Source: Eggerthella sinensis
GTDB lineage: Bacteria > Actinomycetota > Coriobacteriia > Coriobacteriales > Eggerthellaceae
Assembly: GCF_003339815.1 (NCBI RefSeq)
Contig: NZ_PPTT01000005.1
Span: 124,001-188,000 of the forward strand
DNA: 64,000 bases
Direction of reading: 5' to 3'
The position numbers were made by a program, and so were the translations under genes. Below are positions 1-64,000 of this stretch, one piece after another. How positions within the stretch are numbered: the first letter of the stretch is position 1; every line of letters starts with the position of its first letter. Under the pieces are notes generated by a model. That model saw nothing but the letters and a program-made list of their open reading frames with translations. It was not told where the DNA came from and did no database searches.

Positions 1-367
1 CCCAGATGCCGTGCATCCGCACGTCGGATGCAGGATCGCGGCACAGCTCCATGAGCGCGTCGAAGTAGGGCAGCACGAGCGCGTGTTCCGCCCGGCCGAT
101 CCTGCCGAGCGCGCACGCGGCGCGCTCGCGCAGGTGGGGATTCTCGCTACGCAGGTGGGCTGCCGCCGCATCGAGGTACGGCTCGACAAGCTGCGGATAC
201 CGCAGCCCCATCTCGCCGAACACCCAGAGGGCCTTCGCCGCGATCCTATCCGACGAGCCCGTCAGCAGGCTGCCCACCTCATCGACGGACGACTCCCATT
301 CCTCCCGGTTATCCAGCAGCCAAGCAAGCCGCCGATAGACGGCGTCATCGCACGCGGCGTCTTCCAT
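1..367 (-). CDS. HEAT-repeat protein (3' end beyond window)
   Basis: The reverse strand is open from an ATG at 367 to the window edge, about 122 codons, so the C-terminus is missing. The translation begins MEDAACDDAVYRRL and contains helical repeats such as KALWVFGEMG and RERAACALGRIG, which are typical of HEAT/PBS-lyase-type alpha-solenoids. These usually act as protein-protein interaction scaffolds; no specific role can be given. The start at 367 is preferred over the in-frame ATG at 373 because the GGGGAGG ribosome site abuts the upstream ATG but is correctly spaced for 367. It follows the rsfS operon in the same direction but is separated from it by a terminator. Confidence 0.75.
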   Translation of the reverse strand, partial: MEDAACDDAVYRRLAWLLDNREEWESSVDEVGSLLTGSSDRIAAKALWVFGEMGLRYPQLVEPYLDAAAAHLRSENPHLRERAACALGRIGRAEHALVLPYFDALMELCRDPASDVRMHGIW

Positions 368-385
368 GCTCATCCTCCCCCCAGC

Positions 386-413
386 AAAAAACGCCGCCAC
401 AAACGTGGCGGCG
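386..413 (-). terminator. Rho-independent terminator after rsfS
   Basis: On the reverse strand a 9-bp perfect stem (CGCCGCCAC / GTGGCGGCG) with a 4-nt GTTT loop is followed directly by six T residues. It lies 29 bases past the rsfS stop and ends the obgE-to-rsfS transcription unit before the HEAT-repeat gene. Confidence 0.9.
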
Positions 414-441
414 CGCGTTCGGTTCTCGTCCCCGCAGGACG

Positions 442-870
442 CTACTCCTTGCCGAGCAGCTTGGCGATGCGGTCGGAGTACTCGATATCGGTCAGGCCGG
501 CTTCGGCGGCGAGGTCGATGACGGGCGCGTCGTTCCACAGCGCTTCGAGACGGTAGTACTCGCGCGTCTCGGGCTGGAAGACGTGCACGACGAAGCTGCC
601 GTAATCGAGCAGCGACCACGTGCCGTCCTGCGTGCCCTCGCGATGGACGGGCTTGAGGTGCGCCTGCGTGCGCACCGCATCCTCGATCTCGTCGATGATG
701 GCGTCGACCTGACGGTTGTTGGAGGCGGTGGCGATGACGAAGTAGTCGGTCACGCCGATGAGCTCGCCCACCTCCTGCACCATGATGTCGGTGGCCTTCT
801 TCTCGTCAGCCGCGCGGGCCGCGATGAGGGCGCATTCCCTCGGAGTCTGTTCGGTCGTCGTTGTGCTCAC
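442..870 (-). CDS. rsfS: Ribosomal silencing factor RsfS
   Basis: A 142-residue protein of the RsfS/Iojap/DUF143 family. Family members bind ribosomal protein L14 and block subunit joining when nutrients are scarce. Typical family features are visible: an early KATDIMVQEVGELIG segment, DYFVIATASNNRQV, and a C-terminal DYGSFVVHVFQPETREYYRLE segment. The GTG at 870 is chosen because it is preceded by GAAAGGAA and overlaps the yqeK stop (GTGA), giving translational coupling. Longer reading-frame extensions upstream run through yqeK and have no homology. It is the last gene of the obgE-proB-proA-nadD-yqeK-rsfS chain and is followed by a strong terminator. Confidence 0.95.
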   Translation of the reverse strand: MSTTTTEQTPRECALIAARAADEKKATDIMVQEVGELIGVTDYFVIATASNNRQVDAIIDEIEDAVRTQAHLKPVHREGTQDGTWSLLDYGSFVVHVFQPETREYYRLEALWNDAPVIDLAAEAGLTDIEYSDRIAKLLGKE

Positions 871-1490
871 GCTGTTCCTTTCTCGGCCGCCGCATGACGC
901 GTACGGGCCACGTAATGGTTCCACACCTCGACCGTTGCCGGGTGCAGGCGTCGCCGGCGCTCCACGAGCGTCAGCAGGATATGTTGAAACGTTCGGACGA
1001 ACAGCTCGTCGAGCGAAGCCGTGCCGATGAGGGCACGCAGCTCGTCGAGCCCGTCGAAATCGCGTCCGGGTTCGATGGCGTCGGAGATGTAGATGATCAT
1101 GTCGAGGTCGCTCATGCCCACCGCCGCCGCGGTATGCCGCGCGATGGCCTGGATCACGTCGTCCGGCAGCGCAGGGTAGGCGCGCTGCAGCTCGACCGCC
1201 GCGGTGGGACCGTGCAGCAGGCGCGGCATGGTTTCGAGCACGTGCGGATCGACGTCCACGCGCAAGGCGCGGGCGCGCTCGCGAATCTCGTCGTCGGTGT
1301 ATTCCTTGTCCCAATCGTGCAGCAACCCCGCCAACCGCGCCTTGCGCACGTCGGCACCGTAGGTTTCCGCCAACGATGCGGCCATCTTCGACACGCTCAC
1401 CGCGTGCTCGAAGCGCTTGTGCTTGAGCCGCTGCTCCAAATCGCGCTCGCGCGCCTCGAAGAACGCATCCGATAGCACGTCGTCAGTCAT
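867..1490 (-). CDS. yqeK: HD-domain hydrolase YqeK (Ap4A hydrolase family)
   Basis: A 207-residue HD-superfamily phosphohydrolase. The metal-binding motifs are visible as KHKRFEHAVSV (first His), GLLHDWDKEYT (the HD pair) and ISDAIEPGRDF. YqeK proteins are symmetrical diadenosine tetraphosphate hydrolases, and the gene commonly sits between nadD and rsfS, as here. The start ATG overlaps the nadD stop (ATGA) and the stop overlaps the rsfS GTG, so the three genes are coupled. The length is normal for the family. Confidence 0.93.
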   Translation of the reverse strand: MTDDVLSDAFFEARERDLEQRLKHKRFEHAVSVSKMAASLAETYGADVRKARLAGLLHDWDKEYTDDEIRERARALRVDVDPHVLETMPRLLHGPTAAVELQRAYPALPDDVIQAIARHTAAAVGMSDLDMIIYISDAIEPGRDFDGLDELRALIGTASLDELFVRTFQHILLTLVERRRRLHPATVEVWNHYVARTRHAAAEKGTA

Positions 1491-2167
1491 CGCACGCCTC
1501 CTTCATCGTCGCGTTCGCCCGTATGGTACAGGCCTCGCTCCTGAATATAGTCGAGCACGCCCTGCATCGTCAAATAACGGATCGACTTCCCCGCCGCCAG
1601 ACGCTGCCGCAGGTCGCTCGAGGAGATGGCGAGCGCCGTGACCTCAAGGTAGTCGATGTCGAAGTTGCCGTTCTCGGCAATGAACGCGCGCCGTTCCTCC
1701 GACAGCACGTAGCCGGGCCGCGTCACCGCGATGAGGCGCGCGAGGTCGGCGATGGCCGCGCTCTCGCGCCACTGCACGATATGGTACACGGCGTCGGCGC
1801 CCGTGATGAAGCGCAGCTCCACGTTATCGGGGTAATGGGCGCGCAGCTGACGCAGCGTGTCCACCGTGTACGTGTCGCCGCCCCGCTCGATTTCGAGGGG
1901 GCTCACGTCGAACGACGGGTTGCTGCGCGTGGCGATGCGGCACATCTCCAGGCGCATCGGCGCCGGCGTGACGGCGCGATCCTTCTTGAACACGGGATTG
2001 CCCGCGGGAATGAACACGACCGCGTCGAGCCCGTAGGCCTGTCGCGCCTGCTCGGCGCAGGCGAGGTGCCCGATATGGATGGGGTCGAACGTGCCGCCCA
2101 TGATGCCGAGGCGCGCCGGCGTGCCGTCGCGTCCCAGATCGTCGAAGCGATCGCACACGAGCCCCAC
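1487..2167 (-). CDS. nadD: Nicotinate-nucleotide adenylyltransferase NadD
   Basis: A 226-residue enzyme that transfers AMP from ATP to nicotinate mononucleotide in NAD biosynthesis. The nucleotidyltransferase signature GGTFDPIHIGHL is near the N-terminus and the ISSSDLR motif is near the C-terminus. The start is taken as GTG at 2167, whose G is shared with the proA stop (TAGTG); a further GTG three codons in is also possible. The reading frame extends upstream through proA without homology. The stop overlaps the yqeK start. Confidence 0.94.
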   Translation of the reverse strand: MGLVCDRFDDLGRDGTPARLGIMGGTFDPIHIGHLACAEQARQAYGLDAVVFIPAGNPVFKKDRAVTPAPMRLEMCRIATRSNPSFDVSPLEIERGGDTYTVDTLRQLRAHYPDNVELRFITGADAVYHIVQWRESAAIADLARLIAVTRPGYVLSEERRAFIAENGNFDIDYLEVTALAISSSDLRQRLAAGKSIRYLTMQGVLDYIQERGLYHTGERDDEGGVR

Positions 2168-3444
2168 TACGGACGCACCTGCCCCGAGCCGCGCAGGACG
2201 TACTTGTACGACGTGAGCGCGTCGAGCGCGAACGGGCCGCGCGCGTGCAGCTTCTGCGTGGAGATGCCGATTTCCGCGCCGAGACCGAACTGCGCCCCGT
2301 CGGTGAAGGCCGTCGAGGCGTTCGCGTACACGGCCGCCGCATCGACGCGCGCGAGGAAGGCCTCGACGGCGCGCTCGTCCTCGGCCACGATGGCCTCGGA
2401 ATGCTTCGTGCCGAAGCGGTTGACGTGCTCGATGGCCTCGTCCACGCCGCTCACCACATGCACGGCCAGGTCGGGCGCGAGGTACTCCGTCGCCCAGTCG
2501 GCCTCGTCGGCCGGCACGACCGCGATGCCGTGCGCCGCGGCGACGGCTGAGGCGCGCTCGTCGGCATGCAGCGTCACGCCGCGCTCCGCCAGATCGGCGA
2601 GCGCCGCCGGCAGGAAGCCTTCGGCCGCCGCCTCGTCCACGAGCAGCGTCTCGGCCGCGTTGCACACGCCCAAGCGGCGGCACTTCGCGTTCACGATGAT
2701 GGCACGGGCGCGCTCGAAGTCGGCGCTCTCGTGCACGTACACGTGGCAGTTGCCCGTGCCCGTCTCGATGACCGGCACCTTCGACGTCTCCACGCAGTGG
2801 CGGATGAGACCCGCCCCGCCCCGCGGAATGAGCACGTCCACCACGCCGTGCAGCTGCATGAGCTCGTCGGCCGCCGCGCGATCGGTGGACGTGATGGCGC
2901 CGATGCAGCCGCGGGGCATGCCCGCCGCCACCGCCGCGTCGTGCAGCACGCGCGCGATGACCTCGTTCGACGCCGCCGCCAGGCTTCCGCCGCGCAGCAC
3001 GGCCGCGTTGCCCGACTTGAGGCAGATGCCCGCCGCGTCGGCCGTCACGTTGGGTCGCGCCTCGTACACGACGGCCACCACGCCCAAAGGCACGCTGACG
3101 CGCGTGAGCTCGATGCCGTTCTCCAGGGTGCGCTCCTGCTGCACCGCGCCCAGCGGGTCGGGCAGAGCGACGAGGTCCTCGAGCGCCGCCGCCATGGCCT
3201 CGACGCGCGCATCGTCGAGCATGAGGCGGTCGAGCAGGCTCTCTTTCGTGCCCGCCGCGCGCGCGGCCTCCATGTCGCGCCCGTTCGCCTCCACGATGGC
3301 GCGCGCGTGCGTGCGCAGCGCCGCCGCCATGGCCGCGAGCGCATCGTTGCGCTGCGCCGCGCTCGTCTGCGCCAGCGCGCCGCTCGCCGCGCGCGCCTCC
3401 TCGGCGACGCGCCGCACGTGTTCCTGCACCGATTCCTCAGCCAT
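2167..3444 (-). CDS. proA: Glutamate-5-semialdehyde dehydrogenase (gamma-glutamyl phosphate reductase)
   Basis: A 425-residue cytosolic enzyme that reduces gamma-glutamyl phosphate with NADPH, the second step of proline synthesis. It is an aldehyde-dehydrogenase-fold protein with the family segments YEARPNVTADAAGICLKSGNA and IPRGGAGLI. The catalytic cysteine lies near residue 261 in GVCNAAETLLVD. It lies 9 bases after proB, with which it forms the usual substrate-channelling pair. Its stop overlaps the nadD start. The length is normal for the family. Confidence 0.97.
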   Translation of the reverse strand: MAEESVQEHVRRVAEEARAASGALAQTSAAQRNDALAAMAAALRTHARAIVEANGRDMEAARAAGTKESLLDRLMLDDARVEAMAAALEDLVALPDPLGAVQQERTLENGIELTRVSVPLGVVAVVYEARPNVTADAAGICLKSGNAAVLRGGSLAAASNEVIARVLHDAAVAAGMPRGCIGAITSTDRAAADELMQLHGVVDVLIPRGGAGLIRHCVETSKVPVIETGTGNCHVYVHESADFERARAIIVNAKCRRLGVCNAAETLLVDEAAAEGFLPAALADLAERGVTLHADERASAVAAAHGIAVVPADEADWATEYLAPDLAVHVVSGVDEAIEHVNRFGTKHSEAIVAEDERAVEAFLARVDAAAVYANASTAFTDGAQFGLGAEIGISTQKLHARGPFALDALTSYKYVLRGSGQVRP

Positions 3445-3453
3445 GACTCCTCC

Positions 3454-4604
3454 TCACTCGAATACCACCAGCTCGTCGCGATGAACGAGCGGCTTGTCGG
3501 CCAGATGCGCCAGCAGGCGGTTCGCCCGCAGCGCCTCGCGGCTCTTGCCCACGGCCAGCTGCACCTCGTCGCAGGTGGCGGCAACCTTGCCGCGCGCGAA
3601 CAGGTGCCCCGTGCCGTCCTTGATGTCGATGATATCGCCCGCCTCGAAGCGGCCTTCCACCCCGCATACGCCCACCGACAGAAGCGAGCTTCCGCGCCCG
3701 ATGAGCGCCGCCTTCGCCCCGTCGTCCACCACGAGCGCGCCGCGCGCCGCGTCGCCGAGGGCGATCCACAGCTTCTTCGGCGTGATCTCGTGGGGCTTCT
3801 TCGCGGCCACGAACAGCGTTCCCACGTCCTTGCCCGCCGCCGCGTCCACGATGGCCTCGGGTCGGTGCCCGTCGCACACGACGAGCGGGATGCCCGCCAC
3901 CATGAGCACGCGCGCGGCCTTGATCTTCGTGATCATGCCGCCCGATCCCACGGTGGAGCCCGCCTCGCCCGCCGCCGCCATGATGTCGGGGCCGATGGCC
4001 TCCACGCGGCTGATGAGCCGTGCGTCGGCATGCGTGTTCGGGTTGGCGTCGTACAGCCCGTCGATATCCGACAGGATGACCATGAGGTCGGCTTCGATGA
4101 GGCACGCCACGAGCGCGGCCAGCGTGTCGTTGTCGCCGAAGCGGATCTGCTCGACGGAGATGGTGTCGTTCTCGTTGACGATGGGCACCACGCCCAGCTC
4201 GAGCAGGCGGTCGAACGTGTCGCGCGCGTGCAGGTAGGCGCGGCGGTCGGCCGTATCGCGCCGCGTGAGCAGCACGGTGGACGTCACGATGTCGTGGCGC
4301 GCGAACGCCTCGGCATAGGCCGTGGAAAGCGCGCTCTGCCCCACCGACGCCGCCGCCTGCAAGCTCGGCATGTCATGGGGCCGCTTCTCGATGCCCAGCT
4401 GCTCGAGGCCGCACGCGATGGCGGCCGACGTGACCACGACGGGAGACCACCCGGCGGCGCGCGCCCGCGCGATCTGATCGGTGACCGCCGCCAGGTAGGC
4501 GTAGTCGATCTTGCTCTCCGACGTGGTGAGCGTCGACGATCCAATCTTGATGACGAGGCGCTTGCCGTGCTCGGCGGCGACGTGCGCGCATCCAGCCGGT
4601 TTCA

Positions 4605-4605
<1 letters not shown>
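3454..4605 (-). CDS. proB: Glutamate 5-kinase
   Basis: A 383-residue enzyme that phosphorylates glutamate in the first step of proline synthesis. An amino-acid-kinase domain fills about residues 12-270 (VIKIGSSTLTT at the start, GSGGMITKIKAARV in the ATP site) and a C-terminal PUA domain fills about 285-380. The feedback-inhibitor site of the family lies in the kinase domain. The ATG at 4605 overlaps the obgE stop (TAATG). The first dozen residues (MKPAGCAHVAAEH) extend slightly beyond the usual family start. Confidence 0.96.
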
Positions 4606-6023
<1,418 letters not shown>

Positions 6024-6080
6024 TCACGCCCGCAGGCGTGGACTTGGATTGCTTAAACACGACAACCCGGATTGTATATG

Positions 6081-6109
6081 AAAAATGCCCCCTGGCGATC
6101 AGGGGGCAT
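6081..6109 (-). terminator. Rho-independent terminator after rpmA
   Basis: On the reverse strand a 10-bp perfect stem (ATGCCCCCTG / CAGGGGGCAT) with a 5-nt loop is followed by a short run of T residues. It lies between the rpmA stop and the obgE start and separates the ribosomal protein pair from the obgE chain. Confidence 0.85.
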
Positions 6110-6150
6110 GCGAAAACAGATAACGTTACGCAGTCGTGGGCAGGTAGCCC

Positions 6151-6405
6151 TTACGCCTCTTCACGGCGAACGTGCACCTTGTGCTTAGCGCCCTTCGTGA
6201 ACTCCAACGTGCCGTCGCACAGAGCGAACAGCGTGTCGTCCTTGCCGCGGCCGACGTTCTCGCCCGGATGGATGTGCGTGCCGCGCTGGCGAACGATGAC
6301 GTTGCCCGTCTTGACCGCCATACCGCCGAACATCTTCACGCCGAGACGCTGTGCACGGGAGTCGCGGCCGTTACGGCTGGAACCGAGACCTTTCTTGTGA
6401 GCCAT
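6151..6405 (-). CDS. rpmA: 50S ribosomal protein L27
   Basis: An 84-residue L27. The N-terminus [16 protein letters not shown] reaches the peptidyl-transferase centre in the family. There is no Firmicutes-type cleavable N-terminal extension. The central [21 protein letters not shown] is diagnostic. It lies 19 bases downstream of rplU and is cotranscribed with it from the rplU promoter. Confidence 0.98.
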
Positions 6406-6424
6406 GGTGTTCCCTCCTTATGCT

Positions 6425-6823
6425 TTACTCGGCGTCTTCGGACGCAGGCTTATCGGCGACCTTTTCGGCAACCGGCTTCTTCGCGGCTTTCTTGGCAGCC
6501 GGCTTGTCAGCCTTCGCCGAGCCGACGGACTCGATCTGGACGCGCGTGAGCTGCTGGCGATGGCCCTGCAGCTTCTTGTAGTTCTTGCGCTTCTTGAACT
6601 TGAACACCAGCTGCTTCTCGCCCTTGAACTGCTCGAGGATGATAGCGGTGACCTTGGTAGCGGCGGCCTTCGCGGGGTCGGCCTCCACCTTGGCGCCGTC
6701 CACGATGCAGATGGCCTCGAGCTCGACCTTGTCGCCCACGGCGGCGTCGAGTTTCTCGATGTTCAGCTTGTCTCCGGGCGCAACTTTATACTGTTTGCCG
6801 CCCGTTTTTACAATTGCGTACAT
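6425..6823 (-). CDS. rplU: 50S ribosomal protein L21 with Lys/Ala-rich C-terminal tail
   Basis: A 132-residue L21. Residues 1-103 form the usual L21 fold (MYAIVKTGGKQYKVAPGD; FKKRKNYKKLQGHRQQLT). About 28 further residues rich in Lys, Ala and Glu extend past the normal end of roughly 103 residues and are probably disordered. It is the first gene of the rplU-rpmA pair. A good ribosome site (AAGGAG) precedes the ATG. Confidence 0.97.
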   Translation of the reverse strand: MYAIVKTGGKQYKVAPGDKLNIEKLDAAVGDKVELEAICIVDGAKVEADPAKAAATKVTAIILEQFKGEKQLVFKFKKRKNYKKLQGHRQQLTRVQIESVGSAKADKPAAKKAAKKPVAEKVADKPASEDAE

Positions 6824-6858
6824 GAGTGTCTCCTTGATATGAATAAACGCAAGGCGAT

Positions 6859-6887
6859 AGCTTAGCAGCGTGACCGTAGCAAGTCAA
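6859..6887 (-). promoter_or_regulatory. Predicted sigma-70-type promoter of rplU-rpmA
   Basis: On the reverse strand, TTGACT (6887-6882) and TAAGCT (6864-6859) are separated by 17 bp. This puts the transcription start near 6852, with a leader of about 30 nt before the rplU ATG. Confidence 0.7.
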
Positions 6888-7038
6888 TGTGATCTATGCA
6901 CAATCTCCGCGTATCATCGCACTCTTCTCCTTGTTACGCTTCCACAGAGCGCAACGTTCATATGATAGCAGATACTTCTAGCTACACGCGGTGGCGTGGC
7001 ATGATTTTTTCGAACATCACAGCTCCGACAAAAACGGC

Positions 7039-9666
7039 CTAGTGAGCCTCGGCCCAGGTTTCGCCGGCCGAGACGTCCACGTCGAGGGGCACGCGCAGCT
7101 CCACGATGGTCTCCATGACGTCCTTGACGATGGCAGACAGCTCCTCCACCTCGTCTTCGGGCACGCTGAAGTCCAGTTCGTCGTGCACCTGCAGCATGAG
7201 CTTCGCCTTGAAGCCGCCCGCCATGATGCGACGCTGCACCTCGGTCATCGCCAGCTTGATGATGTCGGCGGCGCTGCCCTGCATGGGATGGTTCATGGCC
7301 GTGCGCTCGCCGAAGCCGCGCTGCGTGGCGTTCGACGCCTTGAGCTCGGGGATGTGGCGCTTGCGGCCGAACATCGTCTCGGCGTACCCGCGCTCCTTGG
7401 CCTCGGCGATGGTGGCATCGAGATAGGTGCGCACGCCGGGGTACGCCTCGAAGTAGCGCTCGATCATCTCCTTCGCCTCGGAAAACGGGATGCCGAGGCT
7501 CTGCGACAGGCCGAACGCCTGCTGCCCGTACACGATGCCGAAGTTGACGGCCTTCGCGCGGCTGCGCAGCTCGGGGCTCACCTCTTCCACCGGCAGGCCG
7601 AACACGCGGCTGGCCGTGGCGGCGTGGAAGTCGGCCCCCGAGCAGAAGGCGGCCACGAGGTGCTCGTCGCCCGACAGGTGCGCGAGCAAGCGCAGCTCGA
7701 TCTGCGAGTAGTCGGCCGAGAGGAACTTGTGGCCTTCCTCGAGCGGCACGAAGCATTCGCGGATCTGGCGGCCGAACTCGGTGCGCACGGGGATGTTCTG
7801 CAGGTTCGGGTCGGACGAGGACAAGCGGCCCGTCGTGGTCACCGTCTCGTTGAAGCACGTGTGCACGCGGCCGTCGTCGGCCCGCATGCGCGGCAGCGCG
7901 TCGATGTAGGTGGACTTGATCTTGGCGAGCTCGCGGTAGCGCAGGATGAGCGCCGGCAGCTCGTGGTCGTTCGACAGCTCCTTGAGCACGGCGGCGTCGG
8001 TGGAGTAGCCGCGCTGGTTCTTCTTGAGCGTCCGAAGGCCGAGCACCTCGAACAGAATGTGCGCGAGCTGCTTGGGGCTGTCGAGGTTGAACTCCTCCCC
8101 CGCGATCTCGATGATGTGCGCGCGCAGCTCGTCGAGCTCGGCCTGCGTCGAGGCACCCAGCTCGGCCAGGCGGTCGCAGTCCACGGCCGCGCCCGTGCGC
8201 TCGACGATGGCGAGCACCGCCACGAGCGGCAGGTCGATATCGAAGTAGGCGCCCTTGCTCTCGTCGCGTCCGAGCGCCTCGGTGAGCGGGTCGACGAGCA
8301 TGCGCGCAGCCGCGGCCTGCACCGCGGTGGTGGCGGCCTCGTCCTTCGCCTCGGGCAGCACGCCGCCGCAGTAGGCGTCGAGCAGCGCGTCGTAGGAGTA
8401 TTCGGACACCGACGAGTTCAGCACGTAGCCGGCCAGCCCCAAATCGAACGCTTGCATGGCCATGAGCTGCGCGTCGTCCACGAGGGCGGCGCTCGCCGTG
8501 TCGGAAGGATACACGCGATGCACCTCGCGCTTCACGTCGAGCGCGGCGAACGAACCGGACGCCACGATGCGGGCGAACGCCTCGAGGCCCTCGTCGTCCT
8601 CGAACAGCGCCGTGCCCTCGCTCGTGTTCACCGCGCAGTGCAGCCCCGCGTTGAACAGCGACACCTGCTCGGGCTCCAAGAACGCCACGCCCACCGTCTC
8701 GTTGCGGGCGATGGCCGCGTCCACGAGCGCGCGGGCCTGCGCACCGGTCACCACGGGCTCCACCACGAGCGGGGCCGCCTTCTTCTCCAGCTCCCGGCCC
8801 ACCAGCTTGAGCACGCGGTTGAGGTGCGCGTTGAACTGCACCGTCTTGAACGCCTCGGTGACGGCATCGGGGTCGAACGCGGGGAAGGCGCATCCCTCGA
8901 GGTCGAGGGGGAAGTCGAGGTCGCACACGATGGTGGCCACCTCGCGGCTCAAAAACGCCATGTCCTTGTTGTCGACCATCTTCTCCTTCTGCTTGCCCTT
9001 GAGCTCGTCGATGTGCTCGTAGATGCCCTCGAGGTTGCCGTAGGACTGCAGCAGCTTGGCCGCCGTCTTGTCGCCGATGCCGGGCACGCCCGGGATGTTG
9101 TCCGACGAGTCGCCCTTGAGGCCGAGGAAGTCGATGAACTGGTCGGGGCGCACGCCGTAGCGCTCCTCCACCTCGGTCGGCCCGTAGATGGCCACGTCGG
9201 TGATGCCCTTCTTCGTGGTGACGATGCGCGTCTTGTCGCTGGCCAGCTGGTAGGCGTCCTTATCGCCGGTGACGAGCAGCGTCTCGTAGCCCAGCGCCTC
9301 GTCGCGCGCGGCGATGGTGCCCAGCACGTCGTCGCCCTCCCAGCCCTTGATGCGCACCACGGGCACGTTCATGGCTTCAAGCAGCTCCTCGATGATGGGA
9401 AACTGCACTTTGAGATCGTCGTCCATGGGAGGGCGCTGCGCCTTGTACTGTTCAAGCGCCTCCATGCGAAATGCCGGCCGTCCCGCATCGAACGCGCAGA
9501 TGAGCGCGTCGGGGTTCGCCATGTCGATGAACTTGAGCAGCATGGCAAGAAAGCCGAACACGGCGTTCGTCGGCCGACCGTCGGGGGCGTTCATGGTTTG
9601 AGGCACGGCATGATAGGCACGGTGCATGAGCGAGTTGCCGTCGATGACGGCGATCTTCTTGGGCAT
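7039..9666 (-). CDS. polA: DNA polymerase I with degenerate proofreading domain
   Basis: An 875-residue enzyme that fills gaps and removes RNA primers in replication and repair. A 5'-3' exonuclease domain (about 1-290) starts with AVIDGNSLMHRAYHA and contains GDKDAYQL and the helix-hairpin-helix GVPGIGDKTA. A family-A polymerase domain (about 490-875) contains SADYSQIELR, RSRAKAVNFGIVYG and MLQVHDELDF. In the middle domain the first exonuclease motif, normally D-x-E, reads VGVAFLEPEQ, so the metal-binding acids are absent and proofreading is probably lost. The ATG at 9666 has GGAGG nine bases upstream. A longer in-frame extension upstream lacks homology. Confidence 0.96.
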   Translation of the reverse strand: MPKKIAVIDGNSLMHRAYHAVPQTMNAPDGRPTNAVFGFLAMLLKFIDMANPDALICAFDAGRPAFRMEALEQYKAQRPPMDDDLKVQFPIIEELLEAMNVPVVRIKGWEGDDVLGTIAARDEALGYETLLVTGDKDAYQLASDKTRIVTTKKGITDVAIYGPTEVEERYGVRPDQFIDFLGLKGDSSDNIPGVPGIGDKTAAKLLQSYGNLEGIYEHIDELKGKQKEKMVDNKDMAFLSREVATIVCDLDFPLDLEGCAFPAFDPDAVTEAFKTVQFNAHLNRVLKLVGRELEKKAAPLVVEPVVTGAQARALVDAAIARNETVGVAFLEPEQVSLFNAGLHCAVNTSEGTALFEDDEGLEAFARIVASGSFAALDVKREVHRVYPSDTASAALVDDAQLMAMQAFDLGLAGYVLNSSVSEYSYDALLDAYCGGVLPEAKDEAATTAVQAAAARMLVDPLTEALGRDESKGAYFDIDLPLVAVLAIVERTGAAVDCDRLAELGASTQAELDELRAHIIEIAGEEFNLDSPKQLAHILFEVLGLRTLKKNQRGYSTDAAVLKELSNDHELPALILRYRELAKIKSTYIDALPRMRADDGRVHTCFNETVTTTGRLSSSDPNLQNIPVRTEFGRQIRECFVPLEEGHKFLSADYSQIELRLLAHLSGDEHLVAAFCSGADFHAATASRVFGLPVEEVSPELRSRAKAVNFGIVYGQQAFGLSQSLGIPFSEAKEMIERYFEAYPGVRTYLDATIAEAKERGYAETMFGRKRHIPELKASNATQRGFGERTAMNHPMQGSAADIIKLAMTEVQRRIMAGGFKAKLMLQVHDELDFSVPEDEVEELSAIVKDVMETIVELRVPLDVDVSAGETWAEAH

Positions 9667-9845
9667 AAGGCGCGTCCTCCGTCGTTTTCTTTGTCGAGCG
9701 ACCAGTATAGAGCAACCGGTCGCGCGCCCGCCCATCCGCTTTGCGAGAAACAGAGAATCCCCCACTGAACCGGAGGGTTTTCAACGCCGCGGCAACGAAC
9801 GCGGCGACAGGAGCGTCAACGGCCCCGCCGACGCCGCGCGGGAGC

Positions 9846-10520
9846 CTACGCGCTCCAGAGGTACCCGACGCCGCGGATGGTTTCGAGGTGCTGCGCAAGC
9901 TCGGGTCCCAGCTTTGCGCGGATGCGGCGCACGTGCACGTCCACCGTGCGCGAGCCGCCGTAATAGTCGAAGCCCCACACGCGGCGCAGCAGGGCGTCGC
10001 GCGAGTACGTGCGCCCGGGATGCGTGACGAGAAACGCGAGCAGCGCGTACTCGAGGTACGTGAGATCGAGCGGCTCAGCCCCCACGGTCACCTGGTAGGT
10101 TGCCAGATTCACCGTCATGTTCTCCACGGCGAGGCAGTCCGAGGTCGAGGTCTCGTTGCCGGGCCACAAGAGCTGCCGGATGCGCGCCGCGCACTCGTCG
10201 GGCGTGGCCCCATGCGCCACGAAGTCGCTCTTCACCTGCACCGGCAAGCGGAACCGGCCGAGCTGGTCCTCCGCCACCACCACGAGCAGCGACGCCGTGT
10301 TGTCCTCGAGCAGCGCGGCCTCGATGCCGGCCACGTCTTCCGCCGCGCCGTCCCGCGCCTCGTACACGACGAGGTCGCACGCCGGGTGCTGCGCGAGCAG
10401 CTTCTTGAACTGGGCGGACGATCCCGCCGCCACATCCACGTCGAGCCCCGACAGCACCTGCTGGAACTTGTGCGCGTTGTCCAGGCTGTCAGCGACGAAT
10501 ATGACCCGCTTGCGCTGCAT
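9846..10520 (-). CDS. OmpR-family orphan response regulator, GlnR-like
   Basis: A 224-residue protein with an N-terminal receiver-like fold (about 1-120) and a C-terminal winged helix (about 130-222; FDYYGGSRTVDVHVRRIRAKLG is the recognition region). The site that normally carries the phosphorylated Asp reads CDLVVYEARDG, so Glu appears in place of the expected acidic residue and phosphorylation may not occur. It lies 18 bases after glnA in the same direction with no histidine kinase nearby. Atypical OmpR-type GlnR proteins of Actinobacteria control nitrogen genes, and a matching box precedes glnA. The nitrogen role is inferred; it could be another orphan regulator. GGGGAGG gives a strong ribosome site. 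Confidence 0.8.
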   Translation of the reverse strand: MQRKRVIFVADSLDNAHKFQQVLSGLDVDVAAGSSAQFKKLLAQHPACDLVVYEARDGAAEDVAGIEAALLEDNTASLLVVVAEDQLGRFRLPVQVKSDFVAHGATPDECAARIRQLLWPGNETSTSDCLAVENMTVNLATYQVTVGAEPLDLTYLEYALLAFLVTHPGRTYSRDALLRRVWGFDYYGGSRTVDVHVRRIRAKLGPELAQHLETIRGVGYLWSA

Positions 10521-10538
10521 GGCCGCCCCCTCCCCGCA

Positions 10539-11882
10539 TCACAGCACCGCGAGGTAGCGGTCGCGCTCCCACTGCGACACGTACCCCTGGTAGTCGTTCC
10601 ATTCGGCGCGCTTGGCGGCCACAAGGTAGGAATGGATGTGCTCGCCCAGCGTCTCGCGCATGAGCGCGGACGCGGCGAACAGCTCCACGGCCTCGCCGAG
10701 GCTTTCCGGCAGCGTGGCGATGCCCTGCTGCCGCAGGTCCTGGCGCGACAGCATGAACAGGTCCTGGTCCTCGTTGGGCTCCTGCAGCTCGAGTTCGTCC
10801 TCGATACCCTTGAGGCCGGCGGCCAGCATGACGGCGAAGGCGAGGTAGGGGTTCGCGCTCGGGTCGGGGCTGCGCAGCTCGAGGCGGCACGCGCCCTCGC
10901 TCGAGGGGCGATAGCCCGGCACGCGCACGAGCGTCGAGCGGTTCGAGCGCGCCCACGACAGGTAGATGGGCGCTTCCCCGCCGGCGACGAGGCGCTTGTA
11001 CGAGTTCACGTGCTGGTTCGTGATCAGGCAGAACTCGGGCGCGTACTTGAGCAGACCCGCCAAGTAGTGCTTCGCCACCTTCGACAGGCGGTAGCCCTGC
11101 GCATCGGTCGGATCGTAGAAGGCGTTGGCACCGTCGAGGTCGTAGAGGCTCTGGTGCACGTGCATGCCGCTGCCCGGCTCGCCGGCCATGGGCTTCGGCA
11201 TGAACGACGCGTGCACGCCGTGCTTCATCGCGATTTCCTTCACGACCAGCTTGTACGTCATCACCGCGTCGGCCATGGACAGCGCGTCGGTGAAGCGCAG
11301 GTCGATCTCGTGCTGCGACGGACCGTTCTCGTGGTGCGAGTACTCGACCGGGATGCCCATCTTCTCCAGCGTGAGCACGGTGTCGCGCCGCAGGTCGGAG
11401 GCGTAGTCGAGGCTGGTGAGGTCGAAGTAGCCGCCGCGGTCGAGCACCTCGGTGCCCTCGGCGTCCTTGAAGTAGTAGAACTCGAGCTCGGGGCCCACGT
11501 TGAACACGTACCCCATCGCGCGCGCCTTGTCCACGGTGCGCGCCAGCACGTGGCGCGGGTCGCCCGGAGAAGGCGCGCCGTCGGGCGTGCGCAGGCTGCA
11601 GAACATGCGCGCGACGGCGTTCGACTCGGGGCGCCACGGCAGCACCTGGAACGTCGAGGCATCGGGGTACGCCAGCATGTCGGATTCCTGCGTGCGGCAG
11701 AAACCCTCGATGCAGCTGCCGTCGAAGCCCATGCCGTCGGCGAAGGCGTCTTCGAGCTCGCTCGGGATCACGGCGAAGCTCTTCATGCGCCCGAGCACGT
11801 CGGTGAACCAGAAACGCACGAAGTGCACGTCGCGGCTCTTGATGGTTTTCAGGACGAAATCCTGCTCGGGGTTCACGGTCAT
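10539..11882 (-). CDS. glnA: Type I glutamine synthetase (GSI-alpha-like)
   Basis: A 447-residue enzyme that makes glutamine from glutamate, ammonia and ATP. The beta-grasp N-terminus includes GFDGSCIEGF. The catalytic barrel has SHHENGPSQHEIDL, PMAGEPGSGMHVHQSL and NRSTLVRVPGY. The length and the lack of the NLYDLPPEE adenylylation segment fit the GSI-alpha type, which is controlled by feedback and transcription rather than by adenylylation. A GlnR-type box and a TATAAT element lie upstream, and the likely regulator gene follows 18 bases downstream. Confidence 0.96.
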   Translation of the reverse strand: MTVNPEQDFVLKTIKSRDVHFVRFWFTDVLGRMKSFAVIPSELEDAFADGMGFDGSCIEGFCRTQESDMLAYPDASTFQVLPWRPESNAVARMFCSLRTPDGAPSPGDPRHVLARTVDKARAMGYVFNVGPELEFYYFKDAEGTEVLDRGGYFDLTSLDYASDLRRDTVLTLEKMGIPVEYSHHENGPSQHEIDLRFTDALSMADAVMTYKLVVKEIAMKHGVHASFMPKPMAGEPGSGMHVHQSLYDLDGANAFYDPTDAQGYRLSKVAKHYLAGLLKYAPEFCLITNQHVNSYKRLVAGGEAPIYLSWARSNRSTLVRVPGYRPSSEGACRLELRSPDPSANPYLAFAVMLAAGLKGIEDELELQEPNEDQDLFMLSRQDLRQQGIATLPESLGEAVELFAASALMRETLGEHIHSYLVAAKRAEWNDYQGYVSQWERDRYLAVL

Positions 11883-11910
11883 CGCGCGGTCCTTTCTCTC
11901 TCCTCACATT

Positions 11911-11941
11911 ATTATACGCGTCGGTGTTTCGGTTTCGTTAC
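11911..11941 (-). promoter_or_regulatory. glnA promoter with predicted GlnR box
   Basis: On the reverse strand GTAAC (11941-11937), a 6-nt spacer and GAAAC (11930-11926) match the actinobacterial GlnR half-site pair gTnAC-n6-GaAAC exactly. TATAAT follows nine bases later (11916-11911), 28 bases before the glnA ATG. No good -35 hexamer is present, which fits activator dependence. The box lies over the -35 region, so repression is also possible. Confidence 0.6.
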
Positions 11942-11952
11942 ACGGAAACGAC

Positions 11953-11976
11953 GACGCCCGGCAGATGCCGGGCGTC
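11953..11976 (-). terminator. Terminator-like hairpin after metQ
   Basis: An 11-bp perfect stem (GACGCCCGGCA / TGCCGGGCGTC) with a 2-nt apex lies 26 bases past the metQ stop, between metQ and the glnA promoter. The following tract is only moderately T-rich, so termination efficiency is uncertain. Confidence 0.6.
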
Positions 11977-12001
11977 GCGGGCGAAACGTCGATGCGCGCG
12001 T

Positions 12002-12862
12002 TTAGCACGAGGGGATGACGGCCACGCCGTACGTCTGCTCGATGAACTGCCTCACCTCGTCGCTCTGCAGCGCGTTCACGAGGGCCTTGATCTTGTCGGA
12101 CGACTCGTCGCCCGCGCGCACGGCCACCACGTTCACGTACTGCTCGGCGGCTTCGGAGCTCTCGCCCTCGCTCGCGAGCGCCGTCGAGGGCTCGAGCCCC
12201 GCGCCGATGGCGTAGTTGCCGTTGATCACGGCCAAATCGACGTCCTGCAGCGTGCGCGGCAGGGAGGCCGCTTCCGTCTCGATGATCTTGATGCTCTTCG
12301 GATTGTCCACGATGTCGTTGGCCGTGGCGGCAAAGCCCGCGCCATCCTTGATGGTGATGAGCCCCTGCGCCTGCAGCAGCTGCAGGGCGCGCGCCTCGTT
12401 CGTCGTGTCGGACGGCACGGCGATCTGCGCCCCGTCGGGCAGCGCGTCGAGGGAGGCCGTCTTGCCCGGGTACAGGCACAGCGGCTCGAAGTGGATGCTG
12501 CCTGCGGAAGCGAGGTTCGTGCCTCTCTCCTCGTTGAAGTCGTTGAGGTACGTGATGTGCTGGAAGTAGTTCGCGTCGAGCGCGCCGTCCTCGAGGGCGA
12601 GGTTCGGCTGCACGTAGTCGGTGTACTCCTTGATTTCGAGCGTGTAGCCCTCGTCGGCAAGGCGGCTCTTCACCTGTTCGAGGATCTCGGCGTGCGGGGC
12701 GGGCGAGGCACCCACGACGATGGTCTTGTCGTCGCTTGCCGCGGCGGCGCCCGCAGCGCCGGCACCGCACCCGGCGAGGGCGACGAGGGCCGCGCCGGCG
12801 AGCGCGACGGTTGCAACCGTCTTGACGACGGTCGATGCGTTCAGAAGCTTTACTGCGTTCAT
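12002..12862 (-). CDS. metQ: Methionine ABC transporter substrate-binding lipoprotein MetQ
   Basis: A 286-residue NlpA/MetQ-family lipoprotein that captures methionine outside the membrane. The signal peptide ends in the lipobox ALAGC near residue 32. The mature part has the family motifs IVVGASPAPHAEILE, EYTDYVQPNLALEDGALDANYFQH and VINGNYAI. The ATG at 12862 has AAGGAA upstream. It is the last gene of metN-metI-metQ, 46 bases after metI. Confidence 0.94.
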   Translation of the reverse strand: MNAVKLLNASTVVKTVATVALAGAALVALAGCGAGAAGAAAASDDKTIVVGASPAPHAEILEQVKSRLADEGYTLEIKEYTDYVQPNLALEDGALDANYFQHITYLNDFNEERGTNLASAGSIHFEPLCLYPGKTASLDALPDGAQIAVPSDTTNEARALQLLQAQGLITIKDGAGFAATANDIVDNPKSIKIIETEAASLPRTLQDVDLAVINGNYAIGAGLEPSTALASEGESSEAAEQYVNVVAVRAGDESSDKIKALVNALQSDEVRQFIEQTYGVAVIPSC

Positions 12863-12908
12863 GAGGATGGTTCCTTTCGGTATGGGAATGCGTACTTGAA
12901 CGGGGGCG

Positions 12909-13592
12909 TTACGAGTTCTTGGTGCGTTTGTCCACGGCGCGGGCGGCAGCGTTGCCGGCAACCTGGAACACTTGCACGATGACGACGCACAGCACGATGG
13001 AGGCGATCATCACGTCGTCCTGGTAGCGCAGGTAGCCGTAGCGGACGGCGATGTCGCCCAGGCCGCCCGCACCCACCGCGCCCGCCATGGCCGCGTAGCC
13101 GAACAGCGTGATGAACGTGATGGACGCGCCGCGGATGAGCGAAGGCAGGCTCTCGCGCAGGAACACCTTCCCCACGATCTGCCACACGCTTGCGCCGAAG
13201 CTCTGCGCCGCCTCCACGAGGCCGCCGTCGACCTCCGCGAGGCTCTGCTCCACCATGCGCCCGACGAAGGGGGCGGCGGCCACCACGAGCGGCACGATGG
13301 CGCCCGGCACGCCGAGCGACGTGCCCACGATCCAGCGCGTCACCGGGATGAGCGCCACGAGCAGGATGATGAAGGGGATGGAGCGGCCCACGTTGACCAC
13401 CCAGCCCAGCACCGCGTTGACCACCCGGTTCGGCTTGAGGCCGTGAGGGCCGGTCACCACGAGCGCCACGCCCAGCGGAATGCCGATGAGGTAGGCGAAC
13501 AGCGTGCCGGCCAGCGTCATGACCAGCGTATCCACCGTGCCCTGCGCAAGCAGCGCGCCGTACTCGCTGAAGAAGGTTGCGAGCGCTTCCAT
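12909..13592 (-). CDS. metI: Methionine ABC transporter permease MetI
   Basis: A 227-residue inner-membrane permease with about five membrane segments and the BPD-transporter coupling region EAAQSFGASVWQIVGKVFLRESLPSLI, which contacts MetN. NVGRSIPFIILL and GAGGLGDIAVRYGY are typical MetI segments. The gene starts one base after the metN stop, so translation is coupled. Confidence 0.95.
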   Translation of the reverse strand: MEALATFFSEYGALLAQGTVDTLVMTLAGTLFAYLIGIPLGVALVVTGPHGLKPNRVVNAVLGWVVNVGRSIPFIILLVALIPVTRWIVGTSLGVPGAIVPLVVAAAPFVGRMVEQSLAEVDGGLVEAAQSFGASVWQIVGKVFLRESLPSLIRGASITFITLFGYAAMAGAVGAGGLGDIAVRYGYLRYQDDVMIASIVLCVVIVQVFQVAGNAAARAVDKRTKNS

Positions 13593-13593
13593 G

Positions 13594-14358
13594 CTACCTC
13601 CCCTCGTCTGCCGCGATTGACAGGCGGTTGTTCTCCAAGAGCTCGCGCGTGACGGCGTTCTGCGGATTGGCGAACACCTCGGACACGGCGCCCTCCTCCA
13701 CGATGCGGCCGTCGTCGATGACCGCGACGCGGTTGCAGATCTTCTGCGCCACCGCCAGCGAGTGCGTGATCACCACGAGGGTGACGCCCAGCTCGCGGTT
13801 GATGTCCTGCAGCAGCTTGAGGATGGACACCGTCGTGCGCGTGTCGAGCGCGCTCGTGGCCTCGTCGCACAGCATGACGGCGGGCTCGTTCGCCAGCGCG
13901 CGGGCGATGGCCACGCGCTGCTGCTGCCCGCCCGACAGCTGGCTCGGGTAGCGATCGGCCAGGTCGGCCAAGCCCACCAGGTCGAGCAGTTCGCGGGCGC
14001 GCCCTTCGCGGGCCGCCTTCTTCTGCCCGGCAAGCTCGAGCGGAAACGTCACGTTGCCCAGCACCGTGCGCTGCTGGAACAGGCTGAAGTTCTGGAAGAT
14101 CATGCCGATAGAAGCCCTCAGATCCAACAGCTGCTTGCCCGTGACGCCCGTCACGTCCACGCCGTCGATGAGCACGCGGCCGGCCGTGGGGCGCTCGAGC
14201 AGGTTGATGCAGCGGACGAGCGTCGACTTGCCCGCGCCCGATTGCCCGATGATGCCGAACACGTCGCCGTCCTCGATGGTGAGGTTGACGTCGCGCAGCG
14301 CGTGGTGCGCCTGCGCGGCGCCGCCGTATGTTTTGGATACCTGCGTTAGCTGAATCAT
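13594..14358 (-). CDS. metN: Methionine ABC transporter ATPase MetN, short form
   Basis: A 254-residue ABC ATPase that drives methionine import. Walker A is GQSGAGKST, the Q-loop FQNFSLFQ, the signature LSGGQQQR, Walker B AVMLCDEATSALD and the switch His is in ITHS. Canonical MetN proteins have about 340 residues and end in a NIL domain that binds methionine and shuts the transporter off; this protein stops after the ATPase domain. It is the first gene of the operon and is preceded by a TTGACG/TAAGAT promoter with a leader of about 160 nt. Confidence 0.92.
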   Translation of the reverse strand: MIQLTQVSKTYGGAAQAHHALRDVNLTIEDGDVFGIIGQSGAGKSTLVRCINLLERPTAGRVLIDGVDVTGVTGKQLLDLRASIGMIFQNFSLFQQRTVLGNVTFPLELAGQKKAAREGRARELLDLVGLADLADRYPSQLSGGQQQRVAIARALANEPAVMLCDEATSALDTRTTVSILKLLQDINRELGVTLVVITHSLAVAQKICNRVAVIDDGRIVEEGAVSEVFANPQNAVTRELLENNRLSIAADEGR

Positions 14359-14522
14359 GATGGTCTCAATCAGATCGTCTCGTACCGTGCAATGCGATGC
14401 GGCGCGTCTCGTAGGACGGCCGCGCGGAAGCTATGCCTGAGCGTCGGCGCGCGCGCCGTCCGTCCCAGGCTTGGGCATGCACATGACCGTGATATGTACG
14501 AAACGCGAACTCATGGGTGTGT

Positions 14523-14550
14523 ATCTTACGGCATGCTGCGGCTCCGTCAA
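14523..14550 (-). promoter_or_regulatory. Predicted metNIQ promoter
   Basis: On the reverse strand TTGACG (14550-14545) and TAAGAT (14528-14523) are separated by 16 bp. The predicted start near 14516 leaves a leader of about 158 nt before metN. Confidence 0.6.
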
Positions 14551-14593
14551 GGCAGAAAACGGTCGCGGGTTATACGAGTATTTCGGGATTGGT

Positions 14594-14610
14594 TATCGGT
14601 AATACCGATA
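14594..14610. promoter_or_regulatory. 17-bp palindrome, candidate operator
   Basis: TATCGGT-AAT-ACCGATA is a perfect inverted repeat with 7-bp arms. It lies 44 bp upstream of the metN -35 element and 55 bp upstream of the usp -35. The size and symmetry fit a homodimeric regulator; the cognate protein is unknown. Confidence 0.5.
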
Positions 14611-14664
14611 GATATGTGAACGCTTTTCCCAATGGTGACGATCTGTCGCCAGGGTTGCCCCCTT

Positions 14665-14694
14665 TTGCGGACGCTCGGAATCGCGTGCTATACT
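14665..14694 (+). promoter_or_regulatory. Predicted usp promoter
   Basis: TTGCGG (14665-14670) and TATACT (14689-14694) are 18 bp apart, giving a start near 14701 and a leader of about 30 nt with AGGAGG before the ATG. Confidence 0.65.
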
Positions 14695-14730
14695 CGAGAC
14701 ATTTGATCAGCAACGATCAGGAGGTTTGCC

Positions 14731-15228
14731 ATGAAGTTCACCAATATTCTGGTTCCGTTCGACAAGTCGGACCATGCCCTGCACGCGCTCACGCTGGCCA
14801 AAGGCCTGGCCGAAGAGGACGCCGCCATCAAACTGCACGTCGTCAGCGTGGTGTACGTGTCCGACATCCCGCCGGCGCTCGGACTCGACGCCAACCCCTA
14901 CGAGAGCGTCCCGCCGCTGCTCATCCAGCCCGACCTGTACGAGAAGCTGGTCGACGCGGCGCTCGAGCGCGAGAAGAACGACATGAAGCAGGCCATCGGA
15001 GGGCTGCTCGACGGCATGTCGAACAACATCGACATCGCCGTCGTGAACGCCCCGTCCCCCGTCGACGGCATCAACGACTACGCGAAGGACCACGCCTGCG
15101 ACCTCATCGTCATGGGCTCGCGCGGCCTCGGCGTGCTCCGCGGCATGCTGGGCAGCGTCAGCTACGGCGTGTTACGCTCCGCCGAGGTCCCCGTACTCGT
15201 AGCCAAAAAAGACGAGGACGAGAAGTAA
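14731..15228 (+). CDS. Universal stress protein (UspA family)
   Basis: A 165-residue single-domain Usp with the Rossmann-like start NILVPFDKSDHALHALTLA and the C-terminal nucleotide-binding segment MGSRGLGVLRGMLGSVS. The glycine spacing there is one residue shorter than in the classic ATP-binding Usp motif. Usp proteins support survival under stress; the specific ligand is not predictable. AGGAGG precedes the ATG at the correct distance. It is transcribed alone, away from metN and towards the next gene. Confidence 0.93.
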   Translation: MKFTNILVPFDKSDHALHALTLAKGLAEEDAAIKLHVVSVVYVSDIPPALGLDANPYESVPPLLIQPDLYEKLVDAALEREKNDMKQAIGGLLDGMSNNIDIAVVNAPSPVDGINDYAKDHACDLIVMGSRGLGVLRGMLGSVSYGVLRSAEVPVLVAKKDEDEK

Positions 15229-15247
15229 GCTTGTCGTGCGGTGGCGA

Positions 15248-16282
15248 TCAATGCTGCCAAGCCTCTAAAAGACGCTGTTTCTCATCGGCATCTGTGATAC
15301 CCGTCATATCCGCGTACTCGATATTCTCGGGATAGTTGTCGATGTGGGCGGTGTACGCTTTGAGAACCTGATCGGGAACGTAAGCTTGATTGTCAATCTT
15401 GACACCTTCAGTTGCAAGCCAGGCGAACACGTCTCGTACAGCAGTCTTCTCGCTTTTCCCTTCCACAATGCCAACACCGTACACCGCCCACGGAGCGCCC
15501 TCTTCGAAAAAATGAACCGTAATTGGGGCCCCTTGGTTGATTTCGGAGACTGCCTGGAACGTCATGCCGAAGCCTATGAGCGCCTCCCCTTGGACAAGCG
15601 CATTAACCGGGCCGGAGCCCGATGACGAGAACTGATATACGTTCTCGGCGAGCCTGTCGAAATACGCCATCGCTTCTTCCTCGCCCCAAGCGTTTACAAG
15701 GCTCTTCACGAAATTGTATCCCGTACCCGACGTCTTGGGATTGGGCATGCAGATAAGACCTTCATATTGCGGATCAAGCAGATCTTCGTAGCTTTGGGGA
15801 ATATCAAGACCACGAGCAAGCAGCCCCTCTTCGTTCATGGCGATGCAGGCAGATTCTCGGGCGAAGGGAAAGAACGTTCCATCCTCGTCGAGGAGGTCAT
15901 CGCAGTACACGCTTGAGTCGAACGAGGAAAGATCTTCGAGGCACTCCGACAGCTGCTTGATATAGCCGCCTTCAAGATCAAGCACGATATCGGCTTCGGA
16001 TTGCGCGCCTTCGATCTTGAGCTTTGCAGCGCAATTGCCCGTCGGCACGTAGCGCATACGAATATCGTAGTCGGGAAACCGTTCGTGCAAAGCGGCGAGC
16101 AGCGCTTCGTTCCGCACGCCCTCCGCACATGAGTATACGACGACGGTATCGTCGCCATCCGTTGCGAATCCAAAGCTTTTGGCACCGATTCCTATCACCG
16201 TTATCAACAAAAGCACAAGCGTGACCGCAATCGCGATAGCCTTCGCCGCATATCCCCGTAGAGTGTTCAAATCTTCTCCCAT
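15248..16282 (-). CDS. Extracellular solute-binding protein, orphan paralogue of the 26.8-27.9 kb lipoprotein
   Basis: A type-2 periplasmic-binding-fold protein of about 344 residues (PotD/FutA/PhnS-like). From TVVVYSCAEGVRNEALL onward it aligns along its whole length with the binding protein at 26840-27859, sharing for example ENVYQFSSSGSGPVNALVQ. The N-terminal hydrophobic helix (VTLVLLLITVIGIGAKSFGF) has no lipobox Cys, so it is probably membrane-anchored or secreted rather than lipidated. No permease or ATPase is adjacent, so it may serve the transporter at 24.4-26.9 kb. The start is uncertain: ATG at 16282, or TTG at 16270 with GGGAG upstream. A 36-bp operator lies 57 bp upstream. Confidence 0.85.
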   Translation of the reverse strand: MGEDLNTLRGYAAKAIAIAVTLVLLLITVIGIGAKSFGFATDGDDTVVVYSCAEGVRNEALLAALHERFPDYDIRMRYVPTGNCAAKLKIEGAQSEADIVLDLEGGYIKQLSECLEDLSSFDSSVYCDDLLDEDGTFFPFARESACIAMNEEGLLARGLDIPQSYEDLLDPQYEGLICMPNPKTSGTGYNFVKSLVNAWGEEEAMAYFDRLAENVYQFSSSGSGPVNALVQGEALIGFGMTFQAVSEINQGAPITVHFFEEGAPWAVYGVGIVEGKSEKTAVRDVFAWLATEGVKIDNQAYVPDQVLKAYTAHIDNYPENIEYADMTGITDADEKQRLLEAWQH

Positions 16283-16338
16283 AATATCAAATTGGAGCAC
16301 AAATATTACATTGGAACGGTGATTTATCATAATGTAGA

Positions 16339-16374
16339 TGTTCATTATTGTAAAGTTTAATTGATAATTGAACA
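16339..16374. promoter_or_regulatory. Inverted repeat TGTTCA-N24-TGAACA, operator copy 1
   Basis: The 36-bp element lies in an A+T-rich stretch upstream of the orphan binding-protein gene. TGTTCA (16339-16344) and TGAACA (16369-16374) are 24 bp apart. The same arms at identical spacing occur at 23370 and 27890. The inner bases also keep partial symmetry. Confidence 0.75.
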
Positions 16375-16478
16375 ATCAAACCGAATAGCGGGAGCGAGCA
16401 GGGAAGGCACCCCAACAAAGGATCACCAAATCAGCTGCATTCACGCGAGCCGCCGTACACGACCTGGCGATAAGTTGG

Positions 16479-16484
16479 TATACT
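16479..16484 (+). promoter_or_regulatory. Predicted -10 element of the GT4 gene (possibly leaderless)
   Basis: TATACT ends eight bases before the ATG at 16493, so transcription would start within about two bases of the start codon. No convincing -35 hexamer is visible. The mRNA may therefore be leaderless. Confidence 0.45.
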
Positions 16485-16492
16485 TTCAGGCT

Positions 16493-17782
16493 ATGGAAAC
16501 CAATCAACACCACAAGCGCCCTCCCAAGCATATCGCTGTCGTTACGATGGGCGTGAAGCTGGGGGACGAGACGCGCGGCTACACGCGCTTCCGCTTCCTG
16601 TCGGAGCTGCTCGCGCGCGAGGGCTTCGCTGTCGATCTCATCACGTCGTCGTTCCAGCATTGGGAGAAGGCGCAGCGCGACTGCTCGAAGGCGTGCTACC
16701 AGGACCTTCCCTACCGCGTCGTGTTCATCGACGAGCCGGGCTACACGAAGAACCTCGATCTCGGACGCATCCTCAGCCATCGCGTGGCCGCGAAGAACCT
16801 GCGTGCGCACTTCGAGCGCACGGCCGGCACGTACGACCTCATCTATGCGGAGATTCCGCCGAACGACGTCGCACGCGCGTGCGCCGAAGCCGCGAACGCG
16901 CTGCACATCCCGTTCGTGGCCGACATCAACGACCTGTGGCCCGAGGCCATGCGCATGGTGGTGGACGTTCCTGTGGTCAGCGACCTGGCGTTCTTCCCGT
17001 TCGCCCGCGATGCGAAACGCGTGTACCAGCTGCTGGCCGCCGCTGTGGGCACGTCCGACGAGTACGCCGCCCGCCCCGCGAAGGATCGCGAGAAGCCCTA
17101 CCCGCGCGCCACCGTGTACGTGGGCAACGACCTGGCCTCCTTCGATGCGGGCGCGCGCGAGCACGCCGCCGACGTGGACAAGCCTGCCGGCGAGCTGTGG
17201 GTCACCTACGCCGGAACGCTCGGCGCAAGCTACGACGTGATCACGCTCGTCGAGGCGGCCGACCTGCTCGAGCGCAAGCGCCTGACGCAGGCCGCCGCGA
17301 AGGGTGCCGACCCCGCGCTCGCGCTGCCGCCCGTGCGCGTGAAGGTGCTCGGCGACGGCCCCGATCGCGAGAAGCTCGAAGCGCGCGCCGCCGAACTCGA
17401 CGCGCCGGTCGATTTCCTGGGCTACACGGCCTACGATCTCATGGCGGCATACCTGTGCGCATCCGACATCACGGTGAACTCGCTGGTAACGTCGGCGGCG
17501 CAGAGCATCGTCACGAAGATCGGCGACTACCTGGCCAGCGGCAACCCCATGATCAACACGGGCTCGAGCCCCGAATTCCGCGCGAAGGTGACGTCCGACG
17601 GCTTCGGCGTGAACGTGGAGGCGGAGGACGCGCAAGCGCTTGCGGACGCCATCGAGAAGCTTGCCGAGCACGCATCGCTGCGCAAGATCATGGGCGCAAA
17701 GGCCCGCGCCGTCGCGGAGAACGAGTTCGACCAGCCCCGTGCGTATCGCGAGATCGTGGATTTGCTGCGCACGTTGCTGTGA
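16493..17782 (+). CDS. Glycosyltransferase family 4 (WbuB-like)
   Basis: A 429-residue cytosolic GT-B enzyme. The N-terminal half has an acceptor-side Rossmann fold (HIAVVTMGVKLGDETRGYTR) and the C-terminal half the NDP-sugar site (VKVLGDGPDREKLEARA; KIGDYLASGNPMINTG, with the acidic residue of the E-x7-E region replaced). It is followed after 120 bases by a DegT aminotransferase and a phosphoglycosyl transferase, so it probably adds the second sugar of a lipid-linked glycan. The donor sugar is unknown. The ATG at 16493 is chosen because a TATACT element sits immediately upstream. Confidence 0.88.
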   Translation: METNQHHKRPPKHIAVVTMGVKLGDETRGYTRFRFLSELLAREGFAVDLITSSFQHWEKAQRDCSKACYQDLPYRVVFIDEPGYTKNLDLGRILSHRVAAKNLRAHFERTAGTYDLIYAEIPPNDVARACAEAANALHIPFVADINDLWPEAMRMVVDVPVVSDLAFFPFARDAKRVYQLLAAAVGTSDEYAARPAKDREKPYPRATVYVGNDLASFDAGAREHAADVDKPAGELWVTYAGTLGASYDVITLVEAADLLERKRLTQAAAKGADPALALPPVRVKVLGDGPDREKLEARAAELDAPVDFLGYTAYDLMAAYLCASDITVNSLVTSAAQSIVTKIGDYLASGNPMINTGSSPEFRAKVTSDGFGVNVEAEDAQALADAIEKLAEHASLRKIMGAKARAVAENEFDQPRAYREIVDLLRTLL

Positions 17783-17902
17783 TTTTGGTTGAGCGGCTCG
17801 CCAAAGCGGGCGGGTCGCGTCAAAATAGGGAGCTTGGCATACACCGATTGCGCTCGATCGTCCAGGTCGTGCGCTGTTTCACAGGGTACACAAGGAGCAA
17901 TC

Positions 17903-19129
17903 TTGACTGAGCAAAGACGCATTTCGTTTTCCCCGCCGGACATCACGCAGGCCGAACTCGACGAGGTGGCCGACGCGCTGAAAAGCGGGTGGATCACCAC
18001 CGGTCCGAAGACGAAGGAGTTCGAGCGCGAGATCGCCCGATTCACGCAGGCCGACCGCGCCGCCACGTTCGCATCGGCCACGGCAGCGCTCGAATGCGCC
18101 CTGCGCGCGCTCGGCATCGGCCCCGGCGACGAGGTCATCACGAGCGCCTACACCTACACGGCCTCCTGCTCGGTCATCTGCCACGTGGGGGCGACCCCCG
18201 TGCTGTGCGACGTGGCGCCCGGCTCCTACGAGATGGACTACGACGCCCTGGACGGGCTCATCACCGAGCGCACGCGCGCCATCATCCCCGTGGATATCGC
18301 GGGCCGCATGGTGGACTACGACCGGCTGTTCACGGCCCTCGACGCCGCACGCGATCGCTGGACGCCGGCAACCGAGCTGCAGCGCGCCTTCAACCGCGTG
18401 ATCGTGGTGGCCGACGCGGCGCACTCGTTCGGCGCAACGTATCAGGGCCAGCCCTCCGGATCGGTGGCCGACTTCACGGCTTTCTCGTTCCACGCGGTGA
18501 AGAACCTGACCACGGCCGAAGGCGGTGCGCTCGCCTGGCGCGCAGGCGCGTTCGACTCCGACGAGTTGTACCGCCAGTTCATGCTGCAGTCGCTGCACGG
18601 CCAGACGAAGGACGCGCTCGCGAAGAACCGCGCAGGCGCCTGGGAGTACGACATCGCCTTCCCCGGCTGGAAGTGCAACATGACCGATATCCAGGCCGCA
18701 CTCGGCCTCGCGCAGCTGCGCCGCTACCCCGCCTCACTCGCCCGTCGGCGCAGCATCGTCGAGCGCTACGAACGCGCCCTGGCAGATCGCGACGTCGAGC
18801 TGCTGCAGCACTACGGCAACGGCTTCGCGTCGAGCGGGCACCTCATGCTCGTACGCCTGACGGGCAAGTCGCAGGCGTTCCGCAACGCGCTCATCGAGCG
18901 CATGGCCGACGACGGCGTGGCCACGAACGTGCACTACAAGCCGCTGCCGCTGCTTTCCGCCTACCGCGCGCTCGGCTTCGATATCGCCGAATTCCCGAAC
19001 GCGTTCGCCCAGTTCAAGAACGAGGTGACGCTGCCTTTGCACACGCTGCTCTCCGACGACGACGTGGAGTACGTGGCGGCATCGTTCAAGCGCGCCTGCG
19101 ACGAGCTTGAAGCGGAGGGCGTCTGCTGA
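17903..19129 (+). CDS. DegT/DnrJ/EryC1 PLP-dependent sugar aminotransferase
   Basis: A 408-residue nucleotide-sugar aminotransferase of the PglE/ArnB type that makes an amino sugar for the lipid-linked glycan. It begins ISFSPPDITQAELDEVADALKSGWITTGP, a typical family start. The PLP-binding Lys is in FSFHAVKNLTTAEGGAL and the cofactor-stacking region is VVADAAHSFGATY. TTG at 17903 is chosen because AAGGAG lies five bases upstream. The stop TGA overlaps the ATG of the next gene. Confidence 0.93.
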   Translation: MTEQRRISFSPPDITQAELDEVADALKSGWITTGPKTKEFEREIARFTQADRAATFASATAALECALRALGIGPGDEVITSAYTYTASCSVICHVGATPVLCDVAPGSYEMDYDALDGLITERTRAIIPVDIAGRMVDYDRLFTALDAARDRWTPATELQRAFNRVIVVADAAHSFGATYQGQPSGSVADFTAFSFHAVKNLTTAEGGALAWRAGAFDSDELYRQFMLQSLHGQTKDALAKNRAGAWEYDIAFPGWKCNMTDIQAALGLAQLRRYPASLARRRSIVERYERALADRDVELLQHYGNGFASSGHLMLVRLTGKSQAFRNALIERMADDGVATNVHYKPLPLLSAYRALGFDIAEFPNAFAQFKNEVTLPLHTLLSDDDVEYVAASFKRACDELEAEGVC

Positions 19130-19743
19130 TGTACGTGCGTTTCGGAAAGCGCGTGTGCGACCTCGTCGTGGGCCTGGTCGCGCTGCCCTTCGTGCTGCTT
19201 ATCATCGCGGTGCTGGCACCGTTCATCCATTTCGAGGACAAGGGGCCCGTGTTCTACAACGCGCCGCGCGTGGGAAAAGACGGGCGCGACTTCAAGATGT
19301 ACAAGCTGCGCTCGATGCGCGTGAACGCGCCCGACCTCGTCATGGAGGACGGCTCCACGTACAACGGAGCCGACGACCCGCGCATGACGCGCGTGGGCGC
19401 CTTCATGCGCAAGACGTCGCTCGACGAGATGCCGCAGTTCCTCAACGTGCTCAAGGGCGATATGAGCGTCGTCGGGCCGCGCCCCGACCTGCGCCGCGAG
19501 ACGGAGCTCTACGAAGGCGACGAGCATCTCAAGCTCACCGTGAAGCCGGGGGTGACCGGCTACGCCGCCGTCTACGGCCGCAACTCGCTGCCCTGGCACG
19601 ACCGTCTCGCCCTCGACGTGTTCTACGTCCGCAACGTCAGCTTCCCGCTCGATGTGAAGGTGTTCTTCAAGACGTTTTCCGCCGTGTTCAATCAAGAAGG
19701 CGTGTTCGTAGAAGGCGAAGACTCCAACAAGGAGAAGAAGTAA
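19129..19743 (+). CDS. Monotopic phosphoglycosyl transferase (PglC/WcaJ-type, short form)
   Basis: A 204-residue bacterial sugar transferase that moves a phospho-sugar from UDP-sugar to undecaprenyl phosphate. It has an N-terminal re-entrant hydrophobic helix (VVGLVALPFVLLIIAVLAPF) and the catalytic DE pair in KTSLDEMPQFLNVLKGDMS, then VGPRPDLRRE. The length fits the small PglC class with no extra membrane domain. The start overlaps the aminotransferase stop (TGATG), so the two are coupled. It is likely to accept the amino sugar made by the upstream enzyme. Confidence 0.93.
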   Translation: MYVRFGKRVCDLVVGLVALPFVLLIIAVLAPFIHFEDKGPVFYNAPRVGKDGRDFKMYKLRSMRVNAPDLVMEDGSTYNGADDPRMTRVGAFMRKTSLDEMPQFLNVLKGDMSVVGPRPDLRRETELYEGDEHLKLTVKPGVTGYAAVYGRNSLPWHDRLALDVFYVRNVSFPLDVKVFFKTFSAVFNQEGVFVEGEDSNKEKK

Positions 19744-19853
19744 CATTCGCTTAACACACCCCTCCCCCAACAGCCGTGCGTCCTCCGCACGCTCTATCAT
19801 AGGAGCACGCCGCGACGGGGACGTACGAAGAGAGCATGCAGGAGAGTGACATC

Positions 19854-20210
19854 ATGACGAACGATCAAATGGCATATCTACAGAGATACGGTATCGATTA
19901 CGCTGAGGCGATGGATCGCTTCGGCGGCAACGAAGACCTCTTCGTTCGTCTTGCCACGAAGTATTTGAACGATCCGCATTTCCATGCGCTCGAAGCCGCC
20001 ATGGCGGAAGGCGACGCTGCCGCCGGCGAGCGCGAAGCCCATTCCCTCAAGGGTGTCGCCGGTAATCTTTCGTTCACGCAGCTCTACGACCTGGCCACGC
20101 GTATCACCGACGCGTTGCGCAGCGACGACCTCGCAGGTGCCCAAGCCCTCATGCCCGAGCTCAAGCAATCCCACGAAGCCGTCGTCGAAGCGTTGGGCGG
20201 ATTGGCGTAA
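19854..20210 (+). CDS. Stand-alone HPt phosphotransfer protein
   Basis: A 118-residue all-helical HPt domain. The phosphoacceptor His is in EREAHSLKGVAGNL. Such proteins pass phosphoryl groups between receiver domains in phosphorelays. No histidine kinase or receiver gene is adjacent, so its partners are elsewhere. ATG at 19854 has GGAGAG nine bases upstream; an in-frame ATG at 19836 is also possible. It is followed by a bidirectional terminator. Confidence 0.88.
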   Translation: MTNDQMAYLQRYGIDYAEAMDRFGGNEDLFVRLATKYLNDPHFHALEAAMAEGDAAAGEREAHSLKGVAGNLSFTQLYDLATRITDALRSDDLAGAQALMPELKQSHEAVVEALGGLA

Positions 20211-20231
20211 ACTAGTCTCTCTCACCCAAGC

Positions 20232-20263
20232 AAAAGAAGGCGCCGTATCAGGCGCCTTCTTTT
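20232..20263 (+). terminator. Bidirectional terminator between HPt and eutH
   Basis: A 13-bp stem (AAAAGAAGGCGCC / GGCGCCTTCTTTT) with a 6-nt loop has T runs in both reading directions. It ends the HPt transcript on the plus strand and the eutH transcript on the minus strand. Confidence 0.9.
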
Positions 20264-20266
20264 ACG

Positions 20267-21517
20267 TTACACCGTTACGGGCTCCCCCTCAGGTTCGAGC
20301 ATCGCCGCATCTTGCTCCTGCACAGCATCAAGCCGCTCAAGCTCTTCCGCTTTCTTCACCGCGAGCAAGCTCGCAAACACCACTGCACAAATGCCGGCGG
20401 TCAACTTGCCAAGCAAGACAGGCACAATGAGCGTGGGCTGAAAATTCGCCGTGAAAGACAAATGGTCGCCGAACAGGAACGCGCAGCATACAGCAAACGA
20501 CATAACCAACACCTTATCGCGCGCTTTGAGATCCTTCACCATCGACAACGCCGCCAACACGTTCGCAGAAGCAGCGAGCAAGCCGGCCGTTGCATCCGAG
20601 CTCAGCCCAACCGCACCGCCGATCTTGGCCAAGGGCTTCGCCAGGTAACGCTTGATGAGATACACCATCGGAAACGCGCCGCACAGCATCATGCCGATAG
20701 CTCCCGATACTTCGAGCGCGCGGAATATATCATCTTCGTCCGCGATGATGGGATCAAACCCGAATGAGCCGAACACCATCGAAAAGACCCCGGTAAAGTA
20801 CTCGACAACTGCCAGCACAAAAACGATTTTCAGCGCCGCCTCCATCACGCGGCCGAACACGATAAAACCCTTGATCATAGCATCGGGTTTGAACTTCAAT
20901 CCGAGCGCAAGCGCAAGGCAGATGATAACGAGCGGGACGAGATTAACGCCTATCTGCGCGAAGCTCAATGCAAGCTGATACGTAGCCTCAGCGTTGGTAG
21001 ACACCACCTCACGAATCATCGGCTGAGAGAAGGCGATGATGACGCTTGCCACAAGCACGCCAATAGGAATAGCCAGCAAGCCGCTCATGACACCGAGAGC
21101 AAGATACTTTCGATCCCGTTTCACCAGCATCTTGAGCGCCACCGGAATGGTGAACACGATAGTAGCCCCAGCCATGTATCCGGTCATCATTGCCATGATC
21201 CAGCTCTCCCTCGTCTGAGCAAGAGCATCGGCCAATTGATAACCGCCCATATCGATGGCGATGAACGTGGTAGCGGCCATCGCAGGATCGGCCCCCAAAG
21301 CCCCATACGCAGGACCGAACACTGAGCTGACGAACGCCGTCAGATAAGGCGCTGACGCCATGATACCCGCAACCGGCAGGAAGATAGGGCCGATAGAGTC
21401 GATGCCCGCCACAAATTCCTTGCCCAGTTCGCTTTCAGGCTTCAGCGCCGAAGCAACTGCCCCCACCAACGCGCAGGCCATGATGACATACACCACGACC
21501 GTTCCAATCATTTCCAT
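20267..21517 (-). CDS. eutH: EutH-family ethanolamine permease
   Basis: A 416-residue integral membrane protein of the EutH family, with about ten membrane segments. Diagnostic stretches are GIDSIGPIFLPVAGIMAS, IAIDMGGYQLADALAQT, GLSSDATAGLLAASANVLA and FGDHLSFTANFQP. EutH proteins transport or facilitate ethanolamine. No other eut genes are nearby. It is 26 bases downstream of an HTH-nucleotidyltransferase-kinase gene, so here it probably feeds surface decoration rather than ethanolamine catabolism. Choline is a possible alternative substrate. ATG at 21517 follows GGGAGGG. Confidence 0.88.
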   Translation of the reverse strand: MEMIGTVVVYVIMACALVGAVASALKPESELGKEFVAGIDSIGPIFLPVAGIMASAPYLTAFVSSVFGPAYGALGADPAMAATTFIAIDMGGYQLADALAQTRESWIMAMMTGYMAGATIVFTIPVALKMLVKRDRKYLALGVMSGLLAIPIGVLVASVIIAFSQPMIREVVSTNAEATYQLALSFAQIGVNLVPLVIICLALALGLKFKPDAMIKGFIVFGRVMEAALKIVFVLAVVEYFTGVFSMVFGSFGFDPIIADEDDIFRALEVSGAIGMMLCGAFPMVYLIKRYLAKPLAKIGGAVGLSSDATAGLLAASANVLAALSMVKDLKARDKVLVMSFAVCCAFLFGDHLSFTANFQPTLIVPVLLGKLTAGICAVVFASLLAVKKAEELERLDAVQEQDAAMLEPEGEPVTV

Positions 21518-21543
21518 AAACCCTCCCCTTGCCTTTCGGGATA

Positions 21544-23316
21544 TTAATTCGAATGAACATCGTATAGAGGTAACGCTTTCGCGGAATACGCCCGGACGGA
21601 GCGATACCACAGATACAGCCATTCCCCAACAGGATCTCCCGCAGACTCCTTATACAGCGCCCATACGAACCAGTAATAGGCAGCCAAAGCGACGTAGGCA
21701 AGACAGTGACGACGCTCATCCCTCGTCGGCTTGCGACCGAAATAGGTTGCGATAACCCGCTCTGCATCTTCGAAGTCGTAATCGGAACAGCAGATGAACG
21801 TTCCGAGGTCAGAAGCATAATCGGACATAGCCGAATACTCCCAATCGATTAGACTCATCTCGTCGCCCTTGACGAGAAAATTCGGACTGTAAAAGTCGTT
21901 ATGGCAGAGGCAGTATGCCACATTATCTCGCCCGACGAGATCATTGAGCTGCGAAGCCTTCTCATTGATCTCGTCAAAGTCAGGGAATGACGGATAGGAC
22001 CGTTTACTCAACAGGCCGACAAGCTCCTGAGCCTTGTCGTACACCCCAAACTCCCATTCCGAAGTCTCTCCGCTTTCATGCAGCTTCTTGATAAGCGACA
22101 AAGCGCGCGTCACCTGTCCCCAATTGTGGTAATCGAACGGTACGCAGTCCTCCATGTAATTCGACAGCTTCCAACCGGCAATAGGATCTTGATAGACGAA
22201 TGTTTCGTCGATTCCCAACTTTTTCGCAATCGTTTGAGAGTACGCTTCGCTTGCGCGGTTGATAATCTCGCTCGTTCCCAACCCAGGATGTCGATACACG
22301 TACGAAGTTTCACCAATAGAAAATTTGAACGATAGGTTCGTAAGGCCCTCTTTGATAGGCACGACGCCTTCGATCTCGCTGCGTTCGCATCGCAACGTGC
22401 GACATATATTGTCGAGAATTTTGGAGTCGACGTTCATGAGAAAATCTTGATCGAACTGCTTGAGATCAGAAAGCGAGTCGAACTCATATATAACGCCCGC
22501 CTCGTAGGGGCGCAACACCATCCTCAGCTCTTTGAGATGATCGCGGTAGATATCCTCCCATAGCTTTGGCGCCGTATCCGGCAAACGGTACTCCCTCTCG
22601 AGAAGCTCGGAAAACGTCTGGGAAAACGCATGGTCGAAGTAAGCGTGTCCAAGCATGCCATACGAATCAGACCCTCCAACCGTGACGCCTACGATACGAT
22701 CGTCACGCCCCGTCCTCATACAGTATTCGTCCGTAGGGCCCTCGAAAAACATGCCGGCATAGTACGCTTCATACACATACGGCTCGAACACGTTTTCGGT
22801 AAAATAATCGTCGGAAGAGCAGATATACGTATTTCCCAGCTGCTCGCGCACCAGCATGAGCGTGGAATTGTTATTGCGGGTTGCGTATTCCTCATTAACC
22901 AGGATCTTGACGCCCATCGCATCTTCCAAATAGAAGAACGCTTCTTTCATATACCCAACAACAAGCGTGATATCGTCAATGCCGGCTTCTAACAACTGCC
23001 GTATCTGACGCTCAATAAGCACCTCGCCCCGAACAGTAAGCACCCCTTTCGGCTTTTCATACGAAAGAGGAGCGAATCGCGACGACAATCCCGCAGCCAT
23101 GATTATCGCATTCTCAACCTTGTAAGGAGCAAGAGCCTCATAACCTTCGGCCGTGAGGTAGAACCCGTCCATAAGCCCTCGTTCGCGGAGAACCTGGCAC
23201 AAACGGTTCACCGATCCCAACGAAAGACCTGTCGCCTCAGCAAGAGCCCGCTGCGTGTAGAGGTTTTCGTCCATCAAAGCAATCAGAACCTTGAACTCGT
23301 TTTTCTCCAATGACAC
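21544..23316 (-). CDS. HTH - LicC-like nucleotidyltransferase - LicA-like kinase fusion
   Basis: A 590-residue three-domain protein. Residues about 1-70 form a winged helix (TQRALAEATGLSLGSVNRL). Residues about 75-300 form a nucleotidyltransferase with the loop IIMAAGLSSRFAPL and EKPKGVLTVRGEVLIER, like CTP:phosphocholine cytidylyltransferase LicC. Residues about 310-585 are a choline/ethanolamine-kinase fold with the catalytic CHNDFYSPNFLV and the metal-binding LIDWEYS. It would phosphorylate and then nucleotide-activate choline, ethanolamine or a similar compound, and may also sense it through the HTH. GTG at 23316 is chosen; upstream in-frame ATGs fall inside the operator. The layout matches NadR, but the enzymes differ. 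Confidence 0.87.
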   Translation of the reverse strand: MSLEKNEFKVLIALMDENLYTQRALAEATGLSLGSVNRLCQVLRERGLMDGFYLTAEGYEALAPYKVENAIIMAAGLSSRFAPLSYEKPKGVLTVRGEVLIERQIRQLLEAGIDDITLVVGYMKEAFFYLEDAMGVKILVNEEYATRNNNSTLMLVREQLGNTYICSSDDYFTENVFEPYVYEAYYAGMFFEGPTDEYCMRTGRDDRIVGVTVGGSDSYGMLGHAYFDHAFSQTFSELLEREYRLPDTAPKLWEDIYRDHLKELRMVLRPYEAGVIYEFDSLSDLKQFDQDFLMNVDSKILDNICRTLRCERSEIEGVVPIKEGLTNLSFKFSIGETSYVYRHPGLGTSEIINRASEAYSQTIAKKLGIDETFVYQDPIAGWKLSNYMEDCVPFDYHNWGQVTRALSLIKKLHESGETSEWEFGVYDKAQELVGLLSKRSYPSFPDFDEINEKASQLNDLVGRDNVAYCLCHNDFYSPNFLVKGDEMSLIDWEYSAMSDYASDLGTFICCSDYDFEDAERVIATYFGRKPTRDERRHCLAYVALAAYYWFVWALYKESAGDPVGEWLYLWYRSVRAYSAKALPLYDVHSN

Positions 23317-23369
23317 GGAAACCCCCCACCGTAGCGAATAATGACCACGAGGTGAGATTGTAGTTGCAT

Positions 23370-23405
23370 TGTTCATTCTTGTAAAGCTTATGCAAAGAAT
23401 GAACA
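23370..23405. promoter_or_regulatory. Inverted repeat TGTTCA-N24-TGAACA, operator copy 2
   Basis: This copy has the longest symmetry: 12-bp arms (TTGTTCATTCTT / AAGAATGAACAA, 23369-23406) around a centre containing AAGCTT. It lies 54 bp upstream of the GTG of the three-domain gene. The spacing between the TGTTCA and TGAACA arms is identical to the other two copies. Confidence 0.8.
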
Positions 23406-23479
23406 ACTGAATTCAATTCTACTTATCAAGGGAGGTTCTGATGCTCAATTTAGTAATTATCCCGTTAACATTGAACTCT

Positions 23480-24376
23480 TTATACGTACGCCTTATCGAG
23501 CTCCTGCAACTCGCGATACGTATCGATCTCAATCACGTCATCAAACGTGCACTCACGCACTGAGACTTCGTAATTACGCGCAAAGTAACGCAAGGCCACT
23601 TCGTCCCAATAGCGTTCCTTACCGCCCGGCATCGCGAACGTCGAAGCGACGTCTTCGGACAGCTTCTTTCCGTCTTCTTCGGTCCAGTACGATATGCCAA
23701 ACATATGATGACAATCCGTACCACCCACCGACAACCCCGTAATGACACCGCGGCGCGTCTGAAAACACCAGTCATCGGTAACAGGCACCGGAACTCCGAG
23801 GTAGTTCGACGAGTATTGGTACTTCGTGATGAGTTTCGGGTTGTACAACAACAGATCCGACTCGAACACGTAGGTGTTCTGCAGCAGGTCTTTGGCAACC
23901 ACGGCCGACGAGATATTGTTCGCTTCGTTGTAGAACGGATTCTCGATAAACTTGATTTGAGGATACTTATACAGTAGCTGATCGAATTGCTCGGCCAAAT
24001 ACCCGCGCACCACGTACACTTCCTCAATACCCGCAGCACATACCGCATCGAGCAGTGAATCAATGATACGCTGACCGTGCACGCGGATGAGCGGTTTCGG
24101 CGTGTTTAACGTAATAGGAACAAGACGCGACCCGAATCCGGCGGCGATAAGCACCGCACGTCTGACTCGATACGGTTCAAGCGCTTCAAGACCCAAAGCA
24201 GACAAGGTACCCTCGCGTACGAATCCGCGCTCGTGCAAATCGGCCATAGCTCGGTTGACGGTGCCAACCGACAAGTCAGCCGCAGCAGCAATTTCCCGCT
24301 GTGTGAGCGTCTCATCAACGCGAGCCTCGAGCGCAGTTAGTATCTTGAAATCCTTCATGTCGAGCGAACGAGACAT
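23480..24376 (-). CDS. HTH - LicC-like nucleotidyltransferase
   Basis: A 298-residue protein. The N-terminal winged helix (about 1-70, TQREIAAAADLSVGTVNRAM) resembles that of the gene at 21544. It is followed by a nucleotidyltransferase domain (about 78-298) with VLIAAGFGSRLVPI and TPKPLIRVHGQRIIDSLL. There is no kinase domain. It probably activates a phosphorylated amino-alcohol or phosphonate with CTP for LicD-type transfer. ATG at 24376 has AAGGAGG eight bases upstream. It ends the ABC-transporter operon, 36 bases after the permease. Confidence 0.87.
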   Translation of the reverse strand: MSRSLDMKDFKILTALEARVDETLTQREIAAAADLSVGTVNRAMADLHERGFVREGTLSALGLEALEPYRVRRAVLIAAGFGSRLVPITLNTPKPLIRVHGQRIIDSLLDAVCAAGIEEVYVVRGYLAEQFDQLLYKYPQIKFIENPFYNEANNISSAVVAKDLLQNTYVFESDLLLYNPKLITKYQYSSNYLGVPVPVTDDWCFQTRRGVITGLSVGGTDCHHMFGISYWTEEDGKKLSEDVASTFAMPGGKERYWDEVALRYFARNYEVSVRECTFDDVIEIDTYRELQELDKAYV

Positions 24377-24412
24377 GCGTGAATCCTCCTTCATTAGGAA
24401 AGCGCCTCGCGC

Positions 24413-26014
24413 CTAGACCGCAGAAGCAGTCGGCGAACCGGCACGATGCATTGCTTTTTTCACGCCTGCAAGTATGAGCTTGAAGGCGATGTTCGTTATC
24501 AAAATCAGGAGCGACACAAACGCGGCGCACTCTGTCAAACGCTGCGCATCAAGATCGGTAATAAGCAGCGCGAGCGGCATATCGAGCGTTGTGGACAAAA
24601 ATGCCACAGCAGAGATGGTAACCATACAGTTGACGAAGAAGTAACCTACCATCTCGACGATCGTGTCCTTCGTCTGCGGGATGAGCACGTCTTTCAGTAT
24701 ACTCCCTCGGCTGATACCCATCGTCGATCCAACCGCTTCCAGATTCTCGTTCACCTTGCCAAGCGAGTTGTACGCCATAAGATAGGGCGATGCAAAGAAG
24801 TGAATGAGGTTCGCCAAAATAAGGATGGCAAACGTCCCGTATAGAATGGACCCCTTAAAGAATAAGACGTACGACAAACCGAGGACGATACCGGGGATAG
24901 CAAGCGTGGTAATGCACACGAGGTGCAGCAGTTTCGCAAAACGCCCTCCCATACGCGCCGTAATATAGGCGGCAAAATAGGCAAGCGTCGTACCTAAAAG
25001 CGCAACCGCGCACGCAATGATAATCGAGTTCACCCAATAATCACCCACGTTCAAGTTCATCGCTCGTCCGATGTTGTCCAGTGTCACGGTGAGATCGATC
25101 GGATATTTCTGGACGAACGACACCAAGACAAACGAGCCGAGCGGCAGAATAATGGCCACCGAAGCCACCAGCCCAACGACGTATCCGAGCGCATCGCGCG
25201 CAACATTGCGCTTGATGTCGAACGCTTTCGAAACGAACGATGACTTTCCCTTATCCGCATTAAGCACATCGACGAGAAAGGCGACGATCGCAGGAATGAG
25301 CAGCACGAAGCCAATAGCCACACCTGTATTGTAATTGAGCAAACCGATAACTTCCTGGTACATGAGCACCGGAAGCGTTGTTGTCTTTCCGCCCACCATG
25401 AGCGGCACGCCGTAGTCGGTAACCACAAGCGTAAACGTAGCGAACACCGCCGAAATCAGCGGCTTGCGCAAATAGGGCAACGTGATGCTGAGAAATTGAT
25501 TGATCTTCGGAATGCCCAGCACGTCAGCAGCCTCATAAGGAGATGCGTCTTCGTACTTAAGCACATCGTAAAGCAGCAAAAAAGCAGAGGGGAACGAGTA
25601 CAACACCGACCCCATGACGATGCCCCAGAACCCGTAGAGGGAAAAATCAAGGCCCAAAGCATTCGTGATTATGCCGTTCGATCCCAGCAAGAACACGAGC
25701 CCCATGCCAAGCGCGAGCGACGGAATAAGCATAGGGAGCGTCATAATCACGGCAATAGCACTTTTGGCGCGGATATTCGTCCGACATAGCACCCACGACA
25801 TAGCAAGCGCCAGCACAAGCGATATGACCGTCGAAGTGAGGGACACGCCAATGGAGTTGAGGCAGGCGATTCTAAACTGCTCCGTGCCGAAAACCGCAGA
25901 CGCTCCCGGACTTGCAAGCTGGGAGAACATTCCCAACAGTGGCAGCACCGCCGCCACGAGGAAGAACACGGCCAGCACAATGCGCGTGAGGTTGAGCTTA
26001 CCCTTCCGTTTCAC
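24413..26014 (-). CDS. ABC importer permease, fused double-length form
   Basis: A 533-residue permease with about twelve membrane segments and two BPD-transporter repeats. The coupling loops are YEAADVLGIPKINQFLSITLP in the first half and LEAVGSTMGISRGSILKDVLIP in the second. This fused arrangement occurs in FbpB/ThiP/2-aminoethylphosphonate-type importers. It works with the ATPase at 26022 and the lipoprotein at 26840. GTG at 26014 starts seven bases after the ATPase stop. The substrate is probably the compound activated by the downstream nucleotidyltransferases. Confidence 0.92.
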   Translation of the reverse strand: MKRKGKLNLTRIVLAVFFLVAAVLPLLGMFSQLASPGASAVFGTEQFRIACLNSIGVSLTSTVISLVLALAMSWVLCRTNIRAKSAIAVIMTLPMLIPSLALGMGLVFLLGSNGIITNALGLDFSLYGFWGIVMGSVLYSFPSAFLLLYDVLKYEDASPYEAADVLGIPKINQFLSITLPYLRKPLISAVFATFTLVVTDYGVPLMVGGKTTTLPVLMYQEVIGLLNYNTGVAIGFVLLIPAIVAFLVDVLNADKGKSSFVSKAFDIKRNVARDALGYVVGLVASVAIILPLGSFVLVSFVQKYPIDLTVTLDNIGRAMNLNVGDYWVNSIIIACAVALLGTTLAYFAAYITARMGGRFAKLLHLVCITTLAIPGIVLGLSYVLFFKGSILYGTFAILILANLIHFFASPYLMAYNSLGKVNENLEAVGSTMGISRGSILKDVLIPQTKDTIVEMVGYFFVNCMVTISAVAFLSTTLDMPLALLITDLDAQRLTECAAFVSLLILITNIAFKLILAGVKKAMHRAGSPTASAV

Positions 26015-26021
26015 AACCGGC

Positions 26022-26837
<816 letters not shown>

Positions 26838-26839
26838 CG

Positions 26840-27859
26840 TCAGTACTTCCATTTCTCAAGCAGCCGCTTCTTCTCGTCGATATCGAACACCCCGTCCATA
26901 TTCGCGTAATGAGTGTCCTGAGGATAGTTCGGTATCTCCGTATGCTGGTCGACGAACACTTTGTCAGGTACGAACTCCTGCTTGTCGAGCAATATGCCCG
27001 TGTCGTACATCCAGTCCATCACCGCGCGTACAGCCGGCTTATCCTGCTTTCCGTCCACAACGGCGACGCCGTTCATGGTCCAGGGCGAACCCTCTTCAAA
27101 GAAAAGGACCTCTATGGGTACGCCTTTGTTAATTTCCGACACCGCTTGGTACGTCAAGCCGAACCCGATGAGCGCCTCACCTTGCACAAGCGCATTAACC
27201 GGGCCCGACCCCGAAGACGAGAATTGATAGACATTTTCGGCAAGCTTATCGAAGTATTCAAACGCCGCATCTTCGCCGCGCGTGTTCACAAGACTCTTCA
27301 CGAAATTGTATCCCGTTCCCGACGATTTCGGATTAGCCATGCTAATCAAACCGCGGTATGAGGGATCGAGAAGGTCATCATAGGTTTCGGGAATGGCAAT
27401 ACCGCGTGCAGCGAGCTCCCCCACGTTTACGGCCACGCATGCACTCTCTCGCCTAAACGGCAAGTACGTCGAGGTTCCATCAAGCAAGTCGGATTCAAAT
27501 GCATCCAGATCGTATGATGTGAGCTGCGCGAGGCTTGATTGGATCTGCCTCAAATAGCCGCCCTCCAGCATGAGCACGATGTCGGCTTCGCTTGAGGTTC
27601 CCTCGTTTTGCAGCTTCGCCGCACATGTTCCCGTGGATACGTAGTGCAAACGTATATCGTAGTCCGGCAAGTCGCGGTGCATGGCTTCGAGCAAAAGCTC
27701 GTTGGCCTCTCCTTCACCGCACGAATAGATGACAACGGTATTGTCGTTCGCAGAACTGCAACCGGGCAATGCCAACGACACCAACGCTCCAGCCGCGACC
27801 GCCACAAACGATCGCCGCGTCATCCCCCGTCTCGTCACCACTGCCCTCCTCGTTTTCAT
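26840..27859 (-). CDS. ABC importer substrate-binding lipoprotein
   Basis: A 339-residue type-2 binding protein. The N-terminus has a twin-arginine-like TRRSFVAVAAG followed by the lipobox LALPGC, so it is a membrane-anchored lipoprotein and may use the Tat route. The fold and family resemble 2-aminoethylphosphonate, spermidine or iron-binding proteins. It is the first gene of SBP-ATPase-permease-HTH/nucleotidyltransferase. The gene at 15248 is its close paralogue. A 36-bp operator lies 31 bp upstream. Confidence 0.9.
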   Translation of the reverse strand: MKTRRAVVTRRGMTRRSFVAVAAGALVSLALPGCSSANDNTVVIYSCGEGEANELLLEAMHRDLPDYDIRLHYVSTGTCAAKLQNEGTSSEADIVLMLEGGYLRQIQSSLAQLTSYDLDAFESDLLDGTSTYLPFRRESACVAVNVGELAARGIAIPETYDDLLDPSYRGLISMANPKSSGTGYNFVKSLVNTRGEDAAFEYFDKLAENVYQFSSSGSGPVNALVQGEALIGFGLTYQAVSEINKGVPIEVLFFEEGSPWTMNGVAVVDGKQDKPAVRAVMDWMYDTGILLDKQEFVPDKVFVDQHTEIPNYPQDTHYANMDGVFDIDEKKRLLEKWKY

Positions 27860-27889
27860 GACACCTTAAGGAGACAATGGTAACGCAAA

Positions 27890-27925
27890 TGTTCATTTAA
27901 GTTCAAGATAATGTAAAATTGAACA
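27890..27925. promoter_or_regulatory. Inverted repeat TGTTCA-N24-TGAACA, operator copy 3
   Basis: TGTTCA (27890-27895) and TGAACA (27920-27925) lie between the licD stop and the start of the binding-lipoprotein gene. The 24-bp spacing equals that of copies 1 and 2. Confidence 0.75.
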
Positions 27926-27957
27926 AACAAACACATAGGAAACAAGGCTGCAAGCCC

Positions 27958-28791
27958 CTACTGGACGTCGAACCCCAACTCTATAGGAGCATGCTGTCGT
28001 CGCTCGTCCATAGGGGGAAGTTCGCGCCAGTCGCCGAACATGATCTCGAGGTAGCGTTCTATCTCGGCAGGAACCGGAAACTCCTCCCCTTCGAACATGT
28101 GACGCCCCGCGGGAACAAGCACGTTCGTCGGGTAGCTGCCAATGGCCACATACGACATGCACATGCTCGTATCACCCGGACTGTCTTCGCCCGCGAGCGC
28201 GGATTGCTGGAATTGCCCGGCCAAACGCTCATGACTGGTAAAGACCCTGAGAAAGGCGTGCGCAACACCGCATGCCGCACGCTCGAATGAACCGAGCGCT
28301 CCCTTGTGGGGAACCACCACATTCTTGGAATGGTAGAGATACAGCAGTTTCTGAAGCAGAGAACACCGCTGCCGCTGCTTCTGCGCGACGCGTTCATCAG
28401 CCGACAGCACATCGTAGGGCAAGATGTCGATACCAATCCCTTGACGCAGACCCGCATCAAGGGTTTCGACGGTATAGAACTTCGTTCCCCTCAGCCACAC
28501 CTTCGCAAACATTGCAGAATGGATCGCGTTCGTCATTGGCTCGGAAAGCACGTACTGCTCGCCAAGAGCTTCGGGCGCGACGGAGAGAAACCGCTCGTAA
28601 TCCGCACGCATCATGCCCACGTCAATGTCGTCGTCCCAAGGAATGAAGCCATCGTGGCGAGCGGCGCCCAATGCCGAACCAGAATCGAGAAAGTACGCAA
28701 TATCGTGTTCTCGGCACACGCGATCAACCTCTTTTAGAATGCCGAGCTCCATAAACTGCATCTTTCGCAGGGTTTCGTCATCGTAACGCAT
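27958..28791 (-). CDS. licD: LicD-family phosphotransferase (first copy)
   Basis: A 277-residue LicD protein. LicD enzymes transfer phosphocholine or a related group from a CDP-donor to surface glycans or teichoic acid. The diagnostic nucleotidyltransferase-like core is YFLDSGSALGAARHDGFIPWDDDIDVGM near residues 36-65. ATG at 28791 has GGAG six bases upstream. It lies 98 bases upstream of the importer operon in the same direction, with an operator in between, so import and transfer are physically linked. Confidence 0.92.
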   Translation of the reverse strand: MRYDDETLRKMQFMELGILKEVDRVCREHDIAYFLDSGSALGAARHDGFIPWDDDIDVGMMRADYERFLSVAPEALGEQYVLSEPMTNAIHSAMFAKVWLRGTKFYTVETLDAGLRQGIGIDILPYDVLSADERVAQKQRQRCSLLQKLLYLYHSKNVVVPHKGALGSFERAACGVAHAFLRVFTSHERLAGQFQQSALAGEDSPGDTSMCMSYVAIGSYPTNVLVPAGRHMFEGEEFPVPAEIERYLEIMFGDWRELPPMDERRQHAPIELGFDVQ

Positions 28792-28851
28792 GCATCTCTC
28801 CGTAGTTATCAAATCATCATTGTTTGCAGCAGAAGCATATCTTCGCAATAG

Positions 28852-28857
28852 TATACA
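28852..28857 (+). promoter_or_regulatory. Predicted -10 element of the GT2 gene at 28867
   Basis: TATACA ends nine bases before the ATG at 28867, so transcription would begin within about three bases of the start codon, as for the gene at 16493. No clear -35 hexamer or ribosome site is visible. Confidence 0.4.
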
Positions 28858-28866
28858 ATACCCTTC

Positions 28867-29652
28867 ATGACAAAAAACTGGAAAGAAAGTTCCCGAACTG
28901 CTATGTCTAACAGAGAATCGCAAGTTCAGAGCCCGGATGGAATACTCGACGAGCGTTGCAGCGACATGATTGAGCGAACGCTCATCGTAATACCCGCCTA
29001 CAATGAAGAGAGTTCGCTTTTGGGAACTCTCGACGAGTTGTTATCGACCATACCCACGTGTCACTACCTCGTTGTGAACGACGGATCAAGGGATGGCACC
29101 GAGGCTATTTGTCGCGAACAGGGCTTCAATCACATCAGCCTTCCCGTGAATGTCGGCTTGTCGGGGGCATTCCAAGCGGGCATCAAGTTCGCATACGAAA
29201 ACGGCTACGACTTCGTTTTGCAGTTCGATGCGGACGGGCAACATGACCCGCGCTTCATTCCGAGCATTCTCCAACAAGCAGCCGATCACGATATCGTTAT
29301 CGGATCGCGCTTCGTTACGGAGAAAAAACCTTTTTCGCTTCGAATGGTCGGCAGCGCCCTCATCACAACCGCAATACGCATGACATCGGGCGTGCACCTT
29401 AAGGACCCTACATCAGGCATGCGCCTCTTCGGTAAAAAATCCATGCGCGCATTCGCCAACGACAGCAACTGCGGCCCTGAACCAGACACCCTCGCCTACT
29501 TCATCAAAAAGAAGGAAGCATCGGTGGTCGAAGTTCCCGTAACCATGAGGGATCGCATGGCAGGAACGAGCTACCTCAACGCCAAAGCTGCCATCCTCTA
29601 CATGCTTCGCATGACGGTGTCTATCGTGATCATCCAGCCTTTCCGTAGGTAA
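28867..29652 (+). CDS. Glycosyltransferase family 2, polyprenyl-phosphate sugar synthase-like
   Basis: A 261-residue GT-A enzyme. LIVIPAYNEESSLLGTL starts the fold, VVNDGSRDGT holds the nucleotide-binding acids and FDADGQHDP is the metal motif. The length and MRLFGKKSMRAFA resemble dolichyl/undecaprenyl-phosphate sugar synthases without C-terminal membrane segments. It would make a lipid-linked sugar donor. The start is uncertain: ATG at 28867 fits a possibly leaderless transcript, while ATGs at 28903 and 28969 are closer to the conserved domain. It is followed by a small DUF2304 membrane protein and a GT4 in one operon. Confidence 0.88.
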   Translation: MTKNWKESSRTAMSNRESQVQSPDGILDERCSDMIERTLIVIPAYNEESSLLGTLDELLSTIPTCHYLVVNDGSRDGTEAICREQGFNHISLPVNVGLSGAFQAGIKFAYENGYDFVLQFDADGQHDPRFIPSILQQAADHDIVIGSRFVTEKKPFSLRMVGSALITTAIRMTSGVHLKDPTSGMRLFGKKSMRAFANDSNCGPEPDTLAYFIKKKEASVVEVPVTMRDRMAGTSYLNAKAAILYMLRMTVSIVIIQPFRR

Positions 29653-29661
29653 GGAGTCGTC

Positions 29662-30015
29662 GTGACTTTACTGTTTCAGTCCATCCTCATTGTCGCATCG
29701 CTTATTCTTGCCGTGCTCATGCTCAGACGAGTCGCTCAGACGCGCGCGAAAATCGAAGACTCCATCTTCTGGCTCGCACTCTGCTTCCTGCTCATTCTCC
29801 TAGGTGTGTTTCCAGGGATAGCGAGCTCGCTCGCCTCCCTCATAGGAATTTATTCTTCGACGAACTTCATTTTCCTTTTCTTCATCTTCGTTCTGATCGT
29901 CAAATTGTTTTTCACGAGCATGCGCGTTTCGAAACTGGAAATGCAGATCCAGGAACTCTCCCAATCCATTGCCCTTTCCAAAGCCGCAGATGCAAAAGAC
30001 GAGCAATCGAAATAA
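29662..30015 (+). CDS. DUF2304 small membrane protein
   Basis: A 117-residue protein with three predicted membrane segments and a short cytosolic coiled C-terminus (SKLEMQIQELSQSIALSK). DUF2304 proteins commonly follow GT2 polyprenyl-phosphate sugar synthases and may support the enzyme or flip its product; the role is unproven. GTG at 29662 has AAGGAG seven bases upstream. Confidence 0.85.
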   Translation: MTLLFQSILIVASLILAVLMLRRVAQTRAKIEDSIFWLALCFLLILLGVFPGIASSLASLIGIYSSTNFIFLFFIFVLIVKLFFTSMRVSKLEMQIQELSQSIALSKAADAKDEQSK

Positions 30016-30027
30016 CAGGGGTTCTTC

Positions 30028-31197
30028 GTGAGCGCAAAACGCAGCGACGCAGATCAAACGATCGTATTCTTTTCGGCAAACTACCCGCCTCACACCGGAG
30101 GCGTTGAAACGTACACGTGCAACCTCGCACGCACATGCGTTGCAATGGGTTATCGAGCGGTTGTCGTATGCCTCAACAACTGCTCGGCAGCTCCTTACGA
30201 AATCGACGAGTGCGGGGTTGAGGTATTCCGGCTCCCTTGCCATAGCGCATTCAAAAGCCGTTATCCACTCGCAAACAAAACGAACGAGTACCGCTCCCTC
30301 ATCGAGAAACTTGAAAGAGTAAGCGTCGATTACGTTATAGTGAACACGCGATTCTATCCTCTCTCGCTTTTCGGAGTTCGATTCGCGCGCAAGCGTTCAA
30401 TCACGCCAATCGTCATAGAGCATGGAAGTGCCCATCTCACCCTGAACAACCCGATCCTCGACACCGCCCTTGCGGGAGTAGAACACGCCCTATCGGCCAT
30501 CATTAAGCGCAGTGAGCCTCGTTTCTACGCCGTATCCGAAGCGGGAAGCGCTTGGCTCCGTCATTTCGGGATCGAATCGAGCGGCGAACTGCACAATGCC
30601 ATTGACGCCTCTTCGTTTGAGTCGATGCGCAGCAGTCGGGACTATCGACATGAGGAAGGCATCGGAGAATCCGAGCTTCTTCTGGTTTCCGTAGGACGGC
30701 TCGTCCCGGAAAAGGGCGTACCCGCGCTCCTTGGAGCGATGGACGCATTGCAAGACGAGCCAATATGGTGTCTGTTTGCGGGCGACGGTCCGCTCCGTGC
30801 GTCCGTCGAGCAATGCGGACTCCCCCACGTTCGCGCTTTGGGAAATCTAAACAAGCAAGATGTGGCCGCCCTGCTCTGCCAGGCAAACGCGCTCTGCCTC
30901 CCCTCCCGCTCGGAAGGATTCGCGACGAGCCTTCTTGAAGCCGCCGCATGCGGCACACCCTCCATCGTGACACGCGTCGGCGGAGTCGCCGAACTCATTC
31001 CCAATGAAACGTTCGGCACCGTTCTCGAGAACGCCGATGCGACATCGATCGAACGGGCGCTGCGAACCGCCATCGAAAACAACAGCGAGCTCGTCTCACA
31101 AGGCCGCCGCGTACGGCAGCGCGTGTCCGATCTGTTCAACTGGCAGCAAACAGCAGAAGACGCCTTGCGGGCGTGTGAAGACGCCCAAAGGAGCTAG
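30028..31197 (+). CDS. Glycosyltransferase family 4
   Basis: A 389-residue GT-B retaining glycosyltransferase. The acceptor loop is SANYPPHTGGVETYTCNLAR. The donor-site segments are LVSVGRLVPEKGVPALLGAM and LPSRSEGFATSLLEAAACG, with the E-x7-E pair intact. It is third in the GT2-DUF2304-GT4 operon. Its stop codon overlaps the stop of the convergent flippase gene in the tetranucleotide CTAG. The sugar specificity is unknown. Confidence 0.92.
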   Translation: MSAKRSDADQTIVFFSANYPPHTGGVETYTCNLARTCVAMGYRAVVVCLNNCSAAPYEIDECGVEVFRLPCHSAFKSRYPLANKTNEYRSLIEKLERVSVDYVIVNTRFYPLSLFGVRFARKRSITPIVIEHGSAHLTLNNPILDTALAGVEHALSAIIKRSEPRFYAVSEAGSAWLRHFGIESSGELHNAIDASSFESMRSSRDYRHEEGIGESELLLVSVGRLVPEKGVPALLGAMDALQDEPIWCLFAGDGPLRASVEQCGLPHVRALGNLNKQDVAALLCQANALCLPSRSEGFATSLLEAAACGTPSIVTRVGGVAELIPNETFGTVLENADATSIERALRTAIENNSELVSQGRRVRQRVSDLFNWQQTAEDALRACEDAQRS

Positions 31198-32453
31198 CTC
31201 CGACTTTCCCATTTTCTCATCCTGCTGCGAGCAGACCATGCGAACACAAATACGAAACACAGCAAAAGGCCCACGCACGAGATCGCATACGCCACGCTAG
31301 CCCCCATAATGCCCGAAGCAACCACAAAGGGCGTTGCGACAAGATGAGCGATCACAATAGCTACCGCGTAGCCTACGAGAACGCCATTCTGAGCCCGGAT
31401 AATTACCATGGCGTTGTAGAACACCACCGATGCCGATAAAAAGCCGCCACCCAACAGCAAGATGAGCAACGCCGGCAAACAACCCGTCAAATCAATACCG
31501 TAAAACAATTCGAGAATGGGAATGCCGATCACGGCGCACGCCGCAACCACAAAGACGGTGATGCCCACAACCGCACCAAGCAATTTGGCGATAGTCTTCA
31601 TGAAAGCATGCACTTCTCGCTTGAGCCACAACTCAGCCATGTGCGTAAGCGAAGGTCGGATGAAGAAGTTGACGAAAAGATTGATGACAAACGACGGCAT
31701 GAACAGCACGTTGAAAATCGCCTGCATCTCTTCCGTACCCACCGCGTCGATAGCGTACTTGCAGACGTTGCCTAGATAGATCGCCAGAAAAGAGCTGATA
31801 AATAGGGGGAAGCAGGCGGCAAAAAGGGATACGAGAGGCTTAAAGGAAAAGTCAGGCTTGCCCACCCTTCTGATCTTTCGCAGGCGCGGAACATCATAGC
31901 AGCATATCCATACCGCTTCGCTCGCAGACGAGAGAAGCATCGACAGCACAATATCTTTCGTGAGTACGAGAGCCAACGCAAACACCACAATGGAGATCAC
32001 CGATCGCCATGTCGTAGAGAATCCACTGATGTCCAGTCGATTCTCCTTTTGAAAAGCAGCGAACCAGTATTGGGACAACGCTTCAAAGAGTCGGTATGCG
32101 CACAGCGCGTAAGCCACAAGCGACTTGTGCGCGTCGTAGCCAAACGAGGTGATGTAAATGACGCTCGCGATGATCATAAGTCCGCAGGTAACCAGCTTAA
32201 AGCCAAGATATTGCGCATACGTGAAGCGATTCTCGGCATCGGTCGCGAAATACGTGGTCGCCTCGAACACGCCAATCGTCAGCATAAGTTGGGCGATAGC
32301 ATATCCGATGGAAAAGACTCCACCCTCATCAACACCGCACACACGAACAACGATGATGAGCAGCAAGAAGGAAGATATCGCATATATCGCACTCCCCACG
32401 CTGTTCCATATGAATACACGCTTTTGCGATGCGGTCGTACGCAGCATGGACAC
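31194..32453 (-). CDS. Wzx-type polysaccharide flippase
   Basis: A 419-residue membrane protein with about twelve predicted helices, of the polysaccharide-biosynthesis (MOP) superfamily. It begins KRVFIWNSVGSAIYAISSFLLLIIVVR, a typical family N-terminus. It would flip a lipid-linked repeat unit across the membrane. A GTG at 32453 and an ATG at 32447 are both plausible starts. It follows the second licD gene with 45 bases between. Confidence 0.88.
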   Translation of the reverse strand: MSMLRTTASQKRVFIWNSVGSAIYAISSFLLLIIVVRVCGVDEGGVFSIGYAIAQLMLTIGVFEATTYFATDAENRFTYAQYLGFKLVTCGLMIIASVIYITSFGYDAHKSLVAYALCAYRLFEALSQYWFAAFQKENRLDISGFSTTWRSVISIVVFALALVLTKDIVLSMLLSSASEAVWICCYDVPRLRKIRRVGKPDFSFKPLVSLFAACFPLFISSFLAIYLGNVCKYAIDAVGTEEMQAIFNVLFMPSFVINLFVNFFIRPSLTHMAELWLKREVHAFMKTIAKLLGAVVGITVFVVAACAVIGIPILELFYGIDLTGCLPALLILLLGGGFLSASVVFYNAMVIIRAQNGVLVGYAVAIVIAHLVATPFVVASGIMGASVAYAISCVGLLLCFVFVFAWSARSRMRKWESRS

Positions 32454-32498
32454 ATCCAGACGTCAGTAAATTGAGTATTGAAGCAAGATGCGCCGCAC

Positions 32499-33383
32499 TT
32501 ACGCCTCAGCGTACTCGCCGAAATCCAGGATATCCGGATAATGCTCGCGTCGCTGATCTAATGGCGGAGGAGTCATGAAGTCACCATATAAAGACTCCAA
32601 CAACTTCTCCGCATGGCGAGCAACGGGAACCATCATGTCCTCGAATACCACCATTCGCACAGGAAACAAGTCCTCCCGATCGTACACACAAGAAAACCTA
32701 TCGGTCTCGCACAAGAAACCTATACGTCGCGTCTGAACCCCGTTAAAGCGCGTCTGTTCGCGAAGCGATAACTCGTTGAAGTCGAGCGAGCGAAGGCCAG
32801 GAAGCTTGAGAAGCCCCCGCATGCCGAACGTCCCCGCGCGCAACATCAAAGCGCGTGCGCCACCGCCGCCAATATAGGGGCTCTTTACCAGTTTCGTGAT
32901 CGATAGCTTATTGCACAACCATGCACGCCATGCCTGCTTACGGAAGGCCTTCTCGTCATCTGCGAGGCTATCGAGAGGGAATAGGTCGAGGAAAATGCAT
33001 GACTCGAAGTCGGCTGTTTGAAGCGCCGCGTCTCGAAATTCAGTACCGTTCAGCATCAGACGCGTCGTTGCCATTGGATAGTTCGCGTTCGTCTGCGAAT
33101 TCATCACACTGTATCGACCGGAAGCGTCTTCCTGCATGATCCGAACAAACGTTTCGAGGTCTTCCCGGGGCATACAGATGTCAAGATCGTCATCCCAGGG
33201 AATAAACCCTTTCTCCCGCACCGCGCCCAAAGCTGTTCCGAACGCCACAAACCAACGAAGGTTGTGAAGTTCACACACCGCAGAGAAATCCTTGAGCATT
33301 CCCAAGAGCACGCGATGGAGCTTTTCCAGCCGCTCATCACGCTGCTGGTCTTGCCCTTCTTCCCATTCACTCACTTTTGACAC
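32499..33383 (-). CDS. licD: LicD-family phosphotransferase (second copy)
   Basis: A 294-residue LicD protein. The core reads WFVAFGTALGAVREKGFIPWDDDLDICMPRED. It is clearly divergent from the first copy apart from this motif. It probably transfers a second phospho-substituent, or the same one to another acceptor. It lies between a large membrane protein and the flippase. GTG at 33383 has GAGAGGAAG upstream; a second in-frame GTG lies three codons in. Confidence 0.9.
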   Translation of the reverse strand: MSKVSEWEEGQDQQRDERLEKLHRVLLGMLKDFSAVCELHNLRWFVAFGTALGAVREKGFIPWDDDLDICMPREDLETFVRIMQEDASGRYSVMNSQTNANYPMATTRLMLNGTEFRDAALQTADFESCIFLDLFPLDSLADDEKAFRKQAWRAWLCNKLSITKLVKSPYIGGGGARALMLRAGTFGMRGLLKLPGLRSLDFNELSLREQTRFNGVQTRRIGFLCETDRFSCVYDREDLFPVRMVVFEDMMVPVARHAEKLLESLYGDFMTPPPLDQRREHYPDILDFGEYAEA

Positions 33384-33410
33384 GACCGTTCACTTCCTCT
33401 CGTCCACGTC

Positions 33411-35480
33411 TTACGCCACATCTTCACATCTCGTTATGCGATAGAGACGCATATCCCCTCGGCCAAGCACCTTTTCAAAGCCGGGCGTATCGTCACGTAT
33501 CAACTCAATACCGAGCCAGTTCTTGCCGTTCTCGTAGGTAAACAGTCGCGGTCGATCCTCTTTAGACTCTCCCTGATCGAGAACAAGCACGTATTCGGCA
33601 CCGATGCTCTCAACGGCGGCGCGCACCTGTTCGTCCGACGCAATTCGGTACAACCTCGTGCGGATGAGTTTACTTTGCCTGGTCTCGTTTTCTTCCCCGT
33701 ACACTCTCAAGTAGCGGTAATACGTGTTCAAGTCCTGCGTGCCATATGCGAACACGCTTCCGTCATCCGGTTCGTTAATGATAAGCGAACCTTCGGGGAT
33801 AAGGCTCCGAACCTCCTGCACAAACGACATCTCCGCAAGATCATACACGCGTGGATGCTGCGTGCTGTTTTTCGAGGCGAGCGAACTCGACATAGCTCCA
33901 ATACCCGTATTCACCGAGGCGAAGCCCGTAATCGTAAAGTTCGGATACATGTTGATGAAGAAAAACATCCCGGCGATGACGCAAGGGGCGATGCGCGAAA
34001 CTGACTTGTCGCGCATGCCCGAAACCTTCAACAACACGCTTTTCAGTGCTGAGCTTGCCAGCCACAAACCAATAGCCGCCAAGGGTACAGCAAACAGCGC
34101 TGCGGAAGCGGCGATGCGGCAAGAATCCGTATACCAAAACCCGGTGAGAAGGTATTTGATGGGAGCATCAGACGTGACGTCGACAATGTACATGACAACC
34201 ATCATAGCGTACGAGCATGAAAGCCAAAGATATCGGCGTTCTTTGATGGTGTACAACACGCCAACGATCACCAGCAGCGCGAGTGCGACTTGCGTGCCCT
34301 GCTCACGAAACGCGAGCGTGAGAACATCCACTAACGCCTGGGGCTTGGTGGTAAACGCAGGCCACGAATGCGTGACAACCCCTTGCATGAATGGAGCGCT
34401 GTAAAATGCATACCAAATAGCAGCGATCAGGGCGAGGCTAAGTGCGCACAAACCTATTTTGACGCGAACTTGCCGGGACTGTGGGAGGGAGAGCCCATCC
34501 ACAGCGAGCGCAACACGATACACGCAGAAGGGTATGAGAAAGACGCCCATGGTAAACGCTGCGTTCGGTTGAGCGAATACGAAGGAGATAAGCCCCAGGC
34601 AGAACACTCCAACCGACGCGACGCGAGAACGCCTATCGCTACCCTCAGAGAACAGGCTCATGAAACAATATGCGACTGAGGGAAGCATGCAGAATGCCAG
34701 CATGTTCGGATACAGAGGCCCGAACGTAAAAAAGCCCCAAGGAAAAGCAGAGAAGCCGAGAACGAGAACGGATCCATAAGGAACGATGCCGGGTGTCTTG
34801 TAGAAGATGCGCCTCATGAGCAAGAACATACTCGAAGGAAGCACGATAGAAACCAGCATGAAGTTGACCGCATTTTCAGCCAGGGGAACCGATATCTGCA
34901 GCGAACTCACCAACAACGCGGCAAGCCAATTCCATGCTGCAGGATAGAAGGATGAGTCGGGAAGCGGGTTGATAACAGCATCGTCAGCCATTGCATACAG
35001 CGTAGCATTGAAGGGAGACCAATTGCCCGACTCGACGTATCCGAACGTCACGCCAAGATGGTGTATATTATCAAAATCTTGCACATACGAATCGGGGCTT
35101 TCCAAGTTGCCTACGAGCAAAAACCTTGCGACCACGACTCCGAGCGTAACATAAAGCCCCAGACAGAGCCAATCGCGCTTCACTGCGACGGCGCTCCGCG
35201 ACGAGCGAAGCACCTCACCCCGCTTCCTCCCCGCAATGCAACCGATCACGCATAACGCACCGCACACTGTTAACACGGGAACGAAAAGCGTAGACCACGA
35301 GCAAAATACCCCCGCTTTCGCATACGCGATGCTCATCACCCCATAGGAGGAAATCGTAACAAGGGGAGCGCAAACAACGCTTATGAGTCGCGCTATTCGC
35401 AATGCGCGCAAAAACAGATAACCCGGCAGATACAAAAACAACGCCGCCATAAAGGCAGACGCATAAAACAACCCCCACAT
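33411..35480 (-). CDS. Large multi-spanning membrane protein, DUF6541-like
   Basis: A 689-residue protein with about twelve to fourteen predicted membrane segments in residues 1-500, followed by an extracytoplasmic domain containing INEPDDGSVFAYGTQDLNTYYRYLRVYG. The architecture resembles DUF6541 proteins of actinobacterial polysaccharide loci, which look like GT-C glycosyltransferases. It may use lipid-linked sugars outside the membrane. The ATG at 35480 is preferred to one at 35507 because GGAAGG lies six bases upstream. The family assignment is moderate. Confidence 0.72.
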   Translation of the reverse strand: MWGLFYASAFMAALFLYLPGYLFLRALRIARLISVVCAPLVTISSYGVMSIAYAKAGVFCSWSTLFVPVLTVCGALCVIGCIAGRKRGEVLRSSRSAVAVKRDWLCLGLYVTLGVVVARFLLVGNLESPDSYVQDFDNIHHLGVTFGYVESGNWSPFNATLYAMADDAVINPLPDSSFYPAAWNWLAALLVSSLQISVPLAENAVNFMLVSIVLPSSMFLLMRRIFYKTPGIVPYGSVLVLGFSAFPWGFFTFGPLYPNMLAFCMLPSVAYCFMSLFSEGSDRRSRVASVGVFCLGLISFVFAQPNAAFTMGVFLIPFCVYRVALAVDGLSLPQSRQVRVKIGLCALSLALIAAIWYAFYSAPFMQGVVTHSWPAFTTKPQALVDVLTLAFREQGTQVALALLVIVGVLYTIKERRYLWLSCSYAMMVVMYIVDVTSDAPIKYLLTGFWYTDSCRIAASAALFAVPLAAIGLWLASSALKSVLLKVSGMRDKSVSRIAPCVIAGMFFFINMYPNFTITGFASVNTGIGAMSSSLASKNSTQHPRVYDLAEMSFVQEVRSLIPEGSLIINEPDDGSVFAYGTQDLNTYYRYLRVYGEENETRQSKLIRTRLYRIASDEQVRAAVESIGAEYVLVLDQGESKEDRPRLFTYENGKNWLGIELIRDDTPGFEKVLGRGDMRLYRITRCEDVA

Positions 35481-35600
35481 AATGACCCTTCCAGCCCACC
35501 CCGTCATACCGGTACGGTATGCTCAATGGTATTGTACGTTATTCCGATGGTATGATAGTGACGCACCGCACAAAGACCCTCTGAAAAGGAGTTCGGGCAC

Positions 35601-36710
35601 ATGCATCCCGAGAATCAACTGATAAGTATAATCATTCCCATCTTCAATGCCGAGCCATATCTTGAGCAGTGCCTCGACAGCATCGTGGCGCAAACCCATC
35701 GCGAACTCGATGTGATTTGCCTCAACGATGGCAGCACCGACAACTCCCTCGCCATCATGCAAGCCTATGCGGCACGTGACGGGCGCGTGCGCGTCATCGA
35801 TAAACCGAATCAGGGCTATGGCGCCACGTGCAATCGAGGTCTGGAAGAAGCGAAAGGCACATGGATATCCATCGTTGAGCCGGACGACTGGATCGAGCCC
35901 GGCATGTACACCGACATGCTCGCATTCGCCGCAAAGCTCAACGAACCAGTTGACATCATCAAAACCCCGTATTGGCGCATCTGGATGCCCGACACGCCGG
36001 AACAGCGCAAGATGAACTGCAGTTATCGAAGCCGTATCAAGCCGCCGCGTCAGCCGTTCGCCATTCGCGATGCCGCGCATCTGCTCACGCACCATCCGTC
36101 CATCTGGTCGGCGATCTACCGAAAGTCGTTCCTCGACGAGCACGGCATTCGTTTCCGCGAATATCCAGGAGCCGGATGGGCCGACAATCCGTTTCTGCTC
36201 GAAACGCTCTGCCAGACAGAGAAAATCGCCTACCTCGACAACCCGTACTACTGCTATCGCGAGGAAACGCCGGAGAAATCCAAGTCATTCGCGCTCAACA
36301 ACACGCTGCTTCCCCTTGAGCGCTGGAACGACATGATGGACGTGCTCGAAAACATCAACATGCACGACGAGTCCGTGTTGCGCGCGCATAACAGTCGAGG
36401 GTTCACCTACCTGAGCGGCATTCTTGAGGAAGTCGACCTGTCGAACGAGGAAGTGCGAACGAACGCAACCCAGATGTTCGAGCGCATGGATGCGAGCCTC
36501 GTGCTCTCGGACGCCGAGATCCCCCCCGGCTGCAAGCGCATGTTTTGCGAACTGCGTGGACTCCCCGAACCGCAGGTGAGCAGCATCCCGTATGCATGGG
36601 GACTCGTCAAGCAGGGCATGTACAACCTAAAGAATGTCGGACCGTCTTTTACGTGGTTTACGTTAACCAGCTACTTCAAGAAAAAGAGCAGACGAGAAGG
36701 CGATCTATAA
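35601..36710 (+). CDS. Glycosyltransferase family 2 (capsule/teichoic type)
   Basis: A 369-residue GT-A enzyme. ISIIIPIFNAEPYLEQCLDSI begins the domain, CLNDGSTDNS and VEPDDWIEPG are the nucleotide and metal motifs. The C-terminal part has GAGWADNPFLLETLCQ and PYYCYREETPEKSKSF, shared in modified form with the GT2 genes at 57716 and 61571, so these form a paralogous set. GGAG lies nine bases before the ATG. It is transcribed alone and ends at a strong palindromic terminator. Confidence 0.92.
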   Translation: MHPENQLISIIIPIFNAEPYLEQCLDSIVAQTHRELDVICLNDGSTDNSLAIMQAYAARDGRVRVIDKPNQGYGATCNRGLEEAKGTWISIVEPDDWIEPGMYTDMLAFAAKLNEPVDIIKTPYWRIWMPDTPEQRKMNCSYRSRIKPPRQPFAIRDAAHLLTHHPSIWSAIYRKSFLDEHGIRFREYPGAGWADNPFLLETLCQTEKIAYLDNPYYCYREETPEKSKSFALNNTLLPLERWNDMMDVLENINMHDESVLRAHNSRGFTYLSGILEEVDLSNEEVRTNATQMFERMDASLVLSDAEIPPGCKRMFCELRGLPEPQVSSIPYAWGLVKQGMYNLKNVGPSFTWFTLTSYFKKKSRREGDL

Positions 36711-36714
36711 AAGC

Positions 36715-36749
36715 AGGAGGGCGGCTCGATATCGAGCCGCCCTCCTTTT
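36715..36749 (+). terminator. Terminator with 32-bp perfect palindrome
   Basis: The arms (16 bp each, 36715-36730 and 36731-36746) meet without a designed loop at GAT-ATC, and TTTT follows on the plus strand. It lies between convergent genes and may stop transcription from both sides. Confidence 0.88.
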
Positions 36750-36764
36750 CACGCATAAAACACC

Positions 36765-37736
36765 CTACGCTGCCTCAACCTCAGGCAGCGGCACCACCGT
36801 AGTGGGATCGCCGCCCTCATCGACAACCTGCATGACCTTCTTCCACGTATCCTCGTCGCGCGGAGTCAACCAAAGACCGTCGTATTCCTCCATGAAGTCG
36901 CCTACATAGGGGCCGGTCCCCGAGAGCACCGTGATCTCGTCAGCATGCGCCGCAAAGTCAGCCACCATAGCGGCCAACTCGTCCGTCGGCCAGTTCGTGT
37001 CGGCATTGGCAAGAAGCGTATCGACATGCGCCGCAGCGTTTGCGGGATCAGCCGCCACCTGCTTGATACCCGCTTCCACGATCTGACGATCCTGAATCTG
37101 ACGACAAGCCTCGATGTCGGCGGCGTACAGCTTGCGAACGCGGGCGAGCACCAAGGCCTGGGGGCCGTTGAGCTCTTGCGTACCAGCACTCAGCACTATC
37201 TTGTCACCGCCAACAATATCCTTTAAATGGAGATCAATGGGTACATTGGCAGTTATTCCGCCAATCTCATTTACAAAGTTCTCGAAACCGACGAACCCCA
37301 TATCGAGATAGTATCGCACATGCACGCCCGTCAATTTTTCCACTTCGGCAATTGCGGCATCAATACCTCCCTGACGATAAATCTCGTTGATCTTCACTAC
37401 CGAGCCATCCAAAGTCGCTTCAGTGTCGCGAGCAATGCTGACGAGGGTTACTCGATACGTCTCGGGATCAACGCGAGCCAACATCATGGTATCCGAGCGC
37501 CCTGTACCATCAGCATAGTTGGCGTTTTCAATCTCAGTCGTTCCCTTGCGGGAGTCATTACCAACGACGAGTACATAAAAGGGATCTTCCGTACTCTTTC
37601 CGGCCTCTTGCATAAGCTGTACGTCCGTCGCCGTCTCCGAAGGAGCAGCCTCCTGCTGCTGACAACCCGATAGCAGCAGGAGCGCGAATACGCCGCACAC
37701 CGCGACCGCCATACAAGCGATCCGTTTCAGTTTCAC
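36765..37736 (-). CDS. LytR-CpsA-Psr (LCP) family ligase, lipoprotein form
   Basis: A 323-residue LCP protein. LCP enzymes transfer undecaprenyl-linked glycopolymers to peptidoglycan outside the membrane. The catalytic segments are VVGNDSRKG, GRSDTMMLARVD, VSIARDT and ARVRKLY. Unlike most LCP proteins, it carries a lipobox (LLLLSGC) instead of a simple membrane anchor. GTG at 37736 is chosen because AAGGA lies nine bases upstream. It follows a GT2 gene by 37 bases and is one of three LCP genes in the locus. Confidence 0.88.
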   Translation of the reverse strand: MKLKRIACMAVAVCGVFALLLLSGCQQQEAAPSETATDVQLMQEAGKSTEDPFYVLVVGNDSRKGTTEIENANYADGTGRSDTMMLARVDPETYRVTLVSIARDTEATLDGSVVKINEIYRQGGIDAAIAEVEKLTGVHVRYYLDMGFVGFENFVNEIGGITANVPIDLHLKDIVGGDKIVLSAGTQELNGPQALVLARVRKLYAADIEACRQIQDRQIVEAGIKQVAADPANAAAHVDTLLANADTNWPTDELAAMVADFAAHADEITVLSGTGPYVGDFMEEYDGLWLTPRDEDTWKKVMQVVDEGGDPTTVVPLPEVEAA

Positions 37737-37773
37737 TAAGATCATTCCTTTCAACACAACCATTCCCCTTGCT

Positions 37774-38796
37774 TTAGCGGTTCAATTTGTCCTTCAACCA
37801 GCAGGGCATCGCCATGATAGCACGACCCACCCTGTACGTCGTCGAATCGAGGTACTCTTTACGAACTCCGGCCATTTCCTCGGCATGCTCGATCACGTGC
37901 AAGCGAAACGAAATACACTCGTCCGCATCGAGACGCTCCGCGCACGCTTCCAACGCTGCGGGCTCAAGCGACAAGGCGTCGAACGCCGCCCTGTCGTAGC
38001 AAAACGCAATATGATGCAGCAGTGCCTGAGAAAACGCCCGAGAGCAGGCTTCGGCGCGCTGTCGCAGCCAAGCCTCGAGCTCGTACGCGCATTTGAAATG
38101 CCCGTAGACGTGTCGCAGCTCCCGCTTCGCCGTCATCGTGGACTCCGCGCGCACCCTTCGAACGTACAGCGGCTCATTGAGAAACGCGGCGCGCGGCGCC
38201 GAGGCAAGCATGAGACAGGTGAAGAGGTTGTCCTCGTGGATGATTCCCTCATAGAACAGGATGCCCGATTCCATCAGGAACTCGCGGCGGACGAACTGGA
38301 GCGCGGGCGAGACGCAAAACGAGTCCGCTTGAACGAACCGTACGAGCAGCTCTTGCCCGTTCATGACGCCTTCAATGGTCGCACGATCGTCGTAATCGTC
38401 GCGATACCGCGCGCGGGCTTCCGCATCTTCGTATACGGTGCGCGCCGAGAAGAACAGATCGTCCAACTCATCGCGCTCCGCTTGCTCAAGCAGCACCTCG
38501 AGGGTCCGGCTCGCGTAATAGTCGTCGGCATCGAGAAACAGGAGGTACTTCCCCGTCGAGCGCGCGATGCCGACATTGCGCGCAGCCGATTGCCCGGCGT
38601 TCTCTTGCGAGACGAACGAGAAGCGATCGTCGTCGCCCACGGTCTTTTGCGCGATAGCAAGGGTGTCGTCGGTCGAACCATCGTCGATGCAGACGGCCTC
38701 AAAGCTCTGAAACGTTTGACGCTGGAGCGACGTCAGACACTCGGAAATATACGCTCCGACGTTGTACATGGGAATGACAATGGAAACATCCGCCAC
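37774..38796 (-). CDS. Glycosyltransferase family 2
   Basis: A 340-residue GT-A enzyme with SIVIPMYNVGAYISECLTSL, CIDDGSTDDT and FLDADDYYASRTLEVLL. The C-terminal third is helical. It lies between two LCP genes in one direction, so it probably builds the polymer those ligases attach. GTG at 38796 has AAAGGGG seven bases upstream. Confidence 0.92.
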   Translation of the reverse strand: MADVSIVIPMYNVGAYISECLTSLQRQTFQSFEAVCIDDGSTDDTLAIAQKTVGDDDRFSFVSQENAGQSAARNVGIARSTGKYLLFLDADDYYASRTLEVLLEQAERDELDDLFFSARTVYEDAEARARYRDDYDDRATIEGVMNGQELLVRFVQADSFCVSPALQFVRREFLMESGILFYEGIIHEDNLFTCLMLASAPRAAFLNEPLYVRRVRAESTMTAKRELRHVYGHFKCAYELEAWLRQRAEACSRAFSQALLHHIAFCYDRAAFDALSLEPAALEACAERLDADECISFRLHVIEHAEEMAGVRKEYLDSTTYRVGRAIMAMPCWLKDKLNR

Positions 38797-38814
38797 GGGA
38801 ACGCCCCTTTCTCG

Positions 38815-40071
38815 TTATGCGGCCTCGTCGAGCGCCGGGGGAACGATGGCAGTAGATTCGACATCCAACCCGCTGGGATCCTCTCCGGAATCAACGACCC
38901 CCATGAGTTTCGCCCACCCTTCGGGATTCTCGTAGCACAACCAAAGGCCGTTGTTCGCCTCGTCGAAGTCTCCGTTGCTTGGGCCGGTGCAACTGTACAT
39001 CGTCATGCCGCCCGAACCGCCGGAAAACGTCAGGCCCAAGGATACGATATCGGATGTGTCCATGTCGGTGCCCACGCTTTCAGCGAGATCGAGTATGGTA
39101 CCGGGAAGCTCCGTCACCGGCTTCTGCAGCACCTTTTCGATGATGGCAGACAGTATCTGACGGATGTTGCTTTGCCGCTTCGCCTCCTGGTTATCGCCGT
39201 ATTCGTGACGAACGCGCGCAAAAATCTGGGCTTGTTGGCCGTCGAGCGTTTGCACGCCGGGCTCGATTGTTACCTTGTCGCCCGTTAAGGCATCTTTGTA
39301 CGACATCTCGATAGGCACATCGACCGTAATGCCCCCCAGCTTGTCAACGATCTCCTGAAACTCCGAAAAATGCACCTCGGCATAGTGTGAAATAGGGACG
39401 CCGGTCAACTCGGATACGGCCTTGATGGATCCCGCAGATCCCTCGATATTGTACACCTCGTTGATTTTGACAACCGATCCGTCATCGAGCGTATAAGGGG
39501 TGTCGCGAGGTACGGACACTAAGGTCACTTGTCTGTTTTGGGCATCGACTCGTGCCAGAATCATCACGTCCGAGCGCTGGTTGTCACCCTGCATGGCAGG
39601 ATTCGTCGACGTGCCCGACCCCTCGCGCGAATCAGATCCGAGGAGCAGCATGTAGAAAGGCTGGCCAACTTCTCGCGCCGTTAGAACGGCGTCCACCGAA
39701 GCATCCTGCTCGCTGCCCATGGAAAGAGCATTATTGAGCGCACTCGAGTACCACGCCGTATACCCCCCGACCGCGCACACTGCAGCAACGATCACGGCAA
39801 GCGCGCCTATGCCAACGCGCTTACACAAGCGATTACGCTTCCGTTTTTTGACGTAATCCGGATACAATTGACTTGCCGTGGGCCTCGATGCGACTGGCGA
39901 AGCATGGCCGTCGACTCGACTTCGAGCCGTATCAATCCGATATGGGCGGCTTCGATTACCTGAAGGGGAAACATACCGCTGAGCGTGCTTTCCCCTTTGC
40001 ATGGAGGAAACCTGCTCCGGTCGACTTCCTCTTGAATAATCCGGCCGCAAAATCACACCTTCCCTCAGCAC
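38815..40071 (-). CDS. LytR-CpsA-Psr (LCP) family ligase with long cytosolic N-terminus
   Basis: A protein of up to 418 residues. An Arg/Ser-rich cytosolic tail (about 1-85) precedes one membrane helix (IGALAVIVAAVCAVGGYTAW) and an extracytoplasmic LCP domain with LLGSDSREG, RSDVMILARVD, VSVPRDTPY, KINEVYN and ARVRHEYGDNQEAKRQ. The start is uncertain: GTG at 40071, or TTG at 40050 with AAGG upstream. It starts the LCP-GT2-LCP gene group. Confidence 0.9.
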   Translation of the reverse strand: MLREGVILRPDYSRGSRPEQVSSMQRGKHAQRYVSPSGNRSRPYRIDTARSRVDGHASPVASRPTASQLYPDYVKKRKRNRLCKRVGIGALAVIVAAVCAVGGYTAWYSSALNNALSMGSEQDASVDAVLTAREVGQPFYMLLLGSDSREGSGTSTNPAMQGDNQRSDVMILARVDAQNRQVTLVSVPRDTPYTLDDGSVVKINEVYNIEGSAGSIKAVSELTGVPISHYAEVHFSEFQEIVDKLGGITVDVPIEMSYKDALTGDKVTIEPGVQTLDGQQAQIFARVRHEYGDNQEAKRQSNIRQILSAIIEKVLQKPVTELPGTILDLAESVGTDMDTSDIVSLGLTFSGGSGGMTMYSCTGPSNGDFDEANNGLWLCYENPEGWAKLMGVVDSGEDPSGLDVESTAIVPPALDEAA

Positions 40072-40161
40072 ATACTCAACCTTCGGAGATCATAGCACGT
40101 ACACAAAAGCGCTCGAAGAAAACCCACCAGACCAACAAGCGCCCCATCTCCGCCTTTACCG

Positions 40162-40201
40162 ACAAAAGAAAGGCTGGCCCACTCACGAGGAGAAGCCAGC
40201 C
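40162..40201 (-). terminator. Terminator after the NhaC-family gene
   Basis: On the reverse strand GGCTGGC and GCCAGCC pair around a 16-nt loop and are followed by a T-rich tract (TTTCTTTTG). It lies 23 bases past the transporter stop. Confidence 0.65.
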
Positions 40202-40223
40202 CGAACAATGCTGTGGCGCAATT

Positions 40224-41771
40224 TTATGACTCAGCGAGGACCTCATCCAACTCGCCGATATTTTCAGGGGCGTCCACGCTGCACCCAATAGTTTTCTTGA
40301 GCGCCATCAGCACCAAAACAGTCAGAACGATTCCGACAGGAAGACAAATGAAAGCGTTTTGCACGAAGCCCGCTAGAACGAACATCACAAACGACACAGC
40401 CGCCATGGTGAAAACGTACGGCAGCTGAGTCGATACGTGATCAACGTGATTCATATTTGCACCCGCGGAGGCCATGACCGTAGTATCGGATATAGGAGAG
40501 CAGTGATCGCCGGCAACGGCACCTGCAAGGCACGCCGATATGCCGATGGTCAGCAACGTAGGATCATTTGCAAAGATCGGCAGAACGATAGGGATGAGGA
40601 TGCCGAACGTTCCCCAACTTGTGCCGGTGGAAAAAGCCAAGAAGACGGCTACAAGAAAAATAACGGCGGGCAGCAAGTTGAACAAACCGGGAGCAGCGCC
40701 TTCCATCAGTCCAGCAACAAACACATCCGCACCCAGAAGCCCTGTCATATTCTTCAACGAAACAGCGAGCGTAAGCACCAGAATGGCAGGCACCATGGCA
40801 TTGAATCCAGCAGTGAACGAAACGGACGAGTCTTTAAGAGTTATGACCCGACGGGCCAAGAGATACAGAAAAGACAGAACGAGCGCAATAAGCGCGCCCC
40901 AAGGAAGAGCAACGAATGCGTCGGTGTTGCCGAACGCCGCAATAAGGTCCCCGCTCGCTTCTCCACCGAAGAATCCGCCAACGTAAAGCATGCCCAATAT
41001 GCAGAAGATGATAAGGATAACGACGGGAACAAGCATATCCCAAAGCGTCGCTTTGTTGTTCTCGACAACCTCGTCATTGCCAAGTGAACCCAATTCGCCG
41101 TTACGATAAGCTTCCATTTCAGCTTTCGCCATCGGACCGTAGTCGAAGTTGAGGAAGATAAGTCCTATCACGAACACGATCATCAGCAATGAGTAGAAAT
41201 TGAAAGGGATGGCCTCTATGAACAGCTGAATGCCATTCACGTTCAGGTCGGCCGCTACGCCCGACACGGCAGCCGCCCAAGAAGATACGGGAGCAATCAT
41301 GCAGATAGGAGCAGCTGTCGCGTCGATGATAAATGCCAGCTTCGCACGAGATACGTTCTTGCTATCAGTCAACGGACGCATGACGGAACCGACCGTTAAA
41401 CAGTTGAAGTAGTCGTCGACGAAGATCAATACGCCTAGGGCAAAAGTCGCAATTTCTGCTCCTGCTCGCGACTTTACGTGAACGGCAGCCCATCGACCAA
41501 ACGCAGCCGCGCCGCCGGCATTGCTCACTAACGCCACCACAATGCCCAGCATGACCAAGAATACGAAAATTCCGGCATTGTCCGCGACGGCGGGAACCAA
41601 GCCGTCGTTCACGATAGCGTCGAGAGTGAGCGTAGGATCGAAACCGGCCACGAGCAGCGCCCCCATGACGATACCGACAAACAGGGACAGGTACGTCTCC
41701 TTGGTAACCAGAGCCAGAACGATGGCAACCAGAGCCGGGACGAGCGCCCAAGCCGTATTCGCAAATTCCAC
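40224..41771 (-). CDS. NhaC-family transporter, probable lysine transporter
   Basis: A 515-residue membrane protein with about twelve to thirteen helices. Family motifs include VDDYFNCLTVGSVMRPL, APVSSWAAAVSG, STGTSWGTFGILIPI and LAGAVAGDHCSPISDTTVMAS. NhaC-family proteins are named as Na+/H+ antiporters, but members preceded by lysine riboswitches are predicted lysine transporters, and such a riboswitch lies directly upstream here. GTG at 41771 is chosen because AAAGGAA lies seven bases upstream; longer in-frame extensions read into the riboswitch. Confidence 0.9.
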   Translation of the reverse strand: MEFANTAWALVPALVAIVLALVTKETYLSLFVGIVMGALLVAGFDPTLTLDAIVNDGLVPAVADNAGIFVFLVMLGIVVALVSNAGGAAAFGRWAAVHVKSRAGAEIATFALGVLIFVDDYFNCLTVGSVMRPLTDSKNVSRAKLAFIIDATAAPICMIAPVSSWAAAVSGVAADLNVNGIQLFIEAIPFNFYSLLMIVFVIGLIFLNFDYGPMAKAEMEAYRNGELGSLGNDEVVENNKATLWDMLVPVVILIIFCILGMLYVGGFFGGEASGDLIAAFGNTDAFVALPWGALIALVLSFLYLLARRVITLKDSSVSFTAGFNAMVPAILVLTLAVSLKNMTGLLGADVFVAGLMEGAAPGLFNLLPAVIFLVAVFLAFSTGTSWGTFGILIPIVLPIFANDPTLLTIGISACLAGAVAGDHCSPISDTTVMASAGANMNHVDHVSTQLPYVFTMAAVSFVMFVLAGFVQNAFICLPVGIVLTVLVLMALKKTIGCSVDAPENIGELDEVLAES

Positions 41772-41839
41772 GCGCGTTTCCTTTCCGCAGCTAGCCTGAT
41801 CATGGCTAGGCGTCAAGGCATCAACTTGGCGTCTGACCA

Positions 41840-41999
41840 TGGCAGCTCTCCGCATGTATGCGACAGTACGCAAGATATTATCTTGCGTCCCAGGAATTAG
41901 AGGGTTCGGGTACCCTCTAATCCTTCGGCGGCTTTCCCTTTCGCCCATGCGCACCCAAACGCTCTAATAGGGATACTGATGAAAGCCGCGCCTCTACCA
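41840..41999 (-). promoter_or_regulatory. Lysine riboswitch (L box)
   Basis: The reverse strand carries the lysine-aptamer core in order: AGAGGCGCGG near 41995, CGAAAGGGAAAGCCGCCGAAGG around 41921-41942, a 10-bp hairpin arm (ATTAGAGGGT / ACCCTCTAAT), CCTGGG, a second 10-bp arm (ACGCAAGATA / TATCTTGCGT), then ACTGTCGC and GGAGAGC. Helix P1 closes by TGGTAG (41999-41994) with CTGCCA (41845-41840). The region to the GTG at 41771 holds a CTAGCC/GGCTAG hairpin just before the ribosome site and no T run, so control is probably translational. High lysine should reduce expression of the transporter. Confidence 0.88.
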
Positions 42000-42029
42000 C
42001 GATTTCATTATCATGTTGCAATTAAATGG

Positions 42030-42057
42030 ATACTACCATGCGTAAATCCCGTGTCAA
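42030..42057 (-). promoter_or_regulatory. Promoter of the lysine-riboswitch leader
   Basis: On the reverse strand a consensus TTGACA (42057-42052) and TAGTAT (42035-42030) are 16 bp apart. Transcription would begin near 42022, just ahead of the aptamer, giving a leader of about 250 nt. Confidence 0.72.
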
Positions 42058-42126
42058 TAGTACGAATTCGAAAGCGTCCGGACAAAGCCCTTCCAAACGA
42101 AGGAAACGCCGGAAAAGTTGAGTCGA

Positions 42127-44166
42127 TCAGCTCCGGCCACGGGAAACCTTTAACCCCATGCGTTTCGCAAATCGATCAGCATACGATCCATCGCTGCAAA
42201 CAAGTACCACCTTCTCGCTTCCGACAAATGCATCATCTTCTATTTGCGCAATCGAATCAGGAAGCCTTACCGCCGTAAGGTTATGACAATACGCAAAGGC
42301 GCGTTGACCAATATGCACACACCCATCAGCGACAAATACAGTTTCCAACTTCGCACAAGAATTGAAAGCACTCCTCTCTATTATGCGAAGCGATGGAGGG
42401 GTTTCGATTCTTTCTATTTGATTAGCTTGATAGAAAGCCGCATATCCAATATTTCGAAGCGTTGAAGGGAACTGTACGCTTTTCGTATACGCGCTGCCCT
42501 CGAAAGCGGCCCGTGCTATGTTGGTGACCGCCCGTCCCTCAATTGTCTCGGGAATCGCAACATCGCAACAGGAAGCAAGCTTTCCTCGCACTGTTGCATG
42601 ATCCGTGTAAACAAAGTAGCGCAGCACATCGTCGCGAAACTCGCCCGACCTAAACTCATAGCGCTCGAACTCTTCGTGAAACGCGGTTCCAAAAACCCTA
42701 TCCACTGCAAGCTCAAGCTTCATGCCGTGGCTGCCCTTGACCATGAGAACGTCATTCACGGATACGTGCTTCTCCATCAAAGAAATCAGTTCGTCGAAGC
42801 ATTCGGTATGCGCAACGCAAGTCGCATTGCCAAGCCGAGCGGCATCCGCAATGTGGCGACTTGCCGAACCGTAACATATGAGCTTTTCAATTTTTGATCG
42901 TGCGACCATTTCCCCAACGCGTCGATGAAATAATGCTTCCTCCTCGCCCGTCTCAAGCATATCCGCCAGCACGGCAACCCGGTGGCCCCCTTCGGGAACG
43001 CCCACCATCTCAAAAGCATCAAAGGCGCTCTGCATGCTCTCGGGCGAAGCATTGTAGCAATCAAGGTATATCGAATGCCCGCCATACCGTACCAAATTCT
43101 GCCGGATGCCTGAAGGTCGATAAGATGCAAGGCCAAAAACGATTTCTTCATCAGTCATATCAGCCCAAACGCCGGCAGCGAAAACCGCAAGAGCGTTAAG
43201 CACATTGTGCCTTCCAAAGCAGTTCAGCGTCACTGCAACAACTTTGTCTTCATAGAGGACATCGAATGCAAGACGCGATCCATCACTACGTATATTGGCC
43301 GCTCGATAATCGCATTCTTCATTATCTATGCCATAGTACACAACGCTACGAGAACACGAAACTCCCCACTGGAAAGGATCGTCGCCATTAAGTATCATCA
43401 ATCCCTCACCGGTAGGCATTCCTTCTTGAACGCTTAGACAGCTATCGAGGATCCTCTCCTGCGTTCCAAACGCCTCCAAATGGGAAGAACCCACCAGCGT
43501 CACAATCGCAGCTTGCGGCTGAACCACTTTGGCGATAACACCAGCAGCGCAATACGGAGGACCCTCCATCGTTTCCTGCACGTAGTACATATGCTCCGGT
43601 TTGAGACGCTGAACCACCCCTCCGGCAAGACGGAGATTATTAGCGCTACTATCATTGCAATGAGCAGGATACTTGCTTTTCAAAACCGCCGCAGCCATCT
43701 GGGTAGTTGTCGTTTTGCCAATACTTCCCGTAACGCTTAGCGTTTTCGGACGAAAACGAGCGCGAACGCTCGAGCAAATCAGGCAATACGCTTCAACCGG
43801 ATCAGGATACAGCAGGCATGGATAGTCCTTTATCTGGAAGGGCGCGATTAGCAAAGCAGCCCCTCTGGCTATCGCCACATCAGCAAGCTCTACGCATCTC
43901 TCTGGCGAAGTGTAGGTGTTCGGAACAGATGTATTGACCGTAATGACAGCTACGCCTCCAGGCTGAACATCATGTGCAAAATACACACGCGTGTATGTAC
44001 TGTCAGAACCGCTGATCGGCAATTTGAGTATTTCGCATATCCAAAACTTCGTCAAAATCGAGAACTCAGACGAATAGTTCGCAACCGACGCATCCTGAAA
44101 AGATACCGTCTCACGAGATTCCAACACGTACCCTCCTAGCGCACTAATCTTGACATTGCATTGCAA
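42127..44166 (-). CDS. Mur-ligase (MurF-like) fused to BspA-type leucine-rich repeats
   Basis: A 679-residue protein. Residues about 50-130 resemble a MurF N-terminal region, 140-330 a Mur central ATPase domain (VTGSIGKTTTTQM P-loop; NALAVFAAG) and 345-480 a Mur C-terminal domain (GGHSIYLDCYNASPESM, DVLMVKGSHGMKLELAV). Residues about 540-660 hold LRR_5/BspA repeats (FEGSAYTKSVQFPSTLRNIGYAAFY-type units). Mur ligases form amide bonds with amino acids using ATP. The leucine-rich part is normally extracellular, so its presence on a cytosolic ligase is unusual. It is four bases after an ATP-grasp gene. A role in polymer aminoacylation is inferred. The ribosome site is weak. Confidence 0.82.
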   Translation of the reverse strand: MQCNVKISALGGYVLESRETVSFQDASVANYSSEFSILTKFWICEILKLPISGSDSTYTRVYFAHDVQPGGVAVITVNTSVPNTYTSPERCVELADVAIARGAALLIAPFQIKDYPCLLYPDPVEAYCLICSSVRARFRPKTLSVTGSIGKTTTTQMAAAVLKSKYPAHCNDSSANNLRLAGGVVQRLKPEHMYYVQETMEGPPYCAAGVIAKVVQPQAAIVTLVGSSHLEAFGTQERILDSCLSVQEGMPTGEGLMILNGDDPFQWGVSCSRSVVYYGIDNEECDYRAANIRSDGSRLAFDVLYEDKVVAVTLNCFGRHNVLNALAVFAAGVWADMTDEEIVFGLASYRPSGIRQNLVRYGGHSIYLDCYNASPESMQSAFDAFEMVGVPEGGHRVAVLADMLETGEEEALFHRRVGEMVARSKIEKLICYGSASRHIADAARLGNATCVAHTECFDELISLMEKHVSVNDVLMVKGSHGMKLELAVDRVFGTAFHEEFERYEFRSGEFRDDVLRYFVYTDHATVRGKLASCCDVAIPETIEGRAVTNIARAAFEGSAYTKSVQFPSTLRNIGYAAFYQANQIERIETPPSLRIIERSAFNSCAKLETVFVADGCVHIGQRAFAYCHNLTAVRLPDSIAQIEDDAFVGSEKVVLVCSDGSYADRFAKRMGLKVSRGRS

Positions 44167-44169
44167 CGC

Positions 44170-46383
44170 TTACCATGTATCCAGGTGATACGCTTCCGCT
44201 TTCAATCGCATCTTATCCCTAAAGTATTCCCTGAATTCATCCGAATGCTCATAAACCTTATGAAGGTCTTGATGAATATTTATTTCTAGTATCTTGAAGC
44301 CGTCATCGGTAATAGCAATATCGAATCCCAGATACTCGAGTTCGGGCATAAAAGAGCAAACGCTCTTCACTTCTTCACACATGTAGCTCCAATTCGGGAC
44401 AATACCCTTGATCCGCACTCCCGTATCCGGGTGAACCGGACACGGAACAAATACATGGTCCACAATTCGCTCTGGACAGTAATACTCCCCCGTGTCGATA
44501 TCGACCTTTGCGCAAATGCCTCCGTAACCTACATTGTCCGTAAATCCAGTACTCGAAGACCCAATGCGCATATACGTTTGCATGATTTTTGGCTCGAAAC
44601 CTGATTGATTCACTACCGCAACTCGAATGGTGTTAACCGAGTGAGGATAAATTCTGCGCAATTCTTCATGCAGGAAGAGGTACTCGGTGACAATGTAATA
44701 AGAATTGAAGCCGCGAATCATTTCTTCAATATCCGCTTCGCTCTTCTCTTCCCCGTTAACCAGATATCGGCAGCCTGCATACTCAAGACGATAAAAGCCA
44801 TCACCATGAGTGCCCGAGGAGGGCTTCAGCGCCAATAATCCTTTTGCTTGCAACAAGGAAAAGAGATCAGCGAACGTGGCGCCCATCCCATCCGGTGCGT
44901 CTTGAAGCGTTTTCAGGCACGTCTCGCCTTCCATTTTGATAATAATGTAATAGTACTCCGCCAAAAGATGCTTATAGGGCTCCAGGACATAGCGTGTTGT
45001 CGTCTTATCGTTTACCCAAATTTGAAAACGATTGTTGATTCTGTTCAACCAATGATATTGATAATCCGATATGTATGTCCGATAGGTTTCCTCGGTCAAA
45101 TGATATTGTTCTATTCGAAAGGACTGGAATCCGCGGCGCCAGCACCATAGTTTCTGCCTTAAGGTCGTACTTTTGGTATTGTGAAAATCTGATTTAACGG
45201 CATCGAACCATAATTTCTGCATGTACGGTCGCACGCCAGAGCGACATAGCTTTCTAATGAGACGATTCTCATGCCTCGTCTTAATGGTGTGCCAATCGTA
45301 CGAGGCATCCACCTCGAATAGTTCGTGCTTCTTTTTCGCCCTGTTCATGAGATATTCATTGAGCTCTTGGCTGTGTTCCACAAGAGGCAAGGTGGGATTC
45401 GCGGAGAACGAATATACGACAAATGAATCTTTTGTCGGAATAAGATAAACGGTAAAGAATTCTATCTCGCTAATATACGAGGCCATCCCCTTCACAGCCT
45501 CAACCATATCAGACCAGTGAGGAACCGAGCGGCCATCGCACACACCCTCAGCTGAAATCGGAGCATACACCAAACCAGAATCCTGCCCTCGATCCAAAAC
45601 GTACGCATCCAGTATCTCCGTTTTAGCCAAACGCTCATTTGCAACGTAAAGCTTAACGACGCCGCTGAACCCCGAAGCCTGCTCGAAGTAATCACAAATG
45701 ACGTGACCGTATTCAAACTTCGAAAACAACTCATGTAGATCGCTTTTGGTGTAGAGAGGAGACTCATCTTCTGCACTCAACAGCGCCATTCGATCATAGT
45801 GATACCCGAATATCCTAAACCACTCACTTCCGATTGGATCACTCTTCAATGCAAACTGATCGCCACCAACGTGCTCAACAAGATAGCTGCAACGCCGCCT
45901 CGACGGTGCTGTCGGTCGAACGACCAGCTTCCCTCGTTTCTCAAGCAACTCGACAAAAGCGTCGTACCCCTCCCCGACACTCCTGTTAAGCGTGTCGGAG
46001 GGAAGAAAAATGTTCTCATGCTCTCTTCGAATGATGTTGAAGTAAAGCCGAGGAAGGAACATTGAATACCGTGCGAGAATATGCTCTATCGTGACCAGAT
46101 CACCGATCCATTTTGAAAAACTATTGTTGAACGGCTGCAGGAACAGGTAATCCAGATCGCTAATTACCCTATCGGAATTCCGTTTGAGATCGTATTTTTC
46201 AATACTTTCGTAGAGAAAACCGCGCTCATGCGCCCATTCCATGTCTTTGCGATTCTCGGCAGAAACGCTCGCTTCATCGACAAGCACTTTTTTGTACCAT
46301 GAATTCGCCAAGCGCCTCGAGCATCCCCGCTTTCTCCATGAGGCAATGAAACGCTCTTTTTTAAGTCTTCCGATCGGGTTCAT
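44170..46383 (-). CDS. Tandem sugar-transfer-associated ATP-grasp protein, degenerate N-half
   Basis: A 737-residue protein made of two copies of an ATPgrasp_ST-like domain (about 1-365 and 375-737). Each half begins with a WAHERGF or WRRGF-type helix and a Y-x-WL-x-IN segment. The C-half keeps an ATP-grasp loop (LALKPSSGTHGDGFYRLEY) and the metal-binding EINIHQDLHK. In the N-half these read VVRPTAPSRRRCSYLVEH and VYSFSANPTL, so it is probably inactive and structural. The family is found in polysaccharide loci, but its reaction is not established; ATP-grasp folds usually make amide or thioester bonds. It lies between two related genes. Confidence 0.8.
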   Translation of the reverse strand: MNPIGRLKKERFIASWRKRGCSRRLANSWYKKVLVDEASVSAENRKDMEWAHERGFLYESIEKYDLKRNSDRVISDLDYLFLQPFNNSFSKWIGDLVTIEHILARYSMFLPRLYFNIIRREHENIFLPSDTLNRSVGEGYDAFVELLEKRGKLVVRPTAPSRRRCSYLVEHVGGDQFALKSDPIGSEWFRIFGYHYDRMALLSAEDESPLYTKSDLHELFSKFEYGHVICDYFEQASGFSGVVKLYVANERLAKTEILDAYVLDRGQDSGLVYAPISAEGVCDGRSVPHWSDMVEAVKGMASYISEIEFFTVYLIPTKDSFVVYSFSANPTLPLVEHSQELNEYLMNRAKKKHELFEVDASYDWHTIKTRHENRLIRKLCRSGVRPYMQKLWFDAVKSDFHNTKSTTLRQKLWCWRRGFQSFRIEQYHLTEETYRTYISDYQYHWLNRINNRFQIWVNDKTTTRYVLEPYKHLLAEYYYIIIKMEGETCLKTLQDAPDGMGATFADLFSLLQAKGLLALKPSSGTHGDGFYRLEYAGCRYLVNGEEKSEADIEEMIRGFNSYYIVTEYLFLHEELRRIYPHSVNTIRVAVVNQSGFEPKIMQTYMRIGSSSTGFTDNVGYGGICAKVDIDTGEYYCPERIVDHVFVPCPVHPDTGVRIKGIVPNWSYMCEEVKSVCSFMPELEYLGFDIAITDDGFKILEINIHQDLHKVYEHSDEFREYFRDKMRLKAEAYHLDTW

Positions 46384-46423
46384 ATCTTCTTCCTGTTCGC
46401 TCCGCTTGCGACGAGCTATCGTC

Positions 46424-48646
46424 TTAACGTTTCGCCTTCTTGTATTCGATCTTTCGCCGAAAATACTCTTTCAACCGAGGATCATAGTTCGGGTATCGAT
46501 GAAGATCCTGATGCGTATTGATTTCCAGAATCTTAAAAGCATCATTCGTTATCGCAACATCAAAACCCAAATACTCAAGCTGGGCAATGTACACGCATAT
46601 ATCTCGAACGGTTTGCTTAACCTCATCCCAATGAGGAATAAAACCGTCTATTCCAACTCCACTATCCGGATGCCGTACACAAGGCGTCACATTATGGTTC
46701 GAGGATAGCTCGCCTGAATGAAGACGCCCGGATTCGATGTCAACACGCGCAAAAATACCCCCATTGCTCACATTGTCGGTGAGGCCCGTCTTGTTAGTAG
46801 CGATCCTTGCATAAGCATCGAGAATGCAAGGATCGGAAACCCGAGTATTTACCACCGTGATGCGAATAGTCGAAACAGCATGCGGCGAGAGCTTTTTCAT
46901 AAAATCATGGGGTTCGATATACTCCGTAATGATGTAGTTTTCATCGAACCCATGTAATATGGATAGCATTTCATCAGCGGATTTTGCTTCATTATTCAAA
47001 AAATAAGAACCATGTTCGCTGTATTCAAGCTTGCAAAATCCGATGCCCCTCGATCCTTCCGTCGGCTTTGCAACCAGCACACCCTTCTTCCTCAGCAGAC
47101 TTAAAACGGAATCGAATCCTCCGCGATCCTCAAGTGGACAGTCCATCATCGGAGCGCATACCATTCCCTGACTACGAGTCATGATGTGAAAATAGTACTT
47201 CGGCAAAAATTCACGATACCTATCCAGCACATATCGGAAACTGACCTTATCGTATACCCACTTTCTATATTCGCAGTTGATGGGCCTCAACCATCGGTAT
47301 TCCCTGTCGGACAAGAACTCGCTGTAGTTATCATCCGTCAGCCCATACTGTTTGATACGATAAGAAAAGAAGCCTTTGTCATGAGCCCAATTTATTTCTT
47401 TCCTATGAAGCGTGCTGCTTTGCGAATCAATGCGTAAATCGCGCTTCCAACTTCGATACATATACCCCATAAAACCGGTCTTATCGAGAATCCAAAGATC
47501 AGAACACTTACGTAACACCTGTCTTGCGATCTGCAAGAAGCCGCCGCGCTTCCGCTTTGCGTCCAACGCACTATCGAGATACCTCCACAAATCATCGTCG
47601 TCCGTCTTCCCCCAAAAAAGCTGCGGACATGCTGATATCTCAACAACCTTAAAAGAGCGCTCACAGACGACTACTTTGAATCCAAGGTATTCGAGTTCTG
47701 GCACGTATGCGGAAGCCGACAAAACAGCAGACACGAGGTCATCCCAAAGCGGAACAGCTTCGTATTCGAGATGCGATCCGTGCTGTTCTGATACTGAAAT
47801 CGAACCTGAAATTATCCCTGTCGTTTTATCTATCGTCCTAATCTGAGACCGAGATGTATGGTCGTCGAGCACCGTATAGACCTGAACGATCTCAGGAGAC
47901 ACGCCGTCAAGATTGCATACTACGAACTGAACGGCACGCGCTTGCAAAGCACCTGCCTCGCCAAGCGAGTGCGACTTATCCATATCCTCAAGCACGATAC
48001 TACGCGCCGGCATGCCCTCAAGAACGGCGGTGATTTCCGATCGGGACGATGGAACTCCCTCTTGAAAAAACGTGCCCTTTTCATACGATAGACTAATTCC
48101 GCGCGACGCCCCCTCGGACAATGATGGATCGCCCTTGGGACTCTTCACGATAAGGTTGGCACCTTCGCGTAGGAGTTTTTCTATTGCATCGCAATCGCAT
48201 CCCTCGCAAGCTGGGGCATCCTGCAGGGGGACATAAACCGTCGTTCCCTCTTTTTTAATGAGCGAGTAGTAGTATTTCGGAAACAAGTCACCATAGCGAT
48301 CGAACACATACCGAACCGTTAGGGGATCATTGACGAGTCGGTTGAATTTACCCTGCAGCGGGTATAAGTACAAATACCAATAGTCGGACAAACCTCGCAG
48401 GTGATCACGGCCGCAATCGCCAATCTGGGTGAAATCTTCAACCGAAAAACCCTTGCGATGAATTCGACGGAGCTCTCTTGAACTCATGTTCGAAAACTCA
48501 AATTCATCGCTTTGCTCAAGATAAGCCCAGTACGAGGATCCCCGCGGAGAGAATCCACGCAATATGCGCATAGCCTTTTGAAGCGCCCGACGGATATGTC
48601 GGGCGCTTCGCGTCATGCTTCTTTGATTACCCACAAACAGCTCCAT
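46424..48646 (-). CDS. Second tandem sugar-transfer-associated ATP-grasp protein
   Basis: A 740-residue protein with the same two-domain plan as its neighbour at 44170. The C-half has LVAKPTEGSRGIGFCKLEY and ILEINTHQDLHRY and looks active. The N-half has LIVKSPKGDPSLSEGASRGI and VVEISACPQLFWG, with Ser in place of the metal-binding Asn. The two proteins are paralogues, so the duplication of the domain came before duplication of the gene. The gene lies 38 bases after the CEOS-like gene. ATG at 48646 is preceded by only a weak ribosome site. Confidence 0.8.
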   Translation of the reverse strand: MELFVGNQRSMTRSARHIRRALQKAMRILRGFSPRGSSYWAYLEQSDEFEFSNMSSRELRRIHRKGFSVEDFTQIGDCGRDHLRGLSDYWYLYLYPLQGKFNRLVNDPLTVRYVFDRYGDLFPKYYYSLIKKEGTTVYVPLQDAPACEGCDCDAIEKLLREGANLIVKSPKGDPSLSEGASRGISLSYEKGTFFQEGVPSSRSEITAVLEGMPARSIVLEDMDKSHSLGEAGALQARAVQFVVCNLDGVSPEIVQVYTVLDDHTSRSQIRTIDKTTGIISGSISVSEQHGSHLEYEAVPLWDDLVSAVLSASAYVPELEYLGFKVVVCERSFKVVEISACPQLFWGKTDDDDLWRYLDSALDAKRKRGGFLQIARQVLRKCSDLWILDKTGFMGYMYRSWKRDLRIDSQSSTLHRKEINWAHDKGFFSYRIKQYGLTDDNYSEFLSDREYRWLRPINCEYRKWVYDKVSFRYVLDRYREFLPKYYFHIMTRSQGMVCAPMMDCPLEDRGGFDSVLSLLRKKGVLVAKPTEGSRGIGFCKLEYSEHGSYFLNNEAKSADEMLSILHGFDENYIITEYIEPHDFMKKLSPHAVSTIRITVVNTRVSDPCILDAYARIATNKTGLTDNVSNGGIFARVDIESGRLHSGELSSNHNVTPCVRHPDSGVGIDGFIPHWDEVKQTVRDICVYIAQLEYLGFDVAITNDAFKILEINTHQDLHRYPNYDPRLKEYFRRKIEYKKAKR

Positions 48647-48684
48647 GAAACCCGAAACGCATCAGCCTGCCCGCATGAAACGAA

Positions 48685-49659
48685 TCACTCACAAAAAAGC
48701 CCTCTCGCTTCTCTGAAAGAGCGGATTCGCTCATCCTGAATGCGACCTCCCCTGATAACGGTCGCCTCCTGAACGTTGCCAGGGTATTCCCCCTCTATCA
48801 TGATGTCGATGTATTTCGAAATTCCCGAGCTCAGAGTTTTAGTAACAGTAATGGGGTACATTGCGGGCGTGTTGTCAACCGCGTAATGGATTACCCCATC
48901 CACTTCATATACGGGGTCCTCAATTGTCGTCGCACGCGTTGTCTCAACTTCAAGACCTGGGTCGCAACTGATATCAATGATCATCGTACCAGTCTTCATT
49001 TTAGAGAGGTCTTCTCGATAGATTATTCTGTCCGTACGGTTTGTATCCCACATAACACAATTAACGAGAACGTCATAATCGAACATATTTTTACGGAAAA
49101 GCTTCTCCAACCTTCTAGGATACACGTCCACCTCCGCACCAAGCCCGTGGAGAATGCGCATTGCCCCCTTCGCCGTCTGGCCATTGCCCAAAATCGCAAC
49201 ACGTGTATCATAGGGCATTTTCCCGCAGTACATATACGCCTGCAACACACCCGCTTCGCCAGCAATCTCTCTGTTTCTGTAAAAAATGTATCGACCGTCC
49301 TCGAATATCTCTTCCCATGCAACCACCGTATGAGACCCCTTGATCACGGAGCTGGTAAAGTCGAGGGACTGCACGGCATGCGCCCACCCGAACAGGACTT
49401 TTCCATCCTCAATGTCGTCGAGATAATCAGCATCGCCCAACTTGACATCGGTGATGATATCGCATGCGAGGCACTCTTCCCGAGATACGATATGAGCTCC
49501 CAAACTTGCATAATCCTCATCCGAAAACCCGACCGATTCCCCATACCCCTGCTCGAAGTAGAGCGAATCCCTATGCTTTATCGACTGGAAATCGGTCGGA
49601 ATAAGAGCTCGTCTCTTCTCACCGCATTTGTGGCTCTTAACGAATCCCATCGTCTTCAT
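48685..49659 (-). CDS. N5-(carboxyethyl)ornithine synthase homologue
   Basis: A 324-residue protein of the alanine dehydrogenase/PNT fold. It begins MGFVKSHKCGEKRRALIPTD and has the NAD(P)-binding GNGQTAKGAMRILHGLGAEVDVY and the C-terminal VDNTPAMYPITVTKTLSSGISKY, all typical of carboxyethylornithine synthase. That enzyme condenses pyruvate with the side-chain amine of ornithine or lysine and reduces the product with NADPH. Here it is surrounded by ATP-grasp ligases, so it may make an amino-acid substituent for the wall polymer. ATG at 49659 follows GGGAGG by eight bases. Confidence 0.87.
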   Translation of the reverse strand: MKTMGFVKSHKCGEKRRALIPTDFQSIKHRDSLYFEQGYGESVGFSDEDYASLGAHIVSREECLACDIITDVKLGDADYLDDIEDGKVLFGWAHAVQSLDFTSSVIKGSHTVVAWEEIFEDGRYIFYRNREIAGEAGVLQAYMYCGKMPYDTRVAILGNGQTAKGAMRILHGLGAEVDVYPRRLEKLFRKNMFDYDVLVNCVMWDTNRTDRIIYREDLSKMKTGTMIIDISCDPGLEVETTRATTIEDPVYEVDGVIHYAVDNTPAMYPITVTKTLSSGISKYIDIMIEGEYPGNVQEATVIRGGRIQDERIRSFREARGLFCE

Positions 49660-49736
49660 AATCAAAACCTCCCAAAATTGCGCTAGTATGCCCACGCCAA
49701 CAAGCTCGGCGCATCAACACGTACTTATTCTTCGAT

Positions 49737-50285
49737 TCAATTCTTCGATTCGTGACGGAGAACGAAACTGTCGTAGTCCTCAGGGCAATTGAAATCCATC
49801 GTTTCATCGGATACGATGCAAAAACCGCCTCCGATCTCGCGGCCCTCGAGCGGCATTTCATTGTACAGATGATACACTTGCCAGCCTTTCGCATCGTCTA
49901 TCTCCCTCGCTACTATCTTCCCGCGAAGAATCTCAATGCATTGCCGAAGAATGGCGCCTCGTTTTACTCTCACCGCATAGATCGATGTCGCGCTTCCCCA
50001 GAAAAGCATTCCTTCACACGGTGTGCTCAGAATGCTCTCCATGACTTCGTTCGTGTAGAACACATCGCCGTACAAGAAACATGTTTCGTCTTCAATTAAT
50101 TCAAAGCAAAATCGATCCAACTCGTATGCGTCCCGCTCGGGAGAATGCCGACGCGCTTGCGGGATTTCATACCGCTCATCCGAAGAGGATATAACCACCT
50201 CTGCTTCAGGATTGAGCTCTTTGACCAATCTCACCGTCCGTTCGAGAAGCGTCTCGCCATCGACGACCGAAAGATGTTTCGGCAC
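49737..50285 (-). CDS. Sugar-nucleotidyltransferase-like protein, abnormal start
   Basis: A nucleotidyltransferase of at least 182 residues with PKHLSVVDGETLLERTVRLV, CFLYGDVFYTN and a C-terminal ETMDFNCPEDY. From the GTG at 50285 it lacks the glycine-rich nucleotide loop. That loop is encoded in the same frame directly upstream (KLSNGFRGSRWGNYRSV, about 50333-50286), inside the end of the preceding ATP-grasp gene, but no ATG, GTG or TTG is available there. The true start may be a rare codon such as ATT near 50354, or a frame change is involved. It overlaps the ATP-grasp gene by 55 bases. Confidence 0.72.
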   Translation of the reverse strand: MPKHLSVVDGETLLERTVRLVKELNPEAEVVISSSDERYEIPQARRHSPERDAYELDRFCFELIEDETCFLYGDVFYTNEVMESILSTPCEGMLFWGSATSIYAVRVKRGAILRQCIEILRGKIVAREIDDAKGWQVYHLYNEMPLEGREIGGGFCIVSDETMDFNCPEDYDSFVLRHESKN

Positions 50286-51520
50286 ACTGCGGTAATTCCC
50301 CCATCGGCTTCCTCGAAAGCCATTCGATAGCTTCGTTGCAGGGAGTCGCGGAATCCGTAGAGAATTACACCAAGATGTTCTATTGCGAATACGTTCCTGC
50401 TATATTTAGTGTTCGTCGTGAGGAACGGCCGGCTATAGAGAGGGGTGTCGTGCGCTGCGTAATTATGGCCAACTTTGTGAAATCGGTAAAAATCTCCGAG
50501 CTCATTGTCCTTTTGCGGCCCCCATAATTGAATGATGTTGACTCCAGAACTTGTATTCGCTTCGATGATACATACACCTTGAGAAGTCAGCAGCACATCC
50601 CACGCCGTGAACGGCGCAAAAGGAAAACGTCTTGCTAAAGATAAAATTTCATCTTTAACCTCGGGCCAATCAGGCACGACGGCTCCTTGTATTTGGTATC
50701 CAGAATCGGGGTGCACCTGAGAAGCCCCTAATGCATGCAGCGAGCGCGCCTCAGAGAGCTCACCGGTCTCCAGATCAATCATGGCGACCAACCCTCCTCG
50801 ACTTCCGTTGTCGACGGGAATTGTCTCGTGAGTTCCGATACGGAGCACCGCGAAAAACACTTTATACGTGCCAGTTGAGGGATCGCGTAAGGTAATCACC
50901 CTCATTGTATTGGTAGTCTTGTCATAGATTTCGTCTAGAAACGGATGCTGCTTCACGGCCTTGGAGAGAAACCACGCGTCTTTTGATTCCAAAAACGAAA
51001 CGAATTCCGTCTCCGTCAGAAGATCGCCATCGACGACAATGCCTCCATCTGCCTTTTCGAGACGAAAAACGTCTTTCCCTTTACCTGCAGCTATAGGCTT
51101 CATGAACAAAGCTCCTTCGTCCGACAAAGCTTTTATCACATCGCCGTAGGTTCTATATCCGTCTGCAGAATCGGAGCACAGCGAGACGATTTTACCCTTA
51201 TTCTTCATCAGAAGATTTTCCGGCACCGTTATATATCGGCTCAATACCTCAGAGCATATGATCTTATTGTTGTACATTTGATCGAATGGTTCATTTATCC
51301 AGCGCGAACGATACCAATCGAATTCCGATAGGTACTCACGTCTGTCGTTGTGCTTAAAATCGTAAAGAACATACTGGTCGGCAAGATACCCGCCGCATAT
51401 GTTCATTCTGAGCTTAGTAAAAAAATTCACATCGAAATGATTCGGTGCAAAGAGTATTCGCCTCAACCAGAGCAACGAGAGCTTTGCGATTTTGACGCAC
51501 CGCTTTACTGCATTCCACAT
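50231..51520 (-). CDS. Single-domain sugar-transfer-associated ATP-grasp protein
   Basis: A 429-residue protein with one ATPgrasp_ST-like domain (about 90-365). The ATP-grasp loop reads LFMKPIAAGKGKDVFRLEK and the metal site CIIEANTSSGVNIIQ. It lacks the duplicated half of the proteins at 44170 and 46424. A tail of about 60 residues overlaps the next gene in another frame. ATG at 51520 is preferred because it starts four bases after the upstream stop. Its reaction is unknown; the context suggests ATP-dependent linkage of an acid to a polymer component. Confidence 0.82.
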   Translation of the reverse strand: MWNAVKRCVKIAKLSLLWLRRILFAPNHFDVNFFTKLRMNICGGYLADQYVLYDFKHNDRREYLSEFDWYRSRWINEPFDQMYNNKIICSEVLSRYITVPENLLMKNKGKIVSLCSDSADGYRTYGDVIKALSDEGALFMKPIAAGKGKDVFRLEKADGGIVVDGDLLTETEFVSFLESKDAWFLSKAVKQHPFLDEIYDKTTNTMRVITLRDPSTGTYKVFFAVLRIGTHETIPVDNGSRGGLVAMIDLETGELSEARSLHALGASQVHPDSGYQIQGAVVPDWPEVKDEILSLARRFPFAPFTAWDVLLTSQGVCIIEANTSSGVNIIQLWGPQKDNELGDFYRFHKVGHNYAAHDTPLYSRPFLTTNTKYSRNVFAIEHLGVILYGFRDSLQRSYRMAFEEADGGITAVCRNIFRSSMARRFSNGR

Positions 51521-51524
51521 AGTT

Positions 51525-52679
51525 TCACCGGCCCTCGCCCTTAGATGCCAAACCAGCCTCGTCGAAAACAACATCAGCGATCGATTCTGTTGACTTACCT
51601 ATGCAATCAAAAAGAAAGTTATCCCTATATCGCTCAAACGCATCGAAAGGATACGGCTTCGACAACGCTGCAGAAAGGTCAATGGCACTCTCAAAAACAC
51701 AACCGGGCATCTCTTCATACAAATCAACGTTCATACCAGTCGTACGTTCATACAATTCATAATCATACGCGTAGTACAAGGTCTTCACCCGTAACGCAGC
51801 CGCCTCAAGCGCAATGGCGGAATAATCGGTAATAAGATACTCCGCAACCGTAAGTAATTCCATTGCGGACACCGAGGGGCATCTTTTTGCACGACAGTCA
51901 TTCTCCATTGCTTGATTTGGATGAGGCTTGACGACAACACAGTACTTCTCCAGATCAAGAGCATCCAGTAAAGAGGCCAAATCTGTTTTTCCAACTCGTC
52001 TGAATGTTGGTGCGTACAAAATTACAGGCTTCTCGGACAGATCCGGAAATAGCGAGAAGATGTTCTTTCGTATGGAATTCGAATTCTGCAACAAATAGTC
52101 AATGCGTGGCAGTCCCACATTTCGAATTGCGGTCTCTGGGACACCGAACGCTTCAGCGTAAAAACGATTCCACCGCTTGCCACCCGCAATGACAAAGTCG
52201 TATCCATGATGCATTTTGAGTACGCGGGCCGTTTCGCCATCTCTTCCCCCAGGCTGATCAAGAGCTTGGCGACCAGATTGCTTTATTTTACCGAGGGCGT
52301 GCCACATTTGAATCACCCTCAATTCTGGTTTATGATTCAACAACGAAACGGGAGGCCAGTACGAATCGAGCACGCACACCTTGGATGTTGCCAAATGGTA
52401 CAAGCTCTTCATCAGGCACGTCGCAAAGATAATCTTACTTGCTGGAGACCGTTTAACTCTGCAACATATGCAGACAACTCGCACATCGGGACAACGTTTC
52501 TTGAGCTCTTCGATAAGCAAAGAGGCATCCAAGGACAGAACATCACTCTGCCTACTAAGGAACAGTATTTTTTTACTATCAGTACGGAACAATTTCATCG
52601 GCATGTAGCATAGGAAAAGAAATGCTCTGATCACAAGGAGTAGAAACACCTTTGTGCGGCTCTTGAATTCATGCAGCAC
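51525..52679 (-). CDS. CDP-glycerol:polyglycerophosphate glycerophosphotransferase-family protein
   Basis: A 384-residue TagB/TagF-family enzyme with an N-terminal membrane-associated helix. The GT-B-like core has VIQMWHALGKIKQSG, PVILYAPTFRRVGK, VVVKPHPNQ and LITDYSAIALEAA, the catalytic and CDP-binding segments. It would transfer a glycerol-phosphate or similar CDP-activated unit to a lipid-linked acceptor. No TagD cytidylyltransferase was seen, so CDP-glycerol must come from elsewhere or the substrate differs. GTG at 52679 starts 11 bases after the ABC ATPase gene. Confidence 0.9.
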   Translation of the reverse strand: MLHEFKSRTKVFLLLVIRAFLFLCYMPMKLFRTDSKKILFLSRQSDVLSLDASLLIEELKKRCPDVRVVCICCRVKRSPASKIIFATCLMKSLYHLATSKVCVLDSYWPPVSLLNHKPELRVIQMWHALGKIKQSGRQALDQPGGRDGETARVLKMHHGYDFVIAGGKRWNRFYAEAFGVPETAIRNVGLPRIDYLLQNSNSIRKNIFSLFPDLSEKPVILYAPTFRRVGKTDLASLLDALDLEKYCVVVKPHPNQAMENDCRAKRCPSVSAMELLTVAEYLITDYSAIALEAAALRVKTLYYAYDYELYERTTGMNVDLYEEMPGCVFESAIDLSAALSKPYPFDAFERYRDNFLFDCIGKSTESIADVVFDEAGLASKGEGR

Positions 52680-52690
52680 CAGACGGCCCT

Positions 52691-53491
52691 CTAAAAATTC
52701 TTCTCGTAATAGGTCGTGGCATCATCAATGCAGCCATCGAACACTTTCGTCCCCTCATTCAGCACGATGCCTCTACTGCAAAATTCCTTTGCCGTAGAGG
52801 AAGCATGCGTAACGAACAAAACCGTTACGCTTTCATCCATCATGATTTCGCGAATACGTTGGATGCATTTTTTCTGAAACGCCCGATCACCGACGGAAAG
52901 CGCCTCGTCTACTACAAGTATTTCAGGATCTATAGCCACGGCAAACGCAAAACCCAAACGCGCTTTCATACCGCTCGAATACGTACGCATGGGCTGGTCT
53001 ACATAGAGGCCCAATTCGGCAAACTCTATGATGGCCGGCTCGATATCTTTAATTTCAGAATTCCTGAGACCAAGTATCTGGCCACGGAGGGCGATGTTCT
53101 CACGCCCCGTCAATTGCATATCAAACCCAGCAGTCAGCTCCAAAAGCGCGCTTACACGCCCCTTAACTTCCACCTCCCCGCGCGTAGGATGAGTCACCCC
53201 GGTAACCATTTTCAAAGCGGTGGACTTTCCTGCACCATTCCGACCCAAAAAAGCGACTGCTTCACCTTTCTTGATCTCGAAAGACAGGTCTTTGCTCGCA
53301 TCGACGCTGCCCATGAATGAACCCTTCTTCTTATAATTGAAGATACCCAGAAAGCGTCCGCGATCATTCTTGTACAGATTATACGTCTTCGTTACATGGT
53401 CGAAGCGAATAACCACCTCATCGCTCACGCTCGTCTTATGCAACGACTTTGCGTCGCCCGGAATCTGAACCTCTTTATCACTAGAGGACAT
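52691..53491 (-). CDS. Polymer-export ABC ATPase (TagH/Wzt-like, short)
   Basis: A 266-residue ATPase. Walker A is GRNGAGKST, the signature region is YSSGMKARLGFAFA, Walker B is ILVVDEALSVGD and the switch His is in VTHASST. The segment TYNLYKNDRGRFLGIF before Walker A is typical of teichoic-acid and O-antigen exporters. There is no C-terminal substrate-binding domain. ATG at 53491 follows GGAGG and overlaps the permease stop by 11 bases. Confidence 0.93.
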   Translation of the reverse strand: MSSSDKEVQIPGDAKSLHKTSVSDEVVIRFDHVTKTYNLYKNDRGRFLGIFNYKKKGSFMGSVDASKDLSFEIKKGEAVAFLGRNGAGKSTALKMVTGVTHPTRGEVEVKGRVSALLELTAGFDMQLTGRENIALRGQILGLRNSEIKDIEPAIIEFAELGLYVDQPMRTYSSGMKARLGFAFAVAIDPEILVVDEALSVGDRAFQKKCIQRIREIMMDESVTVLFVTHASSTAKEFCSRGIVLNEGTKVFDGCIDDATTYYEKNF

Positions 53492-54308
53492 CGGATACCT
53501 CCTCGTTAAACCTCTGATAGACGAACAAGGCGGCGATGAGCGTGATAGAGAATACGACGGCAAATCCTATGCACATGCCAGGATCCTCCCAAAACCAGGT
53601 TTTGTCGTAAAAAGCACCGCGAAACGCTGAGGCAAAAAATGTGATCGGATTAAAGTTCAAAAGAGACTGCACCCATTCGATATGAATGCTTTTAACGTTG
53701 AACAAAACTCCCGAAAGCCAAAAAAACGGTGTGGACATAGCTCCCATGAGGTTTTTTACATCTTTGCTCATAGCCGAGAGCTGCGAGAAAAGAATTGATA
53801 CCACATCCCAAAACAAAAACATCAGAAGAAGGAGCACAGGAACCTGCAAAAGGTATACATCGAGCGGCATGCCGCATGCAAAATAGATCACGAACAGAAC
53901 AGCCATGAGCATCAGCTGCACAACCATAGTCGCACCCGTATATATGGTAGAAATACCGCTCAGAGGAAACTTAATCTTGTTCACCAGATAGGGATACCGA
54001 TGCAAAACATCGATTCCCGAGCCAAGCATATCCTGCATGAAAAACCACGGGATGAGGCCAGCGCATAACCACAGTATGTACGGAGGAGCCCCTTCAACAT
54101 TGCTTCCCGCACGAAGTCCGATCTCCAATGCAAACCAGAAGCAGAAGATATACATTGCGGGCTTGATAAAAAACCAAGCCCATCCAAGGACGGCACCGCG
54201 GCTCTTCTTCACTAATTCGAAAATCGCCAAGCGACTAATCTGCTTACGCCACTCCCAGTTGTCCCTTAATATCGTCGCCATCGTTTGCAGCACGACACTC
54301 CCATTCAA
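53481..54308 (-). CDS. Polymer-export ABC-2 permease (TagG/Wzm-like)
   Basis: A protein of about 275 residues with six predicted membrane segments. RGAVLGWAWFFIKPAMYIFCFWF and FWLSGVLFNV are typical of the TagG/Wzm family. It forms an exporter with the ATPase at 52691 and moves completed lipid-linked polymer across the membrane. The start is uncertain: TTG at 54308 or ATG at 54281, both with weak ribosome sites. Confidence 0.9.
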   Translation of the reverse strand: MNGSVVLQTMATILRDNWEWRKQISRLAIFELVKKSRGAVLGWAWFFIKPAMYIFCFWFALEIGLRAGSNVEGAPPYILWLCAGLIPWFFMQDMLGSGIDVLHRYPYLVNKIKFPLSGISTIYTGATMVVQLMLMAVLFVIYFACGMPLDVYLLQVPVLLLLMFLFWDVVSILFSQLSAMSKDVKNLMGAMSTPFFWLSGVLFNVKSIHIEWVQSLLNFNPITFFASAFRGAFYDKTWFWEDPGMCIGFAVVFSITLIAALFVYQRFNEEVSDVL

Positions 54309-54370
54309 CGCATTACACTATTGACCAAAATACTATCACAGCACACCCAAGCTTCGGCGCATATCCCGCG

Positions 54371-55360
54371 TCACGAATGCGAAGGGAGCCTCACGATCCC
54401 TTCCGGGTCATCACCTGCATCAACGACAGCCATAAGCTCAGCCCATGTTTCAGGATCCTCGCGTACGACCCATAGGCCGTCAGCATTCTCGCTCCCCGCG
54501 TACGGACCCGTTGCCGAGTAAACCGTAACATCTTCCCTATGGGTAATGAAATCTACAACGAGGTATCCGATCGAGGCCATATTCAAATTGGTTTCGGTGT
54601 TTTCCTCGAGATCCACCAACACAGCATTAGCGCTCTTTTCACTATCGAGAGAGAGAACTTTCTGAATCATGGCCATCTCAAGGTTGCGTACATTGATCTG
54701 CCGCAACGCCTCCTGATTATCGCCGTATTCTTTGCGCGCACGGGCAAGCACAAGCGCCTCAGAGCCGTCGAGCAGTTGGGATGCGCCGGCCTTGAGCGAT
54801 ATACTGTCAGCCGTCATAGGATCGGGGACCTTTACATCTTTCGGCACATCTACCGTTACCCCTCCAAGCGCGTCGATAAGCGCTTCGAACGAGGTGAACG
54901 TGGTCATCATGTAGAAGTCGATTTCGACGCCCGTCAGTTGTTCGGCAACCGCAACAACCTCTTCGGGATCGTTGTCCAGAAGTGCATCGTTGATCTTCGA
55001 TGACGACCCCTGTAACACCGTGTCCCGGGGAATACTCACGAGTGTAATGGTATAGGTTTCCGGGTCTACACGCATAAGCGTCATAACGTCGGAGTGCTGA
55101 TCAACTTGCGCATGATCCGTTTTGTTGCCGGTATACAGCGCCGTTCCCTTACGAGAGTCCGATCCGATCAACAGCACGTAGAAAGGGCTTGTCGACGAAG
55201 CTGACTCGATGGAGACGCTCCCCTCCTCCACTCGATCAGCTGTTCCGTCGAGAAACGATACCAAGCCGATGAACGCCAGAGAAAGCACCGCAACGACGGC
55301 GACCGCCGCAGCGGCCGTCCTCTTCGATTGTTTCTTTGCTGCTTCAGATATCTCTGCCAT
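54371..55360 (-). CDS. LytR-CpsA-Psr (LCP) family ligase (third copy)
   Basis: A 329-residue protein with one N-terminal membrane helix (AAAVAVVAVLSLAFIGLVSFL) and an LCP domain: LLIGSDSRKG, HSDVMTLMRVD, VSIPRDTVL, SKINDALL and ARARKEYGDNQEALRQ. It probably attaches the polymer initiated by the adjacent TagO/WecA-type enzyme to peptidoglycan. ATG at 55360 is chosen, with AAGG just upstream and ten bases after the preceding stop; a GTG at 55369 is possible. Confidence 0.9.
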   Translation of the reverse strand: MAEISEAAKKQSKRTAAAAVAVVAVLSLAFIGLVSFLDGTADRVEEGSVSIESASSTSPFYVLLIGSDSRKGTALYTGNKTDHAQVDQHSDVMTLMRVDPETYTITLVSIPRDTVLQGSSSKINDALLDNDPEEVVAVAEQLTGVEIDFYMMTTFTSFEALIDALGGVTVDVPKDVKVPDPMTADSISLKAGASQLLDGSEALVLARARKEYGDNQEALRQINVRNLEMAMIQKVLSLDSEKSANAVLVDLEENTETNLNMASIGYLVVDFITHREDVTVYSATGPYAGSENADGLWVVREDPETWAELMAVVDAGDDPEGIVRLPSHS

Positions 55361-55370
55361 AACCTTCACA

Positions 55371-56498
55371 TCATCGATGTCGGGGAACACGGGGGCCGCG
55401 TCTTCCCCGATTGTCGTAATGATGCTTCAAAACAGGTTTGAAGAGACCAAATTTCCAGATTACGAAGAACAAAACCACAGCCAAGCCGATGCTCACTGCC
55501 CATCGAACCGGCCCCGAAAAACTTCCGAGAAGGCATCCCGCCAACGAAAGGGCCGCCGAGCACAGCCATAACACCGCTACCGAACGCTTCTGGCTGAGCC
55601 CTGCACGCATTAAACGATGATGTATATGACCAAGATCCCCATCTTTTACAGGCTGATGCACTCGCTTGCGCCTGATGACGGCAGAAAGCGTATCGAGCAC
55701 CGGCACACCCGCAATCACAAGCGGCACAAGCATAACTACGAAGCTCTGCGTACGGACAACGCCCGCAACCGAAACGATACCCACCGCGAGGCCAAGCAAC
55801 AATGAACCCGAGTCCCCCATAAAAACCGACGCAGGAAAGAAGTTAAAACGTAGAAACGCAAGACAGATGGCAATGAGCGCAAGGCACACAAGCACAAGGG
55901 TGAAGCTCCCTCGCATCCAGACCAGATACAGCAAGCTGCATGTCACAATAGCCACGAGACCCGATGCGAGGCCATCCAACCCATCAATGAGATTCGTGAT
56001 ATTGACGAACACGACAAGGTATAGCACGGTCAGCGGATAGTCAATCCACCCGAGAGCAAAATAGTCCCCGCCCCCCATACCAGCCGCGCGCACGGCTCCG
56101 ATGGTGATGCCGGAAACCGTCACAATGGTGGCCGCCGCGATTTGCCCGAGCAGCTTCACCCCCGGCGAGAGCTGCGTGATGTCGTCCACGAGCCCCACGG
56201 TGAACATCGCCGTCACGCCGACGAACAGCAGGATATAGTTCACGTCGCTCAAGATGTACAGGTCGTGCAGCGACCAATCGAAGAACCGGACGCCCAAAAA
56301 CACGGTGAAGCACGCTGCGATCAGACCCAGATACAGCGCAATGCCGCCGCACCTTGGAATAGGCTCGCGATTCATGCGACGATACCCCGGATAATCGATC
56401 GCACCGATCCGAAACGCGATTTTCTTGGAAACGGGCACCATGCAGTACGTGACCGCAAAGGCCACGGCAAACACGACTACCGCCTGATACCATTCCAT
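55371..56498 (-). CDS. TagO/WecA-type undecaprenyl-phosphate HexNAc-1-phosphate transferase
   Basis: A 375-residue polytopic enzyme of the MraY/WecA family with about ten to eleven membrane helices. AFRIGAIDYPGYRRMNREPIPRCGGIALYLG, GLVDDITQLSP, NLIDGLDGLASG, FMGDSGSLLLG and HIHHRLMRAGLSQK are the family catalytic and binding segments. It transfers a HexNAc-1-phosphate to undecaprenyl phosphate, the first step of wall teichoic acid or similar polymer synthesis. ATG at 56498 has AAGGA upstream. Confidence 0.94.
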   Translation of the reverse strand: MEWYQAVVVFAVAFAVTYCMVPVSKKIAFRIGAIDYPGYRRMNREPIPRCGGIALYLGLIAACFTVFLGVRFFDWSLHDLYILSDVNYILLFVGVTAMFTVGLVDDITQLSPGVKLLGQIAAATIVTVSGITIGAVRAAGMGGGDYFALGWIDYPLTVLYLVVFVNITNLIDGLDGLASGLVAIVTCSLLYLVWMRGSFTLVLVCLALIAICLAFLRFNFFPASVFMGDSGSLLLGLAVGIVSVAGVVRTQSFVVMLVPLVIAGVPVLDTLSAVIRRKRVHQPVKDGDLGHIHHRLMRAGLSQKRSVAVLWLCSAALSLAGCLLGSFSGPVRWAVSIGLAVVLFFVIWKFGLFKPVLKHHYDNRGRRGPRVPRHR

Positions 56499-56596
56499 GA
56501 TTGTCCTTGTCGATTCCCCAAGACGGCACGCATCTTCAACCAAAGCATTATAGCAGCATTAGCTGAACGGCCCCCTCCGGTATGCGAGGCAGCCTC

Positions 56597-57706
56597 TTAC
56601 GACCGCAAACGGTCTTTCAAGCGCTGCGCGAGCCACTTGATCGAAGCCTGCGCATCTTGGAATCCGCACTTCTGCTCTTGCACTTCGGCGGCTTCGATAT
56701 TCGCGCAGGCGAGCAAGAACCGCTCGCGCGACCCCGTACGCAGCCCCTCGAGCAACGCGCGATAGCGAGGGTCGCGCACCTCGCGCGGATCAACCTCGGC
56801 CAAGTCGAACGCGGCCAGATCTTCGGCCGTAAGGCGCGCGTAGGCTGCGACGAACCCTTCGTGATCGCGATACGTCGGTAGGTTGTAATACACCGCATCG
56901 AGCAACCACGTCTGATACGCCGCACGCAGCTGCTCGTAGAGGCCCGCCTCCCGCAACCACGCCCCAAGCGCTTCGAACGCCTTGAGAAAATCGAGCGGAT
57001 AGCGACCTTTGTCGGCCATCGCATTCGTGCCGGCGAATTCGCGATGCACCATGAGCGGTTGCGCGATCCGCACGATGCTGCCCGACGCCACCGCCGCGGG
57101 CAGCGAATACATCAAGTCCTCCGTCAGCCGCAGCTCCTGAAAGCGAATCCCCCGCTCCTCGAGCAGGGAGCGACGCACCACCTTGTTCCACGGTACGTTC
57201 TGCACCGTCTCGAAGAAAAGCTCGGGCGCCGTCTCCCACGTGAACGTTCCGGCCGGGTACGCGGGATAGACCTCCTCGTGACGCATTCCCCACTCGGCCG
57301 GAAATGCCCGACCAACCCGCTGGTTGAACGTGCGGAACGCCACGAGCGCCATGTCGGCGCCGGTCTCGTCAAGCGCACGCGCGCACTGCAACAGCATATC
57401 GCGCTCGAGATAGTCGTCGGCATCGAGGCAGTACACGTACGTGCCGCGCGCTCGATCGAGCCCCGCATTGCGCGCAACGCCCGGACCCGCGTTCGCCTGA
57501 CGGATGAGCGACACGCGCGCGTCGCGCTGCGCGCGCTCCTCGACAAGGGCGCAGGTACCGTCGGTCGAGCCATCGTCCACGCAGATGAGCTCGAAATCGC
57601 TCAACGACTGCCCCAGCACGCTGTCGATGCACTGCGCGACGAATTCGTCCGCATTGTGCGTAGGGACGATGACCGACACGATAGGATTCGCTCGCTCGCG
57701 CTCCAC
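56597..57706 (-). CDS. Glycosyltransferase family 2
   Basis: A 369-residue GT-A enzyme with VSVIVPTHNADEFVAQCIDSV, CVDDGSTDGT and YCLDADDYLERDML. GC content is visibly higher than in the 42-55 kb block. GTG at 57706 follows GGAGG by five bases and lies nine bases after the stop of the GT2 gene at 57716, so the two form an operon. Confidence 0.92.
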   Translation of the reverse strand: MERERANPIVSVIVPTHNADEFVAQCIDSVLGQSLSDFELICVDDGSTDGTCALVEERAQRDARVSLIRQANAGPGVARNAGLDRARGTYVYCLDADDYLERDMLLQCARALDETGADMALVAFRTFNQRVGRAFPAEWGMRHEEVYPAYPAGTFTWETAPELFFETVQNVPWNKVVRRSLLEERGIRFQELRLTEDLMYSLPAAVASGSIVRIAQPLMVHREFAGTNAMADKGRYPLDFLKAFEALGAWLREAGLYEQLRAAYQTWLLDAVYYNLPTYRDHEGFVAAYARLTAEDLAAFDLAEVDPREVRDPRYRALLEGLRTGSRERFLLACANIEAAEVQEQKCGFQDAQASIKWLAQRLKDRLRS

Positions 57707-57715
57707 AGCAGCCTC

Positions 57716-58696
57716 CTAGTAGGTTTCCGGATGGTCGGCCGCGAACCGGGCCGCACCGTTCGCGAGCAACGCCTCAAGCGCCGCCCTGCTGTCGGGATCG
57801 AACAGCGACACGTCAAGCTCCCCCGCCTCGCGCGCCGCCCGATACTCATCGACGATACGCGCCGCGAACGCTTCGTGAGCACTCGCATCGATGCGTTCAT
57901 AGTTCCAGCGATACTTGCTCCACTTGTCGACGTAGAACCACGGAAGCAGCGCCCGGCACCGTTCGGGACGTGCGCGCAAAAATCGCTCGCATTCCTCAAG
58001 CTCGTCGCACACCACGAACACCTTATCCGTGGTTTTCACCGACGATCCTGGGTTGTCCATGCGGTAGTGCAGCAGCGGCTTGCGCACGAGCGCGCAGCGC
58101 GATGCCGCAAACCATGCCTTCATGACGAACGAGGTGTCTTGAAACGACGCGCCCGGCGTCTCGCGAAAGCGGATGCCCGCATCGTCGAGGAGCGCTTTGC
58201 GATAGAGTCCCGTCCAGATAGCCGGAATCGTGCAGATGATGCCCGGTTTGTCCACCGGGTCGAACAGCGTGTTGTACGGAAAGGCGGCGAAGTTGCGGAT
58301 GCGGTCTTCATGATCGTCGTAATGCTCGTAGAAATTGCATTTCACCAGATCGCAATCGTGCCGTTGCGCCATGCGCAGCAGCCGCTTGAACATGCTGCGA
58401 TCAGGAAAATCATCCGGTTCGACGATGCCGACGTACGTGCCGCGCGCCGTTTCGATACCGCGGTTCATCGAAGCGCCGTATCCCGAATTCGGCTTGTCCA
58501 CGATCACGATCCGATCGTCTTTCGCCGCCCATTCCTGCAGGATCGCCAGCGAATCATCGGTCGAGCCGTCGTTGATGGCCACGATCTCCAAATCCCGCAA
58601 CGTCTGCCCGCACAGCGCCTCAAGGCATTGCGGCAGGTAACGCTGCACGTTGTATATAGGAACCAGCACCGAAACGCTGGGATGTGCATTCTGCAT
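57716..58696 (-). CDS. Glycosyltransferase family 2
   Basis: A 326-residue GT-A enzyme with VSVLVPIYNVQRYLPQCLEAL, AINDGSTDDS and IVEPDDFPDRSM. It shares the GYGASMNRGIETARGTYVGIVEPDD segment type with the GT2 genes at 35601 and 61571. ATG at 58696 has an AGG-rich ribosome site upstream. It is transcribed away from the exporter genes at 58.9-61.6 kb. Confidence 0.92.
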   Translation of the reverse strand: MQNAHPSVSVLVPIYNVQRYLPQCLEALCGQTLRDLEIVAINDGSTDDSLAILQEWAAKDDRIVIVDKPNSGYGASMNRGIETARGTYVGIVEPDDFPDRSMFKRLLRMAQRHDCDLVKCNFYEHYDDHEDRIRNFAAFPYNTLFDPVDKPGIICTIPAIWTGLYRKALLDDAGIRFRETPGASFQDTSFVMKAWFAASRCALVRKPLLHYRMDNPGSSVKTTDKVFVVCDELEECERFLRARPERCRALLPWFYVDKWSKYRWNYERIDASAHEAFAARIVDEYRAAREAGELDVSLFDPDSRAALEALLANGAARFAADHPETY

Positions 58697-58921
58697 GAAC
58701 GGACCTGCCTTTTCCGTGACGGCTTGATCTGAAGTTCTCATTATACGCAAGACCGTGCTGAACGTCGCGCCCCACCCGTCACGCGAGCATATCATCTTAC
58801 GCGAAACTCATGAAAACAAAGGGCGGAATTGCACCCCATGGTATCATGCTACTTTGCGATGATTGCACAACGGGAAGCGCGCAGGGGCGCGCGTCGCACA
58901 GGAGAGGCAGCGATCTGCATT

Positions 58922-59701
58922 ATGAGCGTAGCTAAGACACAGTTCAAGAGGGATTGGTTCATCCTAACCTCCCTCGTCTCGAAGGATTTCAAGCTCAAAT
59001 ATCGCCGCAGCGTGCTCGGCGTGCTCTGGTCGGTGCTCAATCCGCTGCTCATGATGATCGTGCTCTCCGCTGTTTTCTCAGTCGTTTTCCGCGGGAGCGT
59101 CGACGGGCCATTCCCCGTGTACCTGATCCTCGGCATGACCCTGTTTACCTTCATGTCCGACGCCACGTCCGGAGCCATGGGATCGATCATCGATTCGGCA
59201 CCCCTTATTAAGAAGATTCGAATCAACAAGATGCTGTTCCCTCTCGAAAAGGTGCTGTTCGCGCTCTTGAACTATGCAATCTCTTTGATCGCAGTAGCCC
59301 TCGTCATGCTGTTCTTCCAGGTGGCACCCACCATCAACCTTCTGCTTGTGCCGGTTCTGCTCGCTTACCTGTTCATGTTCAGCCTGGGCCTCGGGCTCCT
59401 GCTTTCATCGTTGTCCGTGTTCTTCCGCGACATCATGCACCTCTGGGGCGTCATCTTGACGGCCTGGACGTATGCGACGCCTCTGTTCTACTCCGTCGAT
59501 ATACTTCCGGATTGGATGGTAAGCGTCATGCAATTCAATCCGATGTACTACTACGTCACGTACTTCCGCGACGTCGCCATGTACGGCATCACTCCGAGCC
59601 TAATGCAAAACATCATATGCTTCGGATGCGGGGCAATCGCGCTCGTCATTGGCGCCCTTGTATTCCGCAAGCAGCAAAAGAAATTCATACTGTACGTTTA
59701 G
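58922..59701 (+). CDS. Polymer-export ABC-2 permease (second exporter)
   Basis: A 259-residue protein with six predicted membrane segments. KDFKLKYRRSVLGVLWSVLNPLLMMIVL is the classic Wzm/TagG start and YATPLFYSVDILPDW a conserved late segment. It pairs with the ATPase at 59717. ATG at 58922 matches the family start; a longer in-frame extension to 58829 lacks homology. It is only distantly similar to the permease at 53481. Confidence 0.93.
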   Translation: MSVAKTQFKRDWFILTSLVSKDFKLKYRRSVLGVLWSVLNPLLMMIVLSAVFSVVFRGSVDGPFPVYLILGMTLFTFMSDATSGAMGSIIDSAPLIKKIRINKMLFPLEKVLFALLNYAISLIAVALVMLFFQVAPTINLLLVPVLLAYLFMFSLGLGLLLSSLSVFFRDIMHLWGVILTAWTYATPLFYSVDILPDWMVSVMQFNPMYYYVTYFRDVAMYGITPSLMQNIICFGCGAIALVIGALVFRKQQKKFILYV

Positions 59702-59716
59702 AAACGAAGGTTCGTT

Positions 59717-61558
59717 ATGCCCGAAACAGTCAACACTTCAGCACTGGCTGACGTTATCGAAGACCTCAGCAGCGACAACCGCCCGACCATGGTCAAGGTC
59801 GACCACGTGTCCATGGTCTTCAACATGGCATCCGAACAGCTTAACAGCCTAAAGGAATACGCCATCCAAATCGCTCGACGCAAGCTTTTCTTCGAGGGTT
59901 TCACCGCACTCGACGATATATCGTTCGAGGTGAAAAAGGGGGATGTGTTCGGCATCATCGGCACGAACGGGTCAGGCAAATCCACCATGCTCAAGATCAT
60001 CGCCGGCGTTCTGGAACCATCGAAGGGTACCTGCGAGATCAACGGCAACATCGCACCGCTCATCGAGCTCGGCGCCGGCTTCGACGACGAGCTGTCCGCT
60101 CGAGAGAATATCTACCTGAACGGAGCACTCCTTGGCTATTCGAAGGAGTTCATCAACGAGCACTTCGATGAGATCGTGGAATTCGCCGAGATCGAAAAGT
60201 TCTTGGACATGCCACTGAAGAACTACTCTTCAGGCATGGTGGCCCGCATCGCCTTCGCCATCGCAACGGTGATCGTTCCCGAAATACTCGTGGTAGACGA
60301 AGTGCTGTCGGTCGGCGACTTCATGTTCCAGAAGAAATGCGAAGACCGTATCAGCGAACTCATCGAGAAACACGACGTGACCGTACTCATCGTATCTCAT
60401 AGCAATGCCCAGATTGAGCGTCTGTGCAACAAGGTCATCTGGATCGAAAAGGGCCATACACGTATGATGGGCGACGCCTCATCCGTATGCCGCGTGTACG
60501 GCGGCCTCGGTGGCCGTACCGGCAGCCCGGAGGCCGAGCAGCGCGTGTTCGAGGCGCTGAAAAGCGGCGGCGAGCACGAGGACGGGGATTTTAGCGTTAT
60601 CTCGGGAGACGACGCTAACAGCACGTCGGTTCAACTTGCCGCAAAAGGCTGGGGAGGCGGCTTCAACGCCGCCGTTCTGGTATGCGGCGCGACGCACATC
60701 AACGCCATTATCGGAAGCGGCTTGGCGGGCGCCATCGACGCGCCCGTCCTCTCGATCAAGCCCGACAGGCTTCCCGACACCGTCGCCTCCATCTTACGAG
60801 AGTCCAAGCCCTCCACCATTTACTTTGTCGACTGTGGAGAAAACGCAACCGAACCACTCGCGATGCTCAAGCGCCTGCCTTGGTCACCGACCGTCGTGCC
60901 GTTCGTCAACGACGGCAGTGTGCTCGACCTATCACTCGATTTGCATCGTTATGGAATCTCGCACGGCCTCTGGGGTAACGAGGCTGTTATCGTTGACTTC
61001 GACGACAACCCGGAGTCGCTCGCAACGGCACCCTTGATCTGCGCCAAGGGTTGCCCTGTCATCACCACGCGCGGCGAAGCTCCCCTCGATCGCCTTGCCA
61101 CCGCCTTCTCTGAAGGAGGCCAAAGTCGCGCACTCATTGTCGGCGTCGCAGCCGACCACGCCCTCGACGAGCACCTCCGCCAACGCGGCATCGAAGTGGA
61201 ACGTATCGCACGCGACACCTCGCAAGCCACCTGCACGGCTATTTGCGAGCGCACGCTCGAGCATATCCGGGCAACACGGGGCCGCGCGAACGAGCTGTGC
61301 ATCGCATCGCTCTCGCTCTCGCAGTGGCCCGAACTGCTCGGCTGCGGCGCCTACGCGGCAAAGGTCGGCGGTGCGCTGCTCCTCGAGAACCCCACCGACC
61401 TCGACGATATCGCTCAGTGTCTCGACTTCGTGCACGACAACGCCGACAAAATCGACAAGCTGGTGTTCATCGGTAAAGAGAGCGGCGTCGCCCGCCTTGA
61501 TCGCGAGTTGCTCGTCGAAGCATTCGACGATGCACACGCCAGCCCGTCGAAGATCTAG
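59717..61558 (+). CDS. Polymer-export ABC ATPase with C-terminal CWB2-like repeats
   Basis: A 613-residue protein. Residues about 25-260 form a Wzt/TagH ATPase: Walker A GTNGSGKST, signature YSSGMVARIAFA, Walker B ILVVDEVLSVGD, switch His in VSHSNAQ. Residues about 290-605 contain three repeats resembling cell wall binding repeat 2 (PF04122): the first has AAVLVCGATHINAIIGSGLAGAIDAPVL, the second AVIVDFDDNPESLATAPLICAKGCPVITT, the third ELLGCGAYAAKVGGALLLENPTDL. Wzt proteins use a C-terminal domain to recognise the exported polymer, so CWB2-like repeats may serve that role inside the cell here. The gene starts 15 bases after the permease stop. Confidence 0.87.
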   Translation: MPETVNTSALADVIEDLSSDNRPTMVKVDHVSMVFNMASEQLNSLKEYAIQIARRKLFFEGFTALDDISFEVKKGDVFGIIGTNGSGKSTMLKIIAGVLEPSKGTCEINGNIAPLIELGAGFDDELSARENIYLNGALLGYSKEFINEHFDEIVEFAEIEKFLDMPLKNYSSGMVARIAFAIATVIVPEILVVDEVLSVGDFMFQKKCEDRISELIEKHDVTVLIVSHSNAQIERLCNKVIWIEKGHTRMMGDASSVCRVYGGLGGRTGSPEAEQRVFEALKSGGEHEDGDFSVISGDDANSTSVQLAAKGWGGGFNAAVLVCGATHINAIIGSGLAGAIDAPVLSIKPDRLPDTVASILRESKPSTIYFVDCGENATEPLAMLKRLPWSPTVVPFVNDGSVLDLSLDLHRYGISHGLWGNEAVIVDFDDNPESLATAPLICAKGCPVITTRGEAPLDRLATAFSEGGQSRALIVGVAADHALDEHLRQRGIEVERIARDTSQATCTAICERTLEHIRATRGRANELCIASLSLSQWPELLGCGAYAAKVGGALLLENPTDLDDIAQCLDFVHDNADKIDKLVFIGKESGVARLDRELLVEAFDDAHASPSKI

Positions 61559-61570
61559 AAGGCGCGATTC

Positions 61571-62554
61571 ATGGCCAACACCCCCCTCGCATCGATCATC
61601 GTCCCGATTTACAACGTAGGGCCGTATCTCCTCCAGTGCCTCGAAAGCATCCGGAGCCAAACCTTCACGAACTTCGAAGCCATCTGCATCGACGACGGTT
61701 CAACCGACGACTCAGGAGACATCCTGGACGCGATAGCCCAAGAAGACGAGCGCTTCGTCGTCGTTCATCGCGAAAACGCAGGATACGGAAGCGCTATGAA
61801 CGAGGGGATCGCCCGAGCCCGTGGCTCTTACATCGGCATCGTCGAACCGGACGACTATCTCGAACCGTCAATGCTCGAGGTCCTGATCGATGCCGCGGAA
61901 CGTCACAACGAACCCGACATCATCAAAGCGTCGTACTGGCGCATCTGCCAAGCGGGCACTCCCGAAGAACATTGCGAGCCCTCGTTTCACACCGGACGAA
62001 TCGAACCCGTCGACCGCATTTTCACCATCGGCGAGCATGCCGACTTGCTGCTCTACCATCCCAGTATCTGGACCGCCCTGTATCGACGTGATTTTCTTTC
62101 ATCAGAGGGCATTCGCTTCCTTGAATGCCCAGGTGCGGGTTGGGTAGACAATCCATTCCTCATGGAAACGATGTGCGCAGCGCGATCAATCGTGTACATC
62201 GATGAGCCTTTATACTGCTATCGAGAGTTCTCAGAGGAGCTCTCCGGCGGACTCAAAGACCCCCGGATCATTGCGGAACGATGGATCGATATGGACGAAG
62301 TGCTCAAGCGGCGAGGCGTCACCGCACCCGCAGTGCGCGAGGCCCATCTATGCCGAGGGTGCGCCTATCTCGAAATGCTCGAGCACGACTTCGATCCCCA
62401 AAATTCCGAAGTGCGTGCGCTCATCGATGCCATGCTCCAACGCATGGACAGCGGCGTCATCAAGCATTCGACGAACATGGAGCCTTCGTTCAAACGCGCA
62501 TACATCCAAGCGCTCATGCCGCTCGACCGTCTGCGCTACCACTTCAAGCGATAG
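61571..62554 (+). CDS. Glycosyltransferase family 2
   Basis: A 327-residue GT-A enzyme with ASIIVPIYNVGPYLLQCLESI, CIDDGSTDDS and IVEPDDYLEPSM. It shares GAGWVDNPFLMET and PLYCYREFSEELSGG-type segments with the gene at 35601. It lies 12 bases after the exporter ATPase and closes that operon. Its last 19 bases overlap the end of the convergent GT2 gene. Confidence 0.92.
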   Translation: MANTPLASIIVPIYNVGPYLLQCLESIRSQTFTNFEAICIDDGSTDDSGDILDAIAQEDERFVVVHRENAGYGSAMNEGIARARGSYIGIVEPDDYLEPSMLEVLIDAAERHNEPDIIKASYWRICQAGTPEEHCEPSFHTGRIEPVDRIFTIGEHADLLLYHPSIWTALYRRDFLSSEGIRFLECPGAGWVDNPFLMETMCAARSIVYIDEPLYCYREFSEELSGGLKDPRIIAERWIDMDEVLKRRGVTAPAVREAHLCRGCAYLEMLEHDFDPQNSEVRALIDAMLQRMDSGVIKHSTNMEPSFKRAYIQALMPLDRLRYHFKR

Positions 62555-64000
62555 TACGCGCTTTCCGGATCGAAGTTGGGGTTGTGACTCGGATCGCCCT
62601 GCCCATAAAGGATCCCGAATCGCCGAGCAAGCAGATCTCGGTCTTGGACCGCATGCACTCCAACAGTCGAGGCGAGCAGACTGCCCGTTGCTGCCTGCGA
62701 GAATCGCACTGAAGCAAGATACACCGCGAGCATCCCCGCTTGGTGCATTGTCATGCACAGGCAGGCCGAAGCATAGGCGCTCGTCTCGAAGGATGCGTCG
62801 AACCCGCCCGCACGGCATGCGTCATCGACACGCAGCATCAGCAGAGCATGGTTAACCAGCAAGGCATCGTAAGGTCGCTGAGAGCGTCCAACGTAAGCAT
62901 AATCGTTGGTCGGCAAGTAGCGACTCATGTACATAAGCTTGCCACTCGGCTGAATGCACAAACCAGCGTAATCGATCAGACCGTCGGCACGGAGCACCTG
63001 GGGCGATACGGCTGCAACCTCCGCCCTTTCCATGCACCCTGCAAGCATCCCGATGGCATCTTCGCTCACGCTGCCTATCGGTGATGAAACATAGAGAATC
63101 ACCTGTCCTGAAGCCTCTTCCAGCGCTTTGTTTCGCTCGACAGGAGTATCAGATGCATAGCGCAGCACTTCATACGAGCCCGTTTCAGTCGAGGAAGCGT
63201 ACGCGTTCAGAGCATCGAACAACGCGGGCGTTGCGACATCGCCCATCAAGGCGCACGTCACACGCGGCGCGGAAGCATCAGGCAGCAGGAAATTGCTCCG
63301 ATACGTGCACACCACGCTTTCCTGGTTCACACGAGCCGATACCCCCCTGCGTTCAAAATGTCCTTCGAGCGCGCGCTGACCCGCCAACTGAGCGTAGGGC
63401 TTCGAATCGGGATTCGCATTGATTGAACCTTGATGGATGCGCCAATGGTACAAAACACGAGGAACACGGACGATCTTGCGCGCCACCTCACCCGCCTTGA
63501 GCGTGAGATCATAGTCCTGCGCTCCGTCCACATCCTTCGACGAACGGGTCGTCCGGTCCAATACGAATCGGCTCACGGTCAGCCAATGAATCACGTAGTT
63601 GTTTGAATACAAGAGATCGGGATTGAACGTCGGCTTGAAGAGAGGCCATCCGTACGTGCCGCGCTCGTTCAAGCTATCCTCATCGCAATAGAGCATATCG
63701 ACCGGCTCTTCCGACCTCTCGATCGCCTCAACGTATTGCAGCAAGGCATCCGGCTCAAGAAGATCATCGTGATCAAGGAAACTCACGTACGCGCCATGAG
63801 AAGCGGCAATACCCACGTTGGTGTTGCCAGCAATTCCGTCGTTCGTTGGATGCTCAATCACCTGAATACGATCATCGTCGTACGAGGCCAGCACCTCTCG
63901 CATACCCTCATCATCGGGGCTCGCGTTGACCAACACCAATTCCCAATTCTCGTACCGTTGTGCACGAACCGAATCAATCATCTCGCGCAAGAACGCCGGA
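62536..64000 (-). CDS. Glycosyltransferase family 2, N-terminus beyond window
   Basis: At least 488 residues; the 5' end is outside the window. The visible part has LVLVNASPDDEG, FLDHDDLLEPDAL and a long C-terminal region (LDRTTRSSKDVDGAQDYDLTLKAGE; YRLKW end) like the large GT2 proteins of rhamnan and O-antigen loci. The open frame continues through position 64000. It overlaps the convergent gene at 61571 by 19 bases. Confidence 0.88.
   Translation of the reverse strand, partial: PAFLREMIDSVRAQRYENWELVLVNASPDDEGMREVLASYDDDRIQVIEHPTNDGIAGNTNVGIAASHGAYVSFLDHDDLLEPDALLQYVEAIERSEEPVDMLYCDEDSLNERGTYGWPLFKPTFNPDLLYSNNYVIHWLTVSRFVLDRTTRSSKDVDGAQDYDLTLKAGEVARKIVRVPRVLYHWRIHQGSINANPDSKPYAQLAGQRALEGHFERRGVSARVNQESVVCTYRSNFLLPDASAPRVTCALMGDVATPALFDALNAYASSTETGSYEVLRYASDTPVERNKALEEASGQVILYVSSPIGSVSEDAIGMLAGCMERAEVAAVSPQVLRADGLIDYAGLCIQPSGKLMYMSRYLPTNDYAYVGRSQRPYDALLVNHALLMLRVDDACRAGGFDASFETSAYASACLCMTMHQAGMLAVYLASVRFSQAATGSLLASTVGVHAVQDRDLLARRFGILYGQGDPSHNPNFDPESAYYRLKW

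Follow-up and report, generated by a model that had tools for sequence, protein, structure and literature searches.

HTH-LicCA of Eggerthella sinensis, a winged-helix, cytidylyltransferase and kinase fusion, is a candidate trigger enzyme for aminoalcohol uptake

Can a single protein activate the aminoalcohol head groups of surface glycans and also set their uptake? The question is raised by an open reading frame in a 64,000-nucleotide stretch of Eggerthella sinensis DNA (hereafter, the window) that joins a DNA-binding head to two enzyme domains of the lic type. NadR and BirA are textbook trigger enzymes, and to our knowledge few such enzymes are known. The term covers metabolic enzymes with DNA-binding ability, and a published list includes BirA, PutA, and PepA (PMC8249747). 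On the basis of the sequence comparisons below, we consider it likely that the fusion, here called HTH-LicCA, acts as a trigger enzyme, regulating its own operon and repressing related uptake operons. The gene and its DNA-binding head are located as follows.

21544..23316, minus strand: HTH-LicCA open reading frame, 590 aa, a single polypeptide (winged helix, residues 1–66; LicC-type cytidylyltransferase, ~67–295; LicA-type choline/ethanolamine kinase, ~300–590)
23116..23316, minus strand: winged-helix DNA-binding domain of HTH-LicCA (recognition helix, residues 33–45, motif LSLGSVNR)

The start codon is GTG at 23316, preceded by a G-rich Shine-Dalgarno-like run; a TTG further upstream, at 23406, was rejected as a merely mechanical start. 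Matches over the Pfam gathering scores were HTH_24 (E = 9.7e-8, 31.9 bits against a cut-off of 21.9), NTP_transf_3 (3e-9) and NTP_transferase (2.1e-7) in the nucleotidyltransferase part, and Choline_kinase (1.4e-13) and APH (6.4e-10) in the kinase part. By sequence, the PDB entries for LicC (1jyk) and LicA (4r77) matched residues 69–290 (E = 5.7e-38) and 305–575 (E = 1.6e-23), respectively, and Foldseek gave TM scores to target of 0.87 and 0.82 for the same two structures. The AlphaFold2 model had a mean pLDDT of 85.5, with residues 1–70 at ~87–96 per block. Structure prediction of this N-terminal segment had been set beforehand as the test that could refute a DNA-binding head, and it returned a confident winged helix at residues 1–66, with helices at 5–13, 22–29, and 33–45, a short wing at 48–53, and a helix at 56–65. 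Modelled by itself, the winged helix reached a pLDDT of 91.2, and its Foldseek matches, at a probability of 1.00 and a TM score (query) of ~0.8 with modest E-values of at least 0.013, were winged helices of the MarR type and of CggR; the three helices, wing, and recognition helix of MarR/CggR-like winged-helix regulators are all present.

In a first alignment, G76, R80, K90, and D169, which mark a LicC-type cytidylyltransferase domain, were invariant in 15/15 homologues, as were H472, D474, N479, and D491 of the kinase. Y494 of the kinase is also invariant, and this domain combines a kinase fold with the HxDxxxxN and IDWEY motifs of the LicA type. Because these catalytic residues do not vary among the 15 homologues in either enzyme domain, both activities are probably intact. 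The original prediction, that a winged helix and LicC-like and LicA-like domains share one chain, was confirmed by Pfam cut-offs, PDB matches, confident folds, and conserved catalytic residues.

Treponema denticola LicCA, a cytidylyltransferase fused to a choline kinase, shares this enzyme pairing with HTH-LicCA. The pneumococcal LicA/LicB/LicC/LicD system is alike in its LicC and LicA domains, in the LicD genes nearby, and in the LicB of sister loci; however, pneumococcal LicA and LicC are separate and without a DNA-binding domain, and EutH replaces LicB at the E. sinensis locus. The order of HTH, nucleotidyltransferase, and kinase in one chain is that of NadR of Enterobacterales, to which the trifunctional form is confined, and which comprises an HTH (1–57), an NMN-AT (58–227), and an RNam kinase (228–410), makes NAD, controls uptake and synthesis genes of its own pathway, and represses in response to NAD and ATP (PMC12421817). 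HTH-LicCA differs in its enzyme domains, which match LicC and LicA and not a HIGH-type NMN adenylyltransferase or a P-loop ribosylnicotinamide kinase, in its predicted product, a CDP-aminoalcohol, and in its wide TGTTCA-N24/25-TGAACA site. A NadR-like order of functions built from different enzyme families had indeed been proposed for this protein, and is borne out by the Pfam, NCBIfam, and PDB matches. BirA too has an N-terminal winged helix (1bia, a weak match to the HTH-LicCA N-terminus, E = 0.93), but Pfam and NCBIfam scans found no biotin-protein ligase domain in HTH-LicCA, and the enzymes, pathways, and operators of BirA, PutA, and PepA are unrelated to its own. PntC-AEPT (6pd1) has a related cytidylyltransferase domain, for 2-aminoethylphosphonate (PMC6697681), but fused to a transaminase and with neither an HTH nor a kinase. 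The best reading is that HTH-LicCA functions like NadR or BirA and is a member of neither family. Its parts are known; in the open-access literature searched we found no description of the family, of its combination with a DNA-binding head, operator, and transporter regulon, or of a comparable characterized regulator, in agreement with the earlier expectation that no regulator of this kind had been characterized.

HTH-LicCA is the first gene of an operon shared with EutH. The minus-strand order is LicD (27958–28923), PhnS2-, PhnT2-, and PhnU2-like genes, HTH-NT, HTH-LicCA, and EutH, and two further genes of interest flank this series.

32499..33383, minus strand: second LicD-family phosphotransferase (PF04991, 3.2e-35)
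27958..28923, minus strand: LicD-family phosphotransferase (PF04991, 2.5e-34)
26840..27859, minus strand: PhnS2-like solute-binding protein (TIGR03261, 173 bits, under the cut-off of 393)
26022..26852, minus strand: PhnT2-like ABC ATPase (TIGR03265, 298 bits, under the cut-off of 458)
24413..26014, minus strand: PhnU2-like fused ABC permease (TIGR03262, 386 bits, under the cut-off of 593)
23480..24394, minus strand: HTH-NT, a paralogue with a winged helix and a LicC-type nucleotidyltransferase, without the kinase
20267..21517, minus strand: EutH ethanolamine permease (probable start ATG 21517; 26 bp after HTH-LicCA)
15248..16282, minus strand: second PhnS2-like solute-binding protein (probable start ATG 16282)

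Matches to PF04346 at E = 2.9e-122 (408.7 bits, cut-off 25) and to NF011668 at 663.9 bits (cut-off 575) place EutH unambiguously in the ethanolamine permease family. HTH-NT is the last gene of the PhnS2/T2/U2-like ABC-transporter operon (27859 down to 23480), and its recognition helix is near-identical to that of HTH-LicCA (LSVGTVNR vs LSLGSVNR). The three transporter genes all score under their NCBIfam equivalog cut-offs and do not qualify as the PhnS2/T2/U2 2-aminoethylphosphonate transporter. The LicD-family phosphotransferase at 27958–28923 is a probable user of the activated aminoalcohol.

If HTH-LicCA is a regulator, where might it bind? A 36-bp repeat had been reported at this locus, and it proved real: the palindrome TGTTCATT-N20-AATGAACA has three copies at one mismatch or fewer in the whole 4.0-Mb genome, each in the promoter of one of the three transcription units of the HTH-LicCA locus.

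27890..27925, minus strand: candidate operator before the PhnS2/T2/U2-HTH-NT operon, over TTGAAC-18-TACCAT
23370..23405, minus strand: candidate operator TGTTCATTCTTTGCATAAGCTTTACAAGAATGAACA before HTH-LicCA
23357..23385, minus strand: predicted sigma-70 promoter TTTACA-17-TACAAT of HTH-LicCA
16339..16374, minus strand: candidate operator before the second PhnS2-like solute-binding protein, over TTTACA-17-TATGAT

The promoters, as read from the sequence, overlap all three sites alike, with the downstream half-site TGAACA within the -35/-10 spacer. A trigger enzyme is expected to have candidate operators both before its own gene and before genes of its pathway, and both placements are found here. 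Together with the conservation described next, they support the original suggestion that the fusion could regulate its own uptake genes, and likewise regulation of its own operon; the EutH gene that follows, the paralogue without a kinase, the conservation of the operator in other genera, and the operator-promoter overlap go beyond that suggestion.

The palindromes might instead be chance features of a low-GC island, lying beside an ordinary LicCA enzyme and its transporters, and an AT-rich island with AT-rich promoters does raise the number of chance palindromes. However, TGTTCR-N24/25-YGAACA (one mismatch or fewer, within 250 bp) was present at 31/39 distinct promoters of winged-helix-bearing homologues, with 21 exact, whereas in dinucleotide-preserving shuffles of the same 39 promoters an average of 0.26, and never more than 3, had a site; many of the compared promoters are related, and both the shuffle and the Fisher figures overstate independence. 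A dyad scan without a preset motif ranked TGTTCA first, with a spacer of 25 (13 promoters) or 24 (6). Among the exact matches listed, 44 had a spacer that we class as AT-rich (<45% GC, with the limit picked after inspection); all 44 lie in family-bearing genomes, 32 of them directly upstream of a family gene, and such spacers were seen for 0/37 matches in family-less genomes, where all were GC-rich; nine genomes had been added for carrying the family, which enriches the family-side count and leaves 0/37 unaffected. The GC-rich exact matches were rejected as sites, being mostly the same sequences recurring between species, like conserved coding DNA. Two genomes of the same genus (G202 and G068) have exactly three AT-rich sites each, at their lic locus. 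The site was present for 44/59 genes with an intact S-L-G-x-V-N helix vs 3/17 with an altered or missing helix (Fisher p = 3.5e-5, relatedness ignored). Given the shuffles, a site sequence and spacing common to several genera and phyla, the confinement of AT-rich sites to family-bearing genomes among the listed matches, and this covariation of helix and site, we regard a chance origin as highly improbable.

Fifteen intact-helix genes are without a nearby site, including most Clostridia copies. Among all Coriobacteriia genes without a nearby site, L009 (helix intact) and the L042/L112 locus (helix altered) have a site at the operon start, and in L112 a permease is the first gene of the operon that the site heads. 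In L104, one site precedes an NCS1-type permease on another contig than the HTH-LicCA gene, a placement expected for a trans-acting regulator. A pairing of S32G/A in the helix with TGTTCG half-sites was seen in L008, L121, and the second copy of L015, but L012 copy 1 and L037 run counter to it; it was rejected as a rule and amounts to a hint. Extra HTH-LicCA copies with a decayed recognition helix and no operator (the L117 second copy, L109 14247–16112, and L043) look as if the enzyme had been kept and regulation lost. Separately, nucleotidyltransferase and class-V aminotransferase pairs that are PntC/AEPT-like (L109:2512–4667 and L006:12211–14043) have the operator motif in front.

Another protein could be the binder. 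HTH-NT, with its closely similar helix motif, sits in one of the three site-bearing operons and could be binder or co-binder; alternatively, an unrelated regulator might occupy the sites, with the winged helix of HTH-LicCA a scaffold or oligomerization element that has no regulatory role. Kinase-bearing copies without a winged helix do exist, as second copies. However, at the locus level the site precedes HTH-LicCA in L003, L005, and L014 with no HTH-NT nearby, and site presence tracks both the helix integrity of HTH-LicCA and the presence of its family. Moreover, few stretches of the otherwise variable winged-helix domain are as conserved as the recognition helix, which speaks against a scaffold. 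We therefore consider binding by another protein improbable and favor HTH-LicCA itself. Operator conservation and the covariation of helix and site are strong, though indirect, evidence that its own DNA-binding activity would control transcription.

We infer the DNA binding, oligomeric state, repression, and ligand of HTH-LicCA, and propose the following scheme. After import, ethanolamine (in sister subfamilies, choline) would be phosphorylated by the LicA-type kinase; the LicC domain would convert the product to its CDP derivative, and LicD enzymes would decorate surface glycans with its head group. Acting in a dimer or a larger oligomer, the winged helix would bind TGTTCA-N24/25-TGAACA sites overlapping the -35/-10 region; half-sites ~30 bp apart would require two winged helices far apart, for example in a tetramer or in a dimer whose subunits are long. 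Site occupancy would block RNA polymerase, so that its own operon (HTH-LicCA and the aminoalcohol permease) and related uptake operons would be repressed. Occupancy of the catalytic domains probably alters DNA affinity. In the likeliest scheme, build-up of the CDP product would favor repression and uptake would fall, by the logic of NadR and BirA; the main alternative would be substrate-induced release from DNA.

The same protein-DNA interaction might instead activate, or both activate and repress, with the substrate as inducer. Activators can sit where one of the half-sites is found, upstream of the -35 element, and the AT-rich spacer could help bending. Nevertheless, the site covers both the -35 element and the spacer, the -35 elements are near consensus, and the distance from site to start codon varies from 4 to >100 bp between species, which is easier to reconcile with occlusion than with an activator contact at a fixed position. 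From the overlap with near-consensus -35 elements and this loose distance we infer repression; activation seems unlikely to us, though less so than another binder.

Which aminoalcohol is handled here? EutB is absent from the genome, and ethanolamine catabolism was rejected as the role of EutH on this ground; because there is no EutB in the genome, EutH is probably non-catabolic. The EutH partner and the absence of EutB favor ethanolamine as the substrate of HTH-LicCA. Choline or another aminoalcohol is a doubtful alternative, on a par with activation. Pneumococcal LicC and LicA are choline enzymes, and the LicA pocket aromatics Tyr197, Trp251, Trp254, and Tyr268 are aromatic in HTH-LicCA too (Y494, W549, W552, and W566). 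On the other hand, the transporter in the operon is EutH, the LicB-linked relatives, which probably use choline, mostly form a clade of their own and differ in pocket signature, and our search of this genome found no choline-binding repeats, in contrast to G136 and G168, LicB-type genomes in which choline-binding cell-wall proteins adjoin the HTH-LicCA locus. The LicA pocket was rejected as a means of telling choline from ethanolamine, because its aromatic positions are retained and the residue at the LicA Glu213 position is Cys in EutH-linked copies and variable elsewhere. For the kinase-less HTH-NT beside the PhnS2/T2/U2-like genes, aminoethylphosphonate is a possible substrate; a suitable substrate for such an operon, in which the activating enzyme carries no kinase, would be an aminoalcohol that is a phosphonate or already phosphorylated. 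Own synthesis of aminoethylphosphonate was rejected, as the search for it gave no PEP mutase match over the cut-off.

The HTH-LicCA family was found in 104/298 sampled Coriobacteriia genomes (51/125 genera) and in 16/391 sampled genomes of the class of a Ruminococcaceae relative. The Ruminococcaceae genome has a single exact motif occurrence, at its HTH-LicCA family gene, and in Clostridia the full site is present at some copies (L129 and L131) and absent at others. The permeases paired with HTH-LicCA copies are EutH, LicB (7b0k, 5e-32), NCS1-type, and amino-acid permeases. LicB-linked rows fall into one well-supported clade in 9/11 cases and mostly have one distinct kinase pocket signature, and transporter labels change 13 times on the tree vs 25.2 for shuffles. 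We are evenly divided on whether these proteins amount to a family of trigger enzymes for aminoalcohols, widespread across Coriobacteriia and extending to some Clostridia. In such a family, one protein would sense its own two-step CDP-ethanolamine/CDP-choline reaction and set head-group uptake via a conserved 36–37 bp operator, and the EutH, LicB, NCS1, and amino-acid permease copies would serve as parallel channels of differing specificity that share one operator type. If so, host-derived surface head groups would be set by a one-protein feedback loop. Ethanolamine and choline head groups on the surface are important to host recognition and to choline-binding proteins of the cell wall. HTH-LicCA would add to the known trigger enzymes one that serves the decoration of surface glycans in gut actinobacteria and has a defined operator, and it would explain how envelope ethanolamine and choline are tuned in these bacteria. 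The shared operator and helix would offer a simple rule to find the regulon in new genomes.

Beside LicB-type HTH-LicCA loci of gut actinobacteria, we also observed choline-binding-repeat proteins (amidase, YkuD, and metallo-beta-lactamase-like; L102:6973–10029, L105:7495–11728, and L106:4018–5799). In the window itself, GC drops from ~0.65 to 0.46–0.55 over a large surface-glycan region (~20000–55000), which suggests an acquired island. In an odd fusion, the open reading frame at 42127–44166 (minus strand) combines BspA-type leucine-rich repeats with the middle and C-terminal domains of a Mur ligase. Lastly, three open reading frames at 44170–51574 (minus strand), adjoining Mur-ligase-like and TagF-like genes, carry sugar-transfer-associated ATP-grasp domains; two of the three are ~740 aa long, with their sole Pfam match in the C-terminal half.
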